A stretch of 64,000 nucleotides of DNA from Jannaschia sp. CCS1 (GTDB lineage: Bacteria; Pseudomonadota; Alphaproteobacteria; Rhodobacterales; Rhodobacteraceae). Positions within the stretch are counted from its first letter, which is position 1. Each line of letters begins with the position of its first letter. The notes under the pieces were generated by a model. The model searched no databases and was not told the DNA's origin. It worked only from the letters and a program-made list of their open reading frames with translations. The stretch covers positions 2,232,001 to 2,296,000 of the forward strand of contig NC_007802.1 of assembly GCF_000013565.1 (NCBI RefSeq). The letters run 5' to 3'. Below are positions 1 to 64,000 of the stretch, piece by piece. A program made the translations under genes and the position numbers.

Positions 1-858
1 GTGAAAGCGCCGGTGGGTGAGGGATACAAGGCCACCGCCAAGATTATGCGGGATCACAAGCTGACGACGGTCTGCGAAGAAGCCGGGTGTCCCAATGTCG
101 GCGAATGCTGGTCCCAGGGTCATGCGACAATGATGATCATGGGGGAGGTCTGCACCCGCGCCTGCACCTTCTGCAACATCGCCACCGGCAAACCGCCCGA
201 GGCATTGGATGTGTTCGAGCCGGGGCGCGTCGCCGATGCGGTGGCCAAACTCGGCCTCAAGCATGTGGTGATCACGTCCGTGGATCGCGACGATGTGGAA
301 GATGGCGGGGCGGAGCATTTTGCCCAGACCATTCGCGCTGTGCGCAACCGCTCCCCGGAAACGACGATTGAGATCCTGACGCCCGATTTCATCAAATCGA
401 CGCCCGATGCCCTGGAGGTTGTCGTGGCCGCCAAGCCCGATGTCTTTAACCACAATCTGGAAACCGTGCCGGGCCTCTACCCCGAGGTGCGTCCGGGCGC
501 GCGCTATTTCCATTCGCTGCGATTGTTGCAGCGGGTGAAGGACCTGGACCCGACGATTTTCACCAAATCCGGCATCATGGTGGGCCTGGGTGAGGATCGC
601 CAGGCGGTGTTACAGGTCATGGACGATATGCGTGCAGCCGACATCGATTTCATGACGGTGGGACAGTATCTGCAACCAACGCCGAAGCATCACGCCGTAG
701 ATCGGTTCGTGACGCCCGAGGAGTTCGAGGGCTACGAGAAGGCGGCCTGGGGCAAGGGGTTTCTGATGGTCTCGGCCACGCCGCTGACGCGATCCTCCTA
801 TCACGCGGGCGATGACTTCGCGCGCCTTCGGGCCAATCGGCTGGCGAAGCTCGCTTAG
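1..858 (+). CDS. lipA: Lipoyl synthase, 3' part (5' end outside window)
   Basis: Radical-SAM enzyme that inserts two sulfurs into protein-bound octanoyl groups to form lipoyl cofactor in the cytoplasm. The visible 285 residues hold the auxiliary-cluster region ([14 protein letters not shown]) and the radical-SAM motif [11 protein letters not shown], giving CxxxCxxC. The family is usually about 310-325 residues, and the stretch before these motifs normally carries about 30 more residues, so the GTG at base 1 is probably an internal codon and the gene starts upstream of the window. The stop is TAG at 856-858. The next gene is on the other strand, so lipA ends a plus-strand unit. Identity is secure; only the start is unknown. 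Confidence 0.95.
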
Positions 859-931
859 ACATCCCTTTGCCGTTGTGGCTCATGTGCCTCTGCGCGGGAC
901 CGGTTTTTGGCTCTGACCCGGGCCGTGCAGC

Positions 932-2377
932 CTATTTTTGTGCCACACCCATTCTGAAGCCGCCCCAATGGCGGCCCTGGACCATGATGGGGGCGGAGAT
1001 ATCCTTCATCAAAACAAACTGCCCCCCGCCCATGTCGCGCCGATAGGTCTGCATCAGGAATGGCGCGGTGTTTTGTCCTGATTTGAGGCCGACCCGATCA
1101 TCGAAGATGCGCCTGTTGCGGCAATGGGCGGCGTTCCAGACCTCATCTGAACTTTGGGGCGCGGAGAACTTCCTATTGTGGGTGGGCAGGTAGCCGTTTT
1201 TATCGACCGCAGCGCAAAAAACGATGCGCGGATCAAGGGTCAAGACCGGTTCCTGAACCGCCGGCAAAACGCTGTCGGTGAACCGCGTGAAGCGGGCCAT
1301 GACCTGCTGGGGGACCGTGTTCGGGATCGGAGAATAGGTGCTGTCGAAGAGCGCCTGTGTGCTGATTTTACCGCTTGCGATGGCCTTATCAAACAGGTCG
1401 CCAATCATGGTTGCGCGATCCTGGACCAGTTCGATCAGCGCTGCATCAGCGTTATCGGCACCCAGTTCGACCGACACCTGAACCGCGTTCTCAGAGATAT
1501 CAACGATTTCCTCGGCGCGCGTATTCGCGCTGCGCACCCCGGCTGCGGTTGCTTTCAACGCGCGGGTCAGCGTCTCAAATGCGGGCGCGAAGTGCTCCAC
1601 CGCGTCGGCCACGTTTTGCACGGTGTCTGTCAGACCTTCCGCCCCCTGGACCGCTGCACGGACGTCCTCATTGATCTGAACCAGAGCCTTGTCGACATGG
1701 GCGGAGCCCTCCAGCACCTCATTGGCGCTGTCGCTCATGCCGTTTGCATCCTTGCGCAGATCACCGATTGAGACCTGGAGCGTCTGGGTCGACGTGCGGA
1801 CATCGCTGGCGGCATCGGACGTTTGCTTGGAGAGGAGATTGATCGCCTCTGCCACCACCGCGAAACCGCGGCCGGCATCGCCCGCCCGGGCCGCCTCGAT
1901 CCGGGCATTGACCGCCAGAATATTCACCTGCTTGGCGATCTCGGAGATCTTGAGGTTGGCACGATTGACCTCTGCCAGGGTGCTTTCAACCGCTCCCAGC
2001 GCGCCGTCCAGATCGCCCACCCAAGTGGCCACGTCCTTGCTGCATTCAGCCGAGCGTTTCAGGGTCTCAACGGAGCCATCCACCGTTTCCATCGCATTGG
2101 CGTTGGCACGGGTGACCTCACCCAACCCATCCGTCATGACATGCGTTGTCTGCGTGAGCGATTGCGCCTGGTCTGCCAATCCTTCCACAATCGTCAATTG
2201 CGCGCTTGCGTCGGCATCGATCTGTTGCAGGTTACCGGAGAGATTGACGATGCTTTGGCCCGTCTGTTCAGCCAGCGAGTTGAGTTTCTTCAACCCCTCC
2301 CGTGACGCACGACGCCGTTCGACGAAGGGTTTTTCAGCGGACTGCGCAGAGGGATCGCTGGGGGCAGGAACAGCCAT
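932..2377 (-). CDS. Soluble methyl-accepting chemotaxis protein
   Basis: A 481-residue cytoplasmic chemoreceptor. No signal peptide or transmembrane segment is visible. Residues about 30-310 are a long heptad-type coiled coil, with the conserved signalling tip around residues 145-185 ([18 protein letters not shown], followed by [14 protein letters not shown]) that would contact CheA and CheW. The C-terminal third (about 330-481) is a separate globular module containing [13 protein letters not shown], a CRNRRIFDD segment and a closing [11 protein letters not shown] recall such a module at the C-terminus of other alphaproteobacterial receptors, but its ligand is not evident. No other chemotaxis genes lie nearby. 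The transducer call is firm; the signal sensed is unknown. Confidence 0.88.
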
Positions 2378-2461
2378 GGGGGTGCCTTTGATGATTGCGC
2401 GGCTGTCCTAGCACCCAGGGTCTTACCGTGCGGTTAAGCACGCGGAAAGATCACCGCGCGC

Positions 2462-3361
2462 CTAGGGGCGACCAGACATCGGCGGCAACGCCAGTAAATA
2501 GCTGGCAATGGCTAGGCGGTCAGCCTCTGTCAGGTGCGAGAGGTTCTGGATGACCGAGCGCATATGTCCTCCGGCGGTGTCAAATTCGGGTGTGAACCCG
2601 TCGTTGAGATACGCGGCGATTTCCTGTCGCGCCCAACCCAGCTGATCCGGTGTCAGGGCCGGGATCGTGCCGCGCCCGGATGGATTGGGGGCGCCGTGCA
2701 TCCAGCGGCTGCGATCCAAGGCCCCCAAGGCGTTGCGCGGCGTGTGGCATTCGGCGCAATGGCCCAGGGCCTCCGCCAGATAACGGCCCTGGGGCGCGTC
2801 ATCGGACAGGGGGAAGGTCACCGCAAAATCATCGTGCAGGAACATCTGGTTCCAGAGGCCGACCGTGCGGCGGATGTTGAAGGGAAAGCCCACATCATGG
2901 GGCAGGGATGGTGTATCGGAGGCGGGCAGCGTTTGCATGAAAGCAAAGAGATCCGCGAGGTCCTGGCGATCTGCCAATCTGTAAGCGGTGTAGGGGAAGG
3001 CCGGGTAGTACTGCTGGCCGTCGGGGCTGACGCCGTTTTGTAGCGCGGTCAGAAACTGCGCCAGGGTCCAGTCGCCGATGCCATGGGTCGGATCGGAGGA
3101 TATGTTGGGCGCGCGGAAGGTGCCGAAATCGCTGGGAAAGGCCTGACCTCCGGCCAGGACCAGCCGCTCCTCCGCTTGCGCGTCCTCGCGGCTGTGACAT
3201 GAGGCGCAGCCAGCCGCCCAGAAGACGGCCTCACCGGCCTGCGCATCGCCGGACAGCCCCACAATGTCGGCCTCGGAGATATGGTCGGGACGGCTGAGAA
3301 ACCACGCCGCCCCAAGCCCAACGACCCCAAGGAACACAATCCAACGGATCACGGGTGGCAT
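2462..3361 (-). CDS. Membrane-anchored dihaem cytochrome c
   Basis: A 299-residue protein with an uncleaved N-terminal anchor (about residues 5-22) and two class I cytochrome c domains facing the periplasm. Haem sites are CASCH at 52-56 and CAECH at 202-206, each followed by a domain of about 130 residues. The layout resembles cytochrome subunits of periplasmic dehydrogenases (for example of gluconate or alcohol dehydrogenases), but no dehydrogenase partner is nearby, so its electron donor is unknown. It lies 36 bases downstream of the cytochrome c' gene on the same strand, and the two are probably co-transcribed. Confidence 0.85.
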   Translation of the reverse strand: MPPVIRWIVFLGVVGLGAAWFLSRPDHISEADIVGLSGDAQAGEAVFWAAGCASCHSREDAQAEERLVLAGGQAFPSDFGTFRAPNISSDPTHGIGDWTLAQFLTALQNGVSPDGQQYYPAFPYTAYRLADRQDLADLFAFMQTLPASDTPSLPHDVGFPFNIRRTVGLWNQMFLHDDFAVTFPLSDDAPQGRYLAEALGHCAECHTPRNALGALDRSRWMHGAPNPSGRGTIPALTPDQLGWARQEIAAYLNDGFTPEFDTAGGHMRSVIQNLSHLTEADRLAIASYLLALPPMSGRP

Positions 3362-3397
3362 GGATTATCCTCTTCACTCTGGATCCCGTTTGGGGCC

Positions 3398-3868
3398 TTA
3401 CCGCTCTTCCTGAAACGCCTCGTGGCAATCGCCGCAGACCGCACCAACGGGGCCCACTGCGCCGCGCATCGCATCCAGACCCTGACCCGCAGAGGCCGCG
3501 AGCGCCTCAGCCGCGGGGGTATACCGTCCGGCGATCTCAAAAAGCGTCGCCTGATCTTCCCACAGGACGGGCAGGGCGCGGCTGCCTTCATAGCTTTCAC
3601 TGTCCGTGCCCGGGGGCCAATAGAACCTCTGGTTCACGGTGCCCATCGCCACAAGGTTGTCGGCGGCGGCCTGTGCGACCTCGGCATCATAATCCGTGTT
3701 GCCCCGCGCCATATTCCCCAGAATGCCAAGGTTGAGCGCCATGATCTGCATGTGACCTTGCCGCGCGTCGACAGCAGGGTTGCGATCCTGCGCCTGGGCC
3801 CCGGCGGTGAGGGCGAGGGCTGTGAGGGCCACGGCCCCGGTGGTGAGAGAGGTTTTCAGGATGGACAT
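3398..3868 (-). CDS. Cytochrome c' (class II), periplasmic
   Basis: A 156-residue precursor with a cleavable signal peptide (about residues 1-26, ending in AGAQA). The mature part is the size of a four-helix-bundle cytochrome c', with a single C-terminal haem motif CGDCH (145-149), the position typical of class II cytochromes. These proteins bind NO or CO or carry electrons in the periplasm. It is the first of two cytochrome genes on the minus strand, followed by the dihaem cytochrome. Family assignment is confident; a role in NO tolerance is only an inference from the family. Confidence 0.87.
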   Translation of the reverse strand: MSILKTSLTTGAVALTALALTAGAQAQDRNPAVDARQGHMQIMALNLGILGNMARGNTDYDAEVAQAAADNLVAMGTVNQRFYWPPGTDSESYEGSRALPVLWEDQATLFEIAGRYTPAAEALAASAGQGLDAMRGAVGPVGAVCGDCHEAFQEER

Positions 3869-3993
3869 GCTGGCGGCTCCTTCAGGCGACTGGCGTGTCC
3901 TTCCACGTTAGCGGGCGGCGACACCGTGTCAAATGAAGCTTCGGTGCGCCGATGCGTGGGCGGGTCTGCGCGAATGCGGGGCGCGCGACCGCC

Positions 3994-4533
3994 TCAGGCT
4001 GGCATCGTCACCTTGCCAATGAACGGCAGGTTCCGGTTCCGCTGTGCGTAGTCGATGCCATAACCCACGACGAATTCGTCGGGAATCTCGAATCCGACCC
4101 AATCGGCCTCGATCTCCACCTCGCGGCGGATCTTCTTGTTGAGAAGAGCAATTGTTTTCAGCCGGTTGGGCTTGCGTTGATTGAGCAGGGCCACGACATG
4201 GGTCAGCGTGTGGCCGGTATCGACGATGTCCTCCACGACCAGCACGTCACGTCCCTGTATCTCGCCCCGCAAATCCTTGAGAATGCGCACCTCGCGGGAG
4301 CTTTCCATCTCATTGCCATAGCTGGAGGCTTCCAAAAAATCGACCTCCACCGGCAGGTCCAGCTCCCGCACCAGATCGGCGATGAACACGAACGACCCGC
4401 GCAACAGCCCCACCACGACCAGTTTGGAGGTGTCGGCATAGTCGACCTCGATCTCTCGGCACAGCTCTTCAATGCGCGCGGCGATGGATTTGGCCGAGAT
4501 CATCTGCTCGACCGTGTAGCCTTGCTGCGCCAT
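3994..4533 (-). CDS. hpt: Hypoxanthine phosphoribosyltransferase
   Basis: Purine-salvage enzyme converting hypoxanthine (and usually guanine) plus PRPP to IMP/GMP in the cytoplasm. The 179 residues match the family length. The PRPP-binding loop is visible as [12 protein letters not shown], and the purine-binding C-terminal region contains [18 protein letters not shown]. The start ATG (base 4533 reading leftward) is divergent from the START-domain gene with an 85-base gap. It is transcribed toward an 85-base gap from the cytochrome c' gene and may be monocistronic. Confidence 0.95.
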
Positions 4534-4618
4534 TTCGCCCCCAAATCCGCGTGGTGCCTTGAATTTCCGCGTTTCTTTTATGACATGAGGCGCAAACGTA
4601 AAAGGCGAAAGGGCCCCC

Positions 4619-5068
4619 GTGCCAAACCATTCCGAGACCAGGCAGCTGCCCTACACGGCCAAACAGATGTACGATCTTGTGGCGGACGTGGCGAAATACC
4701 CTGACTTCATTCCCTGGACCATCGCCACGCGCGTGAAATCGGTGGAGCCGGTGGACGACCACGCGGTGATGCATGCGGACATGGTCGTGGGGTTTCGGAT
4801 GTTCCGGGAGAAGTTTCTGTCTCGCGTGGCGCTGTGGGAGGCGGAGGGAAAAATCGACACGGAATATGTGGACGGCCCCTTCAAGTACCTGATTTCAAAT
4901 TGGGAATTTACCGACACTGAGACGGGGTGCGACGTCCATTTCAAGGTGGATTTTGAATTCAAGAACCGCCTGTTGCAGGGGGCGGCGGGTCTGTTCTTCA
5001 TGGACGCCATGCAGCGGATTGTGCGGGCGTTTGAGAAACGTGCCGACGCGCTCTATGGGTCGGTCTAG
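4619..5068 (+). CDS. RatA/COQ10-family START-domain protein
   Basis: A 149-residue single-domain protein of the polyketide-cyclase/START fold. It opens with the family signature for ubiquinone-binding COQ10-like proteins ([21 protein letters not shown] and PW shortly after) and ends with a long amphipathic helix (residues about 125-147). Members bind lipids or quinones and assist respiratory quinone use; E. coli RatA has also been called a toxin acting on ribosome assembly. The quinone-related role is more likely in alphaproteobacteria. The start is GTG at 4619. A hairpin at 5120-5144 probably ends the transcript. Confidence 0.85.
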
Positions 5069-5119
5069 GGGCCGTTTCCATTGCCACGCAAGATCACATA
5101 GCCCGTGGCACACGCAAGA

Positions 5120-5144
5120 CGCCCGAGCCATGGCCCGGGCGTTT
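5120..5144 (+). terminator. Putative intrinsic terminator after the START-domain gene
   Basis: Arms CGCCCG (5120-5125) and CGGGCG (5136-5141) form a strong stem that extends inward through GCC/GGC with one mismatch and is followed by TTT. It lies between the START-domain gene and the convergent amtB, so it could serve either strand. The T-tract is short. Confidence 0.5.
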
Positions 5145-5170
5145 GTGCAAGGTCTTAACGGACTTAACGT

Positions 5171-6355
5171 CTACGAGCTCATGTCATAGGCCCGCTCGCC
5201 GTGAACGGTGATATTCAGTCCCGTCACCTCGGCCTCTTCATCGACCCGAAGAGGTGTGATCAGACCCACGACCTTGGCAATGATGACCGTCAAAACAACC
5301 GTATAGACGCCCACGATCAGCAGACCGCCGAATTGTGCGACTGCGCTGACGTCGGTTCCGAATACAATAATCATGATCGTCCCGAAAATGCCGCCGACGC
5401 CGTGGACGGCAAACACGTCCAGCGTGTCGTCGATCCGTGCTTTGTTGCGGATCAGGTTCACCGCTTCCTGGCACAGGATGCCCGCGACTGAGCCGATGAT
5501 TAGCGCAGCCACGGGTCCGACAAAGCCGGAGGCCGGTGTGATCGAGGCGAGCCCCGCAATCGTGCCCGTCACGATGCCCACGAGAGACACCTTGCCGTAT
5601 TTGACCTTCTCCCAAAGTCCCCAGGTCAGCGTTGCCGCCGCGGCCGAGATATGGGTGACGGTCAGCGCCATCGCGGCCCCGCCATCCGCGGCCAGCTGGC
5701 TGCCGCCATTGAAGCCGAACCAACCGACCCACAGCATCGCCGCGCCGATCATCACCATGCCGGGATTGTGGGGCGGCGTGGTGTTGTTCTTGCGTGCGCC
5801 CAACATCACCGCAAGAACCAGTGCAGCCAGACCTGCCGTCTCATGGACCACGATGCCGCCCGCGAAGTCGCGCACGCCAATTTCACCCAAAAGGCCGCCA
5901 TCCGACAACATGCCTCCGCCCCAGATCCAATGCACGACGGGTGCGTAGACAATCAGCATCCAAAGCGCGGAAAACAACAGAACGAAGCCGAAGCCGATCC
6001 GTTCAACATATGCGCCCACGATCAGCGCGGGCGTGATGATCGCGAAGGTCATCTGGAAGGCGAAAAACAACACCTCGGGCAGGGTGCCCGATAGCGTTTC
6101 GGCGGTTACACCGATCAGAAATGCGCGCTCCAGCCCGCCCCAATAGCCGCTGTCACCCGGCCCAAACGCGATGGAATACCCGACCGCGAGCCACAGGAGG
6201 CTCATCAATGCGGCAATCGCATAGACGTGCATGAAGACGCTCAACACGTTTCGTGCGCGCACCAGGCCGCCGTAAAATAACGCCAGTCCTGGCAATGACA
6301 TAAAGAGGACCAGCGCCGTGGCGACGATGATCCATGCGGTGTCCGCTCCGTTCAT
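5171..6355 (-). CDS. amtB: Ammonium transporter
   Basis: Inner-membrane ammonium channel of the Amt/Rh family, 394 residues with about 11 hydrophobic segments. Both pore histidine motifs are visible, VVHETAG and VFAVHGVGG, as are the phenylalanine-gate region (FFAFQMTFAIITPALI) and WFGFNGG. The C-terminal cytoplasmic tail TPLRVDEEAEVTGLN contains the conserved signalling segment that contacts a GlnK/PII protein. No glnK lies beside it, unlike many amtB loci. Ntr control is expected from the family and from the ntr block 3 kb away, but I cannot identify an operator in the 140 bases upstream. Confidence 0.95.
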   Translation of the reverse strand: MNGADTAWIIVATALVLFMSLPGLALFYGGLVRARNVLSVFMHVYAIAALMSLLWLAVGYSIAFGPGDSGYWGGLERAFLIGVTAETLSGTLPEVLFFAFQMTFAIITPALIVGAYVERIGFGFVLLFSALWMLIVYAPVVHWIWGGGMLSDGGLLGEIGVRDFAGGIVVHETAGLAALVLAVMLGARKNNTTPPHNPGMVMIGAAMLWVGWFGFNGGSQLAADGGAAMALTVTHISAAAATLTWGLWEKVKYGKVSLVGIVTGTIAGLASITPASGFVGPVAALIIGSVAGILCQEAVNLIRNKARIDDTLDVFAVHGVGGIFGTIMIIVFGTDVSAVAQFGGLLIVGVYTVVLTVIIAKVVGLITPLRVDEEAEVTGLNITVHGERAYDMSS

Positions 6356-6498
6356 TTGGATGTCCCTCTCCCTTGATTGGGGCTGACAAAGCGGGTTGGG
6401 ACCGTGGAAAAAAGAGGCGGCAGGTGAATTGCATGGTCAAAATGTGGGCGATTTGCAAAGCGCCTATTATTCGGGCGCGTTTGGGTGGCATCTGCCCG

Positions 6499-6963
6499 CT
6501 ACTTAAGCGCGGCCTGCGCGACCAGGGTGAGCGCATGGGCAACGGTTCGTGCGCGGATCTCTGCCCGTCCCAGGGGGCCGAAGTCGAGTGTTTGCATGTG
6601 GCATTGACCGTCGGTGGCCAGGCCGAAACACACGCGACCTTCCGGCTTATGCTCGGATCCGCCCGGTCCGGCGATGCCCGTGACCGAGACGGCCACCTGC
6701 GCGTCAGAGCGGGTCAGCGCACCGACCGCCATGGCACGCGCGACCTCTTCGCTGACCGCGCCGTGAGCCTCGATCACCGCCATATCCACGCCCAACATCT
6801 GACCCTTGGCGCTGTTGGAATAGGTGACGAAGCCCCGATCAAACACGGCGGACGAGCCCGCCACATCGGTGATTGCGCCTGCGATCAACCCACCGGTGCA
6901 GCTTTCGGCTGTGGCGAGCATCCAGCCGCGATCCTTCAATAGGTTAACGGTGTTAACACTCAC
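6499..6963 (-). CDS. CinA-family nicotinamide-nucleotide amidohydrolase (PncC type)
   Basis: A 154-residue protein made only of the CinA C-terminal domain. The signature ATAESCTGGLIAGAITDVAG lies near the N-terminus and SVTGIAGPGGSEHKPEGRV further on. The domain deamidates NMN to nicotinate mononucleotide, recycling pyridine nucleotides. The N-terminal MocF-like domain of full CinA is absent, which is common for stand-alone PncC proteins. Its start overlaps the pgpA stop by 4 bases (ATGA type), so it is the last gene of an ispDF-pgpA-pncC unit. Confidence 0.9.
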   Translation of the reverse strand: MSVNTVNLLKDRGWMLATAESCTGGLIAGAITDVAGSSAVFDRGFVTYSNSAKGQMLGVDMAVIEAHGAVSEEVARAMAVGALTRSDAQVAVSVTGIAGPGGSEHKPEGRVCFGLATDGQCHMQTLDFGPLGRAEIRARTVAHALTLVAQAALK

Positions 6964-7445
6964 ATTAGCACCGCGTGCGCGAAGACGGCGAACAGGGCCA
7001 CGACCATGGCCGCAAGCCAGCCCGCAATCAGGTCATCGGCCATGATCCCGAACGCGCCGTGCTGCCGGTCGGCCCATCCGACGGGGCCGGGTTTTAGAAT
7101 GTCAAAGGCGCGGAAGGCCAGGAACGCCACGATCAGCCCGGGATAGAGCGCGGTGATCGGCGCGCCGGTCATCCAGGCCCCGAAAGACACGGGCCAAAGC
7201 GCGACCCATTGGCCTGCGACCTCGTCAATGACAATCTCGGACGGGTCCTGGTCGCTATCGCCGACCTCTGCCCTGACGGCCCAGAACCCCAGCGCGCTGA
7301 CGGCTATGGTCGCGACAAACAGCAGCCAGAAGCTGCCCGCCATGTGGATCAGCGCGCCCGCCACCAGGCCCGCGGCACTTCCCCAGGTTCCGGGGGCCGG
7401 ACGCAACAGGCCCACGCCACCGACCGTTGTGATCCAACGGGTCAT
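6960..7445 (-). CDS. pgpA: Phosphatidylglycerophosphatase A
   Basis: Membrane enzyme removing the phosphate from phosphatidylglycerophosphate to make phosphatidylglycerol. The 161 residues match the family. Visible motifs are [18 protein letters not shown] near the N-terminus, [14 protein letters not shown] in the middle and [14 protein letters not shown] near the C-terminus, carrying the conserved acidic residues of the site. Several hydrophobic segments are present. It overlaps ispDF upstream and the CinA-family gene downstream by 4 bases each, which implies translational coupling. Confidence 0.95.
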
Positions 7446-8590
7446 CGGGCCACCAGCGTGATCGTGGCCAGCGCCGCGATCCCTTCCTCCCGGCCGGTGA
7501 ACCCAAGCCGCTCGGACGTTGTGGCCTTGACGGAGACGCGGGCCACGTCAATCCGCAGAAGGTCGGCCACGCGGGCGCGCATGGCGCTCGCGACGGGCCC
7601 GATCTTGGGCTGCTCACAGATCAATGTCAGATCCGCATTGGTGATGCTGAAGCCCCGGTTCGCCGCAAGCTCCACCGCGTGGGTCAGGAAAATATGGCTC
7701 TCTGCGTCCTTCCATTGGGGGTCACTTGGCGGGAAATGGGTGCCGATATCGCCCTCGGCCAACGCGCCATAGATCGCATCGGTCAACGTATGCAGCCCGA
7801 CATCCGCGTCGGAATGCCCCTGCAAGCCGCGGGTGTGCGGAACCGAGATACCGCACAACCAGACCTGATCACCCGGCCCGAAGCGGTGCACGTCAAATCC
7901 ATTGCCGACCCTGATATCCATGTCGCCTCCCGTCAGCAGCGCCTCGGCGCGTGCGAAATCCTCTGGACCGGTGATCTTCAGGTTGGCCTCGTCACCCGGC
8001 ACGATGGCCACGTCTATCCCCGCCAGGCGCGCAACCTCCACGTCATCGGCGGCTGTGCCATCATGTGCCGCATGTGCTGCACGAATGGCGGACACGTCAA
8101 AGCCTTGCGGCGTCTGCGCGCGCCACAATCCGTCGCGGTTCTGGGTGCCGGACACATGGGTGTCCCCCCGCCACAACGCATCGGTGACGGGCAGGGCGGG
8201 TGCGGCGGCCCCCCCGGCGCGTGTGGCGTCCAACACCGATTGGATGACCGCCAAACTCACGCAAGGCCGCGCCACGTCGTGGATCAGCACGTGGCCCGCA
8301 TCGCAACACACCGCCAGCCCTGCTTTGACCGATGCCGCGCGGCTATCGCCCCCATGCACAACCCGCAATGTCGTCGGCAGGTCGAGGCCGTTCAGCCGCC
8401 ATTCATCGTCTGGATGGATCACAAGGACCACATCAAAGCCCGCGTGATGCGCCGCGAAACGGTTCACCGACCATTCCACGATACTGCGGCCTGCAATGCG
8501 CCGCCATTGCTTGGGTTCGCCCCCTCCAGCGCGGATACCGCGTCCGGCAGCGACGATAATAGCGGTGGCACGTTGCGCAGGTTTTTCCAT
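7442..8590 (-). CDS. ispDF: Bifunctional IspD/IspF of the MEP isoprenoid pathway
   Basis: Fusion enzyme catalysing step 3 (MEP cytidylyltransferase) and step 5 (2-C-methyl-D-erythritol 2,4-cyclodiphosphate synthase) of isoprenoid precursor synthesis. Residues 1 to about 222 are IspD, with the CTP-binding loop [16 protein letters not shown] at 14-29. Residues 224-382 are IspF, opening with the metal-binding GNGFDVHRF and continuing with [15 protein letters not shown]. The frame is open far upstream, but homology begins at [16 protein letters not shown], so ATG at 8590 is chosen (382 residues). The fused form is common in alphaproteobacteria. It is the first gene of the unit with pgpA. Confidence 0.95.
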
Positions 8591-8648
8591 GATGGTTTTG
8601 ATAATCGGTCCCCCTCGGGACAACAACGCGATATAGTTCTGGCGCAAT

Positions 8649-8696
8649 GCATAAGCGCTATGCTTAATTATTGTGCAGTAGACCAAATCTGCGCAA
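8649..8696. promoter_or_regulatory. Dyad-rich intergenic region between ispDF and dusB-ntrBC
   Basis: Two inverted repeats lie in this divergent promoter region: GCATA(AGCGC)TATGC at 8649-8663, and TTGTGCAG (8671-8678) with CTGCGCAA (8689-8696), which matches 7 of 8 pairs across a 10-base spacer. The second has the size of a dimeric regulator site. NtrC autoregulation would fit the neighbouring genes, but the site is not a clear match to the enteric NtrC consensus. Confidence 0.35.
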
Positions 8697-8771
8697 AATA
8701 TCCGCAACCGCCCTTTGTCTTCCCCGATGTCCCGCAGTATCCACCAAGAGACCGCCCAAGGATTAAGCGTT

Positions 8772-9758
8772 TTGCCCGTAACCCTCGCCGACATCGCACT
8801 AGACCCCCCTGTCCTGCTCGCACCGATGGCGGGGATCACGGATCTGCCGTTTCGCAGGCTGGTGGCCAGCTTTGGCGCCGGGCTTGTGGTGAGCGAGATG
8901 GTGGCGTCGCAGGAAATGGTGGAAGCGAAGGCCTCCGTCCGGGCGCGGGCCGAGCTTGGGTTCGGTGAGAACGCCACCGCCGTGCAACTGGCAGGCCGTG
9001 AGGCCCATTGGATGGCGGAGGCCGCCCGGATCGCCGAGGGGCAGGGCGCGCGGATCATCGATATCAACATGGGTTGCCCGGCCAAGAAGGTCGTTGGCGG
9101 GCTGTCAGGCTCTGCGCTGATGCGCGACCTCGACCATGCCTTACGCCTGATTGACGCCGTGGTGGGCGCCGTGAATGTGCCCGTCACGCTAAAGACGCGG
9201 CTGGGGTGGGATGATAAGACGCTGAATGCGCCTGCTCTCGCCCAGAGGGCAGAAACCGCTGGTATCCGGATGATTACCATCCATGGCCGCACCCGGTGCC
9301 AGTTCTACAAGGGCACCGCAAAGTGGGGCGCGATCCGTGCCGTGAAAGACGCCGTGTCGATCCCCGTCATCGCCAATGGCGACATCACCGATGCGCCTGC
9401 CGCCGCGCAAGCCCTGCGCTGTTCCGGGGCCGATGGCGTCATGGTGGGACGTGGCATTCAGGGGCAGCCCTGGCTGGTGGCGGAGATCGGCGCGGCTTTG
9501 TTCGGCACACCGACGCCCGTCGCGCCCCAAGGCGATGCACTGGTCGCGATGGTCGCGGCGCATTACGAAGACATGCTGGCGTTTTATGGCCGTGACTTGG
9601 GCGGCAAAGTCGCGCGCAAGCATTTGGGATGGTACATGGACGGCGCGGGAACCCCGCCCGCATTGCGCAAAGAGGTATTGACCACCAAAGATCCCGGTGC
9701 CGTGTTGAAGGCCCTGCCGCTGGCCCTCGCACAAACGTCCCAAAGGGCCGCCGCATGA
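8772..9758 (+). CDS. dusB: tRNA-dihydrouridine synthase B (NifR3)
   Basis: Flavoprotein that reduces uridine to dihydrouridine in tRNA. The FMN-barrel signature [14 protein letters not shown] is near the N-terminus, followed by [20 protein letters not shown] with the catalytic cysteine, and later ANGDITD and [10 protein letters not shown]. The frame opens at TTG 8715, with an ATG at 8727. I prefer TTG at 8772 because AAGGA sits 9 bases before it (8758-8762) and the protein then begins like the family ([14 protein letters not shown], 328 residues). The stop overlaps ntrB by 4 bases. The nifR3-ntrB-ntrC order is that described in Rhodobacter capsulatus. Confidence 0.93.
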
Positions 9759-10822
9759 GCACGCTGACGAACGCGCTTTGGGTCTCCCTCCCAATCCCTG
9801 CGCTGATCCTCGACGCCGAGGATCGCATCCGCGACCTTAATCCCGTGGCCGAAACGTTCCTGAATGCGTCACAAAAGTCCCTGGATGGGGCGGTGATGTG
9901 GGACAGGATCCACATGTCGACGCCGCTCAAGGACAGCGTGGCGCGGGTGCGCAATTCAGCGTCCTCCCTGCATGTGAACGCGGTGGATGTGGGCTCGGGC
10001 ACGCGCAAACCGGTGTCATGTGACGTGCAGATCTCGGCCCTTGCCGACCGGCCCGACCACGTTCTTGTGCTGATGGAAAACCGGGAGCTTGTGGGCCGCA
10101 TGGACCGTGCGATGTCGTCAAAAACGGCGGCGAAATCGGCGATCGGCATGGCCGAGATGCTGGCCCATGAGATCAAGAACCCCCTGGCCGGCATCACCGG
10201 GGCGGCGCAGCTTATTTCCATGAACGCAAATGCCGAGGATCGGGAGTTGACCGACCTGATCGTGGCAGAGACCCGTCGCGTGCTGAAATTGTTGGAGCAG
10301 GTCGAGGATTTCGGCAATGTGCGCCCGCCCGAGCGACGCGCCGTCAACATCCATGACGTGCTGGACCACGCGCGGCGCTCTGCCTCCGTCGGGTTTGCCG
10401 CGCATATGAATATCATTGAGGATTACGACCCGTCGCTGCCCCACACATGGGCGGACCCCGATCAATTGCAGCAAGTCATCATGAACCTGCTGAAGAACGC
10501 CGCGGAGGCCGGGCAATCCGGCGGCACGATCTGCCTGCGGACGTTTTACGAGATGTCGTTGAAGGTACGCCGCCCCGATGGCTCCGCCGCCGCCGTCCCG
10601 CTTCAGATCGAAGTGAGCGATGACGGCTCGGGTATCGCGCCCGAACTGGTCAAGGACGTGTTTGAACCGTTCGTGTCCGGCCGCGAGAATGGCACGGGCC
10701 TGGGCCTTGCGCTGATCTCGAAGATCGTGGCCGACCATGATGGGTGGGTGGCCGTCGACAGCGTGCCGGGCCGCACCACGTTCCGCATTTCCCTGCCAAT
10801 TGCACCCAAGGAGGCCTCGTGA
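9755..10822 (+). CDS. ntrB: Nitrogen sensor histidine kinase NtrB
   Basis: Cytoplasmic kinase/phosphatase that controls NtrC phosphorylation in response to PII signalling. The protein has 355 residues with no membrane segment: an N-terminal PAS domain (about 8-115), a dimerisation domain with phospho-accepting His138 in AHEIKNPLAGI, and an ATPase domain with the N box (NLLKNAAEA), G1 (DDGSGIAP) and G2 (GTGLGLALI). The ATG at 9755 overlaps the dusB stop (ATGA), which fixes the start although the frame is open further upstream. ntrC follows 56 bases downstream. Confidence 0.95.
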   Translation: MSTLTNALWVSLPIPALILDAEDRIRDLNPVAETFLNASQKSLDGAVMWDRIHMSTPLKDSVARVRNSASSLHVNAVDVGSGTRKPVSCDVQISALADRPDHVLVLMENRELVGRMDRAMSSKTAAKSAIGMAEMLAHEIKNPLAGITGAAQLISMNANAEDRELTDLIVAETRRVLKLLEQVEDFGNVRPPERRAVNIHDVLDHARRSASVGFAAHMNIIEDYDPSLPHTWADPDQLQQVIMNLLKNAAEAGQSGGTICLRTFYEMSLKVRRPDGSAAAVPLQIEVSDDGSGIAPELVKDVFEPFVSGRENGTGLGLALISKIVADHDGWVAVDSVPGRTTFRISLPIAPKEAS

Positions 10823-10878
10823 TGCCCACGCAAAGCCCCCGTGCGCCACGACACACCCTATTGAAAGGCCGCTGATCC

Positions 10879-12258
10879 ATGGACGGAACCGTACTTGTCG
10901 CCGATGATGACCGCACGATCCGCACCGTGTTGACCCAGGCCCTGACGCGCGCAGGCTGCAAGGTCCACGCGACTTCCAGCCTTGTGACGCTGATGCGCTG
11001 GGTGGAGGAGGGAAAGGGCGATCTGGTGATCTCCGACGTGGTCATGCCCGATGGCAATGGTCTCGACACCTTGCCCCAGATTACCGAGGCGCGACCGGGC
11101 CTGCCGGTGATTATCATTTCGGCCCAGAACACGATCATGACGGCGATCCAGGCGACCGAAAAGGACGCCTACGATTATCTGCCAAAACCGTTTGATCTGC
11201 CGGATCTGATGAAACGGGCGGCGCGCGCGCTGGATCTCAAGCGCCGTGCGCCCGTCGCCGCGAAGGCATCGGAACCGGCACTGCCCGCGACCGGTGAGGA
11301 TCTGCCATTGGTGGGGCGCACGCCCGCGATGCAGGCCCTTTATCGCCTTGTGGCGCGGGTGATGAATACCGATCTGACGGTGCTGGTCACAGGCGAAAGC
11401 GGCACCGGCAAGTCCTTGATCGCGCGTGCAATTCACGACTTCTCGGACCGTCGGACATTGCCTTTCGTCGTGGCTTCCGCCGCTGATCTGCGCGGCGCGG
11501 ATGGGCCCTCGATGATCCTCAGTCGCGCCAAGGGCGGCTCGATCCTGTTTGATGAGGTCGGCGATCTTGATGAGGAGGCGCAGGCCAAAATCGTCCGCAT
11601 GCTTGATGCGATGCCGCAGGCCAATCCGCGCATCATGGCGACCTCCCAGAAAGACCTGACCGAGAAGATGGAGGAGGGGCGCTTTCGCCAGGATCTCTAC
11701 TATCGCTTGGGCGGTGTCGGGATCGCGGTGCCGGCGTTGCGCGAACGGGTCGATGACATCCCGCTTCTGGCAAGCCACTTTCTGGCGCGGGCGGAGCGGG
11801 ACGGGGCCGCCCCCCGCCGGTTCTCGGACGCTGCGATGGAACTGGTGCGCGCCTATTCCTGGCCCGGCAATGTGCGCCAGCTGGAAAACTCCATCCGCCG
11901 CCTGACGGTCACCGCGCAGGTCGAAGAGATCAGCCGCGCGGAAGTGGAGGTCGTTTTGGGCTCGCAACCGGCGATTGAGCCGCTGATGTCGGGCGCGAGT
12001 GAGGGCGACAAACTCAGCGCATCGGTGGCCAAACATCTGCGCCGCTACTTCGATCTTCACGGCGGCGTCCTGCCTGCACCCGGCCTATATGCCCGTATTC
12101 TAAAGGAAGTTGAGGCCCCATTGATCGAAATCGCACTGGATGCGACGGCGGGCAATCAAGCTAAATGTGCCGATCTTCTGGGGATCAACCGCAATACCTT
12201 GCGTAAAAAGATCACCGATCTGGATATTCGCGTGACACGCCGCCGCAAACTGGTGTAA
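10879..12258 (+). CDS. ntrC: Nitrogen regulation protein NtrC, lacking the GAFTGA loop
   Basis: DNA-binding response regulator of nitrogen metabolism, 459 residues. The receiver domain (1-120) has the phosphorylation site Asp53 in VISDVVMPD. The AAA+ domain has Walker A GESGTGKS (172-179) and Walker B ILFDEVG (222-228), and the C-terminus has a Fis-type helix-turn-helix around [19 protein letters not shown]. Only about 46 residues separate Walker A and B, compared with about 63 in E. coli NtrC, and the sigma54-contacting GAFTGA loop is absent. Rhodobacter capsulatus NtrC is known to lack it and to activate sigma70-type RNA polymerase. It ends 83 bases before ntrY. Confidence 0.95.
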
Positions 12259-12341
12259 TAAAGCCACACGCGTGGCACATCGGGAACAGGCATCCCGATG
12301 CGCACTGGCCCTGTCAGGCCAAGCAAGCGCGCGCCAGAAGG

Positions 12342-14624
12342 ATGCGGTGGGGGATGCGAGTGGTGGATGAGCCCGCCCGGGGTTTGGGCGATCAGGTGAC
12401 GATACTGGATCGGTTGGGTCGGGTGCGCCGCAACCGGAAGTTCCGCTCGGGTGGAACGATCGCGCTTGTGTTGCTGGCGCCATGCCTTGCGCTGGCCACG
12501 TTCCTCGCCTTCAGCCCGCTCAGGGACGCGTCCGACAGCACGGTACGCACGCTCGTCCTGCTGGCCGATTTCGTCTATATCCTTGTAATCATTACGCTTG
12601 TGCTGCGGGAGGTGGCGCGGATCGTGGCCTCACGCCGCGCGCAATCGGCGGGGTCACGGTTGCATCTGCGGCTGACGGCGATCTTTGGCGTCGTGGCACT
12701 GGTGCCCACCGTTGTCGTGGCCATTCTGGCGGTCCTCAGCGTGAATATGGGTCTTGAGGGGTGGTTCTCGGACCGTGTGTCGACGGCTTTGGGCAATTCC
12801 GTCGACGCCGCCGTGGCCTATCAGCAGGAGCATCGCGATGATCTGGCGCAGGATGCGCGCGCGCTGGGGTCGTTTCTTAACATCAACCGTCGCACCGCCC
12901 CGTTCCTGTCAGACGGAGATCTGCGGCAGGTGCTCAGCGCCGGGCAAAGCCAGATCCAGCGCGGCATCAACGAAGCATTCGTGATCGACGGTGGCGGAGA
13001 GATCCGCGCGCGCGGCGAGCGGTCCTATCAGTTTGATTATGATCGTCCCAGCGATGCCGATCTGGCGCTGGCCGCAGAGGGGGATGTCGTCATCAGCGAA
13101 GATCGCGCGCAGAATGAATTCCGTGCCCTCTTCCGGCTGGCTGCCTTTCCGGATCGCTACCTTTACATCTCTCGGGAGGTCGATGGGCAGATCATCGCGC
13201 TTCTCGATGAAACCGAACAAACCGTACTTCTTTATCGGCAAGTGGAGGAAGATCGCGGGCGGCTGCTGTTTGATTTCGCCCTTCTGTATCTAGGTTTTGC
13301 GACCCTGATGATCCTGGCGGCGATCTGGGCGGGCCTATCGTTTGGAGAACGGTTGTCGCGCCCCGTCGGCCAGTTGGCAGGCGCCGCACAGCGCGTGGGC
13401 CAGGGCGATCTGGACGTGCGCGTGCGCGAGGAGACGTCCGACGATGAAATTGCCATGCTGGGGCGGCTGTTCAACCAGATGACCCGGCAATTGAAAGGTC
13501 AGCGCGAGACGATGATCGAGCAGAACGCCGCAACGGAGGAATCGCGGCGGCTGTTTGACAGCGTTTTGTCGTCCGTCACAGCAGGTGTCATCGGGTTGGA
13601 GAAAGGCGGGCGCGTCGATTTCATGAACCGATCCGCCATGCGGCTTCTGTCCCTGGTCGAACAGCGCGACAGTGGCTTGACGATGGAGGCGGCGGTCCCC
13701 GAATTCGCCCCCTTGTTTGAAAAGCTCACCGGCACCACGGCGGAGGCGGTTCAGGAAGAGATAAAGCTGACCCGCAGCGGCAAACAGGAAAGCCTGCTGG
13801 TGCGGATGGCCACGCGCCGCAATCTGGACGGAGCGTTGGAGGGTTATGTGGTCGCCTTTGATGACGTGACCCAATTGGTTTCTGCGCAGCGCATGGCGGC
13901 CTGGGGCGATGTGGCGCGCCGGATCGCCCATGAGATCAAGAACCCGCTGACCCCGATCCAGCTATCGGCGGAGCGCATAAAACGCAAATTCTCCAGGATG
14001 TTGGAGGACGAAGATAAGGTATCGCTTGAGCAGATGACCGAGGTCATCGTTCGCCAGACCAATGATCTGCGCCGGATCGTCGATGAGTTCTCAAAGTTCG
14101 CGCGGATGCCGGAGCCGGAAACGCGGGTCGAAGATATAGTTCAACTGTTAAACGATGCCGTGATGCTGCAACGGGCGGGGCAGCCCGACACGCATTTCGT
14201 GACGGACATCCCGGACAGACGGGTGCCCGCTGAGGTCGATTCCACGATGATCGGCCAGGCCCTCACCAATTTGTTAAAGAACGGCGGAGAAGCCATTGAA
14301 AGCCTTTATGAAAAAGGTAAACCTGACGGACATGTGCCGCAGTTGCGGGTCGCATTGTCTCTGACGCCGGATGCGCTCCACATCGACATCTCGGACAATG
14401 GGATCGGCCTGCCGCCGGACCGCGCGAAATTGTTCGAGCCTTACGTGACAACCCGCGACAAGGGCACCGGCCTTGGCCTGCCCATCGTCAAAAAGATCAT
14501 TGAGGAGCACGGCGGTACGCTGACGCTGGACGATGCCGAACCGTTTGAGGACGGCGCGCATCCCGGCGCCAGGGCCCGCGTTACGCTGCCACGCCTCCCA
14601 GACCCCACAGGAGAAGAGACATGA
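12342..14624 (+). CDS. ntrY: Membrane sensor histidine kinase NtrY
   Basis: Partner kinase of NtrX, 760 residues. The N-terminus carries membrane segments around residues 38-60, 68-88 and 108-130, then a periplasmic sensor region, another membrane segment near 310-330, a HAMP linker (SRPVGQLAGAAQRVGQGD), a PAS domain, the His box AHEIKNPLTPIQLSAERIK, and an ATPase domain with NLLKNGGEA, DNGIGLPP and GTGLGLPIVKK. The family is linked to nitrogen, redox and oxygen responses in alphaproteobacteria. An alternative ATG is at 12357. The stop overlaps ntrX by 4 bases. Confidence 0.94.
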   Translation: MRWGMRVVDEPARGLGDQVTILDRLGRVRRNRKFRSGGTIALVLLAPCLALATFLAFSPLRDASDSTVRTLVLLADFVYILVIITLVLREVARIVASRRAQSAGSRLHLRLTAIFGVVALVPTVVVAILAVLSVNMGLEGWFSDRVSTALGNSVDAAVAYQQEHRDDLAQDARALGSFLNINRRTAPFLSDGDLRQVLSAGQSQIQRGINEAFVIDGGGEIRARGERSYQFDYDRPSDADLALAAEGDVVISEDRAQNEFRALFRLAAFPDRYLYISREVDGQIIALLDETEQTVLLYRQVEEDRGRLLFDFALLYLGFATLMILAAIWAGLSFGERLSRPVGQLAGAAQRVGQGDLDVRVREETSDDEIAMLGRLFNQMTRQLKGQRETMIEQNAATEESRRLFDSVLSSVTAGVIGLEKGGRVDFMNRSAMRLLSLVEQRDSGLTMEAAVPEFAPLFEKLTGTTAEAVQEEIKLTRSGKQESLLVRMATRRNLDGALEGYVVAFDDVTQLVSAQRMAAWGDVARRIAHEIKNPLTPIQLSAERIKRKFSRMLEDEDKVSLEQMTEVIVRQTNDLRRIVDEFSKFARMPEPETRVEDIVQLLNDAVMLQRAGQPDTHFVTDIPDRRVPAEVDSTMIGQALTNLLKNGGEAIESLYEKGKPDGHVPQLRVALSLTPDALHIDISDNGIGLPPDRAKLFEPYVTTRDKGTGLGLPIVKKIIEEHGGTLTLDDAEPFEDGAHPGARARVTLPRLPDPTGEET

Positions 14625-16018
14625 GCGATATTCTGGTCGTAGATGATGAACGCGATATCCGGGAGTTGATCTGTGATATCCTGCAAGATGAAGGGTTTAC
14701 GACCCGGATGGCGGGCAATTCCGACGAGGCGATGGCGGAGTTGAACAAAAGCGCGCCGGGCCTGATGATCCTCGATATCTGGCTCAAGGACAGCAACATG
14801 GACGGGATCGACATCTTGGGCCATGTGAAGCGGGACAACCCCGAAGTGCCGGTCGTCATCATCTCGGGCCACGGCAACGTCGAAATCGCGGTCGCGGCGA
14901 TCAAACAGGGCGCGTATGACTTCATCGAAAAGCCGTTTAATATCGATCAGTTGATGGTCGTAATCAAACGCGCGATGGAGACGTCGCGTTTGCGCCGCGA
15001 GAACGTGTCGCTGCGGCGTCAGGACACGCGCACGGCGGATATGATCGGCAGCTCGTCTGCCTTCCGGACGCTTAAAAGCCAGCTCGACAAGGTCACGAAA
15101 TCCAATGGCCGCGTCATGCTGACAGGGGGGGCTGGCACCGGCAAGGAAGTGGCCGCGCGCTACGTCCATGCGGAGAGCAACCGCGCCGATGCGCCGTTTG
15201 TGACCGTGGCCAGTGCCTCCATCCAGCCCGATCATATGGAGGAGGTCCTGTTTGGTCGCGAAAGTCAGCAGCGCGGGGTAGAGCAGGGGCTGTTGGAGCA
15301 AGCCCATGGCGGTGTGATCTATTTCGACGAGGTCGCGGATATGCCGCTGGCCACCCAAGCCAAGATCCTGCGCGTCCTGGTCGACCAGAGCTTCACGCGT
15401 GTGGGGGGGACCGGCAAGGTCCGGGTGGATCTGCGTGTGATTTCGTCGACGACCCGGGATTTACAGGTCGAAATAACCGAAGGCCGCTTCCGGGAGGAGC
15501 TGTATCATCGCCTCAACGTTGTGCCGGTTGAGGTTCCGTCGCTGGAAGATCGCCGCGAGGACGTGCCCGAGCTGGCGCGCCATTTCATCGACCTCTTCAA
15601 CCGCGAGCAAGGGCTTGCGATCCGGGAGCTTGGCGACGACGCAGCGGCGATGCTGCAGACAATGTCCTGGCCGGGCAATGTGCGGCAGCTGAAGAACGTG
15701 ATCGAGCGGGTGATGATCCTGGGCGACGGCTCTGGTCCCATCGAGGCGCGCGATCTGCCGGGGCAAGTGGAAGCGCCCACGTCGGAGGAAGACATGGCGC
15801 TGTCGGCGTCCCTCACGACGCTGCCGCTGCGCGAGGCGCGGGAGCTGTTTGAACGGCAGTATCTGATGGCGCAGATCAACCGGTTTGGCGGCAATATTTC
15901 CCGCACGGCCAGCTTTGTGGGCATGGAACGATCCGCCCTGCACCGGAAGCTGAAATCCCTGGGGGTTGTGACCACGTCCAAGGCCGGAACGCGGGTGGCT
16001 CAGGTCAGCGAAGGGTAG
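14621..16018 (+). CDS. ntrX: Response regulator NtrX, without canonical GAFTGA
   Basis: Regulator paired with NtrY, 465 residues. The receiver has Asp52 in MILDIWLKD, and the AAA+ domain has a Walker-A-like GGAGTGKE and Walker B VIYFDEVAD. The C-terminus has a Fis-type helix-turn-helix around ISRTASFVGMERSALHRKL. The segment that normally carries GAFTGA reads LFGRESQQRGVEQG, so sigma54 contact is unlikely. I recall loss of this motif in NtrX of other alphaproteobacteria. The Walker A has GGAGTGKE instead of GESGTGKE, a further departure from activator type. Its start overlaps the ntrY stop, and it ends the plus-strand ntr block. Confidence 0.94.
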   Translation: MSDILVVDDERDIRELICDILQDEGFTTRMAGNSDEAMAELNKSAPGLMILDIWLKDSNMDGIDILGHVKRDNPEVPVVIISGHGNVEIAVAAIKQGAYDFIEKPFNIDQLMVVIKRAMETSRLRRENVSLRRQDTRTADMIGSSSAFRTLKSQLDKVTKSNGRVMLTGGAGTGKEVAARYVHAESNRADAPFVTVASASIQPDHMEEVLFGRESQQRGVEQGLLEQAHGGVIYFDEVADMPLATQAKILRVLVDQSFTRVGGTGKVRVDLRVISSTTRDLQVEITEGRFREELYHRLNVVPVEVPSLEDRREDVPELARHFIDLFNREQGLAIRELGDDAAAMLQTMSWPGNVRQLKNVIERVMILGDGSGPIEARDLPGQVEAPTSEEDMALSASLTTLPLREARELFERQYLMAQINRFGGNISRTASFVGMERSALHRKLKSLGVVTTSKAGTRVAQVSEG

Positions 16019-16021
16019 GAG

Positions 16022-16081
16022 TGCTCAAGGTTGAGCAGACTGGTTAAGTCGTTCATACCAAACGATAAACGAATATTCGTT
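16022..16081. terminator. Inverted repeats between convergent ntrX and TPR gene
   Basis: TGCTCAA (16022-16028) and TTGAGCA (16031-16037) form a 7-base-pair inverted repeat four bases after the ntrX stop, with a very short GG loop. A second, perfect 14-base palindrome AACGAATATTCGTT (16068-16081) overlaps the stop of the convergent gene. One or both may terminate transcription, but neither has a clear T-tract. Confidence 0.35.
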
Positions 16082-17291
16082 AACGGTTTCTTAACCCTTT
16101 CTCGGGCTGTCCCGAACCAGCCGCCAACGCGGCGTCCAAGGCGTTCATGGTAGTCAACCAATTATGACCCTCGGCAAGGTCAAGCGCCGCGATTTTTGGG
16201 TGCACCTCGTCCAAAACAATACGCGCGAGCGCGTCGTCTCCACTGGCATGGTGGATCTCGGCAATCAGCAGAATAGTGCGCAGCGTGTGGGGATGGCTCG
16301 GCCCCACATCCGGATGTGCCTCGCGCGCTGAACGGACGGCCTTTGCCTCGAGCAGGGCAGCGTCGTAGTCACCTTTTTGCGTGAGGATGTTCGCGATGAG
16401 GTAGCGGGTGGAAAGCGTGTTGGGGTCACCGGCTCCAAAAGCGTTGGTTTGCTGCTGCGCTGTCGCTTCTGCCAGCGACAGGGACGCCCCATAGGCGCCG
16501 AGACGCAATTGGGAATCCGCCATGGCATGGGCGGCGAAAAGCGCATCGCGACAGAGTTCCGCGCCGCCGCGGCTAGCGAGGCGGCGGGCCTCTTTTGCGG
16601 CGGCGAGGGCGAGGTGGTAAGTGCCTCGTTTCCTGTTCCGATCCCAGACCGCGAGCAGCACGGGCACCGAGCGCTCCTGATCCCCCCGGCTTTTCCAGCG
16701 CAGTTCGCGGATAGCGTCGTCGGTTGGGATGACCTTCAGGCCCTGTTCGGCTGCGGCGGTGGCAACTGCCAGTTCCTCTTCCAACCCGGCCATTTCCGCA
16801 TGATCGGGCGTGAGGGCCAGGGCGATCCGGGCATTGTCGCGGGCGAGGCGGTAGAACATGGCTTGCGCGCGCGCGTCTTCGGTGGTGGCGACGTTCTTTG
16901 CTTCCTCCCGCGCCAGGTGGTCGAAGGCGGCGGTCAGCGCGGGGCCGAATTCACCGAGTAGCTCGTAGACGTCACGGGTGGCGGGATCCTCATTGCCCTG
17001 AGCGATATGCGCGTCGAGGCGTTCGATAAAGGCTTCGGGCAGGCGGGCTGACAGGATCGCGTTTTCGCGTTCGAGAGCCGTCTTGTCCTTTTCCAGGTTC
17101 GCGGCATCGTTGCGCGCAATCTTAAGCTTGGCCTCCATGGCCTGGGAGGTTTCATATCCACGCCGGGCCAGCAGTCGCATAATACCGTAAACGGCCAGAA
17201 GCGGGGCGAGGATCGTGGCTACAAAGGCGACCTGACCGGTATTGCCCATATCCCGGTACCCCTCCAGCACGGCAATTGTCCAATCAATCAT
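16080..17291 (-). CDS. Membrane-anchored tetratricopeptide-repeat protein
   Basis: A 403-residue protein of unknown specific function. One transmembrane helix near the N-terminus (about 20-42) is followed by a charged coiled coil (about 50-95) and then a helical repeat region. The final 150 residues read as TPR units of the kinesin-light-chain/TPR_12 type (AGDPNTLSTRYLIANILTQK, SHPHTLRTILLIAEIHHASG). Such proteins scaffold other proteins at the membrane. It lies between ntrX and trkA on the opposite strand with no obvious partner. ATG at 17291 is the only good start. Confidence 0.7.
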   Translation of the reverse strand: MIDWTIAVLEGYRDMGNTGQVAFVATILAPLLAVYGIMRLLARRGYETSQAMEAKLKIARNDAANLEKDKTALERENAILSARLPEAFIERLDAHIAQGNEDPATRDVYELLGEFGPALTAAFDHLAREEAKNVATTEDARAQAMFYRLARDNARIALALTPDHAEMAGLEEELAVATAAAEQGLKVIPTDDAIRELRWKSRGDQERSVPVLLAVWDRNRKRGTYHLALAAAKEARRLASRGGAELCRDALFAAHAMADSQLRLGAYGASLSLAEATAQQQTNAFGAGDPNTLSTRYLIANILTQKGDYDAALLEAKAVRSAREAHPDVGPSHPHTLRTILLIAEIHHASGDDALARIVLDEVHPKIAALDLAEGHNWLTTMNALDAALAAGSGQPEKGLRNR

Positions 17292-17367
17292 TTCAACCCT
17301 TTCGCTTTATGGGTAATGCTTGCAGAGGCGTCCCGTTCGGACAAGCAGGTTAAGGGTACACCTCCAC

Positions 17368-18744
17368 ATGAAGGTCATCATCTGCGGTGCGGGCCAGGTT
17401 GGCTGGCAGATCGCGCGGCATCTGTCTTCGGAAAACAATGACGTCACGGTCGTGGACAACAATCCCGATCTGGTGCGGCGCGCGACGGATATGCTGGACG
17501 TGCAGGGCCTGACAGGCTTTGCCAGCCACCCCGAAATTCTGGACCGTGCGGGCGCGCGGGATGCGGATATGGTGATCGCGGCGACGTTCTCGGACGAGGT
17601 CAACATGGTCACCTGCCAGGTCGCGCATTCCGTCTTTGCCGTGCCGCGCAAGATCGCGCGCCTGCGGGCGCAGAGCTATCTGGATACAATCTATTCCGAT
17701 CTCTATCGCCGCGACCATCTACCGATCGATGTTGTGATCTCGCCGGAGAAGGAGGTGGCGGAGGCGGTGCTGAATCGTATCGCGTCGCCCTCGACCTTCG
17801 ATACGGAAAACTTTCTGGGCGGCGCGGTGCAGCTGATGGGGATCGTGCTGGATGAGGATTGCCCGGTCCTCGACACACCGCTGCGGCAATTGTCGGAGCT
17901 ATTCTCAACCCTGCGCGCCATCGTGGTGGGCATCCGGCGGGACGGCACGCTGTTTGCGCCTGAGCCCGGGGATCAGATGTTTGCGGGCGATCAGATCTAT
18001 GTCTTTACCCATATCGACGATGTGGCCCGGGCGCTGGAGATTTTCGGCAAAAGCCGCGCCCTGCCGGAACGGATCCTGATCATCGGCGGCGGCAATGTCG
18101 GGCTGACCGTGGCCTCCAAGCTGGAGAAATCGGCCACGCGGATGCGCACCCGTGTTATTGAGGCGAACCGGACCCAGGCGGAGCGGGCGGCGGATGCGCT
18201 GGAGCGCACCATCGTGCTGCATGGCGACGGGTTGGACGTGGACCTGCTGCGCGAGGCCAGCGTAGAGCGCGCCGATGTCGTGCTGTGCCTGACCGATGAC
18301 GACAAGACCAATATGCTGGCCTCCGTGCGGGCAAAATCGGCGGGCGCGGGCATGGCGATCAGCCTGGTGAATGACCCGACACTGGTGCCGCTGATGGCGC
18401 CGTTGGGCATTGATGCCTATGTGAACCCGCGCTCTACCACCGTGAGTTCCATCCTGCGCCACATTCGCCATGGCCGGGTGCGCGGCGTCTATTCCATTGG
18501 CGATGCCGAGGCCGAGATTATCGAGGCGCAGGTTCTGTCCACATCGCCCATCTCGGGCAAGGCCGTGCGCGATATCGACTTCCCGGAAGGCGCGCTTTTG
18601 GGGGCGGTGCAGCGCGGCAAGGAAATTTTCCGACCAACGGGCGCGGTTCGGATCGAGGAGGGCGACGTCGTGGTCATCTTCGCGCTGGCCCCCGATGTGC
18701 CAGCGGTTGAGGCGCTTCTGCAAGTCTCCATCGACTTTTTCTGA
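17368..18744 (+). CDS. trkA: Trk potassium uptake, NAD-binding regulatory subunit
   Basis: Peripheral membrane protein that gates the TrkH potassium channel. It has two RCK halves, each with a Rossmann NAD site: GAGQVGWQIARHL at residues about 6-18 and GGGNVGLTVASKLE near 240. Each half is followed by a TrkA-C domain, the first ending around FAPEPGDQMFAGD. The frame is open from 17320, but homology begins at MKVIICGAG, so ATG 17368 is chosen, giving 458 residues, the same as E. coli TrkA. trkH follows 11 bases later, and the pair is part of the conserved ntr-trk-hfq cluster. Confidence 0.95.
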   Translation: MKVIICGAGQVGWQIARHLSSENNDVTVVDNNPDLVRRATDMLDVQGLTGFASHPEILDRAGARDADMVIAATFSDEVNMVTCQVAHSVFAVPRKIARLRAQSYLDTIYSDLYRRDHLPIDVVISPEKEVAEAVLNRIASPSTFDTENFLGGAVQLMGIVLDEDCPVLDTPLRQLSELFSTLRAIVVGIRRDGTLFAPEPGDQMFAGDQIYVFTHIDDVARALEIFGKSRALPERILIIGGGNVGLTVASKLEKSATRMRTRVIEANRTQAERAADALERTIVLHGDGLDVDLLREASVERADVVLCLTDDDKTNMLASVRAKSAGAGMAISLVNDPTLVPLMAPLGIDAYVNPRSTTVSSILRHIRHGRVRGVYSIGDAEAEIIEAQVLSTSPISGKAVRDIDFPEGALLGAVQRGKEIFRPTGAVRIEEGDVVVIFALAPDVPAVEALLQVSIDFF

Positions 18745-18755
18745 CCGCCCGCGCC

Positions 18756-20273
18756 ATGGCCGCTTATTTCCGCAATCTGCCCTTCTTCGTGATCCTGATT
18801 TTCGTGGCGGGCGGGGCGATGCTGGCCCCATCTGCGGTGGCGCTGGCGTGGAAGGATTACGGCACGGCGCGGGTGTTTCTCTATACCGGGTTGATGGTTC
18901 TGATGGCCGCCGTACTTCTGGGGTTCGCCAGCCAAACCCCGCGCAGGCCCCCGTCCGAGCGGAGCCATTTGGCGTCGCTGTTTCTGGCCTATCTGTGGTT
19001 GCCGCTGGTTCTGGGGATGCCGATGGATCAGGCGGTTGGAAATACGCGGTTTATCAACGTCTATCTCGACATGGTGTCGGCCCTCACGACCACCGGGGCG
19101 GAGGTGTTTGATCCCGGCCGCCTGAGCCCGGCGGTGCATCTCTGGCGCGGTCTGGTGGGGTGGTTTGGCGGCCTGCTGATCTGGATCACGGCCTTCGCGG
19201 TTCTCGCGCCCCTGAACCTGGGCGGGTATGAGGTGACGTCGGAGGCTGTCGTGCAAGGCAAGGTCGTGAATGCACGCGGCCAGATGCGGGCGGCGGATGC
19301 GTCCAACAGATTGCGCAAGCATGCCGCGCGCCTGACGCCGATCTATGCAGGTCTGACCATCGCCCTGACCGCGGCCCTGGCGGCGGCAGGCGAAGAGCCG
19401 CTTGTCGCCGTGATCCACGCCATGTCGACGCTGGCCACGTCGGGCATCAGCCCCGCAGGCGGGCTGGAGGGCCGGCCCATCGGCCTGTTTGGCGAGGTGT
19501 TGATTTTCATCTTCTTTCTGTTCGCGCTGTCGCGCCGCACCTATTCCAGCGGCATCGGGCGAGAGTTTCGCGAGCGTCTGACCAAGGACCGGGAGATCCG
19601 GCTGGCGCTGTTTGCGGGCATCGTGCTGCCGACCCTGCTATTCGCACGCCATTGGGTCGGCGCGTTGGAGGTTGATGATCTGGCAGATGGGCGCGCGGCA
19701 TTTTCGGCGCTGTGGGGGTCGGTCTTCACGGTCTTCTCGTTCCTGACCACCACCGGGTTTGTCAGCGATGCCTGGGGCGATGCGCGGGCCTGGTCGGGCC
19801 TGCAGACGCCGGGGTTACTGCTGGTGGGCCTTGTGCTGATGGGCGGTGGCGTCGCCACGACAGCGGGGGGCGTGAAGCTGCTGCGGGTCTATGCGCTCTA
19901 CAAACATGGCACCCGCGAGATGGGCAAACTGATCTATCCCAACTCGGTCGCCGGGGCAGGGCGGCTTGGGCGCCGCATCCGCCGGGAGGGGGCTTACATC
20001 GCGTGGATCGTTTTCATGCTTTTGGTCTTGTCGATCGCGACCGTGATGACCGCGCTGGCAGCCACGGGGCTGGATTTCGAATCGGCCACGATCCTGGCGA
20101 TTTCCAGCCTGACGACGACGGGCCCGCTGGCCTCTGTCGCGGGCGCGCAGCCGATTGATTATTTCACGCTGTCGGACATGGCCAAGCTGATTTGCGCCGC
20201 CGCGATGATCGTGGGGCGGATCGAGACATTGGTGATGATTGCGCTTCTGAACCCGGGCTTCTGGCGCGATTAA
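18756..20273 (+). CDS. trkH: Trk potassium channel subunit TrkH
   Basis: Inner-membrane K+ uptake channel, 505 residues with about ten hydrophobic segments and the four pore-loop repeats of the SKT superfamily. Selectivity-filter-like segments are visible as SALTTTGAEVF, STLATSGISPAG, SFLTTTGFVSDA and SSLTTTGPLA. GGGVATTAGGVKLLR marks the conserved intracellular-loop region. It is directly downstream of trkA, consistent with the TrkAH complex. A 138-base gap separates it from hfq. Confidence 0.94.
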   Translation: MAAYFRNLPFFVILIFVAGGAMLAPSAVALAWKDYGTARVFLYTGLMVLMAAVLLGFASQTPRRPPSERSHLASLFLAYLWLPLVLGMPMDQAVGNTRFINVYLDMVSALTTTGAEVFDPGRLSPAVHLWRGLVGWFGGLLIWITAFAVLAPLNLGGYEVTSEAVVQGKVVNARGQMRAADASNRLRKHAARLTPIYAGLTIALTAALAAAGEEPLVAVIHAMSTLATSGISPAGGLEGRPIGLFGEVLIFIFFLFALSRRTYSSGIGREFRERLTKDREIRLALFAGIVLPTLLFARHWVGALEVDDLADGRAAFSALWGSVFTVFSFLTTTGFVSDAWGDARAWSGLQTPGLLLVGLVLMGGGVATTAGGVKLLRVYALYKHGTREMGKLIYPNSVAGAGRLGRRIRREGAYIAWIVFMLLVLSIATVMTALAATGLDFESATILAISSLTTTGPLASVAGAQPIDYFTLSDMAKLICAAAMIVGRIETLVMIALLNPGFWRD

Positions 20274-20411
20274 GCCACGGGTTTGCGGCTGTCGCGCCCG
20301 GGGGGGTAGAAATCCAAGCAGAATCGAGGACATAGTGCCCAGGCACGCATGCAACCGGACGAAACTCCGGGTGAATAACACCAACAGGGCGCCAGTAGGG
20401 CGTATGAAAAA

Positions 20412-20645
20412 ATGGCCGAAAATAAACAAAACTTGCAGGACGCGTTTCTTAATCACGTGCGCAAGACCAAAGTACCGGTAACGATTTTTTTGATCAACGG
20501 CGTGAAGCTGCAAGGCGTGATCACGTGGTTTGACAACTTCTGTGTTCTGCTGCGCCGCGATGGCCAGTCGCAACTTGTCTACAAGCACGCGATTTCCACC
20601 GTCATGCCAGCCCAACCCATCAGCCTCTACGACGGGGAAGAGTGA
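20412..20645 (+). CDS. hfq: RNA chaperone Hfq
   Basis: Hexameric Sm-like protein that pairs small RNAs with mRNAs. The 77 residues match the short alphaproteobacterial form. The Sm1 motif ([20 protein letters not shown]) and the Sm2 region ([13 protein letters not shown], with the diagnostic YKHA) are intact. In the family the proximal-face residues are Gln and Phe of QDAF. The stop overlaps the GTG start of hflX (GTGA), the usual hfq-hflX arrangement. Confidence 0.97.
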
Positions 20646-21949
20646 GCGCGGGATTGCGCGCCACGGACGGGGATGATGAGGGTCTTGAAAAAGGCCCAAT
20701 GCGGGCGCTTGTCTTGCATCCGGACATCAAATCCGACCGCACCCGGCGTGATCCTGCCTTCGCGCTGGAGGAGGGCGTTGCCCTGGCTGCGGCATTGCCG
20801 GACCTGGAGGTCGTGGACGCACAGGTGGTGCGGTTGCCCCGGGCACAGCCGGGCCTGTTGTTCGGATCCGGCAAGATCCAGGAACTGCACGATCTGATCG
20901 AAGCGCTCGATATCGGTCTCGTGCTGATTGACGGGCCCGTGACGCCGGTGCAGCAGCGCAACCTTGAAAGGGAATGGGGGTGCAAGCTGCTGGATCGCAC
21001 CGGCCTGATCCTGGAGATTTTCGCCGACCGCGCCGCCACGCGCGAGGGCGTCTTGCAGGTCGAACTGGCGGCTCTGTCCTATCAGCGCACGCGCCTTGTG
21101 CGGGCGTGGACCCACCTTGAACGGCAGCGCGGCGGTCTCGGCTTCGTGGGCGGCCCCGGGGAGACCCAGATCGAGGCCGACAGACGCGCCATTGACGAGG
21201 CGGTCACCCGGATCAAGCGTCAACTCGCGAAGGTCGTGAAAACTCGGGCCCTGCATCGGTCTGCGCGCGCCAAGGTGCCCTATCCGATTGTGGCTCTGGT
21301 GGGCTACACGAACGCCGGGAAGTCCACGTTGTTCAACCGCTTGACCGGCGCGGACGTGATGGCGAAGGACATGCTGTTCGCCACGCTCGATCCGACCATG
21401 CGCGCCGTCACGCTGCCCGATGGCACCGACGTGATCCTGTCCGACACGGTGGGTTTCATCTCTGATCTGCCGACGCAATTGGTTGCCGCCTTCCGCGCCA
21501 CGTTGGAAGAGGTGCTGGATGCCGATCTGATCGTGCATGTTCGCGATATCAGCCACCCGCAAACCGTCGAACAGGCCGAAGATGTCCACGCCATCCTGGG
21601 CGATCTGGGCGTGTCGGACCAGTCCGCGCAGCTGGAGGTCTGGAACAAGGTCGATTTGCTGGATGAGGCGGCGCAGACGGCCCGGCAGGTGGAGGCCGAC
21701 CGCAACGAGGCGATCTTTGCCACCTCGGCGCTGACCGGTGCGGGCATGGATGATTTTCTGACCGCCGTGTCGCACACCCTGTCGCCGCCGCGATTGGAGG
21801 CCGTCGTGGAGCTGCCCCATAGCGACGGCCGCAAACGCGCGTGGCTGTTCGAGCAAGGCGTGGTGGAGCGCGAGGAGCCGACCGAGATCGGCACACAACT
21901 GACCGTCCTGTGGACCACGCGCCAGCAAAAGGCGTTCCGCGCGCTCTGA
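20642..21949 (+). CDS. hflX: Ribosome-associated GTPase HflX
   Basis: GTPase that splits stalled or stress-inactivated ribosomes. The 435-residue protein has the HflX N-terminal domain ([32 protein letters not shown]), a helical linker with [15 protein letters not shown], and a G domain with G1 [10 protein letters not shown]3 [10 protein letters not shown] and NKVD. It starts at GTG 20642, overlapping the hfq stop. Its stop codon lies inside the first unit of a 15-base tandem repeat. Confidence 0.95.
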
Positions 21950-22005
21950 GCCCAATCTGCCTGATCCCAATTCGTCTGATCCCAATTCGTCTGATCCCAG
22001 TCTGT
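21946..22005. repeat. Four tandem 15-base repeats at the hflX stop
   Basis: Four head-to-tail 15-base units: CTGAGCCCAATCTGC, CTGATCCCAATTCGT twice exactly, then CTGATCCCAGTCTGT. The first unit contains the hflX TGA stop. The remainder fills part of the 179-base gap before the GAF-EAL gene. It is not a CRISPR array because there are no spacers. Confidence 0.85.
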
Positions 22006-22128
22006 CTGGCGGCAGCCCGCCAGGCTTCGGGGATCGATGACAAATCTGACAACCGGCTATACGTTCTTTTAAGACTTTTGCGCCATGACTACAGCCGATG
22101 GGTTTAGACCCCCGAAGGGAGTATCGTC

Positions 22129-23370
22129 ATGTCGCGCCTCGATGTCATCGGCCCACATATGGGGCAACCGGCCGACGTGCCAGATGTGATCACCGATACC
22201 ATTCGGACCATGCGCACCCATCTGGGGATGGAAATCGGGTATCTGTCTGAATTTGTTGGCGATGATCTGGTGTTTCGGGCCGTTGATGCGCCGGGCCTTG
22301 AAGATCTGGCAAAGATCGGCGATGCGCGGTCCAGGTCAGAGACCTACTGCAATCACATCCTGTCCGGGGCACTGCCCCAATTGATGGCCGACACTTTGGA
22401 CTACCCCATCGCCGCCGCGCTGCCGATCACCCAGGCCATCCCGATCCGCGCCCATGTCAGCGTCCCGATTGAACGCTCGGACGGGTCGATCTACGGCATG
22501 TTCTGCTGCCTGTCGCCCCAACCCAACAAGACCCTCAACGACCGCGACCTGCAATTGATGCGCAGCTTCGCGCGCCTGGCGCAGTCGGAGGTGCAGCGTG
22601 AGCTGGAGGGGAAATCCCGTCGGCAGGCCACGCTCGATGTGATCCACAATGTGGTGGAGCAACAAAACTTCAAGATCGTCTATCAGCCGATTTTCTCGCT
22701 TGAGACGGGTGACGTGTCGGGGGTGGAGGCGCTCTGCCGGTTTGAGGCGGAACCGTATCGCCCGCCAAACCTCTGGTTCGACGATGCCGCAGGCGTTGGT
22801 CTGGGCGAAATGCTGGAGGTTTGCGTGATCGAGGCCGCGATTGCCAACCTGCACCTGCTGCCACCGGGGGCGTATCTGTCCCTCAATGCCAGTCCGCAAA
22901 CGGTTGCGACGGGTCTTCTGGCCCCGATCCTGCAGGCCTTTCCGCCGGAGGTTTTGGTCGTGGAAGTGACGGAGCATATCGGCGTGTCCGACTGGGCAAC
23001 CCTGGACCGCGAATTGGACAAGTTGCGCGATATGGGGATCCGGATCGCCATCGACGATGCGGGCGCAGGTTATGCGGGCCTGCAACATATGGTGCGGTTG
23101 CGGCCCGATATCATCAAACTGGATCGCTCACTGGTGGACCGGGTCGATGAAGATCCCGCGCGCCGGTCCTTATGCGCGGCGATGGTCCATTACGCGACCG
23201 AGACCGGGGCCGCCCTTGTCGCCGAAGGCATTGAACGCAAGGAAGAAGAGGACGTCCTTCGCAGCCTTGGCGTGCATCTGGGGCAGGGGTTCCTTCTGGC
23301 CAAGCCGATGCCTCTGGACGCATTTCTGGACGCGTATTGCCCGACCAAGTCGCAGGCGCATGTGAATTAA
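22129..23370 (+). CDS. GAF-EAL cyclic-di-GMP phosphodiesterase
   Basis: A 413-residue cytoplasmic signalling protein. Residues about 15-160 form a GAF-type sensor domain and residues about 175-405 an EAL domain. Catalytic signatures are largely intact: EAL in GVEALCRF, Asn in SLNASPQT, Glu in VVEVTEH, the DD pair in AIDDAGAGYAGL, Lys in IIKLDRSL, Glu in VAEGIE and Gln in GQGFLLAKP. The loop-6 motif has Ala where Phe is usual (DDAGAGY), but the metal-binding acids remain, so it is probably active in hydrolysing c-di-GMP. No cyclase domain is fused. Confidence 0.9.
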   Translation: MSRLDVIGPHMGQPADVPDVITDTIRTMRTHLGMEIGYLSEFVGDDLVFRAVDAPGLEDLAKIGDARSRSETYCNHILSGALPQLMADTLDYPIAAALPITQAIPIRAHVSVPIERSDGSIYGMFCCLSPQPNKTLNDRDLQLMRSFARLAQSEVQRELEGKSRRQATLDVIHNVVEQQNFKIVYQPIFSLETGDVSGVEALCRFEAEPYRPPNLWFDDAAGVGLGEMLEVCVIEAAIANLHLLPPGAYLSLNASPQTVATGLLAPILQAFPPEVLVVEVTEHIGVSDWATLDRELDKLRDMGIRIAIDDAGAGYAGLQHMVRLRPDIIKLDRSLVDRVDEDPARRSLCAAMVHYATETGAALVAEGIERKEEEDVLRSLGVHLGQGFLLAKPMPLDAFLDAYCPTKSQAHVN

Positions 23371-23730
23371 TTCAGCGGGCAATGGCCCGTAAGTGCCGCG
23401 CGCGGCCACGGGTGCGTTCACGATAACATGCGTCCCGGTTGGCCCGGGCCGTGCAAACGACCGCTGGTGGGGGCCCGAACGATGGTCGGCGTTTGCAGCA
23501 GGCGCGTCGTCGACCCAGGAAAAAGAGCGAGGGCGAGATTGACGCGCCCATGATCAGGCCCGAAGAGATTCCGGGATAGCCGCACCCGGACCGCCTTTAT
23601 GCGTCGGTTGCAGCACGAATTTGGCGTTGGATGTTCGACGCGCGAAGCGTCGCTGGACCGCGTTTGGGTCTTTTTGACCTCTTGGGGACGTTCGTCGACA
23701 AAATGCAGCAGTCGCACCGAATCTGGTGTG
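23371..23730. other. Convergent intergenic region, no gene seen
   Basis: 360 bases lie between the stops of the GAF-EAL gene and the B12 transporter ATPase gene. Reading both strands, I see no protein with family features, no RNA gene and no strong hairpin with a T-tract. Confidence 0.5.
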
Positions 23731-24510
23731 TTAGTCGGGCAGATCACCGCCACCGTCCTGAGGAATCGCGGAATTGATCCGGACCACACCGTCCCGCAGC
23801 TCTCCATCGAGGCGGAAGACATTTGCCAGGTTCTCGCGCGTCAGGACATCGGGCGGCGGGCCGGTCGCCACGTACCTTCCTTCGTGCATCAAGGTGACGG
23901 TGTCGCAATACCGGGCGGCCAGGGTCAGATCATGGAAGGTCGCGATGACGGTCTTGCCCCGTCGCTTGATCTCATCCAGCAGCAGGATCTGGTAGCACAT
24001 ATCAAGGTGATTGCTCGGCTCGTCCAGCACATAGACCTCCGGCGCGCGGGCAAGGATCTGGGCAATATGGGTTTTCTGCCGTTCCCCCCCCGATATCAGT
24101 GCGGCTTCAGCATCGGCCATGTGGTGCAGGCCGGCAATCCCCAAGGCATCGTCGATGCGGGCCTGCCGCGCCTGAGGCGATAGTGGCAGGTTCATCATCC
24201 CGATCTCGATCACGTCCCGAACGCTCAGCCCCTGAAGGCTGCCGCCATCCTGCACAAGCGCGCCGACAGCCCGCGTCCACTCCGAGCGGGGCCAGTCGTC
24301 AATCGGCGTGCCCTTGATGCGGGCGACACCGCCATCGGGTGCCTGCGCCCGATACAGCACGCGCAGGATCGTGGTTTTCCCGGCCCCGTTCGGCCCAAGC
24401 AGGCCATGGAATGCCCCCGTCTTCACCGTCAGCGAAAAGTCATCGACGCGGGGGGATCCCCCCAGCGTCACCGACAGGCGCTCAATCTCGATCATTGGAT
24501 CAGAAGGCAT
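23731..24510 (-). CDS. btuD: ABC importer ATPase, probable cobalamin (BtuD-like)
   Basis: ATP-hydrolysing subunit of a FecCD/BtuCD-type importer, 259 residues. Walker A is GPNGAGKTT, the signature motif is LISGGERQKTHIAQ, and Walker B is VYVLDEPSNHLD with the following H-loop region TVIATFHDLTLA. The start overlaps the permease end by 11 bases. The operon sits behind a cobalamin riboswitch, so the cargo is probably cobalamin or a corrinoid rather than ferric siderophore, which protein sequence alone would not settle. ISGGE in place of LSGGQ is a common variant. Confidence 0.88.
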   Translation of the reverse strand: MPSDPMIEIERLSVTLGGSPRVDDFSLTVKTGAFHGLLGPNGAGKTTILRVLYRAQAPDGGVARIKGTPIDDWPRSEWTRAVGALVQDGGSLQGLSVRDVIEIGMMNLPLSPQARQARIDDALGIAGLHHMADAEAALISGGERQKTHIAQILARAPEVYVLDEPSNHLDMCYQILLLDEIKRRGKTVIATFHDLTLAARYCDTVTLMHEGRYVATGPPPDVLTRENLANVFRLDGELRDGVVRINSAIPQDGGGDLPD

Positions 24511-25516
24511 GGCGCACCCGCCGCAGGATCAGGATGAATGGCGGGGCCGCGAAGATAGCAAGCAACACCCCCAGGGGCATTTCCTCCGGCGCCAGAAGGA
24601 TGCGGCACAGAAGGTCCACCACGACCAGCACAAGCGCGCCGAGCACGAGGCTGAGTGGGATCAGCACCCGGTGACGCCCGCCCACCAGAAGCCGCGCCAT
24701 ATGCGGCACGATGAGGCCCACGAACCCGACGATCCCAACACTCGCCACCGAGAGCCCGGCTAGAAGCGCCACGGCGCCGAAGACGACAAACCGGAGTTTG
24801 CGCACTGGGATGCCGAGCGCCATGGCCCGCTCATCCCCCAAAAGCAGCGCGTCGAGATTCTGGGCGTGGAGGCGCGCATATGTGGTGACGCCTGCAAGGG
24901 CGATCAGGGGCAGCCAGAGGTCCTCCCACGCGGTGCCGGCGGCTGTGCCCATGAGCCAGCCAAGGGCCGTGCGCGTCGCATGGGGATCGCCCACGTAGAG
25001 GAAGAAGGCGGTCAGGGACTGGAACATCAGCGACACGGCGACGCCTGCCAGAATAACCACCAGCGGTGACATCATCGTGCCGCGCCGAAACGACAGACCC
25101 AGCGTCATGGCGAAGGCGGCGACGGCCCCGCAAAAGGCGATCACCGGGACGCCGAAGGTGGAGGCGACCCAGGCGGGTGCCCACAGGATCGTGCCCACAG
25201 CCGCCGCAGATGCGCCCGACGACAGACCCATCAGATAGGGATCGGCCAGCGGATTGTGCAGCACCGTCTGCATCATCACGCCTGCCAGCGCCAGGCTCGC
25301 CCCCACCGCCGCGACGGCCAGCACCCGGGGCAGGCGCCATTCCCATATGATCAGCGACAGGCTGCGGGGCGCGTCGGCCCCCCCCACCAGCGCCGCCCAC
25401 CTGTCGCTCCACGTCGCTTCTGCCGTTCCGAAGAAGATACCGGCCAGAACGGCCAGCACCAATCCGGCAAGGGCCAGAGACGTCAGGACCGGCAGGCGCT
25501 GGGTCATATCAGGCAC
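24500..25516 (-). CDS. btuC: ABC importer permease, probable cobalamin (BtuC-like)
   Basis: Polytopic FecCD-family permease of 338 residues with about ten hydrophobic segments. Conserved features include the GASLALAGVMMQTVLHNPLA segment in the first third, the coupling region around LGDERAMALGIPV, and VGFVGLIVPHMAR near the C-terminus. A GTG at 25516 and an ATG at 25507 are both possible starts; the longer one leaves a 9-base gap to the binding-protein gene. It forms the channel of the B12-type importer with the neighbouring genes. Confidence 0.9.
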   Translation of the reverse strand: MPDMTQRLPVLTSLALAGLVLAVLAGIFFGTAEATWSDRWAALVGGADAPRSLSLIIWEWRLPRVLAVAAVGASLALAGVMMQTVLHNPLADPYLMGLSSGASAAAVGTILWAPAWVASTFGVPVIAFCGAVAAFAMTLGLSFRRGTMMSPLVVILAGVAVSLMFQSLTAFFLYVGDPHATRTALGWLMGTAAGTAWEDLWLPLIALAGVTTYARLHAQNLDALLLGDERAMALGIPVRKLRFVVFGAVALLAGLSVASVGIVGFVGLIVPHMARLLVGGRHRVLIPLSLVLGALVLVVVDLLCRILLAPEEMPLGVLLAIFAAPPFILILRRVRHAF

Positions 25517-25525
25517 GCGGACATG

Positions 25526-26467
25526 TCAGTTCAGCGCCGCGAGCTGTGCGGTCAGATTGTCGAGCCCATCGACGAATTGCATCCCCAGCACGGTCTGCGA
25601 GAAGGGCACAATCACGAAGCGCCCGTCGCGCACCGCGTCCAGTTGCGACAGCACCGGGTCAGTCTCCATATAGTCGCGCTTCTCTGCCGCACTGGACCAA
25701 TCGGCCTCGATCAACACGATCACGTCGGGGTTTTCCTCAACCACGACCTCCCAGCTGAGGTCGACCCAACGCCCTTCCAGATCGCCCGCGATGTTTTCAA
25801 GCCCCAGCGTTTCCACCAGCACCCCCGGTCCACCGCAGCATCCTATGGAAAACGGGGTCTCGTCGCCGCTGTCGAAGATGAACGCAGTGCGCCCGCCACC
25901 GGCATTGCTGGCAGCGGTCGCTTCAAGGCGGGCCTCGGTCTCAGCGATCAGGGCCTCTGCCCGGTCCTCCACACCGAAGATCTGTCCGATAACACGGATA
26001 TCGGTCAGGATGGGCGCGGTGCCGGGGGGCACGTCGGGCGGGTTGGTCACATCGCAGGAGGCATCGACCAGATAGGTCCCGATGCCAAGATCATGCCACT
26101 CGGCCTCCGCCCCAAGGTTGTCTTCGGAAAAGGCGGAGGCGAAACCTGCAAACAGAAAATCAGGGTCGGCGGTGATCACGACCTCGCGCGCCGGATAGCG
26201 CTCGGCCAGGATGGGCACGCTGTCATAGGCCACCTGCCATTGGGGCAGGATGTCGTCGTCCATATAGGCGGTGCCGACCATGTGGTCCTCCAGCCCCAGG
26301 GCCAGCATCACCTCGGTGGCCTGCTGGTTCAGCGTCACCGCACGGGCGGGGGCCTCGGTATAGGTGAAGGCACCGCCGCAGCTTTGCACGGTCACGTCCT
26401 GGGCGGCGACCGCCGTCGCAAGCAGGGGCAGGGTGGCCACGGCCACAAGGATATCACGCGGGTTCAT
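25526..26467 (-). CDS. btuF: Periplasmic binding protein of the B12-type importer
   Basis: A 313-residue secreted protein with a signal peptide (about 1-22, ending in VAAQ). It has the two-lobe class III binding-protein layout of BtuF/FhuD proteins, with RAVTLNQQATEVMLALG in the N-lobe and NPDVIVLIEADW in the C-lobe. The frame runs upstream of 26467, but only MNPRDILVAVATLPLLA makes a signal peptide, so ATG 26467 is preferred. It overlaps the stop of the ferredoxin-like gene by 14 bases. Corrinoid specificity is inferred from the upstream riboswitch. Confidence 0.82.
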   Translation of the reverse strand: MNPRDILVAVATLPLLATAVAAQDVTVQSCGGAFTYTEAPARAVTLNQQATEVMLALGLEDHMVGTAYMDDDILPQWQVAYDSVPILAERYPAREVVITADPDFLFAGFASAFSEDNLGAEAEWHDLGIGTYLVDASCDVTNPPDVPPGTAPILTDIRVIGQIFGVEDRAEALIAETEARLEATAASNAGGGRTAFIFDSGDETPFSIGCCGGPGVLVETLGLENIAGDLEGRWVDLSWEVVVEENPDVIVLIEADWSSAAEKRDYMETDPVLSQLDAVRDGRFVIVPFSQTVLGMQFVDGLDNLTAQLAALN

Positions 26468-27203
26468 AGGGGGATCCTGTCTTGAAGGTCTGAAATTCGG
26501 GAAGGGGCCTGTTCTGGCGCAGCACGACATCGGCAAAGCGCCGCACGGCCATGGCATCGGGAAGCTGGAACCATTGGCCCCGCGGATAGACCACCACGAC
26601 CGGGCCTGCATTGCAGGGAAAAAGACATCCCGTCGCCGTCACCAGGCAGTCATCGCCCAGGGACAGGTGGGTTATTTCGGCCTTGAGCAGCCCAAGCAGA
26701 TCGGGCGCATCGCGCAGATGGCACCGGGGGCCTGTGCAGACGAGCACATGGTGGCGATGGGCGGGGGGCGCATCCCATCCCTTGCCGAGGCTGCCGAAGG
26801 GTTTTGGGGGGATAGGCGTGCGGGTGACCGGGGCCTGGGCGATGGCAGATAACACCGTGCTGGCCTGTGCCGCATCCTGCGCGAGCCACACCTGAACGCC
26901 GATGTTCTCTGGCCGCGCCAGCCAGTCCCCTGCGGCGCCGGGCAGCCAGGCCATCAGACTGTCGGAGAACGGCAGGCCCACGGGGCGCAGGGTGATCTCG
27001 GTCGCGCCATCGGCGATCCATTGGGTCAGCGCCCGCCACAGCCCCGCGCCGTCACGTTCCAGCCGCACGGCGGAGGCAGGCCCATCGGTGGCTGCACAGA
27101 GCCCGGCCATAACGCCGGACAGGTTGCGCCCGCTCACATAGGATTGCGAGATCAGATAGAGGGTCGCGTGCACCTGTGCCTCCCGCAGGGCGGGTCGGGC
27201 CAA
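26454..27203 (-). CDS. CbiX-like plus (2Fe-2S) ferredoxin-like protein in B12 operon
   Basis: A 249-residue protein at the head of the cobalamin-riboswitch operon. The N-terminal half looks like a chelatase/CbiX-type domain (ADGATEITLRPVGLPFSDSL). The C-terminal half is a thioredoxin-like (2Fe-2S) ferredoxin domain, with cysteines in VLVCTGPRCHLRD and TATGCLFPCNAGPVVVVYP. Such proteins occur with cobalt and cobalamin genes, but their reaction is unclear. The start is uncertain: the frame has no ATG, and TTG 27203 lacks a ribosome site. The strong site AAGGAG (27240-27245) instead precedes an ATG pair in another frame. Confidence 0.7.
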   Translation of the reverse strand: MARPALREAQVHATLYLISQSYVSGRNLSGVMAGLCAATDGPASAVRLERDGAGLWRALTQWIADGATEITLRPVGLPFSDSLMAWLPGAAGDWLARPENIGVQVWLAQDAAQASTVLSAIAQAPVTRTPIPPKPFGSLGKGWDAPPAHRHHVLVCTGPRCHLRDAPDLLGLLKAEITHLSLGDDCLVTATGCLFPCNAGPVVVVYPRGQWFQLPDAMAVRRFADVVLRQNRPLPEFQTFKTGSPYEPA

Positions 27204-27232
27204 CAGATTTTGGAACGCAGGACGTTCATCAT
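27152..27232 (-). CDS. Possible short leader ORF or frameshifted gene start
   Basis: Between the riboswitch and the ferredoxin-like gene, AAGGAG (27240-27245) is followed 7 bases later by two in-frame ATG codons (27232 and 27229). They open a 26-codon reading frame (MMNVLRSKICWPDPPCGRHR and six more residues) that stops inside the larger gene. It may be a translationally coupled leader, or a sign that the main gene has lost or gained a base near its start. There is no homology to support a product of its own. Confidence 0.35.
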   Translation of the reverse strand: MMNVLRSKICWPDPPCGRHRCTRPSI

Positions 27233-27243
27233 CAGCTGTCTCC

Positions 27244-27262
27244 TTCGGACGCCCCGTCCGAA
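27244..27262 (-). promoter_or_regulatory. Hairpin next to the ribosome site, possible riboswitch output
   Basis: A perfect 8-base-pair stem with a 3-base loop, TTCGGACG-GGG-CGTCCGAA on the minus strand. Its 3' arm ends in the AA of the AAGGAG ribosome-binding site. It lies between the cobalamin aptamer and the first start codon, where an expression platform is expected. Confidence 0.5.
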
Positions 27263-27275
27263 TGTTTCAACACCT

Positions 27276-27465
27276 GATGGCAGGTCTCCTGACTTGCGGA
27301 TCAACGCTTGGCCAACCTTCCCGGGAGCTGTCCCAGTGGCATATTTGGCGTCGCTTACCGCTTACAGTTGCGGGGGCAGTTACGGATTTGGTGCCCTAAG
27401 GCGCGTCCTCACCGTATTCCCTTTTCAGTCCGACATCGTCTTGGATGTCGAAACACCATCACCAG
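27276..27465 (-). ncRNA. Cobalamin riboswitch
   Basis: Reading the minus strand, the region shows the conserved cobalamin aptamer parts in order: GATGGTG near the 5' end (27454-27460), GGGAATACGGTGAGG, CTGCCCCCGCAACTGTAAG (about 27362-27380), the B12 box GCCACTGGG (27332-27340), CCGGGAAGG, and the closing GCAAGTCAGGAGACCTGCC. It precedes the ferredoxin-like/BtuF/C/D operon and would reduce its expression when adenosylcobalamin is plentiful. Ends are approximate. Confidence 0.93.
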
Positions 27466-27714
27466 TTTGATTTCAGATTCGTCAGGACAAAGCAACTGGC
27501 CCCATGCCCCAATTCGGTCGCGATCCCGCAGTCTTTTGTTGCCACCAGCACCGGCCCGGAAGCGGGCGTTTGTCCGGCGTGTGGCGGCGTGGTGGATCTG
27601 GCGGCGGTCGGGCCAGGGTCGCGCCCACTTTTGAAGCCGTCGATGGGATGAGGTGCGGTCTTGATAGAAGACCCGCGCCTGTCGGGAGGGCCACGCAACT
27701 AACCAGAGGTTCCG

Positions 27715-27987
27715 TCAGATATGGGCCTCGTGTTCAAGTAAAATGGCGTGTTTGTCGCGGGCCAGCGTGCGCGCCTCGGCCCGTGAAAGGGTCTCCAACG
27801 CTTCATCGGGCGTGCGTCCCTTGGCCAGAGACTTCGTCCAGATGCGACGGGCGGAGGCCGGGGACCACGGAAGAGCCGCATCGCACAGCCATCGCCGCAA
27901 CGGAGCAGGCAGGGTGTCAAAGGCATCCATTGGTGCCCCTGTCCGCCGCCTGCGCCGGAGGGTCGTGCGTCCCAGATTCCGTTTCAT
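27715..27987 (-). CDS. DUF6525-type small basic protein
   Basis: A 90-residue basic protein with an arginine-rich N-terminus ([15 protein letters not shown]) and a tryptophan-containing core (RRWLCDAALPWSPASARRIW). I recall this as an uncharacterised Rhodobacterales family labelled DUF6525; the function is unknown. Its start overlaps the end of the DUF1826 gene by 4 bases, so it is the last gene of the oxidoreductase-CobW-DUF1826 operon. The 250 bases between it and the riboswitch show no further gene. Confidence 0.65.
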   Translation of the reverse strand: MKRNLGRTTLRRRRRTGAPMDAFDTLPAPLRRWLCDAALPWSPASARRIWTKSLAKGRTPDEALETLSRAEARTLARDKHAILLEHEAHI

Positions 27988-28619
27988 GGGCCGTTATCCG
28001 GATCGAAAATCGGGTCCAGGACCATCACAAGCCGCGTTTCGCCCGTTCCCGCGATGGGAGGCGATCGGTGGAGCACACCGGACGGAGGATCTTCCGGCCA
28101 CAACGTTCCCCGAAGCAGGATCGGGGCCCCGGTGGCGACCTGAAACACCCGGCGCGGGGCGCGGCCGTCGGTGGAGATACCGTATTGCGTGCCGCTGCCG
28201 CGATAGGTGCAGACCAGACGCGCGGTGACGGCATCGATGTGGAACCGGCTGCATGCATTCGTCGATATCGCATCAAGGCGGAGGCGGAGGACCCGGGCCG
28301 ACATCACCTGCGCAAACATTTCGGCCAGCATCGACATATCGTTTTGCAGCCAGTCCAGGTCATCGCCCAGTGGCGTATCGGCCCTTTTGCAGAAGTCCCG
28401 CACAGCGTGCCGAACGCCATCGGGTCGCACCATCTGTCTGCCAGTGGGCAATTGGCTGGGATCAAGGCCTTCAAGCCAGGTCTTGGCCTGGGACGGGATG
28501 TGCCGCCGCCAGATGGCCGCCGCACATCCCGGTTTGTGCAGGACCGACAGGGAGGCCGGATCGTCGGCAATGCCCACGCCGATGCCGGCGTCGGCCACAG
28601 GCTTGCGGGCGTAGGTCAT
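27984..28619 (-). CDS. DUF1826 domain protein
   Basis: A 211-residue protein that I assign to the DUF1826 family, whose members usually sit beside CobW/ZigA-type metal GTPases in alpha- and gammaproteobacteria. Features include [17 protein letters not shown] in the middle, an [17 protein letters not shown] segment, and His/Asp-containing stretches near the C-terminus ([17 protein letters not shown]). The H-x-D and later His residues suggest metal binding, but this is a guess from composition. ATG 28619 overlaps the CobW gene stop (ATGA), so the longer open frame upstream is not used. The reaction is unknown. Confidence 0.72.
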
Positions 28620-29827
28620 GCTGCCTGCTCCGCCCGTCGCCAGATCGGGAAGGGGTCGGGGTAATCCGGGAGCGTGTCTGGCCCGGATGCCGCGAGGGCA
28701 GGCACAAGGCATCTGTCCAGCCGGGCCTTCAGGGCAGGCCAGTCGATGCCTGCGCCGATGAACACGATTTCCTGCCGCCGATCCCCCCACGGCTCCTGCC
28801 AATGGTCCCGCAGATAGGCTTCGACGCGGCCGTGGTCCGGCCACTTCTCCTGCGGGACGGAGGCCCACCATGTGCCAAGCGGTTTGACGCTGGACAGCGA
28901 TCCGGCCAGTGAAAATTCCGCCACCCATTCGGGCCGCGTGGAGATCCAGAAATGCCCCTTGGCGCGGATCACACCAGGCAGATCGCCGTTCAGGACATCG
29001 AGAACACGGTCAGGAATGAAGGGCAGGCGGGCGCGGTAGACGTAGGACGCGACACCGTATTCCTCCGTTTCGGGCACATGGTCCTTGAACCCGTAAAGCT
29101 CCTTGGCCCACATCGGGTGATCCTGGGCCTTGTCGATATCGAACAGCCCGGTGTTGAGGATTTCGGTGGCGGCGACATCGGACTGGTCGACCTCAATGAT
29201 CTGGGTATCGGCATTCAGACTGCGGATGATCTTGCGCGCGGCGTCGACCTTCTCTGGCCCTGCATCGCTGACCTTGTTGAGGATCACGACATCCGCAAAT
29301 TCTATCTGGTCGGTCAGCAGGTGGACAAGGGTCCGGTCGTCCTCCTCGCCCATGGTCTCGCCCCGGTCTTTCAGGAAATCGTGGGAGGAGAAGTCGTTCA
29401 GCAGGTTCACCGCATCAACTACGGTGACCATCGTATCCAGCCGCGCCACATCCGACAGGCTGACGCCACCCTCATCGCGGAAATCGAACGTGGTGGCGAC
29501 GGGCAGCGGCTCGGATATGCCGGTGGATTCGATCAGCAGGTAGTCGAACCGCCCCTCAGCGGCGAGCCGGCGCACCTCCGCCAGAAGATCATCGCGAAGC
29601 GTGCAGCAGATGCAGCCGTTCGACATCTCAACCAGCGTCTCGTCGGTGCGGCTCAACTCCGTATCCGCCCGAACCAGATCAGCGTCGATGTTCACCTCGG
29701 ACATATCGTTGACGATCACGGCCACGCGGCGCCCATCGCGGTTGTTGAGAACACGGTTGAGAAGCGTGGTCTTACCGGCCCCTAGAAATCCGGAAAGAAC
29801 GGTGACGGGTAGACGGGTATCGGTCAT
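28616..29827 (-). CDS. CobW/ZigA-family metal-chaperone GTPase
   Basis: A 403-residue G3E GTPase. The N-terminal GTPase domain has Walker [14 protein letters not shown] (12-24), the metal-binding CxCC motif in SNGCICC, the [12 protein letters not shown] segment and NKVSD. The C-terminal CobW domain follows (about 265-390). Relatives such as ZigA and ZNG1 load zinc onto client enzymes under zinc shortage. The partner DUF1826 fits the zinc-homeostasis grouping rather than cobalamin synthesis, although a B12 operon lies 1 kb downstream. It is translationally coupled on both sides by 4-base overlaps. Confidence 0.88.
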
Positions 29828-30741
29828 GCGGCGGCCTCGATGGGTTGGATGAAATCAGGGAAGACAAGGGATTGGTGACAGCCAATTCCGGCCATCGATC
29901 CGTCGCCGATAGCCGAGGTGACGTTGTGCGCGGCCCGGGCACAATCGCCCGCCGCGAAGACGCCCGGGATCGACGTCTGCCCCATCGGTCCCACGTGAAT
30001 GAAGGGGCCAAGCGGGCCGTGCAGAACGGCGCAACCAAGACTGTCTGCGGGGGTGCCGCTCAGGCTGACGAGTGGGGCGGTGAACATGGCTGCGAACCAC
30101 GTCACTTCGCCACTGTCGAACGTGACAGAGATGCCGTCATTTAACGGCGTTAACGCAATGACCGTCCGGGGGTCGGTCTTGAGATCGCCGCTCTGAACAT
30201 CGGTCTGGTCAAAAGTGCCGGGACCACCCGTCAGCAGCGTGACGTCATCGCTCCAGTCCGCCCGCAGAAGCTGCGCCTGATGGCCGGACATCGCGTGGTT
30301 GGCCAAAACGGCAAGCGGCTGGTCGCGCACTTCATAGCCATGGCAATAGGGGCAGTGCAGCAGCACCTTTCCCCAAGCATCCTGAGCGCCCGGGAGATTT
30401 GGACGCACGTCCACCACGCCGTGTGTCAAAAGGATGCGGCGCGCCTGTAGCGTCTCACCCGACGCGAGAGATACTTCAAATCGGTCGGCCTCCCCCGTGA
30501 TCATGGCCACTGTTTCAGTCACGACCGAGACCGTCGGGTAGGCCGTTGCGTCTGATCGGAACCGCTGAAGGATATCTCCCGGTGCCATGCCGTCGAAGCC
30601 GGGGACACCGTGTGCCGCGGGCGACAATCGGTTTCGGGGCGCCTGCGCATCAATGATCGTGACGGCTCGCCCCGTGCGGCCAAGTTGCAGGGCCGCCGTC
30701 AATCCAGCGAAACTGCCGCCAACAACCACAACATCCTGCAT
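29824..30741 (-). CDS. NAD(P)/FAD-dependent thioredoxin-reductase-like oxidoreductase
   Basis: A 305-residue flavoprotein of the thioredoxin-reductase type. The FAD-binding motif [20 protein letters not shown] is at the N-terminus, the redox-active [12 protein letters not shown] is in the middle, and the second FAD motif [15 protein letters not shown] is near the C-terminus. The typical NADPH motif GxGxxA is not clear in the central domain ([17 protein letters not shown]), so the electron donor is uncertain. It is the first gene of the minus operon and divergent from an Rrf2 regulator, a pairing I recall from other proteobacteria. Confidence 0.85.
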
Positions 30742-30770
30742 GACTTACCTCTCCCCTCGAAGACTTAAAC

Positions 30771-30787
30771 GTAACTATCGAAGTTAC
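30771..30787. promoter_or_regulatory. Palindromic operator between oxidoreductase and Rrf2 genes
   Basis: A perfect inverted repeat GTAACT-ATCGA-AGTTAC sits in the 98-base divergent region, 30 bases from the oxidoreductase start and 53 from the Rrf2 start. Its size and position suit an Rrf2 dimer controlling both directions. A zinc-repressor site was considered, but the sequence is not a clear Zur box. Confidence 0.6.
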
Positions 30788-30839
30788 TGGATATATGCAA
30801 CCGCAATTGTTACTTGAGTTCATATCGAAGGACACACCC

Positions 30840-31250
30840 ATGAAACGAAACAGCCGCCTTTCCCTTGCCCTGCACACCCTTGGCCATATGGCCGGGGCGC
30901 CGGACAAGTTGCGGACCTCCGCCGACATCGCAGACCATGCGGGCACCAATCCGGTTGTGGTCCGGCGTGTGCTGGGGCGGCTGCGGGAGGCAGGTTTGCT
31001 GATTTCCGAGAAGGGCCATGCGGGGGGGTGGCGTCTGGCGCGCGCGCCGCAATCCATCACATTGGCCGATGTCTATCTGGCGCTGGATGAAAGTCTGGTA
31101 GCGAGTGTCGAGAGTGACGATGTCCCAAGCTGCTCGGTGGAGCACGCGTTGCATCGCAGGGTGTCGAGCGTGATGAAAGACATCGAGCAAAGCCTGATTG
31201 AGCGGCTCGGGGAAACGACGATCTCGGAAGTGCGGGGGCTGCCATCTTGA
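30840..31250 (+). CDS. Rrf2-family transcriptional regulator
   Basis: A 136-residue winged-helix regulator: SRLSLALHTLGHMAG at the N-terminus, a recognition helix around NPVVVRRVLGRLREAGLL, and a wing with KGHAGGWRLAR. Only one cysteine is visible in the sensor region (PSCSVEHAL), so binding of an Fe-S cluster as in IscR/NsrR is unlikely; the subgroup resembles YwnA-type regulators. The ATG at 30840, preceded by AAGGA, is preferred over the upstream in-frame ATG at 30795. It is divergent from the oxidoreductase-CobW operon, which it probably controls. Confidence 0.85.
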   Translation: MKRNSRLSLALHTLGHMAGAPDKLRTSADIADHAGTNPVVVRRVLGRLREAGLLISEKGHAGGWRLARAPQSITLADVYLALDESLVASVESDDVPSCSVEHALHRRVSSVMKDIEQSLIERLGETTISEVRGLPS

Positions 31251-31647
31251 CGGAGGTTTGGGTTCGCAAAGCCTGTTGTGGCTTCGGCCCGCGCCAGATC
31301 ACTCCGCGCCGCCATGGAGCATTTGGCGGTCGCAGCTGAGCCTCCTGCGCCCGACGTCAAGGATGTCGCGCACGATCGGCCCCGCGCCGGGCGGATGAAA
31401 TCGGTGCTGGCGCAGACAATACTGTTTCAGACCAAACTGTCATTGCCTGTTGCGCCGTGAGTAGTTTGGCCTCGGCATATCAGACCACATTTATGTGGCC
31501 AAAACCAACCATCGGGACCGTCAAGGCAATCGATTTATGGGGCTCGGGTAGACGGGGAATGATCGGTGCGACCTTGGCCAAAAGACACCTCTCGAACCGG
31601 CATCATCCCGGCAGACCCGCAGGACGATCCGGGGTTCCGCACGACAT
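31251..31647. other. Intergenic region, no gene seen
   Basis: About 400 bases between the Rrf2 gene and the hairpin after the small secreted-protein gene. Short open frames exist on both strands, but none shows a ribosome site combined with family features, and codon use looks like background. Confidence 0.5.
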
Positions 31648-31676
31648 CCCGGGGCCCGTCAAATCAGGGCCCCGGG
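31648..31676 (-). terminator. Strong hairpin after the small secreted-protein gene
   Basis: A perfect 10-base-pair stem, CCCGGGGCCC (31648-31657) and GGGCCCCGGG (31667-31676), with a 9-base loop. It lies 10 bases past the stop of the minus-strand gene at 31686. There is no T-tract, so termination is probable but not certain. Confidence 0.5.
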
Positions 31677-31685
31677 GTCATTCAG

Positions 31686-31958
31686 TCAATCGTCGTCCGA
31701 CTGCGCGAAATAGGCGGCCGCGACATCAGACAGCGAGAGATGGCCGCATTGAGCCGGTTCAATGCCCGAATTCATTTCGAGCTGCGTGCAGCTGCGTTGC
31801 ACGGGCACGAGGGCCTGCACCGTTTGCACGATCGGGTAATCGGATGCCGGGGCGCGGGTCACAAGTGTGGAGACGTCAACCGTCTGCGCCTGCACGGCGG
31901 AGATCCCGATGAACGCGATGGCGATGCATGATGCGGGGGTCATATATGCGAGTTTCAT
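31686..31958 (-). CDS. Small secreted protein of unknown function
   Basis: A 90-residue precursor with a clear signal peptide (MKLAYMTPASCIAIAFIG, cleavage near AVQA/QT). The mature part of about 66 residues has two cysteines (RSCTQ and AQCGH), possibly a disulfide, and an acidic end (AQSDDD). I do not recognise the family. A purine-rich ribosome site (AAAGGACA) precedes the ATG. It is divergent from the BTAD/TPR regulator gene with a shared 271-base upstream region, so it could be a target of that regulator. Confidence 0.65.
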   Translation of the reverse strand: MKLAYMTPASCIAIAFIGISAVQAQTVDVSTLVTRAPASDYPIVQTVQALVPVQRSCTQLEMNSGIEPAQCGHLSLSDVAAAYFAQSDDD

Positions 31959-32229
31959 GGTCTTATGTCCTTTCAGATTTCAAAATTGTACCGGCGGACT
32001 TCAATGCTCGTCTGGCACGCTGCTACACTGCCAGTCGGGTGTGAGACCGGCGCAATCGCACCGTGATTAGATCCAGAAAACAGCGCAAAAACGGTCGCCC
32101 AAGCATGAAATTGATGGCCGCCTGCGCGAAAGAGCGAAATTCCGCGGCAGAATTGACAGAGACTTTTTAGAAAGCCTTCGTTAATCTGTGCCGAGGACAG
32201 GTTTACTGCTTATCGGGGGCGTGCGCAGG

Positions 32230-34173
32230 ATGTCACAGGGTCCGTCGGGATCATTTGCAGCCCGTTTCTTCGGAGCTTTTGCTGTCAAGGATCCCTTGGG
32301 AAACCCCGTCACGCCGCGTGGCCAGAAGCCGGCAGCTCTCCTGGCGTATCTTCTGTATAATGCAGGCCGGGACGTGCCCCGCGACCGACTGATTGATATG
32401 TTCTGGAATGATCGCGGGTCCAAGCAGGGGCGCGACAGTCTCAGGCAAGCGCTCCATGTGCTGCGCTCCACGATTGGCGAGGCGGGCGCGGTCCTGATGC
32501 ATATTGATCGACAAAGCGTGCATGTGGTCAAAGCGCATCTTTCAAGCGACTTGCAGCAGAAGGAAGACGCGCCGTGGGAATTGGACGGAGAGTTCCTTGC
32601 TGATCTTGCCCCGACCGCACCCGTCTTCGAGGACTGGTTGACAGAGACACGGCGCGCGGTGCGACGTCATCAGGTTGCGGCGGCAGAGCAGGCCCTGGAC
32701 CGCCTGGATGCGGAGGCCAATCCGGATGCCGTGCTGGCCTGTGCCACCGCGATATTGTCGCTTGATCCCCATCATGAGCCCGCGGCGCGATGCGCGATGG
32801 AACGGTATGCGGTTCAAGGCAAGAGAGGCCACGCGCTCCGCGTTTTCGAGACTTTGTCTGAGGCACTCAAATCAGATGGATTTGAGGTCTCACCAGACAC
32901 GGACAACCTGCTTCGTGCGATCAGCGACAACCGGTTCCCAATCGACAAGCCACACCCCGCGCCAACGCCCCGGCCAGGTGCGTCAGGTGACGCCCGCGGT
33001 TTGCCCGTTGTCTGGCTCGACCTGTCCGAAACCCGCCACGATCGCGATAGCTGGGACTTTGTCTCGGATTTCTGTGATCACCTCATATTGCGGTGTGTCC
33101 AGATGCCGGAGTTCAACCTGCTGACGGTTGAGGATGTCACAGATATTGAGAAATACACTGTGGCCGTCTCATCCGGCACCACCCAATCAGGTCTGCGCAT
33201 CAGCCTGAGGCTCCGGGCGCCGGACGATCACTTGCTGTGGTCGGGTCGCGCGGATCTGCCTGATCAACCGGACGATGACCGGGTTCACCTGGCCGTGGAC
33301 AAGTTGGTGATGCAGATGCTGCCCCCGCTGGAGGCCCATGTGTTCGCAAGTCTGGGCGCGCAGATCGACACCGCCTACGGATATTACCTCAAGGCCAAGC
33401 GGACGTTCTGGACCGATCCGCAATTCGGCTACATCGACAAAGTGGTTGCCGATCTGCAAAGAGCGATCGAGATCGCCCCGACGTTTCTGCCGCCGTACCC
33501 GATGATGATCATGTACCATAATACGGGTATGTTCATGAGCCGGCCAGGCATCGATCACACCGATGGGCGCGCCCAGGCCCTGGACCTGTCGCAGCGGTTG
33601 TTGTTTTTGAACTCGAACTTTCCAAATGCACATATCTCGATGGGGTGGTGCCTGCTCTGGCGGCGAAATTTCGACGCGGCGGAGCGGTCAATCCGTCGCG
33701 CCATTGAACTCGATCCGTATGAGCCGCACAGGCTTAGCGTGATCGGAACAGCGTTGGTCTATCTGGGACATCACGAGGAGGGCCAGCGCTTCTACGACAA
33801 GGCGCAGGGGCGGATGCAGCACGATTTCGATTTCCAGCGCACCGATTATGGGGAACTTCACTTCTTCAAGACAGAGTACGAACGGGCCCTGTCCTGGATG
33901 GAAATCCCCGAGGCCCGAACCCCCTACAAAACGCTTTTCTTCCGGGCAGCCGCCAATGCGCAATTGTCACGCCGAACGGATGCGCAGAACGATATCGACG
34001 CGTTCGTCGAGGATATCCGCCCACGATGGGCGGGCAGGGACCCCTTCACGCCCGAGCGTGGGTTTCAATGGTACGCGGACATGTTGCCCCTGCGGCTCGC
34101 CTCGGACCGTGCGACGCTTCGCGCAGCGATGGGAAAGCTCGGGCTCGACGTCACCGTGCACGAGCCATCGTGA
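32230..34173 (+). CDS. BTAD/TPR transcriptional activator (SARP-like)
   Basis: A transcription activator of about 647 residues. The N-terminus is a winged-helix DNA-binding domain (GQKPAALLAYLLYNAG, DRLIDMFWND, DSLRQALHVLRSTIG), followed by a bacterial transcriptional activation domain of helical repeats (FLADLAP, ALDRLDAEANPDAVLACA). Next comes a TolB/CadC-like alpha/beta module (LPVVWLDLSE, GLRISLRLRAPDDHLLWSGR), then TPR repeats (AHISMGWCLLWRRNFDAAER). GTG 32188, GTG 32221 and ATG 32230 are in frame; ATG is used. Such proteins often govern nearby secondary-metabolite genes, and this one lies 116 bases before the YcaO/TfuA operon on the same strand. Confidence 0.8.
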   Translation: MSQGPSGSFAARFFGAFAVKDPLGNPVTPRGQKPAALLAYLLYNAGRDVPRDRLIDMFWNDRGSKQGRDSLRQALHVLRSTIGEAGAVLMHIDRQSVHVVKAHLSSDLQQKEDAPWELDGEFLADLAPTAPVFEDWLTETRRAVRRHQVAAAEQALDRLDAEANPDAVLACATAILSLDPHHEPAARCAMERYAVQGKRGHALRVFETLSEALKSDGFEVSPDTDNLLRAISDNRFPIDKPHPAPTPRPGASGDARGLPVVWLDLSETRHDRDSWDFVSDFCDHLILRCVQMPEFNLLTVEDVTDIEKYTVAVSSGTTQSGLRISLRLRAPDDHLLWSGRADLPDQPDDDRVHLAVDKLVMQMLPPLEAHVFASLGAQIDTAYGYYLKAKRTFWTDPQFGYIDKVVADLQRAIEIAPTFLPPYPMMIMYHNTGMFMSRPGIDHTDGRAQALDLSQRLLFLNSNFPNAHISMGWCLLWRRNFDAAERSIRRAIELDPYEPHRLSVIGTALVYLGHHEEGQRFYDKAQGRMQHDFDFQRTDYGELHFFKTEYERALSWMEIPEARTPYKTLFFRAAANAQLSRRTDAQNDIDAFVEDIRPRWAGRDPFTPERGFQWYADMLPLRLASDRATLRAAMGKLGLDVTVHEPS

Positions 34174-34289
34174 AACGAACGTGAAAATTTGGGGCCGGAC
34201 CGTTAAATCCGGCTGATCCAGTCGCCCCAGAGCTTGCCCGGGCGCGCCGCGCCGCCTCATCGTGCAGGCGTCAAGGACTGGAGCGCCCG

Positions 34290-36614
34290 ATGCCGAATGA
34301 TCCGTTGAATGCACAGACCATCAGCGATGACGCGATGTTCGCCGCGCGCGCATATATCGTCGAAAATCAACGCTATCCCGATCCAGCACTGCCCCATCCT
34401 GCGCCCGGGCTTGCGGCCGTTCTGAGCCGTATAAAGGGACGCTATCTGTTTCCGGTTCGATCCACGCTGGCCGCCGCCCAGTCCAGGGCCATCTTGCCCG
34501 ACACAAGGGCCTATGTGACGCTTCGGGTCGATCCTGTCTTGGGCAAGATCTCGGGCGACCTTCATGCGGATATCCAACGCAAGACATGGCGTTTGTCGTG
34601 GCAAAGCGTGAGCTTGTTTCATATTGACGCGCCAGTGGGGGTGGATGCCGCGACCTGGGCTGCCAGCGGCTGGACCCTGTTTGGCATCTGCGATCTTGCC
34701 GCAAGTGGCCTGACCGAGCCGTCCGGCAACACGCTGGCACTGGCCCTTCGGATCGCCAGTGACGACACCATCGAGGCCTGTCGCATCATCGAGACCCGGC
34801 CCAACGGGTCAATATCGCGCGACCTGACCATGACGCGGACCCCGAACAAGACGCACGACCTGGCCTACCGCGATCTGACCCCGATTCATCTGGCAGATGC
34901 CGATCTTGAAGCCGATCCGGCGATGAACGCGATCACCCGGCAAGCCCTGGGCCCGAATGGCAACGATATAGCAAACGACCTGCTGGATGCCGGGTCCGGT
35001 CTAGACCTCAGAAGCACCGATGCGGAGTTGAAGATCGTTCAGGGTGACAGTCCGTTTGACATGATTACCCCGTATCAATGGTCCGATGATCCGTTCACCT
35101 ACGCGATCCTGTTTTCGTCCACGCCCAATACGATTTACGGGACCGTCCTCGACCTTGAGAAGGAGCTGTATCCTCTGGCGAAAACCCGGTTCGGTGCCGT
35201 CATCTTCGTGCGTCCGATCATCGACCAGGTCCTTGAGAAAATGGGTTCCACCGATTGGCAGGCCCATCGCGATGCCATCGTCGATCTTTTGCGCCGCACC
35301 TACGTGCATGAGATCGGCCATCTTCTGAACCTCCCGCATACATGGCAGCGCGGGCGTTTCGCGCTTCCCCCGGTGCCTGCGAACCCGGCCGCCCAAAGCT
35401 GGATGGCGTATGGAAGCCGGTTCCCGCTTGGCGATTTCATGACAACCAGCCGCAAGAAAATCGCCAATGGAAGCAAGCCCCAAGAAGACGCGTTGCTCAA
35501 AGCGGATGCGCTTTTGTCGAATGAGGACGCGCTCTCCGATCCGGGCTTCACCGACGCCGAGAAGGGCTGGCTCTGGCACGCGCCGTTCGACCACATCTCT
35601 CCCGGTGGTCCGTATTTCACGGCCCGCGAGCCAGAGCCGGTCCGATTGCATGAACCCGCCGCAAGCTCGGATCTGCGATTGTCGATTGATCTGTGGGACA
35701 CCCACGGCACTGATCCCGACACGGGGGCCGCCATTCTGTCGCGTGGCGCGCATCACCTGTTTTCGTGGCAACCGATCTTTGGAGAGGTTGTCTTCAATGC
35801 GCCGCACAATGTGGCCGCGGACAGTCCATTCCACTTTGCGTTCCAGTCGCCGATGCTCTCGCTTCTGATGCGCGAAGAATACCCGGCGCAACCCGGCAGG
35901 AACATTCCGCTGAAGGTCCGCGAAATTCCGGTCTCGCATTTGCCAGCAGGGTGGCGCGTGCGCACCGATACCGGCTTGGCATCCGCAGATCTGCCGCAGC
36001 AATTCCACACAAGCGCCCTTAGCCCGGCTGCGACAGGGCTGTCCCATCCCGATGGCGTTGGCATATGGGATGAATACCGGCGCACCACGCCCTTCTTTGA
36101 TCCGTTCCAGTTCAGCACGGGGTTCACCGAAAGCGCCTGCACCGATTTTACGCTTCAAGCGGTGCTGCGGCCCGTGGGCCGGGCACCGATCTACTCCGAT
36201 CCGGTGCGCGTCCAGTTCCGGTATCTGTATAAGTCGTTCACCGCGGCAGAGGCCGCGATCCTGTCCGATCCCAAGCTGCCCACGTTGCTGGACACCTTGG
36301 CCTACCTCATCAGCCACGACGTGGTGAACCTTGAACGGCCCTCGCGTCATTCAACCGATGTCAGTGAGTTCCGAAACGCCTTTCAGGATCTGGTGGCCAA
36401 GATCTCGGCCCTGACCGACAACGGCGCGGTATCGCCATCCCTCATGTCGTATCTCAGGATGGTGAACTGGGCCTCCGCGACATTGTCCGGACGGCAAAAC
36501 GGTATCACGCCACCCCGGCCCGACGAGCGGCTTCTTCGCCTGCTGCGTCAGTTTACCCTCAATGATGAACGAGCGCTCACCATACTTGGGCGCAGCTATG
36601 AGATGGAGTTTTAG
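34290..36614 (+). CDS. HExxH metallopeptidase-like protein, first gene of the YcaO/TfuA operon
   Basis: A 774-residue protein of no family I can name. A metzincin-like zinc site is visible: HEIGHLLNLPH at 340-350 (His340, Glu341, His344, His350), with Asn where most metzincins have Gly. About 22 residues later SWMAYGSRFP (370-379) could be the Met-turn. No signal peptide or membrane helix is seen, so it is probably cytoplasmic or exported by another route. The N- and C-terminal regions (1-270 and 400-774) resemble nothing I recognise. It lies 2 bases before the repeat-tailed substrate gene. It may cleave leader from core, or be a target or effector; the sequence cannot decide. Confidence 0.7.
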   Translation: MPNDPLNAQTISDDAMFAARAYIVENQRYPDPALPHPAPGLAAVLSRIKGRYLFPVRSTLAAAQSRAILPDTRAYVTLRVDPVLGKISGDLHADIQRKTWRLSWQSVSLFHIDAPVGVDAATWAASGWTLFGICDLAASGLTEPSGNTLALALRIASDDTIEACRIIETRPNGSISRDLTMTRTPNKTHDLAYRDLTPIHLADADLEADPAMNAITRQALGPNGNDIANDLLDAGSGLDLRSTDAELKIVQGDSPFDMITPYQWSDDPFTYAILFSSTPNTIYGTVLDLEKELYPLAKTRFGAVIFVRPIIDQVLEKMGSTDWQAHRDAIVDLLRRTYVHEIGHLLNLPHTWQRGRFALPPVPANPAAQSWMAYGSRFPLGDFMTTSRKKIANGSKPQEDALLKADALLSNEDALSDPGFTDAEKGWLWHAPFDHISPGGPYFTAREPEPVRLHEPAASSDLRLSIDLWDTHGTDPDTGAAILSRGAHHLFSWQPIFGEVVFNAPHNVAADSPFHFAFQSPMLSLLMREEYPAQPGRNIPLKVREIPVSHLPAGWRVRTDTGLASADLPQQFHTSALSPAATGLSHPDGVGIWDEYRRTTPFFDPFQFSTGFTESACTDFTLQAVLRPVGRAPIYSDPVRVQFRYLYKSFTAAEAAILSDPKLPTLLDTLAYLISHDVVNLERPSRHSTDVSEFRNAFQDLVAKISALTDNGAVSPSLMSYLRMVNWASATLSGRQNGITPPRPDERLLRLLRQFTLNDERALTILGRSYEMEF

Positions 36615-36616
36615 AG

Positions 36617-37183
36617 ATGGCAGATATCCCCGAAGGCCTGCTGATCATGCAAGCGGAACGCGCCTACATTGCGGTGCGCGCCTGGCTTGATCCAGACGGA
36701 AACGAGCTTGCCGAAAGGGGGATCGAGCTGTTCGATACCGCATTCGACAGCCCGGAAGCGCGGGATGGTTTCCGGGCGGTTGTGCGGTCGAAAACCGGCA
36801 ACAAGGAGTTGGAAGAGATTATCGGGCACGTCGTTATTTTCGAGCCCACCACCTCAAACGCAGCGGCGTATCCGAGTGTCTGTGTGTTCCGCACCGAGAT
36901 CGGCGGATCGATGTTCGTCGCCCGCGATATGCGACATATGGTGACGCTTATCCCGCCAGCCGATGGCGTCTTCACCTTCGGGACGGGGGCCTTGCTGGAC
37001 GCCTTCCACGCCAGCTACCCCAATCCCACGATCGACCCCAGTCTCCTCAGCGCCGAGGCGCTGGTCGCTGTGCCGTCAGCGCTGACAATCACCAAGGATG
37101 TTCTGGAAGACGACGAGGTCGGCAACTCGGCAGATTACGGCGATTCCGCGGATTATGGCAGTTCCGCCGACTTCGGTGGATGA
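36617..37183 (+). CDS. Putative RiPP precursor with C-terminal (S)ADY/F-G repeats
   Basis: A 188-residue acidic protein. Residues 1 to about 165 look folded (MADIPEGLLIMQAERAYIAV, later VVIFEPTTSNAAAYPSVCVF) and match no family I know. An acidic linker (EDDEVG) leads to three six-residue repeats at 170-187: NSADYG, DSADYG, SSADFG, then a final Gly188. Its stop overlaps the YcaO start by 4 bases, and the metallopeptidase gene ends 2 bases upstream. Length, repeated C-terminal motif and coupling to YcaO/TfuA suggest a substrate with a large leader domain and a modular core. Direct evidence of modification is lacking. Confidence 0.68.
   Translation: MADIPEGLLIMQAERAYIAVRAWLDPDGNELAERGIELFDTAFDSPEARDGFRAVVRSKTGNKELEEIIGHVVIFEPTTSNAAAYPSVCVFRTEIGGSMFVARDMRHMVTLIPPADGVFTFGTGALLDAFHASYPNPTIDPSLLSAEALVAVPSALTITKDVLEDDEVGNSADYGDSADYGSSADFGG
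37124..37177 (+). repeat. Three 18-base coding repeats for the putative core peptide
   Basis: Three consecutive in-frame 18-base units at 37124-37141, 37142-37159 and 37160-37177 encode NSADYG, DSADYG and SSADFG. The codons differ between units (GCA/GCG/GCC for Ala, TAC/TAT/TTC for the aromatic), so the peptide pattern, not the DNA, appears to be maintained by selection. Confidence 0.85.
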
Positions 37184-38370
37184 CCGCCCCGCGTGCGTCA
37201 GACGCAGGGTCGCCCGGCTCCATCGCCCGAAAAACGTGGGCGCACCGCACGTGCCAGCCGGAGTTCACGTATCGTCGACTGCGCCGGGTTGCGGAGCGTG
37301 TGGGCATAACCCGCGTGGCCGATATCACAGATCTGGACCGCGTCGGCCTTCCCGTATTCCAGGCCGTCCGCCCGATGGGCCGGTCGCTATCGGTCAGCCA
37401 GGGCAAGGGCATGACATCAATGGCCGCGCGGGTATCGGCCATGATGGAGGCGGTCGAAATCTGGCATGCGGAACAAGACCTGCCAACCACTCTCCGGGCG
37501 ACAATCCGGTCTCTTGGAACCCGCCGGGCCATGGACCCCAACCAGCTTCTGATGCCGGGACGAGACAAGGTTTGCGAAGATCTGCCGATTGTCTGGTGTC
37601 CGTCGCTGAACCTCTTGGACGGTGCTGACGTCCTTGTTCCACGGGATGCGGCGAACCTGGATTTCACCCGGGCCCCTGATCCGCCCATGCTTGCGCGCAG
37701 TACAACCGGCCTCGCAGGTGGCAACACCAGAGACGAGGCCCGCGCGTCGGCGATTGCGGAGGTGATCGAGCGGGCGTGCCAACGGGAATTCCAGCGCCTT
37801 CCGCCGGCCAGTCGGGCGCAGCGCCGCCTAGATCCAACCTGTCTTGCCAGTGCCCACCGCGGCCTGGCAGATCCAATCGAGCGGATCAGGTCAGCAGGGT
37901 TGCACCTTGATATCTTTGACATGACTAACCGCTTCGACGTTCCGGCCATTCGCGCCGTGATTTACGAGACAACAGCCGGCAAACCGGTCGCATGGCCCTG
38001 TCTCGGTCACGGGGCGCATCTTGATCCCGTCACCGCCGTGGTGCGGGCGCTGACCGAGGCCGCCCAGGCGCGCCTGACCGGTATCTCAGGCAACCGCGAC
38101 GACATCTCCCCGGGACATTACGCGGGGGCCGACATGTCCAATTGGGTGCTGCGGGCAATGAACGGCATGGATATGTCCGGCACCCGACGCGGGTTGCGCC
38201 ATCACGATGCAAGCGGTGATAGCCCGGCTGCCGACGTCGCAGCGATGATCGCGCGGATCACGGCCCATGACGCGGACCCGCTTCTGGAGGTCGACCTATC
38301 GCGCCCCGAGATCGGTGTGCCCGTGGTCAAGATCATCGCGCCCCGCATCGCCTATCTGGCGTCCCGATGA
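37180..38370 (+). CDS. YcaO-domain protein, TfuA-associated type
   Basis: A 396-residue YcaO enzyme, the family that uses ATP to activate a peptide-backbone amide. Signature segments are present: SQGKG (73-77), SAMMEAVE (86-93), TTGLAGGN (175-182), AEVIER (193-198), RALTEAAQ (289-296) and GNRDD (304-308), which carry the ATP- and magnesium-binding residues. The C-terminus ends LSRPEIGVPVVKIIAPRI without the PxPxP tail of azoline-forming YcaO proteins. No E1-like/ThiF partner is present, but tfuA follows directly. This combination is known from thioamide formation (thioglycine in methyl-CoM reductase, thioamitides). Overlaps of 4 bases couple it to both neighbours. Confidence 0.92.
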   Translation: MTAPRASDAGSPGSIARKTWAHRTCQPEFTYRRLRRVAERVGITRVADITDLDRVGLPVFQAVRPMGRSLSVSQGKGMTSMAARVSAMMEAVEIWHAEQDLPTTLRATIRSLGTRRAMDPNQLLMPGRDKVCEDLPIVWCPSLNLLDGADVLVPRDAANLDFTRAPDPPMLARSTTGLAGGNTRDEARASAIAEVIERACQREFQRLPPASRAQRRLDPTCLASAHRGLADPIERIRSAGLHLDIFDMTNRFDVPAIRAVIYETTAGKPVAWPCLGHGAHLDPVTAVVRALTEAAQARLTGISGNRDDISPGHYAGADMSNWVLRAMNGMDMSGTRRGLRHHDASGDSPAADVAAMIARITAHDADPLLEVDLSRPEIGVPVVKIIAPRIAYLASR

Positions 38371-39083
38371 GCATTCCCGTCATATTCGCGGGGCCCAGTC
38401 TGCTGCCCGCCGATCGCACCTTGGAAACGATCGAATTCCGTCCACCAGCGCGCCAAGGCGACGTCCTACGGTGTATGACCTCGGAGCCATCGGCCATCGG
38501 CATCGTGGACGGTTACTTCGGCACAACCTTGAGCGTGCACCAGAAAGAGATACTGGAGGCGATGGATTGTGGCATTCCCGTTCTTGGCGCGGCGTCGATG
38601 GGGGCCCTTCGGGCCGCTGAACTTGCGCCGTTCGGCATGATCGGTGTCGGTGGCATCTTCGAGGATTATCGCTCGGGCCGGATCGAAAATGACGCCGATG
38701 TGGCCGTGACCCATGGCCCGGCCGAGCTTTGCTATCCGGCGACGTCGATCGCCATGGTCGACATCCGGGCCACCTTGGCGGCCATGGCGGACGATTATCC
38801 CGCCGACCTGCTTGACAGGCTTCAGGGTGCGGCAGAGAGCCTCCATTTCTCAAAACGCAGTTTTGACGAGATCGCCCGTCGTGCGGGAGCGGCGCCGGGC
38901 CATACGGAGGACCTGTTGCGTGCGCATTACGTGGCGCGCAAACGTCACGACGCGCGCGCGCTTCTCGACTGCATGGAAGAGGGCGACTACAGCCTATCGC
39001 GGACCGCTCCGCCCGTGCCGATGACGCATGAATACAGGAAAATCCGGTCCAGAACGTTGAGCGGAGTGGAGCCAGTGGGTTGA
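38367..39083 (+). CDS. TfuA-family protein
   Basis: A 238-residue TfuA-like protein, named from the trifolitoxin gene cluster. Conserved features are VIFAGPSLLP at the N-terminus, PPARQGDV (26-33), GIVDGYFGTTLSVHQKEIL (45-63), the strongest block GIPVLGAASMGALRAAEL (69-86), and GVGGIFEDY with NDADVAVTHGPAE. In known systems TfuA works with YcaO in thioamidation, probably delivering sulfur. It is the last gene of the operon (ATGA overlap with ycaO). No exporter or immunity gene follows before the minus-strand importer operon. Confidence 0.92.
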   Translation: MSIPVIFAGPSLLPADRTLETIEFRPPARQGDVLRCMTSEPSAIGIVDGYFGTTLSVHQKEILEAMDCGIPVLGAASMGALRAAELAPFGMIGVGGIFEDYRSGRIENDADVAVTHGPAELCYPATSIAMVDIRATLAAMADDYPADLLDRLQGAAESLHFSKRSFDEIARRAGAAPGHTEDLLRAHYVARKRHDARALLDCMEEGDYSLSRTAPPVPMTHEYRKIRSRTLSGVEPVG

Positions 39084-39380
39084 GCCACGGTCCGTCCGGC
39101 AAACACGAATGATCCGCGACACTTTCCCGGGCGGAATTGTCGGCAGCGGCCCCGGCCGGAGTAACCGGTCCGGCCTTCTAACCACAGATCGTGCGCGCGA
39201 ACACTGGCCGTCCGGCAAAGGCCCCGCCGCACCAGCGCGCTTCGGTGTGGGCCACGTCGATGACATCCGGCGATAGATCATCCGTCGGCGCTTGTCTGCG
39301 GATGATCTGCATGGCTGACAGGTTCTGCGACCTGAGGCGAGAGGTCGCTACAGGGCCAACGATTTCGCGTATCAGGAACC
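39084..39380. other. Convergent intergenic region, no gene seen
   Basis: About 300 bases between tfuA and the terminator of the convergent importer operon. I see no exporter, immunity or short-peptide gene here, which matters because such genes would be expected beside a RiPP operon. Confidence 0.55.
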
Positions 39381-39405
39381 GGCGCCTCGGTAGATCAGAG
39401 GCGCC
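39381..39405 (-). terminator. Hairpin ending the ABC importer operon
   Basis: Perfect 8-base-pair stem GGCGCCTC (39381-39388) and GAGGCGCC (39398-39405) with a 9-base loop, 18 bases past the stop of the minus-strand binding-protein gene. No T-tract follows. Confidence 0.5.
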
Positions 39406-39423
39406 GACCTGCGTGTTTGGGCG

Positions 39424-40533
39424 TTACGGAAGGACGCGTGCGCCGTCACGAATTTGCATGACGATACCGCCCATCATGGGTATGCGGTTCTCGTCAAAAG
39501 TCAGCGTTCCCTGACCCATCACGACCGGAAGATCACGCGTGGCGGCCATGGCCTCTCGCAACGTTTCCCGGTTTACATCATCGCCTGCGTTGCGGATCGC
39601 ATTAGCGACAGTCTGCATCATCGTGTAGCCCGTGGCCGCCCAGATATCGGGATCAATGTCATAGGCATCGACATAGGCGGTCGAGAATGCCATTGCGCTT
39701 TCGGACGCATCCGCGACAAAGCTGGCCGGGAAAAACGTGCCTTCAATAGCACTGCCGCCCGCGTCGATGTAGTTTTGCGAGCCTGCACCGGAATCGCTGG
39801 CCAGGATCGTATCCGGGTTGAGACCCGCCTGACGGGACTGGATGATAATGTTGGCGGCCTGCTCGGGCGGAGCGGTCACGAACAGACAATCGGCGTCGGA
39901 ATTCACGATCAGCGTGGACAGCGCCGTGAAGTCGGTGTCTGCCGCCAGCACCGTCTCGTCGCCCGCGATCGTCACGCCGCCATCTTCCAGGATGCCCCGG
40001 AACACATCGCGCTGCAGGATGTAGCCTTCGTTGTCGCGGATCGAGACGAGGAAGCAATCCTCGGGCGCAAGACCCACAACATGCTCGGCCACCGGGGCCA
40101 TATAGGCGTCAGCCGTTTCAGTAGATTTGAAGACCCAAGGTCCGGCATCCAACACGGCAGGCGAGGTCGCGGTGGTGAACATCGGGATTTCCAGATCAAC
40201 GGCCACGGGGCCGGTCGCCATGGCTTCCGAGCTTGCGATAGGCCCGATGATGATGTCGGCGTCTTCAGACACCGCCATGCGGGTGATCAGGGCGATAGCT
40301 TCCTGACGCTCGGATCGGTTGTCCTCATAGAGGATCTCGACGGTGTGGCCGCCCCAGCCGTCTCCGGCGGTCAGCTCATCCGCGGCGAGGCGCATGCCAT
40401 TGACCAGGGGTTGCCCCACAAAGGCATAGGTCGATGTGGTCGAGACCACGACGCCGATGATGACATCGTCTGCCATCGCGGGTGTCGCCAGGGCAAGCGC
40501 GGATGCGGTCGCCAGAAGTTTCAAATGTTTCAT
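39424..40533 (-). CDS. Branched-chain-amino-acid-type ABC binding protein
   Basis: Periplasmic receptor of the importer, 369 residues. The signal peptide is about 1-21 (LATPAMADD). The mature protein has the LivJ-type two-domain fold: IGVVVSTTSTYAFVGQPLVNG at the start, DIIIGPIASSEAMA, and FVADASESAMAFSTAYVDAY. Such receptors bind amino acids or small aromatic or amide compounds. The adjacent catabolic genes suggest the ligand is the compound degraded there. It is the last gene of the minus operon and lies 22 bases past livF. Confidence 0.9.
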   Translation of the reverse strand: MKHLKLLATASALALATPAMADDVIIGVVVSTTSTYAFVGQPLVNGMRLAADELTAGDGWGGHTVEILYEDNRSERQEAIALITRMAVSEDADIIIGPIASSEAMATGPVAVDLEIPMFTTATSPAVLDAGPWVFKSTETADAYMAPVAEHVVGLAPEDCFLVSIRDNEGYILQRDVFRGILEDGGVTIAGDETVLAADTDFTALSTLIVNSDADCLFVTAPPEQAANIIIQSRQAGLNPDTILASDSGAGSQNYIDAGGSAIEGTFFPASFVADASESAMAFSTAYVDAYDIDPDIWAATGYTMMQTVANAIRNAGDDVNRETLREAMAATRDLPVVMGQGTLTFDENRIPMMGGIVMQIRDGARVLP

Positions 40534-40555
40534 GGTAGTCCTCCCTAGATTTCGT

Positions 40556-41260
40556 TTACGCGTGCCCGAGATAAAGTGCCGTCACCTCTGGATCATCGGC
40601 CAGCTCTGCGCTGACACCGGATTTCACGATGCGCCCCTGTTCGATCACGTAGGCGCGGTCCGAGGCTTGCAGCGCGAGGTGTGCGTTCTGTTCGATCAGC
40701 AGGATCGTCAGCCCAGTTTCCTGGAGCGAGGCCAAGGCCTCAAACACCTGCGCAATGATGACAGGGGCGAGGCCGAGGCTTGGCTCGTCCAGCAACAACA
40801 GGCGCGGCCCGCCCATCAAGGCCCGACCGATCACTAGCATCTGTTGTTGGCCCCCTGACAGCGACCCGGCGCGCTGGTCACGGCGTTCCTCAAGGATTGG
40901 GAACACCTCGTAGACCGCGGCCAGGTCAAAAGACCCTTCGCGCCCATGCAGGGCAGTTTCGCCGACCAGAAGGTTCTCCAGCACGGTCATTTCGGCGAAC
41001 ACCTTGCGGCCTTCAGGGACCTGAAGAACGCCAGCTTTGGTGACGTCCCAAGGGCGCGATCCGGTTAGGTCTGCACCCTCCAGCGTCACGATCCCTGCCG
41101 CGGGCTGTACGATGCCCGAGATGGTGTTCAGGAGGCTGGATTTGCCGGCACCATTTGGCCCAATCAGCGCGACGGTTTCGCCCTTCGCCACGTCCAACGA
41201 CACCCCGCGGAGCGCCTGAATGCCGGAATAGGCTACCTTCAGATCACGAAGCTCAAGCAT
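40556..41260 (-). CDS. ABC importer ATPase, LivF type
   Basis: A 234-residue ATPase: Walker A GPNGAGKSSLLN, signature motif LSGGQQQMLVIGRAL, Walker B LLLLDEPSLGLAP. Its length and the SLGLAP ending identify the LivF subgroup. It overlaps the LivG gene by 8 bases. It powers uptake with the LivG, LivM and LivH subunits upstream. Confidence 0.92.
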   Translation of the reverse strand: MLELRDLKVAYSGIQALRGVSLDVAKGETVALIGPNGAGKSSLLNTISGIVQPAAGIVTLEGADLTGSRPWDVTKAGVLQVPEGRKVFAEMTVLENLLVGETALHGREGSFDLAAVYEVFPILEERRDQRAGSLSGGQQQMLVIGRALMGGPRLLLLDEPSLGLAPVIIAQVFEALASLQETGLTILLIEQNAHLALQASDRAYVIEQGRIVKSGVSAELADDPEVTALYLGHA

Positions 41261-42017
41261 CCTCGCCCCCCAGATAGGCGCTGATCACGGCAGGATCATT
41301 CAGAACATGGTCCGGTGTCCCTTCTGAGATGAGGTTTCCGCCGTCCAACACATAGACATAAGAGCAGAGCTTGGCGACGAAACGCACGTTGTGCTCGATC
41401 AGAAGCACCCCTTTGCCGTCCCGCGCGAAGCCTTGGAAAATGTCAGCCAGCGCATCGCTTTCGACATCGTTCATGCCTGCGATGGGTTCATCCAGCAAAA
41501 CGAAATCAGGGTTGGTCGCAACCGCGCGCGCCATCTCGACCTTGCGTTGGTGGCCGTAGGACAGGCCGCCTGCGGGGTAGTCGGCGAACTCGGTCAGATC
41601 GAACTCGGACAGCAAATCCATGGTGCGGGCCTTGAGCGCCGCCGTCTCCTGCGCGGCGGCAGGCAGACCAAGCAGCGCGGCGAGTGTCGACGACGTCTCA
41701 TGCCGGTGAAAGCCGATCATCACATTGTCCAGAACGCTGGCCTCCCCCAAAAGGCGGATATTCTGGAACGTACGCGCAAAGCCAGAGCGGCAAATCTCAT
41801 GGGCGGGGGCATGGGTGATGTCCGTATCGCCCACATGGATCGTCCCACCCGAGACCGGCAGCATGCCGGTGATCATATTGACGATTGTGGTCTTGCCCGC
41901 GCCGTTTGGCCCGATCAGGCCGATGATCTTGCCTGTCGGCACCTCAATATTCACGTCCTCGGAAGCAACCACGCCGCCGAAGCGTTTCGACAAGTTTGTC
42001 AGCCTCAGGGAGGTCAT
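41253..42017 (-). CDS. ABC importer ATPase, LivG type
   Basis: A 254-residue ATPase: Walker A GPNGAGKTTIVN, a LivG-type FARTFQNIRLLGEASVLDNV segment, the signature region AGGLSYGHQRKVEMARAV (LSYGxQR in place of LSGGQ, typical of LivG), and Walker B FVLLDEPIAGMND. It overlaps the LivM-type permease by 4 bases and livF by 8. Confidence 0.92.
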   Translation of the reverse strand: MTSLRLTNLSKRFGGVVASEDVNIEVPTGKIIGLIGPNGAGKTTIVNMITGMLPVSGGTIHVGDTDITHAPAHEICRSGFARTFQNIRLLGEASVLDNVMIGFHRHETSSTLAALLGLPAAAQETAALKARTMDLLSEFDLTEFADYPAGGLSYGHQRKVEMARAVATNPDFVLLDEPIAGMNDVESDALADIFQGFARDGKGVLLIEHNVRFVAKLCSYVYVLDGGNLISEGTPDHVLNDPAVISAYLGGEDA

Positions 42018-42880
42018 GCGCTGTCCCCCCGTTTGGCTTTCAATCGCCGCGACTTGATCGCGTCAATCGCTGTGTCGGCCACCCCCTTGGGCATGAAGTT
42101 GATCACGAGGATCAGCATGATGCCGTAGATCACCATGCGGTTCTCGGCCAACGGGCGCGCGAGTTCGGGCAGGATGATCAAGAACGCCGCGCCTGCAAGC
42201 GGGCCGATGACGGAATTGCGCCCCCCAAAGATTACGTAGCTCAGGATGGTGATCAGCAGGTGAAAGCCGAACTGGCGCGGGTCGATGGCGTAGGAGTGAT
42301 AGGCCTCAAGGCCGCCGAACAGCCCCGCCAGCGCGCCCGAAATCGCGAAAGCCAGCATCTGGTGCTTGCGGATCGAGATGCCCAGGGAGGCCGCGACAGC
42401 CTCATCCTGACGGATGGTGTTGAACGCGCGGCCAAGGCGGCCTTTCTCAATCGCCCAGATCAGGTAGGTGGCCAGCGCCGCGAAGACGAACAACGTACCC
42501 GTGCCAACCGTCTTGGGGATGCTGTTGATGCCCATAGCCCCGTTGGTCAGACCCTCGGCATAGATGTTAAGCGACAGGCAGATCTGGATGAAGGCCACTG
42601 TAGCAATCGCCTGATAAACGCCGCGCAGACGCGCCAGGGGGATGGACAGAACCATGGCCACCAGCATGCCCATCAACGTGCCGCAGAGGATGCCGATTAC
42701 CGGATGCGCGCCAATGTCCACGGCGAGGATGGCGGCGGTATAGGCCCCGATCCCGGCAAAGGCCGCTGTTGCCAGCGAAAACACACCCGCGCGCAGCACG
42801 ATGAACTGGCTGAGCGCGAGGCCGACATGCAGGCAATAAAGGTCAAACAGCGGAAGGTAGCCCGCGATGAAGTTATTCAT
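42014..42880 (-). CDS. ABC importer permease, LivM type
   Basis: A 288-residue membrane permease with about eight hydrophobic segments. Conserved LivM features include VLRAGVFSLATAAFAGIGAY near the N-terminus and the cytoplasmic coupling segment FNTIRQDEAVAASLGI, then GLFGGLEAYHSYAIDP. It overlaps livH upstream and livG downstream by 4 bases each. Confidence 0.9.
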   Translation of the reverse strand: MNNFIAGYLPLFDLYCLHVGLALSQFIVLRAGVFSLATAAFAGIGAYTAAILAVDIGAHPVIGILCGTLMGMLVAMVLSIPLARLRGVYQAIATVAFIQICLSLNIYAEGLTNGAMGINSIPKTVGTGTLFVFAALATYLIWAIEKGRLGRAFNTIRQDEAVAASLGISIRKHQMLAFAISGALAGLFGGLEAYHSYAIDPRQFGFHLLITILSYVIFGGRNSVIGPLAGAAFLIILPELARPLAENRMVIYGIMLILVINFMPKGVADTAIDAIKSRRLKAKRGDSA

Positions 42881-43767
42881 CTGCGTCCCCCGAGATTGCC
42901 CGCATCCTCTTGCCCCAACAGGCCATGGGGGCGGACAAGCAGGATCAGGAACAGCGCCGCAAAGATGATTGTATCCGTCAGGCCCGAGGGCAGGTAGGCG
43001 ATGGTCAACGTTTGCACCATGCCGAAGACGACGCTTGCCAGAAGGGCGCCGGGGATCGAGCCGAGCCCGCCCAAAATGATGATCGCGAACCCAAACATCA
43101 TGTAGGGCTCTCCCATCACGAAAGAGATGGAGTTGAACGCAAGGCCCACCAATACGCCCGCAGCACCGGCCAATGCACCCGCGAGGAAATAGGTCTGCAT
43201 GTAGACGCGATTGGGGTTGATCCCCATCAGCGTGGCGGCATGTTCATTGTCGGTGACAGCACGCACCCGCCGGCCGAAGGCGGTCTTGTAGAACAGGTAG
43301 CCGAGGATCAGCACCATGGCCAAAGCCGCGCCCGCCATGAACAGTTGCAACATCGACACGCGCAGGTCCCAGAAGCGGAAGATCACCACCGGGAACGTCT
43401 CGAACGGAAAGCGCAGGATCTGCGTGTTGGAAATCTGCTGCGCGATGGTCGTGATCACAAGGCCCGCGCCGATGGAAGAAACCACGCCGCCGAATTCCTC
43501 GTCGCCGGTTCTTCGCAGGCGTCGAAAGCAGGTGATCTCCACTAGCACTGACAAAAAACCCGAGACGATGATCGCAAGAATGAACGCTAGCCAAAGCGGC
43601 CCTCCGCCGTCGACGGTGTAATAGGCCACCATCGCACCGGTCATGAAAACGGCACCGTGGGCGAGGTTCAGGATGCGCTGGATGCCGAACACAAGCGTGA
43701 ACCCGAGCGAGAACAACGCATAGACGCCGCTGACGACCAGGCCGTTCAAAAGCTGTTGCGCTAGCAT
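42877..43767 (-). CDS. ABC importer permease, LivH type
   Basis: A 296-residue permease and first gene of the importer operon. Features are NGLVVSGVYALFSLGFTLVF and ILNLAHGAVFMTGAM near the N-terminus, the coupling loop AVTDNEHAATLMGINPNRV, and LGSIPGALLASVVFGMVQ. The five genes after it run without real gaps, so one promoter in the 149 bases upstream (43768-43916) probably drives all of them. Confidence 0.9.
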   Translation of the reverse strand: MLAQQLLNGLVVSGVYALFSLGFTLVFGIQRILNLAHGAVFMTGAMVAYYTVDGGGPLWLAFILAIIVSGFLSVLVEITCFRRLRRTGDEEFGGVVSSIGAGLVITTIAQQISNTQILRFPFETFPVVIFRFWDLRVSMLQLFMAGAALAMVLILGYLFYKTAFGRRVRAVTDNEHAATLMGINPNRVYMQTYFLAGALAGAAGVLVGLAFNSISFVMGEPYMMFGFAIIILGGLGSIPGALLASVVFGMVQTLTIAYLPSGLTDTIIFAALFLILLVRPHGLLGQEDAGNLGGRR

Positions 43768-43872
43768 GGGCTATCGGCCCGCGTCGGTAAGCCGGATAAT
43801 GGCATCCGCATTCTCCCCTTGTCCGAGGTTCGTTCACCCCGCATTCGCCGCACTTGTTTTAGCGAATTCATT

Positions 43873-43896
43873 AATATCGAAATTGATATATTTCTG
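43873..43896. promoter_or_regulatory. AT-rich inverted repeat upstream of the importer operon
   Basis: An AT-rich patch in otherwise GC-rich DNA contains ATATC-GAAATT-GATAT, a perfect 5-base inverted repeat with a 6-base spacer, between the NIPSNAP gene end and the livH start. It resembles the AT-rich palindromes around the MarR gene 4 kb away, so joint control is possible. Coordinates are approximate. Confidence 0.35.
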
Positions 43897-43916
43897 TGAG
43901 CCCTGTCAACGGGGTG

Positions 43917-44243
43917 TCATTGTTTCCCCGGGATTGGGGAGAAGGGCTGAGGCAGCAGGATCTTGCTTTCCTGTCTCTGTAACAGCGGCAGGATCTGCCC
44001 CAGAAACCCGCGCCAGACGTCCTCTTGCATCAATGCGGTGCGACGGGCGGCCCGATCATCAAGCGACGCGTAGCCCCAAAGATGGACGGTCTGGTTCAGG
44101 GGGCCCAGCTCGGTCATGTAGTAGCCGACGAGATTGCCAAGGATGCGCATTTGCAACTCGCGCGCGCCGGTTTCCTCATAGATATTGAAGAACTTCGGAA
44201 TCGCGCCGGGGTGAAAATCATAGGTGCGTTGTTCGATTATCAT
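43917..44243 (-). CDS. NIPSNAP-family protein
   Basis: A 108-residue single-domain dimeric alpha-beta barrel protein of the NIPSNAP family, recognised from EQRTYDFHPGAIPKFFNIYE at the N-terminus and the TELGPLNQTVHLWGYASLDDR block. The biochemical role of the family is unclear; bacterial members often sit in catabolic operons. Here it lies 7 bases past the SDR gene and ends the minus catabolic arm. Confidence 0.85.
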   Translation of the reverse strand: MIIEQRTYDFHPGAIPKFFNIYEETGARELQMRILGNLVGYYMTELGPLNQTVHLWGYASLDDRAARRTALMQEDVWRGFLGQILPLLQRQESKILLPQPFSPIPGKQ

Positions 44244-44250
44244 TGGGTAC

Positions 44251-45015
44251 TCACTTGTAGCTGACGCCTAGACCGAGGCCGCCGTCGACGACCAAAGAGG
44301 CGCCCGTTGTCCATTCTGCACGCAGCAGGTGGTCTACGGCTTCGGCGATTTCCTGCGGGGTGCCGATGCGGCCCAGGGGGTGGTCGTCAACCATGGAGTT
44401 GAGGCGCACTTTGTTGTCCTCGAAGCTTGCGGCGATCCCGGCGCGCACGTTGATCTCGGTCGGCACCGCCCCCGGAACGATGCAATTGACGCGGATACCT
44501 TTGGGGCCAAGCTCTGCCGCGAGAACCTGCGCGAGAACTTCTACCGCGCCCTTGGAGGCCGCGTAGGGTGATGCACCGGGAAAAGCGCGGCGGGTGTGGC
44601 CAGAGCCGACAAACACCACTGCGCCGCCGTGTTCCTCCAGATGTGGTGCAGCAAGACCTGTCAGTCGCATTCCTGCCACGACGTTGACGTTCATCACCTC
44701 GAGGATGTCTTCGGCCGCCAGGTCTGTGATCGGCCCGCGCAGCATGTTGCCCGCATTGTTGAACAGCCCCTGAAGGCCGCCGCCGTGGGCGACGGCTGTG
44801 TCGATCATGCGTCGGCGGTCTTCTTCGATGGACACGTCGCCCGCAGCGATGGCGCAGCTCGGCCCGATGGCGCCCGCTACGTCTTCCAGTTTCTCAGCCC
44901 GCCGCCCGGTGATCGTTACTTTCGCGCCACGAGCGGCCATATCTTCGGCCACGCCGCGCCCGAGGCCCGAGCCGCCACCGGTGATCAGGACCGAATATCC
45001 CTCAATCGATTGCAT
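44251..45015 (-). CDS. Short-chain dehydrogenase/reductase
   Basis: A 254-residue NAD(P)-dependent oxidoreductase. The cofactor loop is TGGGSGLGRG, the structural motif is NNAGN, and the catalytic residues are Ser in VGSGHT and YAASK. ATG 45015 (MQSIEGYSVLITGG) overlaps the ThuA gene, whose stop lies at 45002-45004; the upstream in-frame codons are inside the neighbour. The substrate is unknown and probably an intermediate of the pathway encoded by this island. Confidence 0.88.
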   Translation of the reverse strand: MQSIEGYSVLITGGGSGLGRGVAEDMAARGAKVTITGRRAEKLEDVAGAIGPSCAIAAGDVSIEEDRRRMIDTAVAHGGGLQGLFNNAGNMLRGPITDLAAEDILEVMNVNVVAGMRLTGLAAPHLEEHGGAVVFVGSGHTRRAFPGASPYAASKGAVEVLAQVLAAELGPKGIRVNCIVPGAVPTEINVRAGIAASFEDNKVRLNSMVDDHPLGRIGTPQEIAEAVDHLLRAEWTTGASLVVDGGLGLGVSYK

Positions 45016-45673
45016 GAGCGTCCTCGCTGTTCGGGGGAAATAGGGCACGGGTGGCCCGTTTCAGAAGCCGCACGTAGCCGGGATCCTGAACTGCGTCCTT
45101 GTCATGCCCGAGGGCCAGATAGGCCGCATTGCCGAAGCGGATCAGGATGGGCTGCGGCTCGGCCACGCCGTCGCAGGTGCCCGTCAGCAGAACCTCGGCA
45201 TCTGGGTGCACGGACATGTCGCAATAGAGTTCGTCCACGGTGTCAAAGGGCGGCGTATCGGCCACGCGGACGGGGCAGGGCGGCGGGTGGTGCGACACGC
45301 CCCATTTCCACGCGACGCCCAAAAGATCGCGCCATTCCGGCCAATCATCGAAGCAAATTGCCGCCGTATGCAGACCAAGCAGTTTGCCGCCCGCCTGAAC
45401 GTGGCTGCGGATCGCGGTCTTCTCGTCCTTGGAGATTGCGAAGGAGTGGGTGGCGCGTCGGGAGGCGTATTTCTCATGTTGCGTCATGGTGAAGGCCAGC
45501 GCGTTCACGGCGAGCAGGTCGAATGAGGTTTGGCCAAGGCGGGCCAGCCCTTCGCGCACCGGCAGAATCTCGGACCGGATACCTAGTAATGTGAGATGCT
45601 GCGCGATCAGGTCGGAGGTCTGGTCAAAGGGATGTAGGATGCCACCCGAAAGAATGAGGCTCCGCGGGCTCAT
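45002..45673 (-). CDS. ThuA-domain protein
   Basis: A 223-residue protein with the ThuA fold, a glutamine-amidotransferase-like domain. Key segments are GGKLLGLHTAAICFDDWPEW, VDELYCDMSVHPDAEVLLTG and LALGHDKDAVQDPGYVRLL. ThuA proteins are tied to trehalose and sugar oxidation in rhizobia, but the family is broad and the reaction of this one is not known. It overlaps both neighbours (SDR start and SDR stop), so it is firmly in the operon. Confidence 0.85.
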   Translation of the reverse strand: MSPRSLILSGGILHPFDQTSDLIAQHLTLLGIRSEILPVREGLARLGQTSFDLLAVNALAFTMTQHEKYASRRATHSFAISKDEKTAIRSHVQAGGKLLGLHTAAICFDDWPEWRDLLGVAWKWGVSHHPPPCPVRVADTPPFDTVDELYCDMSVHPDAEVLLTGTCDGVAEPQPILIRFGNAAYLALGHDKDAVQDPGYVRLLKRATRALFPPNSEDAHAID

Positions 45674-54559: not shown

Positions 54560-54906
54560 CGCCACTAGGAGGTGCGTGGCGCAGGCGACGTTGATTGGAC
54601 CGATTTGATCCGCATTCCCAACCGCCGCGATGGGCCGGGTGCGCCATGGACCAAACCTAACATTTCGCAGGCCAAGACGGTTTTGGTCCGACATCCCACA
54701 ATCCACGCCGATGGCAACTTGACAAAACGCCGGGCCTGACGCATTCAGCCCCTTCCAACCCCGCTGGGATTCCCTGCGCGGGATGGAGATATGGTTACAA
54801 TCACCCATAAGGGTGCGCTGTCCGAGGTGGGGAAACGCCCCGAAACACGTGCGATGCCAAGCGTATCGTCCGGACCACAGGATGCGGTGAGACAAAGGAA
54901 AAGCCC
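54560..54906. other. rplU upstream region, no gene seen
   Basis: 347 bases between the DUF2059 gene and rplU. I see no protein or RNA gene with support. The rplU promoter must lie here or nearby; AAAGGAAAAGCCC just before the rplU ATG provides its ribosome site. Confidence 0.45.
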
Positions 54907-55683
54907 ATGTTCGCTGTCATGAAGACAGGCGGCAAGCAATATAAGGTCCAGGCCGGCGATAAGCTGCGCGTGGAATTGCTTGCAGCAGAGGCCGGTGAAG
55001 CGGTCCAGTTCAACGAAATTCTGATGCTTGGCGGGGACAATGTCACCGTGGGCGCGCCGCTGGTGGAAGGTGCCGCCGTGCAGGCCAACGTGATTGAACA
55101 GGTGAAGGGCGCAAAGCTCATTCACTACGTCAAGCGCCGCCGGAAGCACTCGTCCCAGCGCAAGAAGGGTCACCGTCAGAAGCTGACCCTTATCGAGATT
55201 ACGGATATCCTCGCCTCGGGCGGTGATAAATCCGGCATGAAGACCGCCATCGGCGCGGGCATGGTGGCCGTGGCCGCCGGTGCCGTGGCAACCGCCGCGG
55301 TTGTGGCCACGAAAGCCGCCAAGAAGGCCAAGGACGCCAAGGATGAGGCCCCGAAGGCCGCACCCAAGGCCGAGAAGAAGAAAGCGGCGCCTAAGAAGGC
55401 GAAAGCCGAGGCAGCCCCCGCTGCGGCCGACGAGGGCACGCGCCCCGCAAACCTGCTGGACGCGGCCCGCGACGGCAAGGCCGACGATCTCAAGAAGATC
55501 TCCGGCGTTGGTCCGAAGCTGGAAGGCTTGCTGAACGAGAACGGCGTGTACCACTTTGACCAGATCATGGCGTGGGGCCCGTCCGAGATTGCCTATATGG
55601 ATGACAAGCTGTCGTTCAAAGGCCGCATTGAGCGTGACAACTGGATCGAGCAAGCCACCGCGTTTGCCGCAGAACAGGAGTAA
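54907..55683 (+). CDS. rplU: Ribosomal protein L21 with long C-terminal extension
   Basis: Residues 1-102 are a normal bacterial L21 (MFAVMKTGGKQYKVQAGDKL ... HRQKLTLIEITD). Residues 103-258 are extra: a hydrophobic Ala/Val-rich segment (about 114-134), a Lys/Ala-rich linker (135-174), and a helix-hairpin-helix-like module (about 193-252: LKKISGVGPKLEGLLNENG, then WIEQATAFAAEQE) like those in NADH-dehydrogenase-associated or DNA-binding proteins. It runs in one frame with no sign of a lost stop. L21 tails are a recurrent feature in this group as far as I recall, but the role is unknown. rpmA follows 7 bases later. Confidence 0.9.
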   Translation: MFAVMKTGGKQYKVQAGDKLRVELLAAEAGEAVQFNEILMLGGDNVTVGAPLVEGAAVQANVIEQVKGAKLIHYVKRRRKHSSQRKKGHRQKLTLIEITDILASGGDKSGMKTAIGAGMVAVAAGAVATAAVVATKAAKKAKDAKDEAPKAAPKAEKKKAAPKKAKAEAAPAAADEGTRPANLLDAARDGKADDLKKISGVGPKLEGLLNENGVYHFDQIMAWGPSEIAYMDDKLSFKGRIERDNWIEQATAFAAEQE

Positions 55684-55690
55684 ATGACCG

Positions 55691-55960
55691 ATGGCACATA
55701 AAAAAGCAGGTGGTTCCTCCCGTAACGGTCGCGACTCAGCCGGTCGCCGCCTTGGCATCAAAAAGTACGGCGGCGAATCCGTCATCGCGGGCAACATCAT
55801 CGCACGTCAGCGCGGCAATAAGTGGTGGCCGGGTGAAGGTGTTGGCGAAGGCAAGGACCACACGATCTATGCGGTCGCCGACGGTCACGTGTCCTTCAAG
55901 AAAGGCTTCAAGGGCCGTACGTTTATTTCCGTTCTCCCAGCGGCCGAGGCCGCAGAGTAA
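55691..55960 (+). CDS. rpmA: Ribosomal protein L27
   Basis: An 89-residue L27 starting directly with [20 protein letters not shown], whose N-terminal tail reaches the ribosomal peptidyl-transferase centre. It keeps the family core [18 protein letters not shown]. The rplU-rpmA pair with obgE downstream is the conserved order. A clear terminator follows at 55992-56016. Confidence 0.97.
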
Positions 55961-55991
55961 CCGCCACATCCCGTGGGTAAGATTTTTCAGG

Positions 55992-56016
55992 GGGCCGGCG
56001 ACATCGCCGGCCCTTT
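55992..56016 (+). terminator. Intrinsic terminator after rpmA
   Basis: GGGCCGGCG (55992-56000) and CGCCGGCCC (56005-56013) form a perfect 9-base-pair stem with a 4-base loop (ACAT) followed by TTT. It separates rplU-rpmA from the acetyltransferase gene. Confidence 0.85.
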
Positions 56017-56109
56017 CCGCATTTCGTGAGTTGTGCGCGGAGGCTCCCATTCCCATCTGATTGGGGTGGGTGGCGCGCAATGACCGTCGGTTGGGAGGAA
56101 GACCGAATT

Positions 56110-56649
56110 ATGAAACAGGAAGCGATTTTGGCCCAGGCCGTGATTGAGACGCAACGCATGTTCCTGCGGCCCCTGCGGTCGTCTGATGCAGGGTTGCTGG
56201 CGATGTATTGTGCGGACAAGCGGGTGGCCGAGATGACGTCGGCGATACCCCATCCGTACCCCCCGGGGGCCGCGGAAAGCTTCATCGCCAATGTAACCAA
56301 AGAGGATCGCGGCGCATTCGCCTGGGTGATGGACGCGACGGAGTTTGGTGGCGCAGAGGTTATGGGCGTGATCTCATTGGATCAGATGGACCGGGATCAG
56401 TCAGAGATCGGCTATTGGGTCGCGCCCGCGATGTGGAACACCGGGTTCGCGTCCGAGGCCGTTCATGCGCTGGTGGAAGCCAACCCCTTGGAGAACAAGA
56501 CGATTTTTGGGTCTGTCTTCCAGGACAATCCAGGCTCTGCCCGGGTGTTGACGAATGCAGGCTTTGACTATCTGGGCGACGCCGAAGCCTTTTCCGTGGC
56601 GCGCAATGCCAAAGTTGCGACGTGGACATATCTCAGGCGTTTGGCGTAA
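56110..56649 (+). CDS. GNAT-family N-acetyltransferase (RimJ/RimL-like)
   Basis: A 179-residue acetyltransferase of the RimJ/RimL type (acetyltransferase_3). Features are IETQRMFLRPLRSSDAGLL near the N-terminus, IGYWVAPAMWNTGFASEA containing the acetyl-CoA binding turn, and GSVFQDNPGSARVLTNAGFD, the characteristic N-x-x-S block. ATG 56110 is preferred, with GGGAGGAAG about 9 bases upstream; an in-frame ATG at 56080 is the alternative. Target (protein N-terminus or small molecule) is unknown. Confidence 0.87.
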   Translation: MKQEAILAQAVIETQRMFLRPLRSSDAGLLAMYCADKRVAEMTSAIPHPYPPGAAESFIANVTKEDRGAFAWVMDATEFGGAEVMGVISLDQMDRDQSEIGYWVAPAMWNTGFASEAVHALVEANPLENKTIFGSVFQDNPGSARVLTNAGFDYLGDAEAFSVARNAKVATWTYLRRLA

Positions 56650-58871
<2,222 letters not shown>

Positions 58872-58933
58872 CCCCTTCACAGACGCTCAAAACCCAATAT
58901 CCTGTCCCCTCCGCCCCTGCATCGAGGTGTCCC

Positions 58934-60202
58934 ATGAAAGACCTGACCGATAACGTCCCCGCCCTGATGGCCGAAATCGGCGCGCGCGCCAAAAATGCCA
59001 GCGCAGAACTGGCATTTGCCTCGCCAGAGGCCAAGTTTACGGCGCTGACGGCGGCGGCGGATGCCGTCTGGGCGCGCCGGGCTGACATCATCGCGGCGAA
59101 TGAGAAAGACATGGCGTTCGGGCGCGAGAAGGGGCTTTCGGACGCGATGCTGGACCGGCTGATGCTGGATGAGGCCCGGGTGGAGGGGATCGTGACAGGC
59201 TTGCGCGCGGTCGCAGGGCAGGAGGATCCCGTGGGTCACGTGATGACCGAATGGGAGATGGAGAGCGGGCTGCACATCAAGCGCGTTCGCACGCCCCTCG
59301 GCGTGATCGGTGTGATCTATGAGAGCCGCCCCAATGTAACGGCGGATGCGGGCGCGTTGTGCCTGAAATCCGGCAACGCGGTGATCTTGCGGGGCGGATC
59401 GGAAAGCTTCCATTCCTCGGGCGCGCTGGCGGATTGTCTGCAAGAGGGGCTGCGGACGGCGGGCCTGCCGGAAGATGCCGTCCAGCGCGTCCCCACCCGC
59501 GACCGCGCCGCCGTGTCCGAGATGTTGGCGATGACCGAGACCATCGACGTGATCGTGCCGCGCGGCGGCAAGGGCCTTGTGGCGCTGGTGCAGCGAGAGG
59601 CGCGGGTGCCCGTCTTTGCGCATCTGGAGGGGATTTGCCACATCTACCTCGACGCCTCCGCCGATCCGGAAAAGGCGCTGCGTGTGGTCTTGAACGCCAA
59701 GACCCGCCGGACCGGGATATGTGGCTCGGCCGAGTGTCTGCTGATCCACCAAGACATCGCCGACACCATTGGTCAGGGTGTTGTACGGGCTTTAATTGAT
59801 GCAGGCGTAGAGGTCCGCGGCGATAAAAGTATTGAGGAAATTGAAGGGGTTACGCGCGCAAGTGAAAGTGATTGGGGCCAGGAATTCCTCGACATGATCA
59901 TCGCCGCGCGGGTTGTCGAGGATCTGGACGACGCGCTTGATCACATCCGCACCTATGGCTCCAACCATACCGACGCAATCATTGCCGAGGACGACGCGGC
60001 CGTCGCGCGGTTCTTCCAGCGGCTCGACAGCGCGATCCTGATACACAACGCCTCGACCCAGTTTGCCGATGGCGGGGAGTTTGGGATGGGCGCGGAGATC
60101 GGGATTGCGACGGGCAAGATGCATGCACGGGGTCCGGTGGGGTCAGAGCAGTTGACCTCGTTCAAATATCTGGTGACGGGCGATGGGACAATTCGCGGCT
60201 GA
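58934..60202 (+). CDS. proA: Gamma-glutamyl phosphate reductase
   Basis: Second enzyme of proline synthesis, an NADPH-dependent member of the aldehyde dehydrogenase superfamily, 422 residues. Visible signatures are [34 protein letters not shown], and the catalytic-Cys block [16 protein letters not shown]. It lies 62 bases past proB in the obgE-proB-proA order. Confidence 0.96.
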
Positions 60203-60228
60203 CGGCGCGTTGGACGGGTTGCGGTAGT

Positions 60229-60275
60229 GGGGGCCTGCCCCCACACCTCCGGGATATTTATGGAACGAGGAAGAG
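60229..60275. repeat. Intergenic palindromic repeat, copy 2
   Basis: GGGGGCCTGCCCCC hairpin (60229-60242), then CACACCTCCGGGATATTT, ending in a GAACGAGGAAGAGG tail. It is between proA and the MetC-like gene. Copy 1 is at 56670, and a degraded third copy (GGGGC, a 6-base loop, GCCCC, then a CACACCCACCGGGGAATT tract) lies at about 62050-62083 before phoR. Confidence 0.8.
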
Positions 60276-60288
60276 GAGGGGGCCTGCG

Positions 60289-61479
60289 ATGAGCGATGGG
60301 CGCAACGAGAAGCCGAGAACATTGGTGCGGCGGGCGGCCCTGCGGGAGGGCGTGAGCCGGGCCGTCGTGACGCCCATCCAGCCCTCGGTCGTCTATGCCT
60401 CGCCGTCCATCGCGACGCTGCATGCGCAGTACGAGGGGCGCGCCCATGGCTACACTTATGCGCGCGAGGGGCATCCGAACGCGGAGTTGCTGGCCCGCAA
60501 GATCGATATGCTGGAGGAGGCTGATGGCGGCTTGATCCTCGGCTCGGGTATGGCGGCTGTGTCGGCGACCATTCTGGGGCTGTTGGGGCAGGGGGATCAT
60601 ATCGTCGGGGGCAATCAGCTGTACGGGCGGTCCTTGCGATTGATGCATCAGGATCTGGGGCGGTTCGGCATTGCCACATCCGTGGCCGATCCCACAGATG
60701 TGGACGCCATGCGCGCCGCCTTGCGGCCTGAGACCAAGATGATCCTGGTGGAGGTGATCTCCAACCCGACGTTGCGGGTGGCGGATATGGCCGGGATCAT
60801 CGCGCTGGCGCGGGAGGTTGGGGTGATCCTGGCCGTGGACAACACCTTCACCACGCCCGCCGCCTATAGGCCGCTGGTCGAGGGCGCCGATATTACGATC
60901 CATTCCGTCACCAAACTGTTGGCGGGACATTCCGATGTGACGCTTGGCTATGTCGCGGCACGGGACGCAGACCAGATGCGCGCGATCTATGATTTCGCGG
61001 TGACGGTGGGCATGACGCCCGCGCCCAATGAGTGTTGGTTGGCGGAACGGGGTCTTTACACCTTCCCCCTGCGGTTTGAGAAGGCGCAGGCCAATGCGGC
61101 AGGATTGGCGGATTACCTGGCGGCGCACCCCAAGGTGGCGCGGGTGCTGTATCCCGGACGTGATGATCACCCCGATCACGGGCTTGCCACGGCGCTCGTT
61201 GGTCAAGCCTTTGGCAACATGGTGAGTTTTGAACTGAACGATGCCTCGGAAGCCGCCGCCGACCGCATGGTTCAGGCCGCCCCGGATCTGCCCTTTGCCC
61301 CCACCTTGGGCGATGTCGGTACGACGCTGAGCCATCCGGCCTCCTCCAGTCACCGGGGGCTGACGGCGGAGGGGCGTGCAGCGCTGGGGATCTCGGACGG
61401 GTTTTTCCGGGTCTCCGTCGGGATTGAAGATCTGGACTTGCTGATCGCGGATTTCGAGGCGGGCCTCGCGGCGGTCTAA
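60289..61479 (+). CDS. metC: PLP-dependent trans-sulfuration enzyme (cystathionine beta-lyase-like)
   Basis: A 396-residue Cys/Met-metabolism PLP enzyme. The PLP lysine is in IHSVTKLLAGHSDVTLGY; other family motifs are YTYAREGHPNAELL, LGSGMAAVSAT and VDNTFTTPA. The family includes cystathionine beta- and gamma-lyases and O-acetylhomoserine sulfhydrylases, and sequence alone does not separate them with certainty; beta-lyase is the common annotation for this alphaproteobacterial type. The stop overlaps that of the convergent gene by 3 bases. Confidence 0.85.
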   Translation: MSDGRNEKPRTLVRRAALREGVSRAVVTPIQPSVVYASPSIATLHAQYEGRAHGYTYAREGHPNAELLARKIDMLEEADGGLILGSGMAAVSATILGLLGQGDHIVGGNQLYGRSLRLMHQDLGRFGIATSVADPTDVDAMRAALRPETKMILVEVISNPTLRVADMAGIIALAREVGVILAVDNTFTTPAAYRPLVEGADITIHSVTKLLAGHSDVTLGYVAARDADQMRAIYDFAVTVGMTPAPNECWLAERGLYTFPLRFEKAQANAAGLADYLAAHPKVARVLYPGRDDHPDHGLATALVGQAFGNMVSFELNDASEAAADRMVQAAPDLPFAPTLGDVGTTLSHPASSSHRGLTAEGRAALGISDGFFRVSVGIEDLDLLIADFEAGLAAV

Positions 61480-61889
61480 ACCAGATGCAGGGCCGAACTG
61501 CCGTCCAGCGCGATCAGATCTACATTCAGATCCGGCGCTTCGGCCAGCACATCGGCGCGGACCAGGGGAATGTCCGGCATATGGGGCGCAAGGATCAGGA
61601 CCCGACCCGCGAACCGGGCCTGCGACAGGGTTGTCAGCAGATCCATGGCGTCAAAACCGCGCGCTGTCAGCGGGGCAAGGATCAGGTCGGGCGCGTCCGG
61701 GCCGGTGGTCTCTGTGACAGAAATGTGCGCGAGGGGGCGTTTGGACACGGCCGCCTCTGGTGCCAACACATGGCGCGGCATTTGCGAAAGGGCTGCATCC
61801 GAAAGCGCCACGGCCAGGACAGCAGGCCTTGCGGCAAGCCCGGCAGAATGCGGCGGGGCATCGGACTGCACGTGGGGGTCGGTCTTCAT
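61476..61889 (-). CDS. Hypothetical protein
   Basis: A 137-residue protein I do not recognise. The C-terminal half has alternating strands and helices (PDLILAPLTARGFDAMDLLT, GRVLILAPHMPDIPLVRADV), the pattern of a response-regulator-like alpha/beta domain, but no phosphorylatable Asp motif is clear. The ATG at 61889 (MKTDPHVQ) is preferred. It is convergent with metC and faces away from phoR. Confidence 0.6.
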   Translation of the reverse strand: MKTDPHVQSDAPPHSAGLAARPAVLAVALSDAALSQMPRHVLAPEAAVSKRPLAHISVTETTGPDAPDLILAPLTARGFDAMDLLTTLSQARFAGRVLILAPHMPDIPLVRADVLAEAPDLNVDLIALDGSSALHLV

Positions 61890-62100
61890 GGCTCTGCCAC
61901 CTGCGTCTTGGCACGGCAGGTCTGAAATTGCCGCGCTTTGGATCACTCTTGGACCTTTGTATAATCCAAAGCCCATTCTTTGCCAATGCAACCATTTCAC
62001 GCACAAATGAAGGAAGGTGAATATTGGCAGGGTCTATCAGTTGCGGCGCGGGGCAGAATCGCCCCACACCCACCGGGGAATTCGGAAAGGGGCAGGGGGC

Positions 62101-63141
62101 ATGACCTACAGCGCAATTCACTCCCTCATCGATGCCGTGCCCGATCCGATGGTGCTGATCGCGCCGGATGGCACAATCGGGCACGCCAATGCGGGCGCGA
62201 CGGCGCTTTTTGGGGGATGGATCATCGGGCGCAGCCACGGGCTCGCGTTGCGCCACCCTGCACTTCTGGAGCAGATTGATGCCGTTCGGTCGGGGGAGGC
62301 CTCGGCCAAGCTGCGCATCGAGCGGTCTGAGCAGGCGGGCGTCACGCAATACAAGGTCCGCATCTCGGCACTAACCGGGGGCGCTGCGGGCGCATTGGTG
62401 CTGCATTTCACCGACATCACCCATCTGCGCGAGACCGAAGAGATGCGCCGCGATTTCGTGGCCAATGTGTCCCACGAGCTGCGGACGCCGCTGACATCCG
62501 TGATGGGGTTCATCGAGACGCTGCGCGGCCCCGCCCGCAATGACCCGGCGGCGCAGGACCGATTCCTGGGCATCATGGAGGCCGAGGCGGGGCGGATGAA
62601 CCGCCTGATCTCGGACCTTCTGTCCCTGAGCAAGGTGGAGGCGGCGGAGCGCAAGCGCCCCACGGAGCAGGTCGACCTCGCCGTCCTTCTGGAGGAGGTG
62701 ATCGCAGCTCTGCGGCCCCGGGCGGACGATGCGGGCAATCGGCTAGAGCTGATCCACGACGACGCGCCTGCGTTGGTGCGAGGGGATCACGATCAACTGA
62801 TGCAGGTGTTCCTGAATCTGGCCGAGAATGCGCTGAAGTATGGCGGGCCGGGACAGCCCGTGACGCTGCGCCTGTCACGGGGCCAGGGCGGTGGGATCAA
62901 CGGCAGGGCGATGATCCGCGTCGATGTCACCGATCAGGGGCCGGGCATCGACTCGCAACATCTGCCGCGCCTGACGGAGCGATTCTACCGCGTCGATGCC
63001 CACAGATCGCGGGAAATGGGGGGGACGGGGCTGGGGCTGGCGATTGTGAAGCACATCGTCAATCGCCACCGGGGGCGGCTGAAAATCACGTCACAACAGG
63101 GACATGGCAGCACATTTTCCGTGCAGCTTCCTGTGGAGTAA
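62101..63141 (+). CDS. phoR: Phosphate-regulon sensor histidine kinase PhoR
   Basis: A 346-residue kinase that, together with PhoB, senses phosphate through the Pst transporter. It has an N-terminal PAS domain (about 8-110), the phospho-accepting His in NVSHELRTPLTSVMGFIETL, and an ATPase domain with NLAENALKYG, DQGPGID and GGTGLGLAIVKH. There is no clear membrane helix, a shortened form seen in some alphaproteobacteria. The Pho box and pstS directly downstream support the assignment. ATG 62101 is preferred; an in-frame ATG at 62017 would start inside the degraded repeat. Confidence 0.9.
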   Translation: MTYSAIHSLIDAVPDPMVLIAPDGTIGHANAGATALFGGWIIGRSHGLALRHPALLEQIDAVRSGEASAKLRIERSEQAGVTQYKVRISALTGGAAGALVLHFTDITHLRETEEMRRDFVANVSHELRTPLTSVMGFIETLRGPARNDPAAQDRFLGIMEAEAGRMNRLISDLLSLSKVEAAERKRPTEQVDLAVLLEEVIAALRPRADDAGNRLELIHDDAPALVRGDHDQLMQVFLNLAENALKYGGPGQPVTLRLSRGQGGGINGRAMIRVDVTDQGPGIDSQHLPRLTERFYRVDAHRSREMGGTGLGLAIVKHIVNRHRGRLKITSQQGHGSTFSVQLPVE

Positions 63142-63158
63142 ATGCCTGGGGCATGTCG

Positions 63159-63191
63159 TGTCATAAAACCGTTACACAAGCGTCACAAAAG
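63159..63191 (+). promoter_or_regulatory. Pho box (PhoB site) upstream of pstS
   Basis: Three consecutive 11-base units, TGTCATAAAAC, CGTTACACAAG and CGTCACAAAAG, match the PhoB direct-repeat pattern of a 7-base GTCAyaa-type half site plus a 4-base AT-rich spacer. They lie 86 bases before the pstS start. Confidence 0.85.
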
Positions 63192-63277
63192 CTTGGCCAA
63201 CGGTGCGTAGTCCAAGCCTCAAGCGCGAGGCAGACGCCCTGCGTGATGTCTGAAAACAACCTTGGAGCACCTCCAAC

Positions 63278-64000
63278 ATGTCGTTCGCAAAATTGAGCGT
63301 TTCCGTCCTTGCCGTCACGGCCATCACGACGGCGGCCTCGGCCCAGAGCCGGGACAACGTGCAGATCGCCGGGTCCTCGACCGTGCTGCCCTATGCGACC
63401 ATCGTCGCCGAGGCGTTTGGCGAGAACTTTGACTTCCCCACACCGGTCGTTGAATCGGGCGGCTCCTCCACCGGTCTGCGCCGCTTCTGCGAGGGCGTGG
63501 GCGAGAACACCACCGACATCGCCAATTCCTCCCGCTCGATCCGCGAGAGCGAAATCGCCACCTGCGCTGAAAACGGCGTGACCGACATCATCGAAGTGCG
63601 CTTCGGGTATGACGGCATCGTCTTCGCCTCGGACATCAACGGTCCGTCGTTTGAATTCACCCAGTCCGACTGGCACCTGGCGCTCGCCGCCGAATTGCCG
63701 GTGGATGGCGAGATGGTCGCCAACCCCAACACCAACTGGAGCCAGGTGCGCGATGGCCTGCCGGATCAGCCGATCTCTGCCTTCGTTCCCGGCACCCGCC
63801 ACGGCACCCGCGAAGTCTTCGACGAGCGTGTGATCCTTCAGGGTTGCGAAGACAACGGCTCCATGGCCGCGATAATGGACATGGGCATGGATGAGGATGC
63901 GGCTGAGGAAGCCTGCATGGAATTGCGCGCCGATGGCGTGTCTGTCGACATCGACGGCGACTATACCGAGACGCTGGCCCGCATCAACGCCGACGCCAAC
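63278..64000 (+). CDS. pstS: Phosphate ABC transporter binding protein, 5' part
   Basis: Periplasmic phosphate receptor; 241 residues visible and still open at the window end. The signal peptide (about 1-22, ending in ASAQ) is followed by RDNVQIAGSSTVLPYATIVAE, the phosphate-binding SST motif, and by VESGGSSTGLRRFCEGVGEN with IANSSR. The acidic C-terminal half (DGEMVANPNTNWSQV, PGTRHGTREVF) fits the larger PstS type of this group. Its promoter carries a Pho box, so it is induced by phosphate shortage through PhoB. Confidence 0.95.
   Translation, partial: MSFAKLSVSVLAVTAITTAASAQSRDNVQIAGSSTVLPYATIVAEAFGENFDFPTPVVESGGSSTGLRRFCEGVGENTTDIANSSRSIRESEIATCAENGVTDIIEVRFGYDGIVFASDINGPSFEFTQSDWHLALAAELPVDGEMVANPNTNWSQVRDGLPDQPISAFVPGTRHGTREVFDERVILQGCEDNGSMAAIMDMGMDEDAAEEACMELRADGVSVDIDGDYTETLARINADAN

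Follow-up and report, generated by a model that had tools for sequence, protein, structure and literature searches.

A candidate thioamidation locus combining YcaO, TfuA, a metzincin-like protein and a repeat-tailed putative precursor in Jannaschia sp. CCS1 and other Alphaproteobacteria

The present analysis of a 64,000-nt window of Jannaschia sp. CCS1 (NC_007802.1, positions 2,232,001-2,296,000; coordinates below are relative to this window) revealed a locus that is probably (probability of about 0.7) devoted to thioamidation. A 188-aa protein would be the substrate and its tail the core, YcaO and TfuA would act on this tail, a metzincin-like HExxH protein would release it and a BTAD/TPR protein would activate the pathway. 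This gene set recurs at seven other alphaproteobacterial loci (L032, L033, L034, L035, L036, L045 and L046). Comparison of these loci gives good support to the 188-aa protein as the predicted substrate, while the thioamide chemistry, the modified site, the cleavage and the regulation are proposed as candidates only.

Results

A first-pass annotation of this DNA had claimed a set of BTAD/TPR, HExxH, repeat-tailed, YcaO and TfuA proteins, which is confirmed by the ORFs, family matches and repeat detection (Table 1). It had also claimed a coupling of plus-strand genes by 4-base overlaps or 2-base gaps ending with YcaO-TfuA, and the ORF coordinates agree: the HExxH and 188-aa genes are separated by 2 bases, and 4-base overlaps link the 188-aa gene to YcaO (its stop codon overlapping the YcaO start) and YcaO to TfuA. 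Since the regulator gene, located upstream of the HExxH gene, is set apart by 116 bases, the coupled genes are the last four (HExxH, 188-aa, YcaO and TfuA). Promoter and terminator counts at the locus were at chance level.

Table 1. Features of the Jannaschia locus (coordinates relative to the window)
Feature	Position	Strand	Remarks
BTAD/TPR transcriptional regulator	32230..34173	+	647 aa from ATG at 32230; in-frame GTG at 32188
Metzincin-like HExxH protein	34290..36614	+	774 aa; without significant Pfam family
Zinc-site motif HEIGHLLNLPH	35307..35339	+	Residues 340-350 of HExxH protein; from sequence, invariant columns
Possible Met-turn segment SWMAYG	35397..35414	+	Residues 370-375 of HExxH protein
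Proposed substrate/precursor	36617..37183	+	188 aa
Proposed core GNSADY GDSADY GSSADF GG	37121..37180	+	Three six-residue units, three aromatic-Gly steps
YcaO enzyme	37180..38370	+	396 aa; PF02624
TfuA protein	38367..39083	+	238 aa; PF07812

YcaO and TfuA match their Pfam families with E-values of 5.8e-67 and 3.3e-39, respectively, and their counterparts among solved structures are 6pe3 MJ1094 (the closest to YcaO, E 7.6e-28) and 6xp8 TfuA (E 6.5e-25). Neither reaches the McrA-specific cut-offs of NCBIfam: YcaO scores 200 bits against TIGR03266 (cut-off 365) and TfuA 158.1 bits against NF033432 (cut-off 235.2). The two genes are adjacent and whole according to the family models, and both are present at the eight loci. 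This YcaO is the sole YcaO match in the Jannaschia genome, and TfuA is rare in the family (14/394 genomes). In the YcaO tree, L036 lies outside the group of the other seven (89/87), with a p-AU of 0.059 for all eight together.

Metzincins carry an HExxHxxG/NxxH zinc motif and a Met-turn. The HExxH protein, whose HExxHxxNxxH motif with its third histidine we take to fit this group, shows HExxHLLNLxH in all seven aligned members, beginning with HE[ILF]GH in six of them and HELTH in L045. The Met-turn position is occupied by Met in four of the seven (window, L032, L033 and L036), by Thr in L034 and L045 and by Val in L035. Profile matches are weak: the best ones in PDB are ulilysins (E 0.15), archaemetzincin is matched by four of the seven members (best 0.0021), and the Pfam families Peptidase_M10 and Peptidase_M43 by two (best 0.0034) and one (0.097) of six members. 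Up to E=1, the NCBIfam matches of the seven members comprise only archaemetzincin, a BF0631-type metzincin and entericidin B, the latter being a chance match. The AlphaFold model (pLDDT 47.1) was too poor and was set aside; Foldseek with this model gave 669 matches at E<=10, not one of them reaching E<=0.001, and the titles of the 50 matches listed include no zinc peptidase.

The regulator matches BTAD (PF03704, 1.3e-9), TPR_1 (9.5e-8) and Trans_reg_C (7.7e-5) in Pfam. Homologues are found at all seven other loci (in two pieces in L046), on either side of the gene set depending on the locus. Only two plasmid records match it at E<=1e-15, and in both the regulator gene is beside a YcaO-TfuA gene.

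Four of the other loci (L032, L033, L035 and L036) were discovered by a scan with the HExxH protein, L034 with TfuA and again with HExxH, and L045 and L046 with an HExxH profile. In the species-wide scan, all five HExxH matches had YcaO, TfuA and the regulator alongside; the same was true of five of the eight matches of the order-wide profile search (own one included), the other three being short and restricted to the surroundings of the motif. An all-against-all comparison of the ORFs of at least 100 aa from the eight loci (E<=1e-8) linked only the five genes and shadow frames: the regulator, YcaO and TfuA at 8/8 loci, the HExxH protein at 7/8 (that of L036 was recovered only at 2e-8) and the tail protein at two. 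It detected no transporter, dehydrogenase or E1-like partner gene common to the eight loci. At the loci where the HExxH and tail genes are both intact, the latter always comes after the former.

Outside these loci, distant HExxH relatives (L047, L048, L049, L061-L064) have no YcaO or TfuA match in their stretch, and TfuA is absent from the five genomes with such relatives that were searched (G080, G610, G520, G987 and G904); this check left out the weak matches G861, G822 and G993 and covered G917 and G974 in their stretch only. An Embleya plasmid match to the HExxH protein was rejected, as no YcaO, TfuA or regulator match was present in 18 kb; the L045 HExxH protein matched nothing in plasmids. 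Visual inspection of the upstream ORFs at 11 other TfuA loci of the family revealed no comparable repeat tail.

At all eight loci, a protein of 152-200 aa is encoded directly before YcaO, that of L046, a decaying copy, being readable in its C-terminal part only. Their C-termini are mostly rich in Gly, Asp, Ala and Ser and often repeated, with the exception of L036, which has no such tail. This recurrence of a Gly-rich, often repeated tail before YcaO supports the earlier claim that the 188-aa protein is the probable substrate of YcaO and TfuA. In the window, a tandem array of 2.7 copies of 18 bases (37120-37167, score 54) was detected. The motif [AS][AE][DN][FY]G, written post hoc from the tails, occurs three times in the 188-aa protein, a count reached by 0/20,000 shuffles, and this stricter motif is present in only four of the eight tail proteins. 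An aromatic-Gly step lies within the last 36 residues of 7/8 tail proteins compared to 0/31 C-termini of neighbouring proteins, and 13 such steps were observed versus about 1.4 expected from the body composition, both motif and length having been picked after the tails had been seen. In L034, the aromatic-Gly is positioned before SAVD repeats. The L045 tail consists of four exact DAADFG units plus DAADSD. Pairwise comparison of units 1-4 gives 20 synonymous and 0 non-synonymous codon differences, all six variable columns being third positions; the repeat peptide is under selection in L045.

The tail proteins show poor conservation: matches are significant between the window and L032 (E 6e-12, at the same place) and between L033 and L034 (2e-7), and are found at 2e-4 between L045 and L034 and at 0.006 between L046 and the window, while those of L035 and L036 match none of the others. 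A co-occurrence check, suggested by the first-pass annotation, did not meet widespread 188-aa homologues devoid of YcaO/TfuA. The single-sequence search, which reaches near relatives only, found 1/248 family genomes, the own one; the profile search found 4/390 order genomes, all at such operons and all four already in the profile. A weak match in another member of the genus (G394, E 0.077) was discarded, its translation being a low-complexity frame. Neither Pfam nor NCBIfam yielded any match to the 188-aa protein at E-values up to 1; this protein also matched nothing in viral contigs or plasmids, and the L045 tail protein nothing in plasmids. Pfam gave a single chance match (DUF2909, 0.29) for five tail proteins, the family scans leaving out L036 and L046 and, in Pfam, also L045. 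The six-row tail-protein profile matched nothing in PDB, and the AlphaFold model (pLDDT 40.8) was too poor and was set aside.

Discussion

The locus associates adjacent and intact YcaO and TfuA genes with a putative precursor gene beside them whose core is variable (three units in the window, four plus one in L045), as expected for a thioamidated RiPP. The N-terminal part of the 188-aa protein (about 165 residues) may be a recognition domain or a leader, and the C-terminal tail the core. YcaO would activate backbone amides of the tail in an ATP-dependent manner, and TfuA, described as hydrolysing thiocarboxylated ThiS (PMC13185837), would deliver sulfide, whose source is probably a ThiS-type carrier encoded outside the locus; a ThiS homologue is encoded in the Jannaschia genome. 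The thioamides would most likely be formed at the Gly following Tyr or Phe of every repeat, which would make up to three sites in the window and four in L045. This site is only a guess, because a Streptomyces YcaO-TfuA pair acts on Asn (PMC13174530) and the tails also contain Asn and Asp. The metzincin-like protein would most likely free or trim the modified tail, or act together with it, and the BTAD/TPR protein is the putative transcriptional activator of the pathway.

Alternatively, the 188-aa protein could stay whole and intracellular, its thioamidated tail being structural or metal-binding, for example by holding the HExxH zinc site. Whole proteins modified in this way have precedents in methyl-CoM reductase and uL16, both of which carry thioamides. 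The N-terminal part is also long for a leader (whole proteins of 152-200 aa), no transporter is common to the loci, the tail gene keeps its place after the HExxH gene, and E. coli YcaO recognises the fold of uL16 (PMC13063428). However, the variable number of repeats and the divergence of the tail protein (27-33% identity among members versus 38-54% for YcaO) resemble those of a RiPP precursor, and we consider modification of a whole protein a tentative and rather unlikely explanation; the argument from divergence is weak, since the HExxH protein is not much better conserved (28-38%). Conceivably, the repeat tail of a folded protein could receive several thioamides and engage the zinc of the neighbouring metzincin, acting as latch, inhibitor or protease-proof tether, with no secreted peptide, but we regard this as unlikely. 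HExxH proteins of RiPP clusters can also be alpha-ketoglutarate oxygenases (PMC12636437), and the one found here might be such an oxidative tailoring enzyme or the real substrate, the 188-aa protein being only an adaptor. Its NCBIfam matches (two metzincin-type models besides the chance one) and third-histidine motif speak to some extent against the former and the location of the repeat tail in the 188-aa protein against such a role of adaptor, making this quite improbable.

It is very improbable that YcaO makes azolines or an amidine and that TfuA is vestigial. Some other YcaO enzymes do form such products, the units of the window contain Ser, and amidine formation has no need for Ser, Thr or Cys. 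However, azolines need one of these three residues and the exact L045 units contain only D, A, F and G, which disfavours azolines and favours thioamides; moreover, TfuA is kept at 8/8 loci, which have neither a dehydrogenase nor an E1-like partner gene in common. Lastly, the zincin, the low-complexity protein and the YcaO/TfuA pair might be unrelated and neighbours by chance, which would fit the absence of TfuA from the five searched genomes with distant HExxH relatives. This reading is extremely improbable, being contradicted by the recurrence of the set at seven more loci, where the regulator occurs on one side or the other.

Comparison with known systems

The first-pass annotation knew of no described family with this gene set, and we likewise found no description of it in the open-access papers searched. 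The nearest curated families and solved structures (MJ1094 and TfuA) are those of the methanogen YcaO-TfuA system, which targets a glycine, Gly465 of McrA (PMC5589413). The Jannaschia proteins differ from it by scores under both McrA-specific cut-offs and by their presumed target, a dedicated repeat tail encoded next to them rather than the active site of an enzyme. The thiovarsolin cluster of Streptomyces (varA/varY/varT) also has a repeating precursor beside YcaO and TfuA, with none to five imperfect repeats among relatives, but its core is APR and it has its own heme-oxygenase-like, ligase, amidinotransferase and transporter genes (PMC6511847), whereas the Jannaschia locus has a long precursor, an HExxH protein and a BTAD/TPR regulator. 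The characterised YcaO-TfuA RiPP classes listed in PMC13174530 (thioviridamide-like, thiovarsolins, thioamidated thiopeptides, chimeric lanthipeptides and std) share the pair beside its precursor; the text of that paper mentions neither BTAD nor metalloprotease nor Alphaproteobacteria, and the Jannaschia gene set is none of the classes named there. Two Polymorphobacter plasmid loci (L073 and L074) resemble it by a BTAD/TPR regulator facing the YcaO-TfuA gene and by a 117-aa protein with a Gly/Asn-rich tail before it, but YcaO and TfuA are fused and no HExxH homologue is present in about 18 kb.

A global survey (Malit et al. 2021, PMC8120280) reported 613 families of TfuA-related clusters, with YcaO beside TfuA as here, and 70% of its 2,326 clusters were in Proteobacteria, the phylum of the host, in which, by its account, no thioamidated YcaO-TfuA RiPP was then known; 'BTAD' and 'metallo' are absent from the main text of this survey. 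The survey looked for precursors with RiPPER in its standard configuration (PMC8120280), and the default of this tool keeps 20-120 aa (PMC6511847), compared to 152-200 aa for the tail proteins described here. Overall, this work points to a candidate class of thioamide clusters with precursors outside the default of the tool used in that survey, and provides in L045, with four identical units free of Ser, Thr and Cys, a clean test substrate for TfuA-dependent thioamide sites in Gram-negative bacteria.

Recurrence of the gene set

The first-pass annotation had claimed a tight coupling of four plus-strand genes, which holds for the stretch from the HExxH gene to the TfuA gene (two 4-base overlaps, preceded by a gap of 2 bases); 116 bases separate these four genes from the regulator gene upstream.

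Genes of the YcaO/TfuA locus in the window
Gene	Position	Strand	Family match
BTAD/TPR regulator	32230-34173	+	plain Pfam match
HExxH protein, 774 aa	34290-36614	+	sub-threshold zincin matches only
188-aa protein (proposed substrate)	36617-37183	+	no family match
YcaO	37180-38370	+	plain Pfam match
TfuA	38367-39083	+	plain Pfam match

TfuA is present in 14 of the 394 genomes drawn from the family, including the studied genome itself. One of the corresponding loci, L026 (identical to L034), displays the order HExxH, tail protein, YcaO and TfuA, with a convergent regulator downstream. When the HExxH proteins of the window and L026 were aligned and this two-row alignment was run against 84,980 species, each represented by one genome, five loci were retrieved, L034 itself among them, and all five carry YcaO, TfuA and the regulator nearby. 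A six-row HExxH profile matched eight of 390 genomes of the order: the own genome, the known loci of genomes G537 and G604, L045 and L046 (both with YcaO and TfuA), and three others in which the match is short, lies around the motif and is devoid of YcaO/TfuA (G080, 1.4e-8; G520, 1.0e-4; G610, 1.6e-4). The class-wide sample (385 genomes) yielded the own match and seven weaker ones (best 5.1e-13). TfuA was not found in the whole genomes of five strains with weaker HExxH matches (G080, G610, G520, G987 and G904). Taken as a whole, these searches and this absence indicate that YcaO/TfuA accompany the nearer HExxH relatives, and not the wider superfamily.

An all-versus-all comparison of ORFs (at least 100 aa, E<=1e-8) from the window and its seven alphaproteobacterial relatives revealed only the locus genes as common genes, shadow frames aside; the HExxH protein of L036 is unlinked at E<=1e-8. 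L046 is a decaying copy (6332-10385): its HExxH gene is interrupted by a transposase ORF and its regulator is split into two ORFs, but YcaO, TfuA and a tail ORF are still present. In L026, a 1039-aa protein encoded before the HExxH gene (2315-5434), which we take to resemble an SGNH hydrolase plus a trypsin-like domain, showed no link to ORFs of the other loci in this comparison.

The YcaO tree groups seven of the eight loci (89/87) and places L036 apart on a long branch; p-AU is 0.059 when all eight are held together. In the TfuA tree, seven loci group (93/94) and all eight do so weakly (54/51). L036 is the least certain member of the class.

The HExxH protein

All seven members share an unchanged HExxHLLNLxH motif, followed by an SW(M/T)NYG-like sequence (Met in four of seven). 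Among solved structures, profile comparison ranks ulilysins first (E 0.15), and the family matches are NCBIfam archaemetzincin (best 0.0021) and Pfam Peptidase_M10 (best 0.0034). This suggests a metzincin, whose task could be cleavage of the leader or partnering of the modified tail. The tail itself may come free as a peptide or may stay attached to a protein acting together with this zinc protein. Leader removal in other RiPP pathways is reported for metalloproteases of other families (PMC10885120). Large HExxH proteins of the wider family (HE.GHxxNLxH, often with SFMxYP) are encoded in L047, L049, L061, L062 and L052, with no YcaO/TfuA near them; one such gene, in L049, has a divergently oriented BTAD-type regulator.

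The regulator and other YcaO/TfuA loci

A search of 72,556 plasmid records with the regulator, which tested the association independently, gave two matches at E<=1e-15, both beside a YcaO-TfuA fusion in Polymorphobacter (L073 and L074, 8343-15158). There, the BTAD regulator is convergent, the fusion is preceded by a protein of 117 aa whose Gly/Asn-rich tail ends in GQTGRSGFAQGGPGGLGGDVNFNVNFENNPQK, and no HExxH homologue was found near it; these loci constitute a second class, which lacks HExxH but shares the regulator family. They also carry a further gene (13134-15158) with a regulator-like N-terminus. L028 (genome G223; 8090-12272) likewise pairs YcaO and TfuA with a BTAD/TPR regulator in convergent orientation and has no HExxH match. 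The regulator thus marks a wider group than the HExxH-bearing class. In L028, a 102-aa ORF with the C-terminus WGGGR lies before YcaO.

In three other family genomes (L023, L024 and L025), proteins of ~1000 aa are encoded directly upstream of YcaO, two of which start with a GERRQLTVLFYDI segment that is presumably cyclase-like. L027 (oriented 7665-7931) and L030 (8151-8369) carry similar-looking 72-88-aa proteins before YcaO, ending in ALGL/AMGL, that are likely precursors of another YcaO/TfuA class.

The gene set had been said to match no described family, and a search of an open-access library of papers gave no description of it. Malit et al. ran RiPPER at standard settings (PMC8120280), and its default keeps peptides of 20-120 aa (PMC6511847). 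Since the tail proteins exceed this range, such clusters may be counted among their 613 families while the precursor escaped.

The tail protein as proposed substrate

The protein encoded before YcaO has 188 aa in the window, 173 in L032, 200 in L033, 170 in L034, 193 in L035, 152 in L036 and 196 in L045; in L046, a C-terminal frame of 104 aa is all that is readable. Similarity is low; it is seen between the window and L032 (6e-12), L033 and L034 (2e-7), L045 and L034 (2e-4), and L046 and the window (0.006); the L035 and L036 proteins match no other tail protein. The six-member alignment has an invariant Arg103 after (F/L)(R/K/E) and a Gly stretch.

The tails read GNSADYGDSADYGSSADFGG (window), GGAASENYGNGGI (L032), GNASAADFGNAADAGN (L033), TSAVDASSAVDGGN (L034), ETYGDAGAPGTFGAEHGGSGSLRNEW (L035), four DAADFG then DAADSDD (L045) and NADGGGDGFG (L046); the L036 protein has no Gly-rich repeat-type tail. 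With a motif and a 36-residue length picked after the tails were seen, an aromatic-Gly step occurs within the last 36 residues of seven of the eight proteins (13 steps versus about 1.4 expected) and in none of the 31 C-termini taken from the four other locus proteins. In L034, it precedes the repeats. The narrower motif [AS][AE][DN][FY]G is found four times in L045, three in the window, once each in L032 and L033, and never in L034, L035, L036 or L046. Units 1-4 of L045 encode the same peptide and differ at six third positions but at no first or second positions, a pattern which shows that the peptide is under selection and that the repeat is no fresh DNA duplication. The signal is weaker in the three units of the window, whose pairwise codon differences are synonymous in 8 cases and non-synonymous in 5.

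Searched as a single sequence, the 188-aa protein matched one of 248 family genomes, its own. Of 390 genomes from the order, the six-row profile matched four, namely G537, G604, G623 and the own genome, all of them rows of the profile, so that nothing further was found; it missed the L046 remnant (G525), if G525 was in this draw. Widespread homologues without YcaO/TfuA, which the first-pass annotation had named as a refutation, did not turn up in these 248 family and 390 order genomes.

The proposed thioamide chemistry

YcaO enzymes use ATP to activate backbone amides and, when paired with TfuA, which draws sulfide from thiocarboxylated ThiS, form thioamides (PMC13063428, PMC5589413, PMC13185837). 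The Jannaschia sp. CCS1 genome (4.4 Mb, two contigs) contains one YcaO match and one ThiS match. Azoline formation requires Ser, Thr or Cys; because the L045 units are devoid of all three, azolines cannot form in them, and an amidine remains compatible. The proposed thioamide would be introduced at the glycine that follows an aromatic residue; Gly465 of McrA also follows one. This glycine is the target in methanogens (PMC5589413), but a Streptomyces YcaO-TfuA pair thioamidates Asn (PMC13174530), which speaks against a glycine site. The nearest precedent is the thiovarsolin precursor family, whose imperfect repeats are reported to number none to five (PMC6511847).
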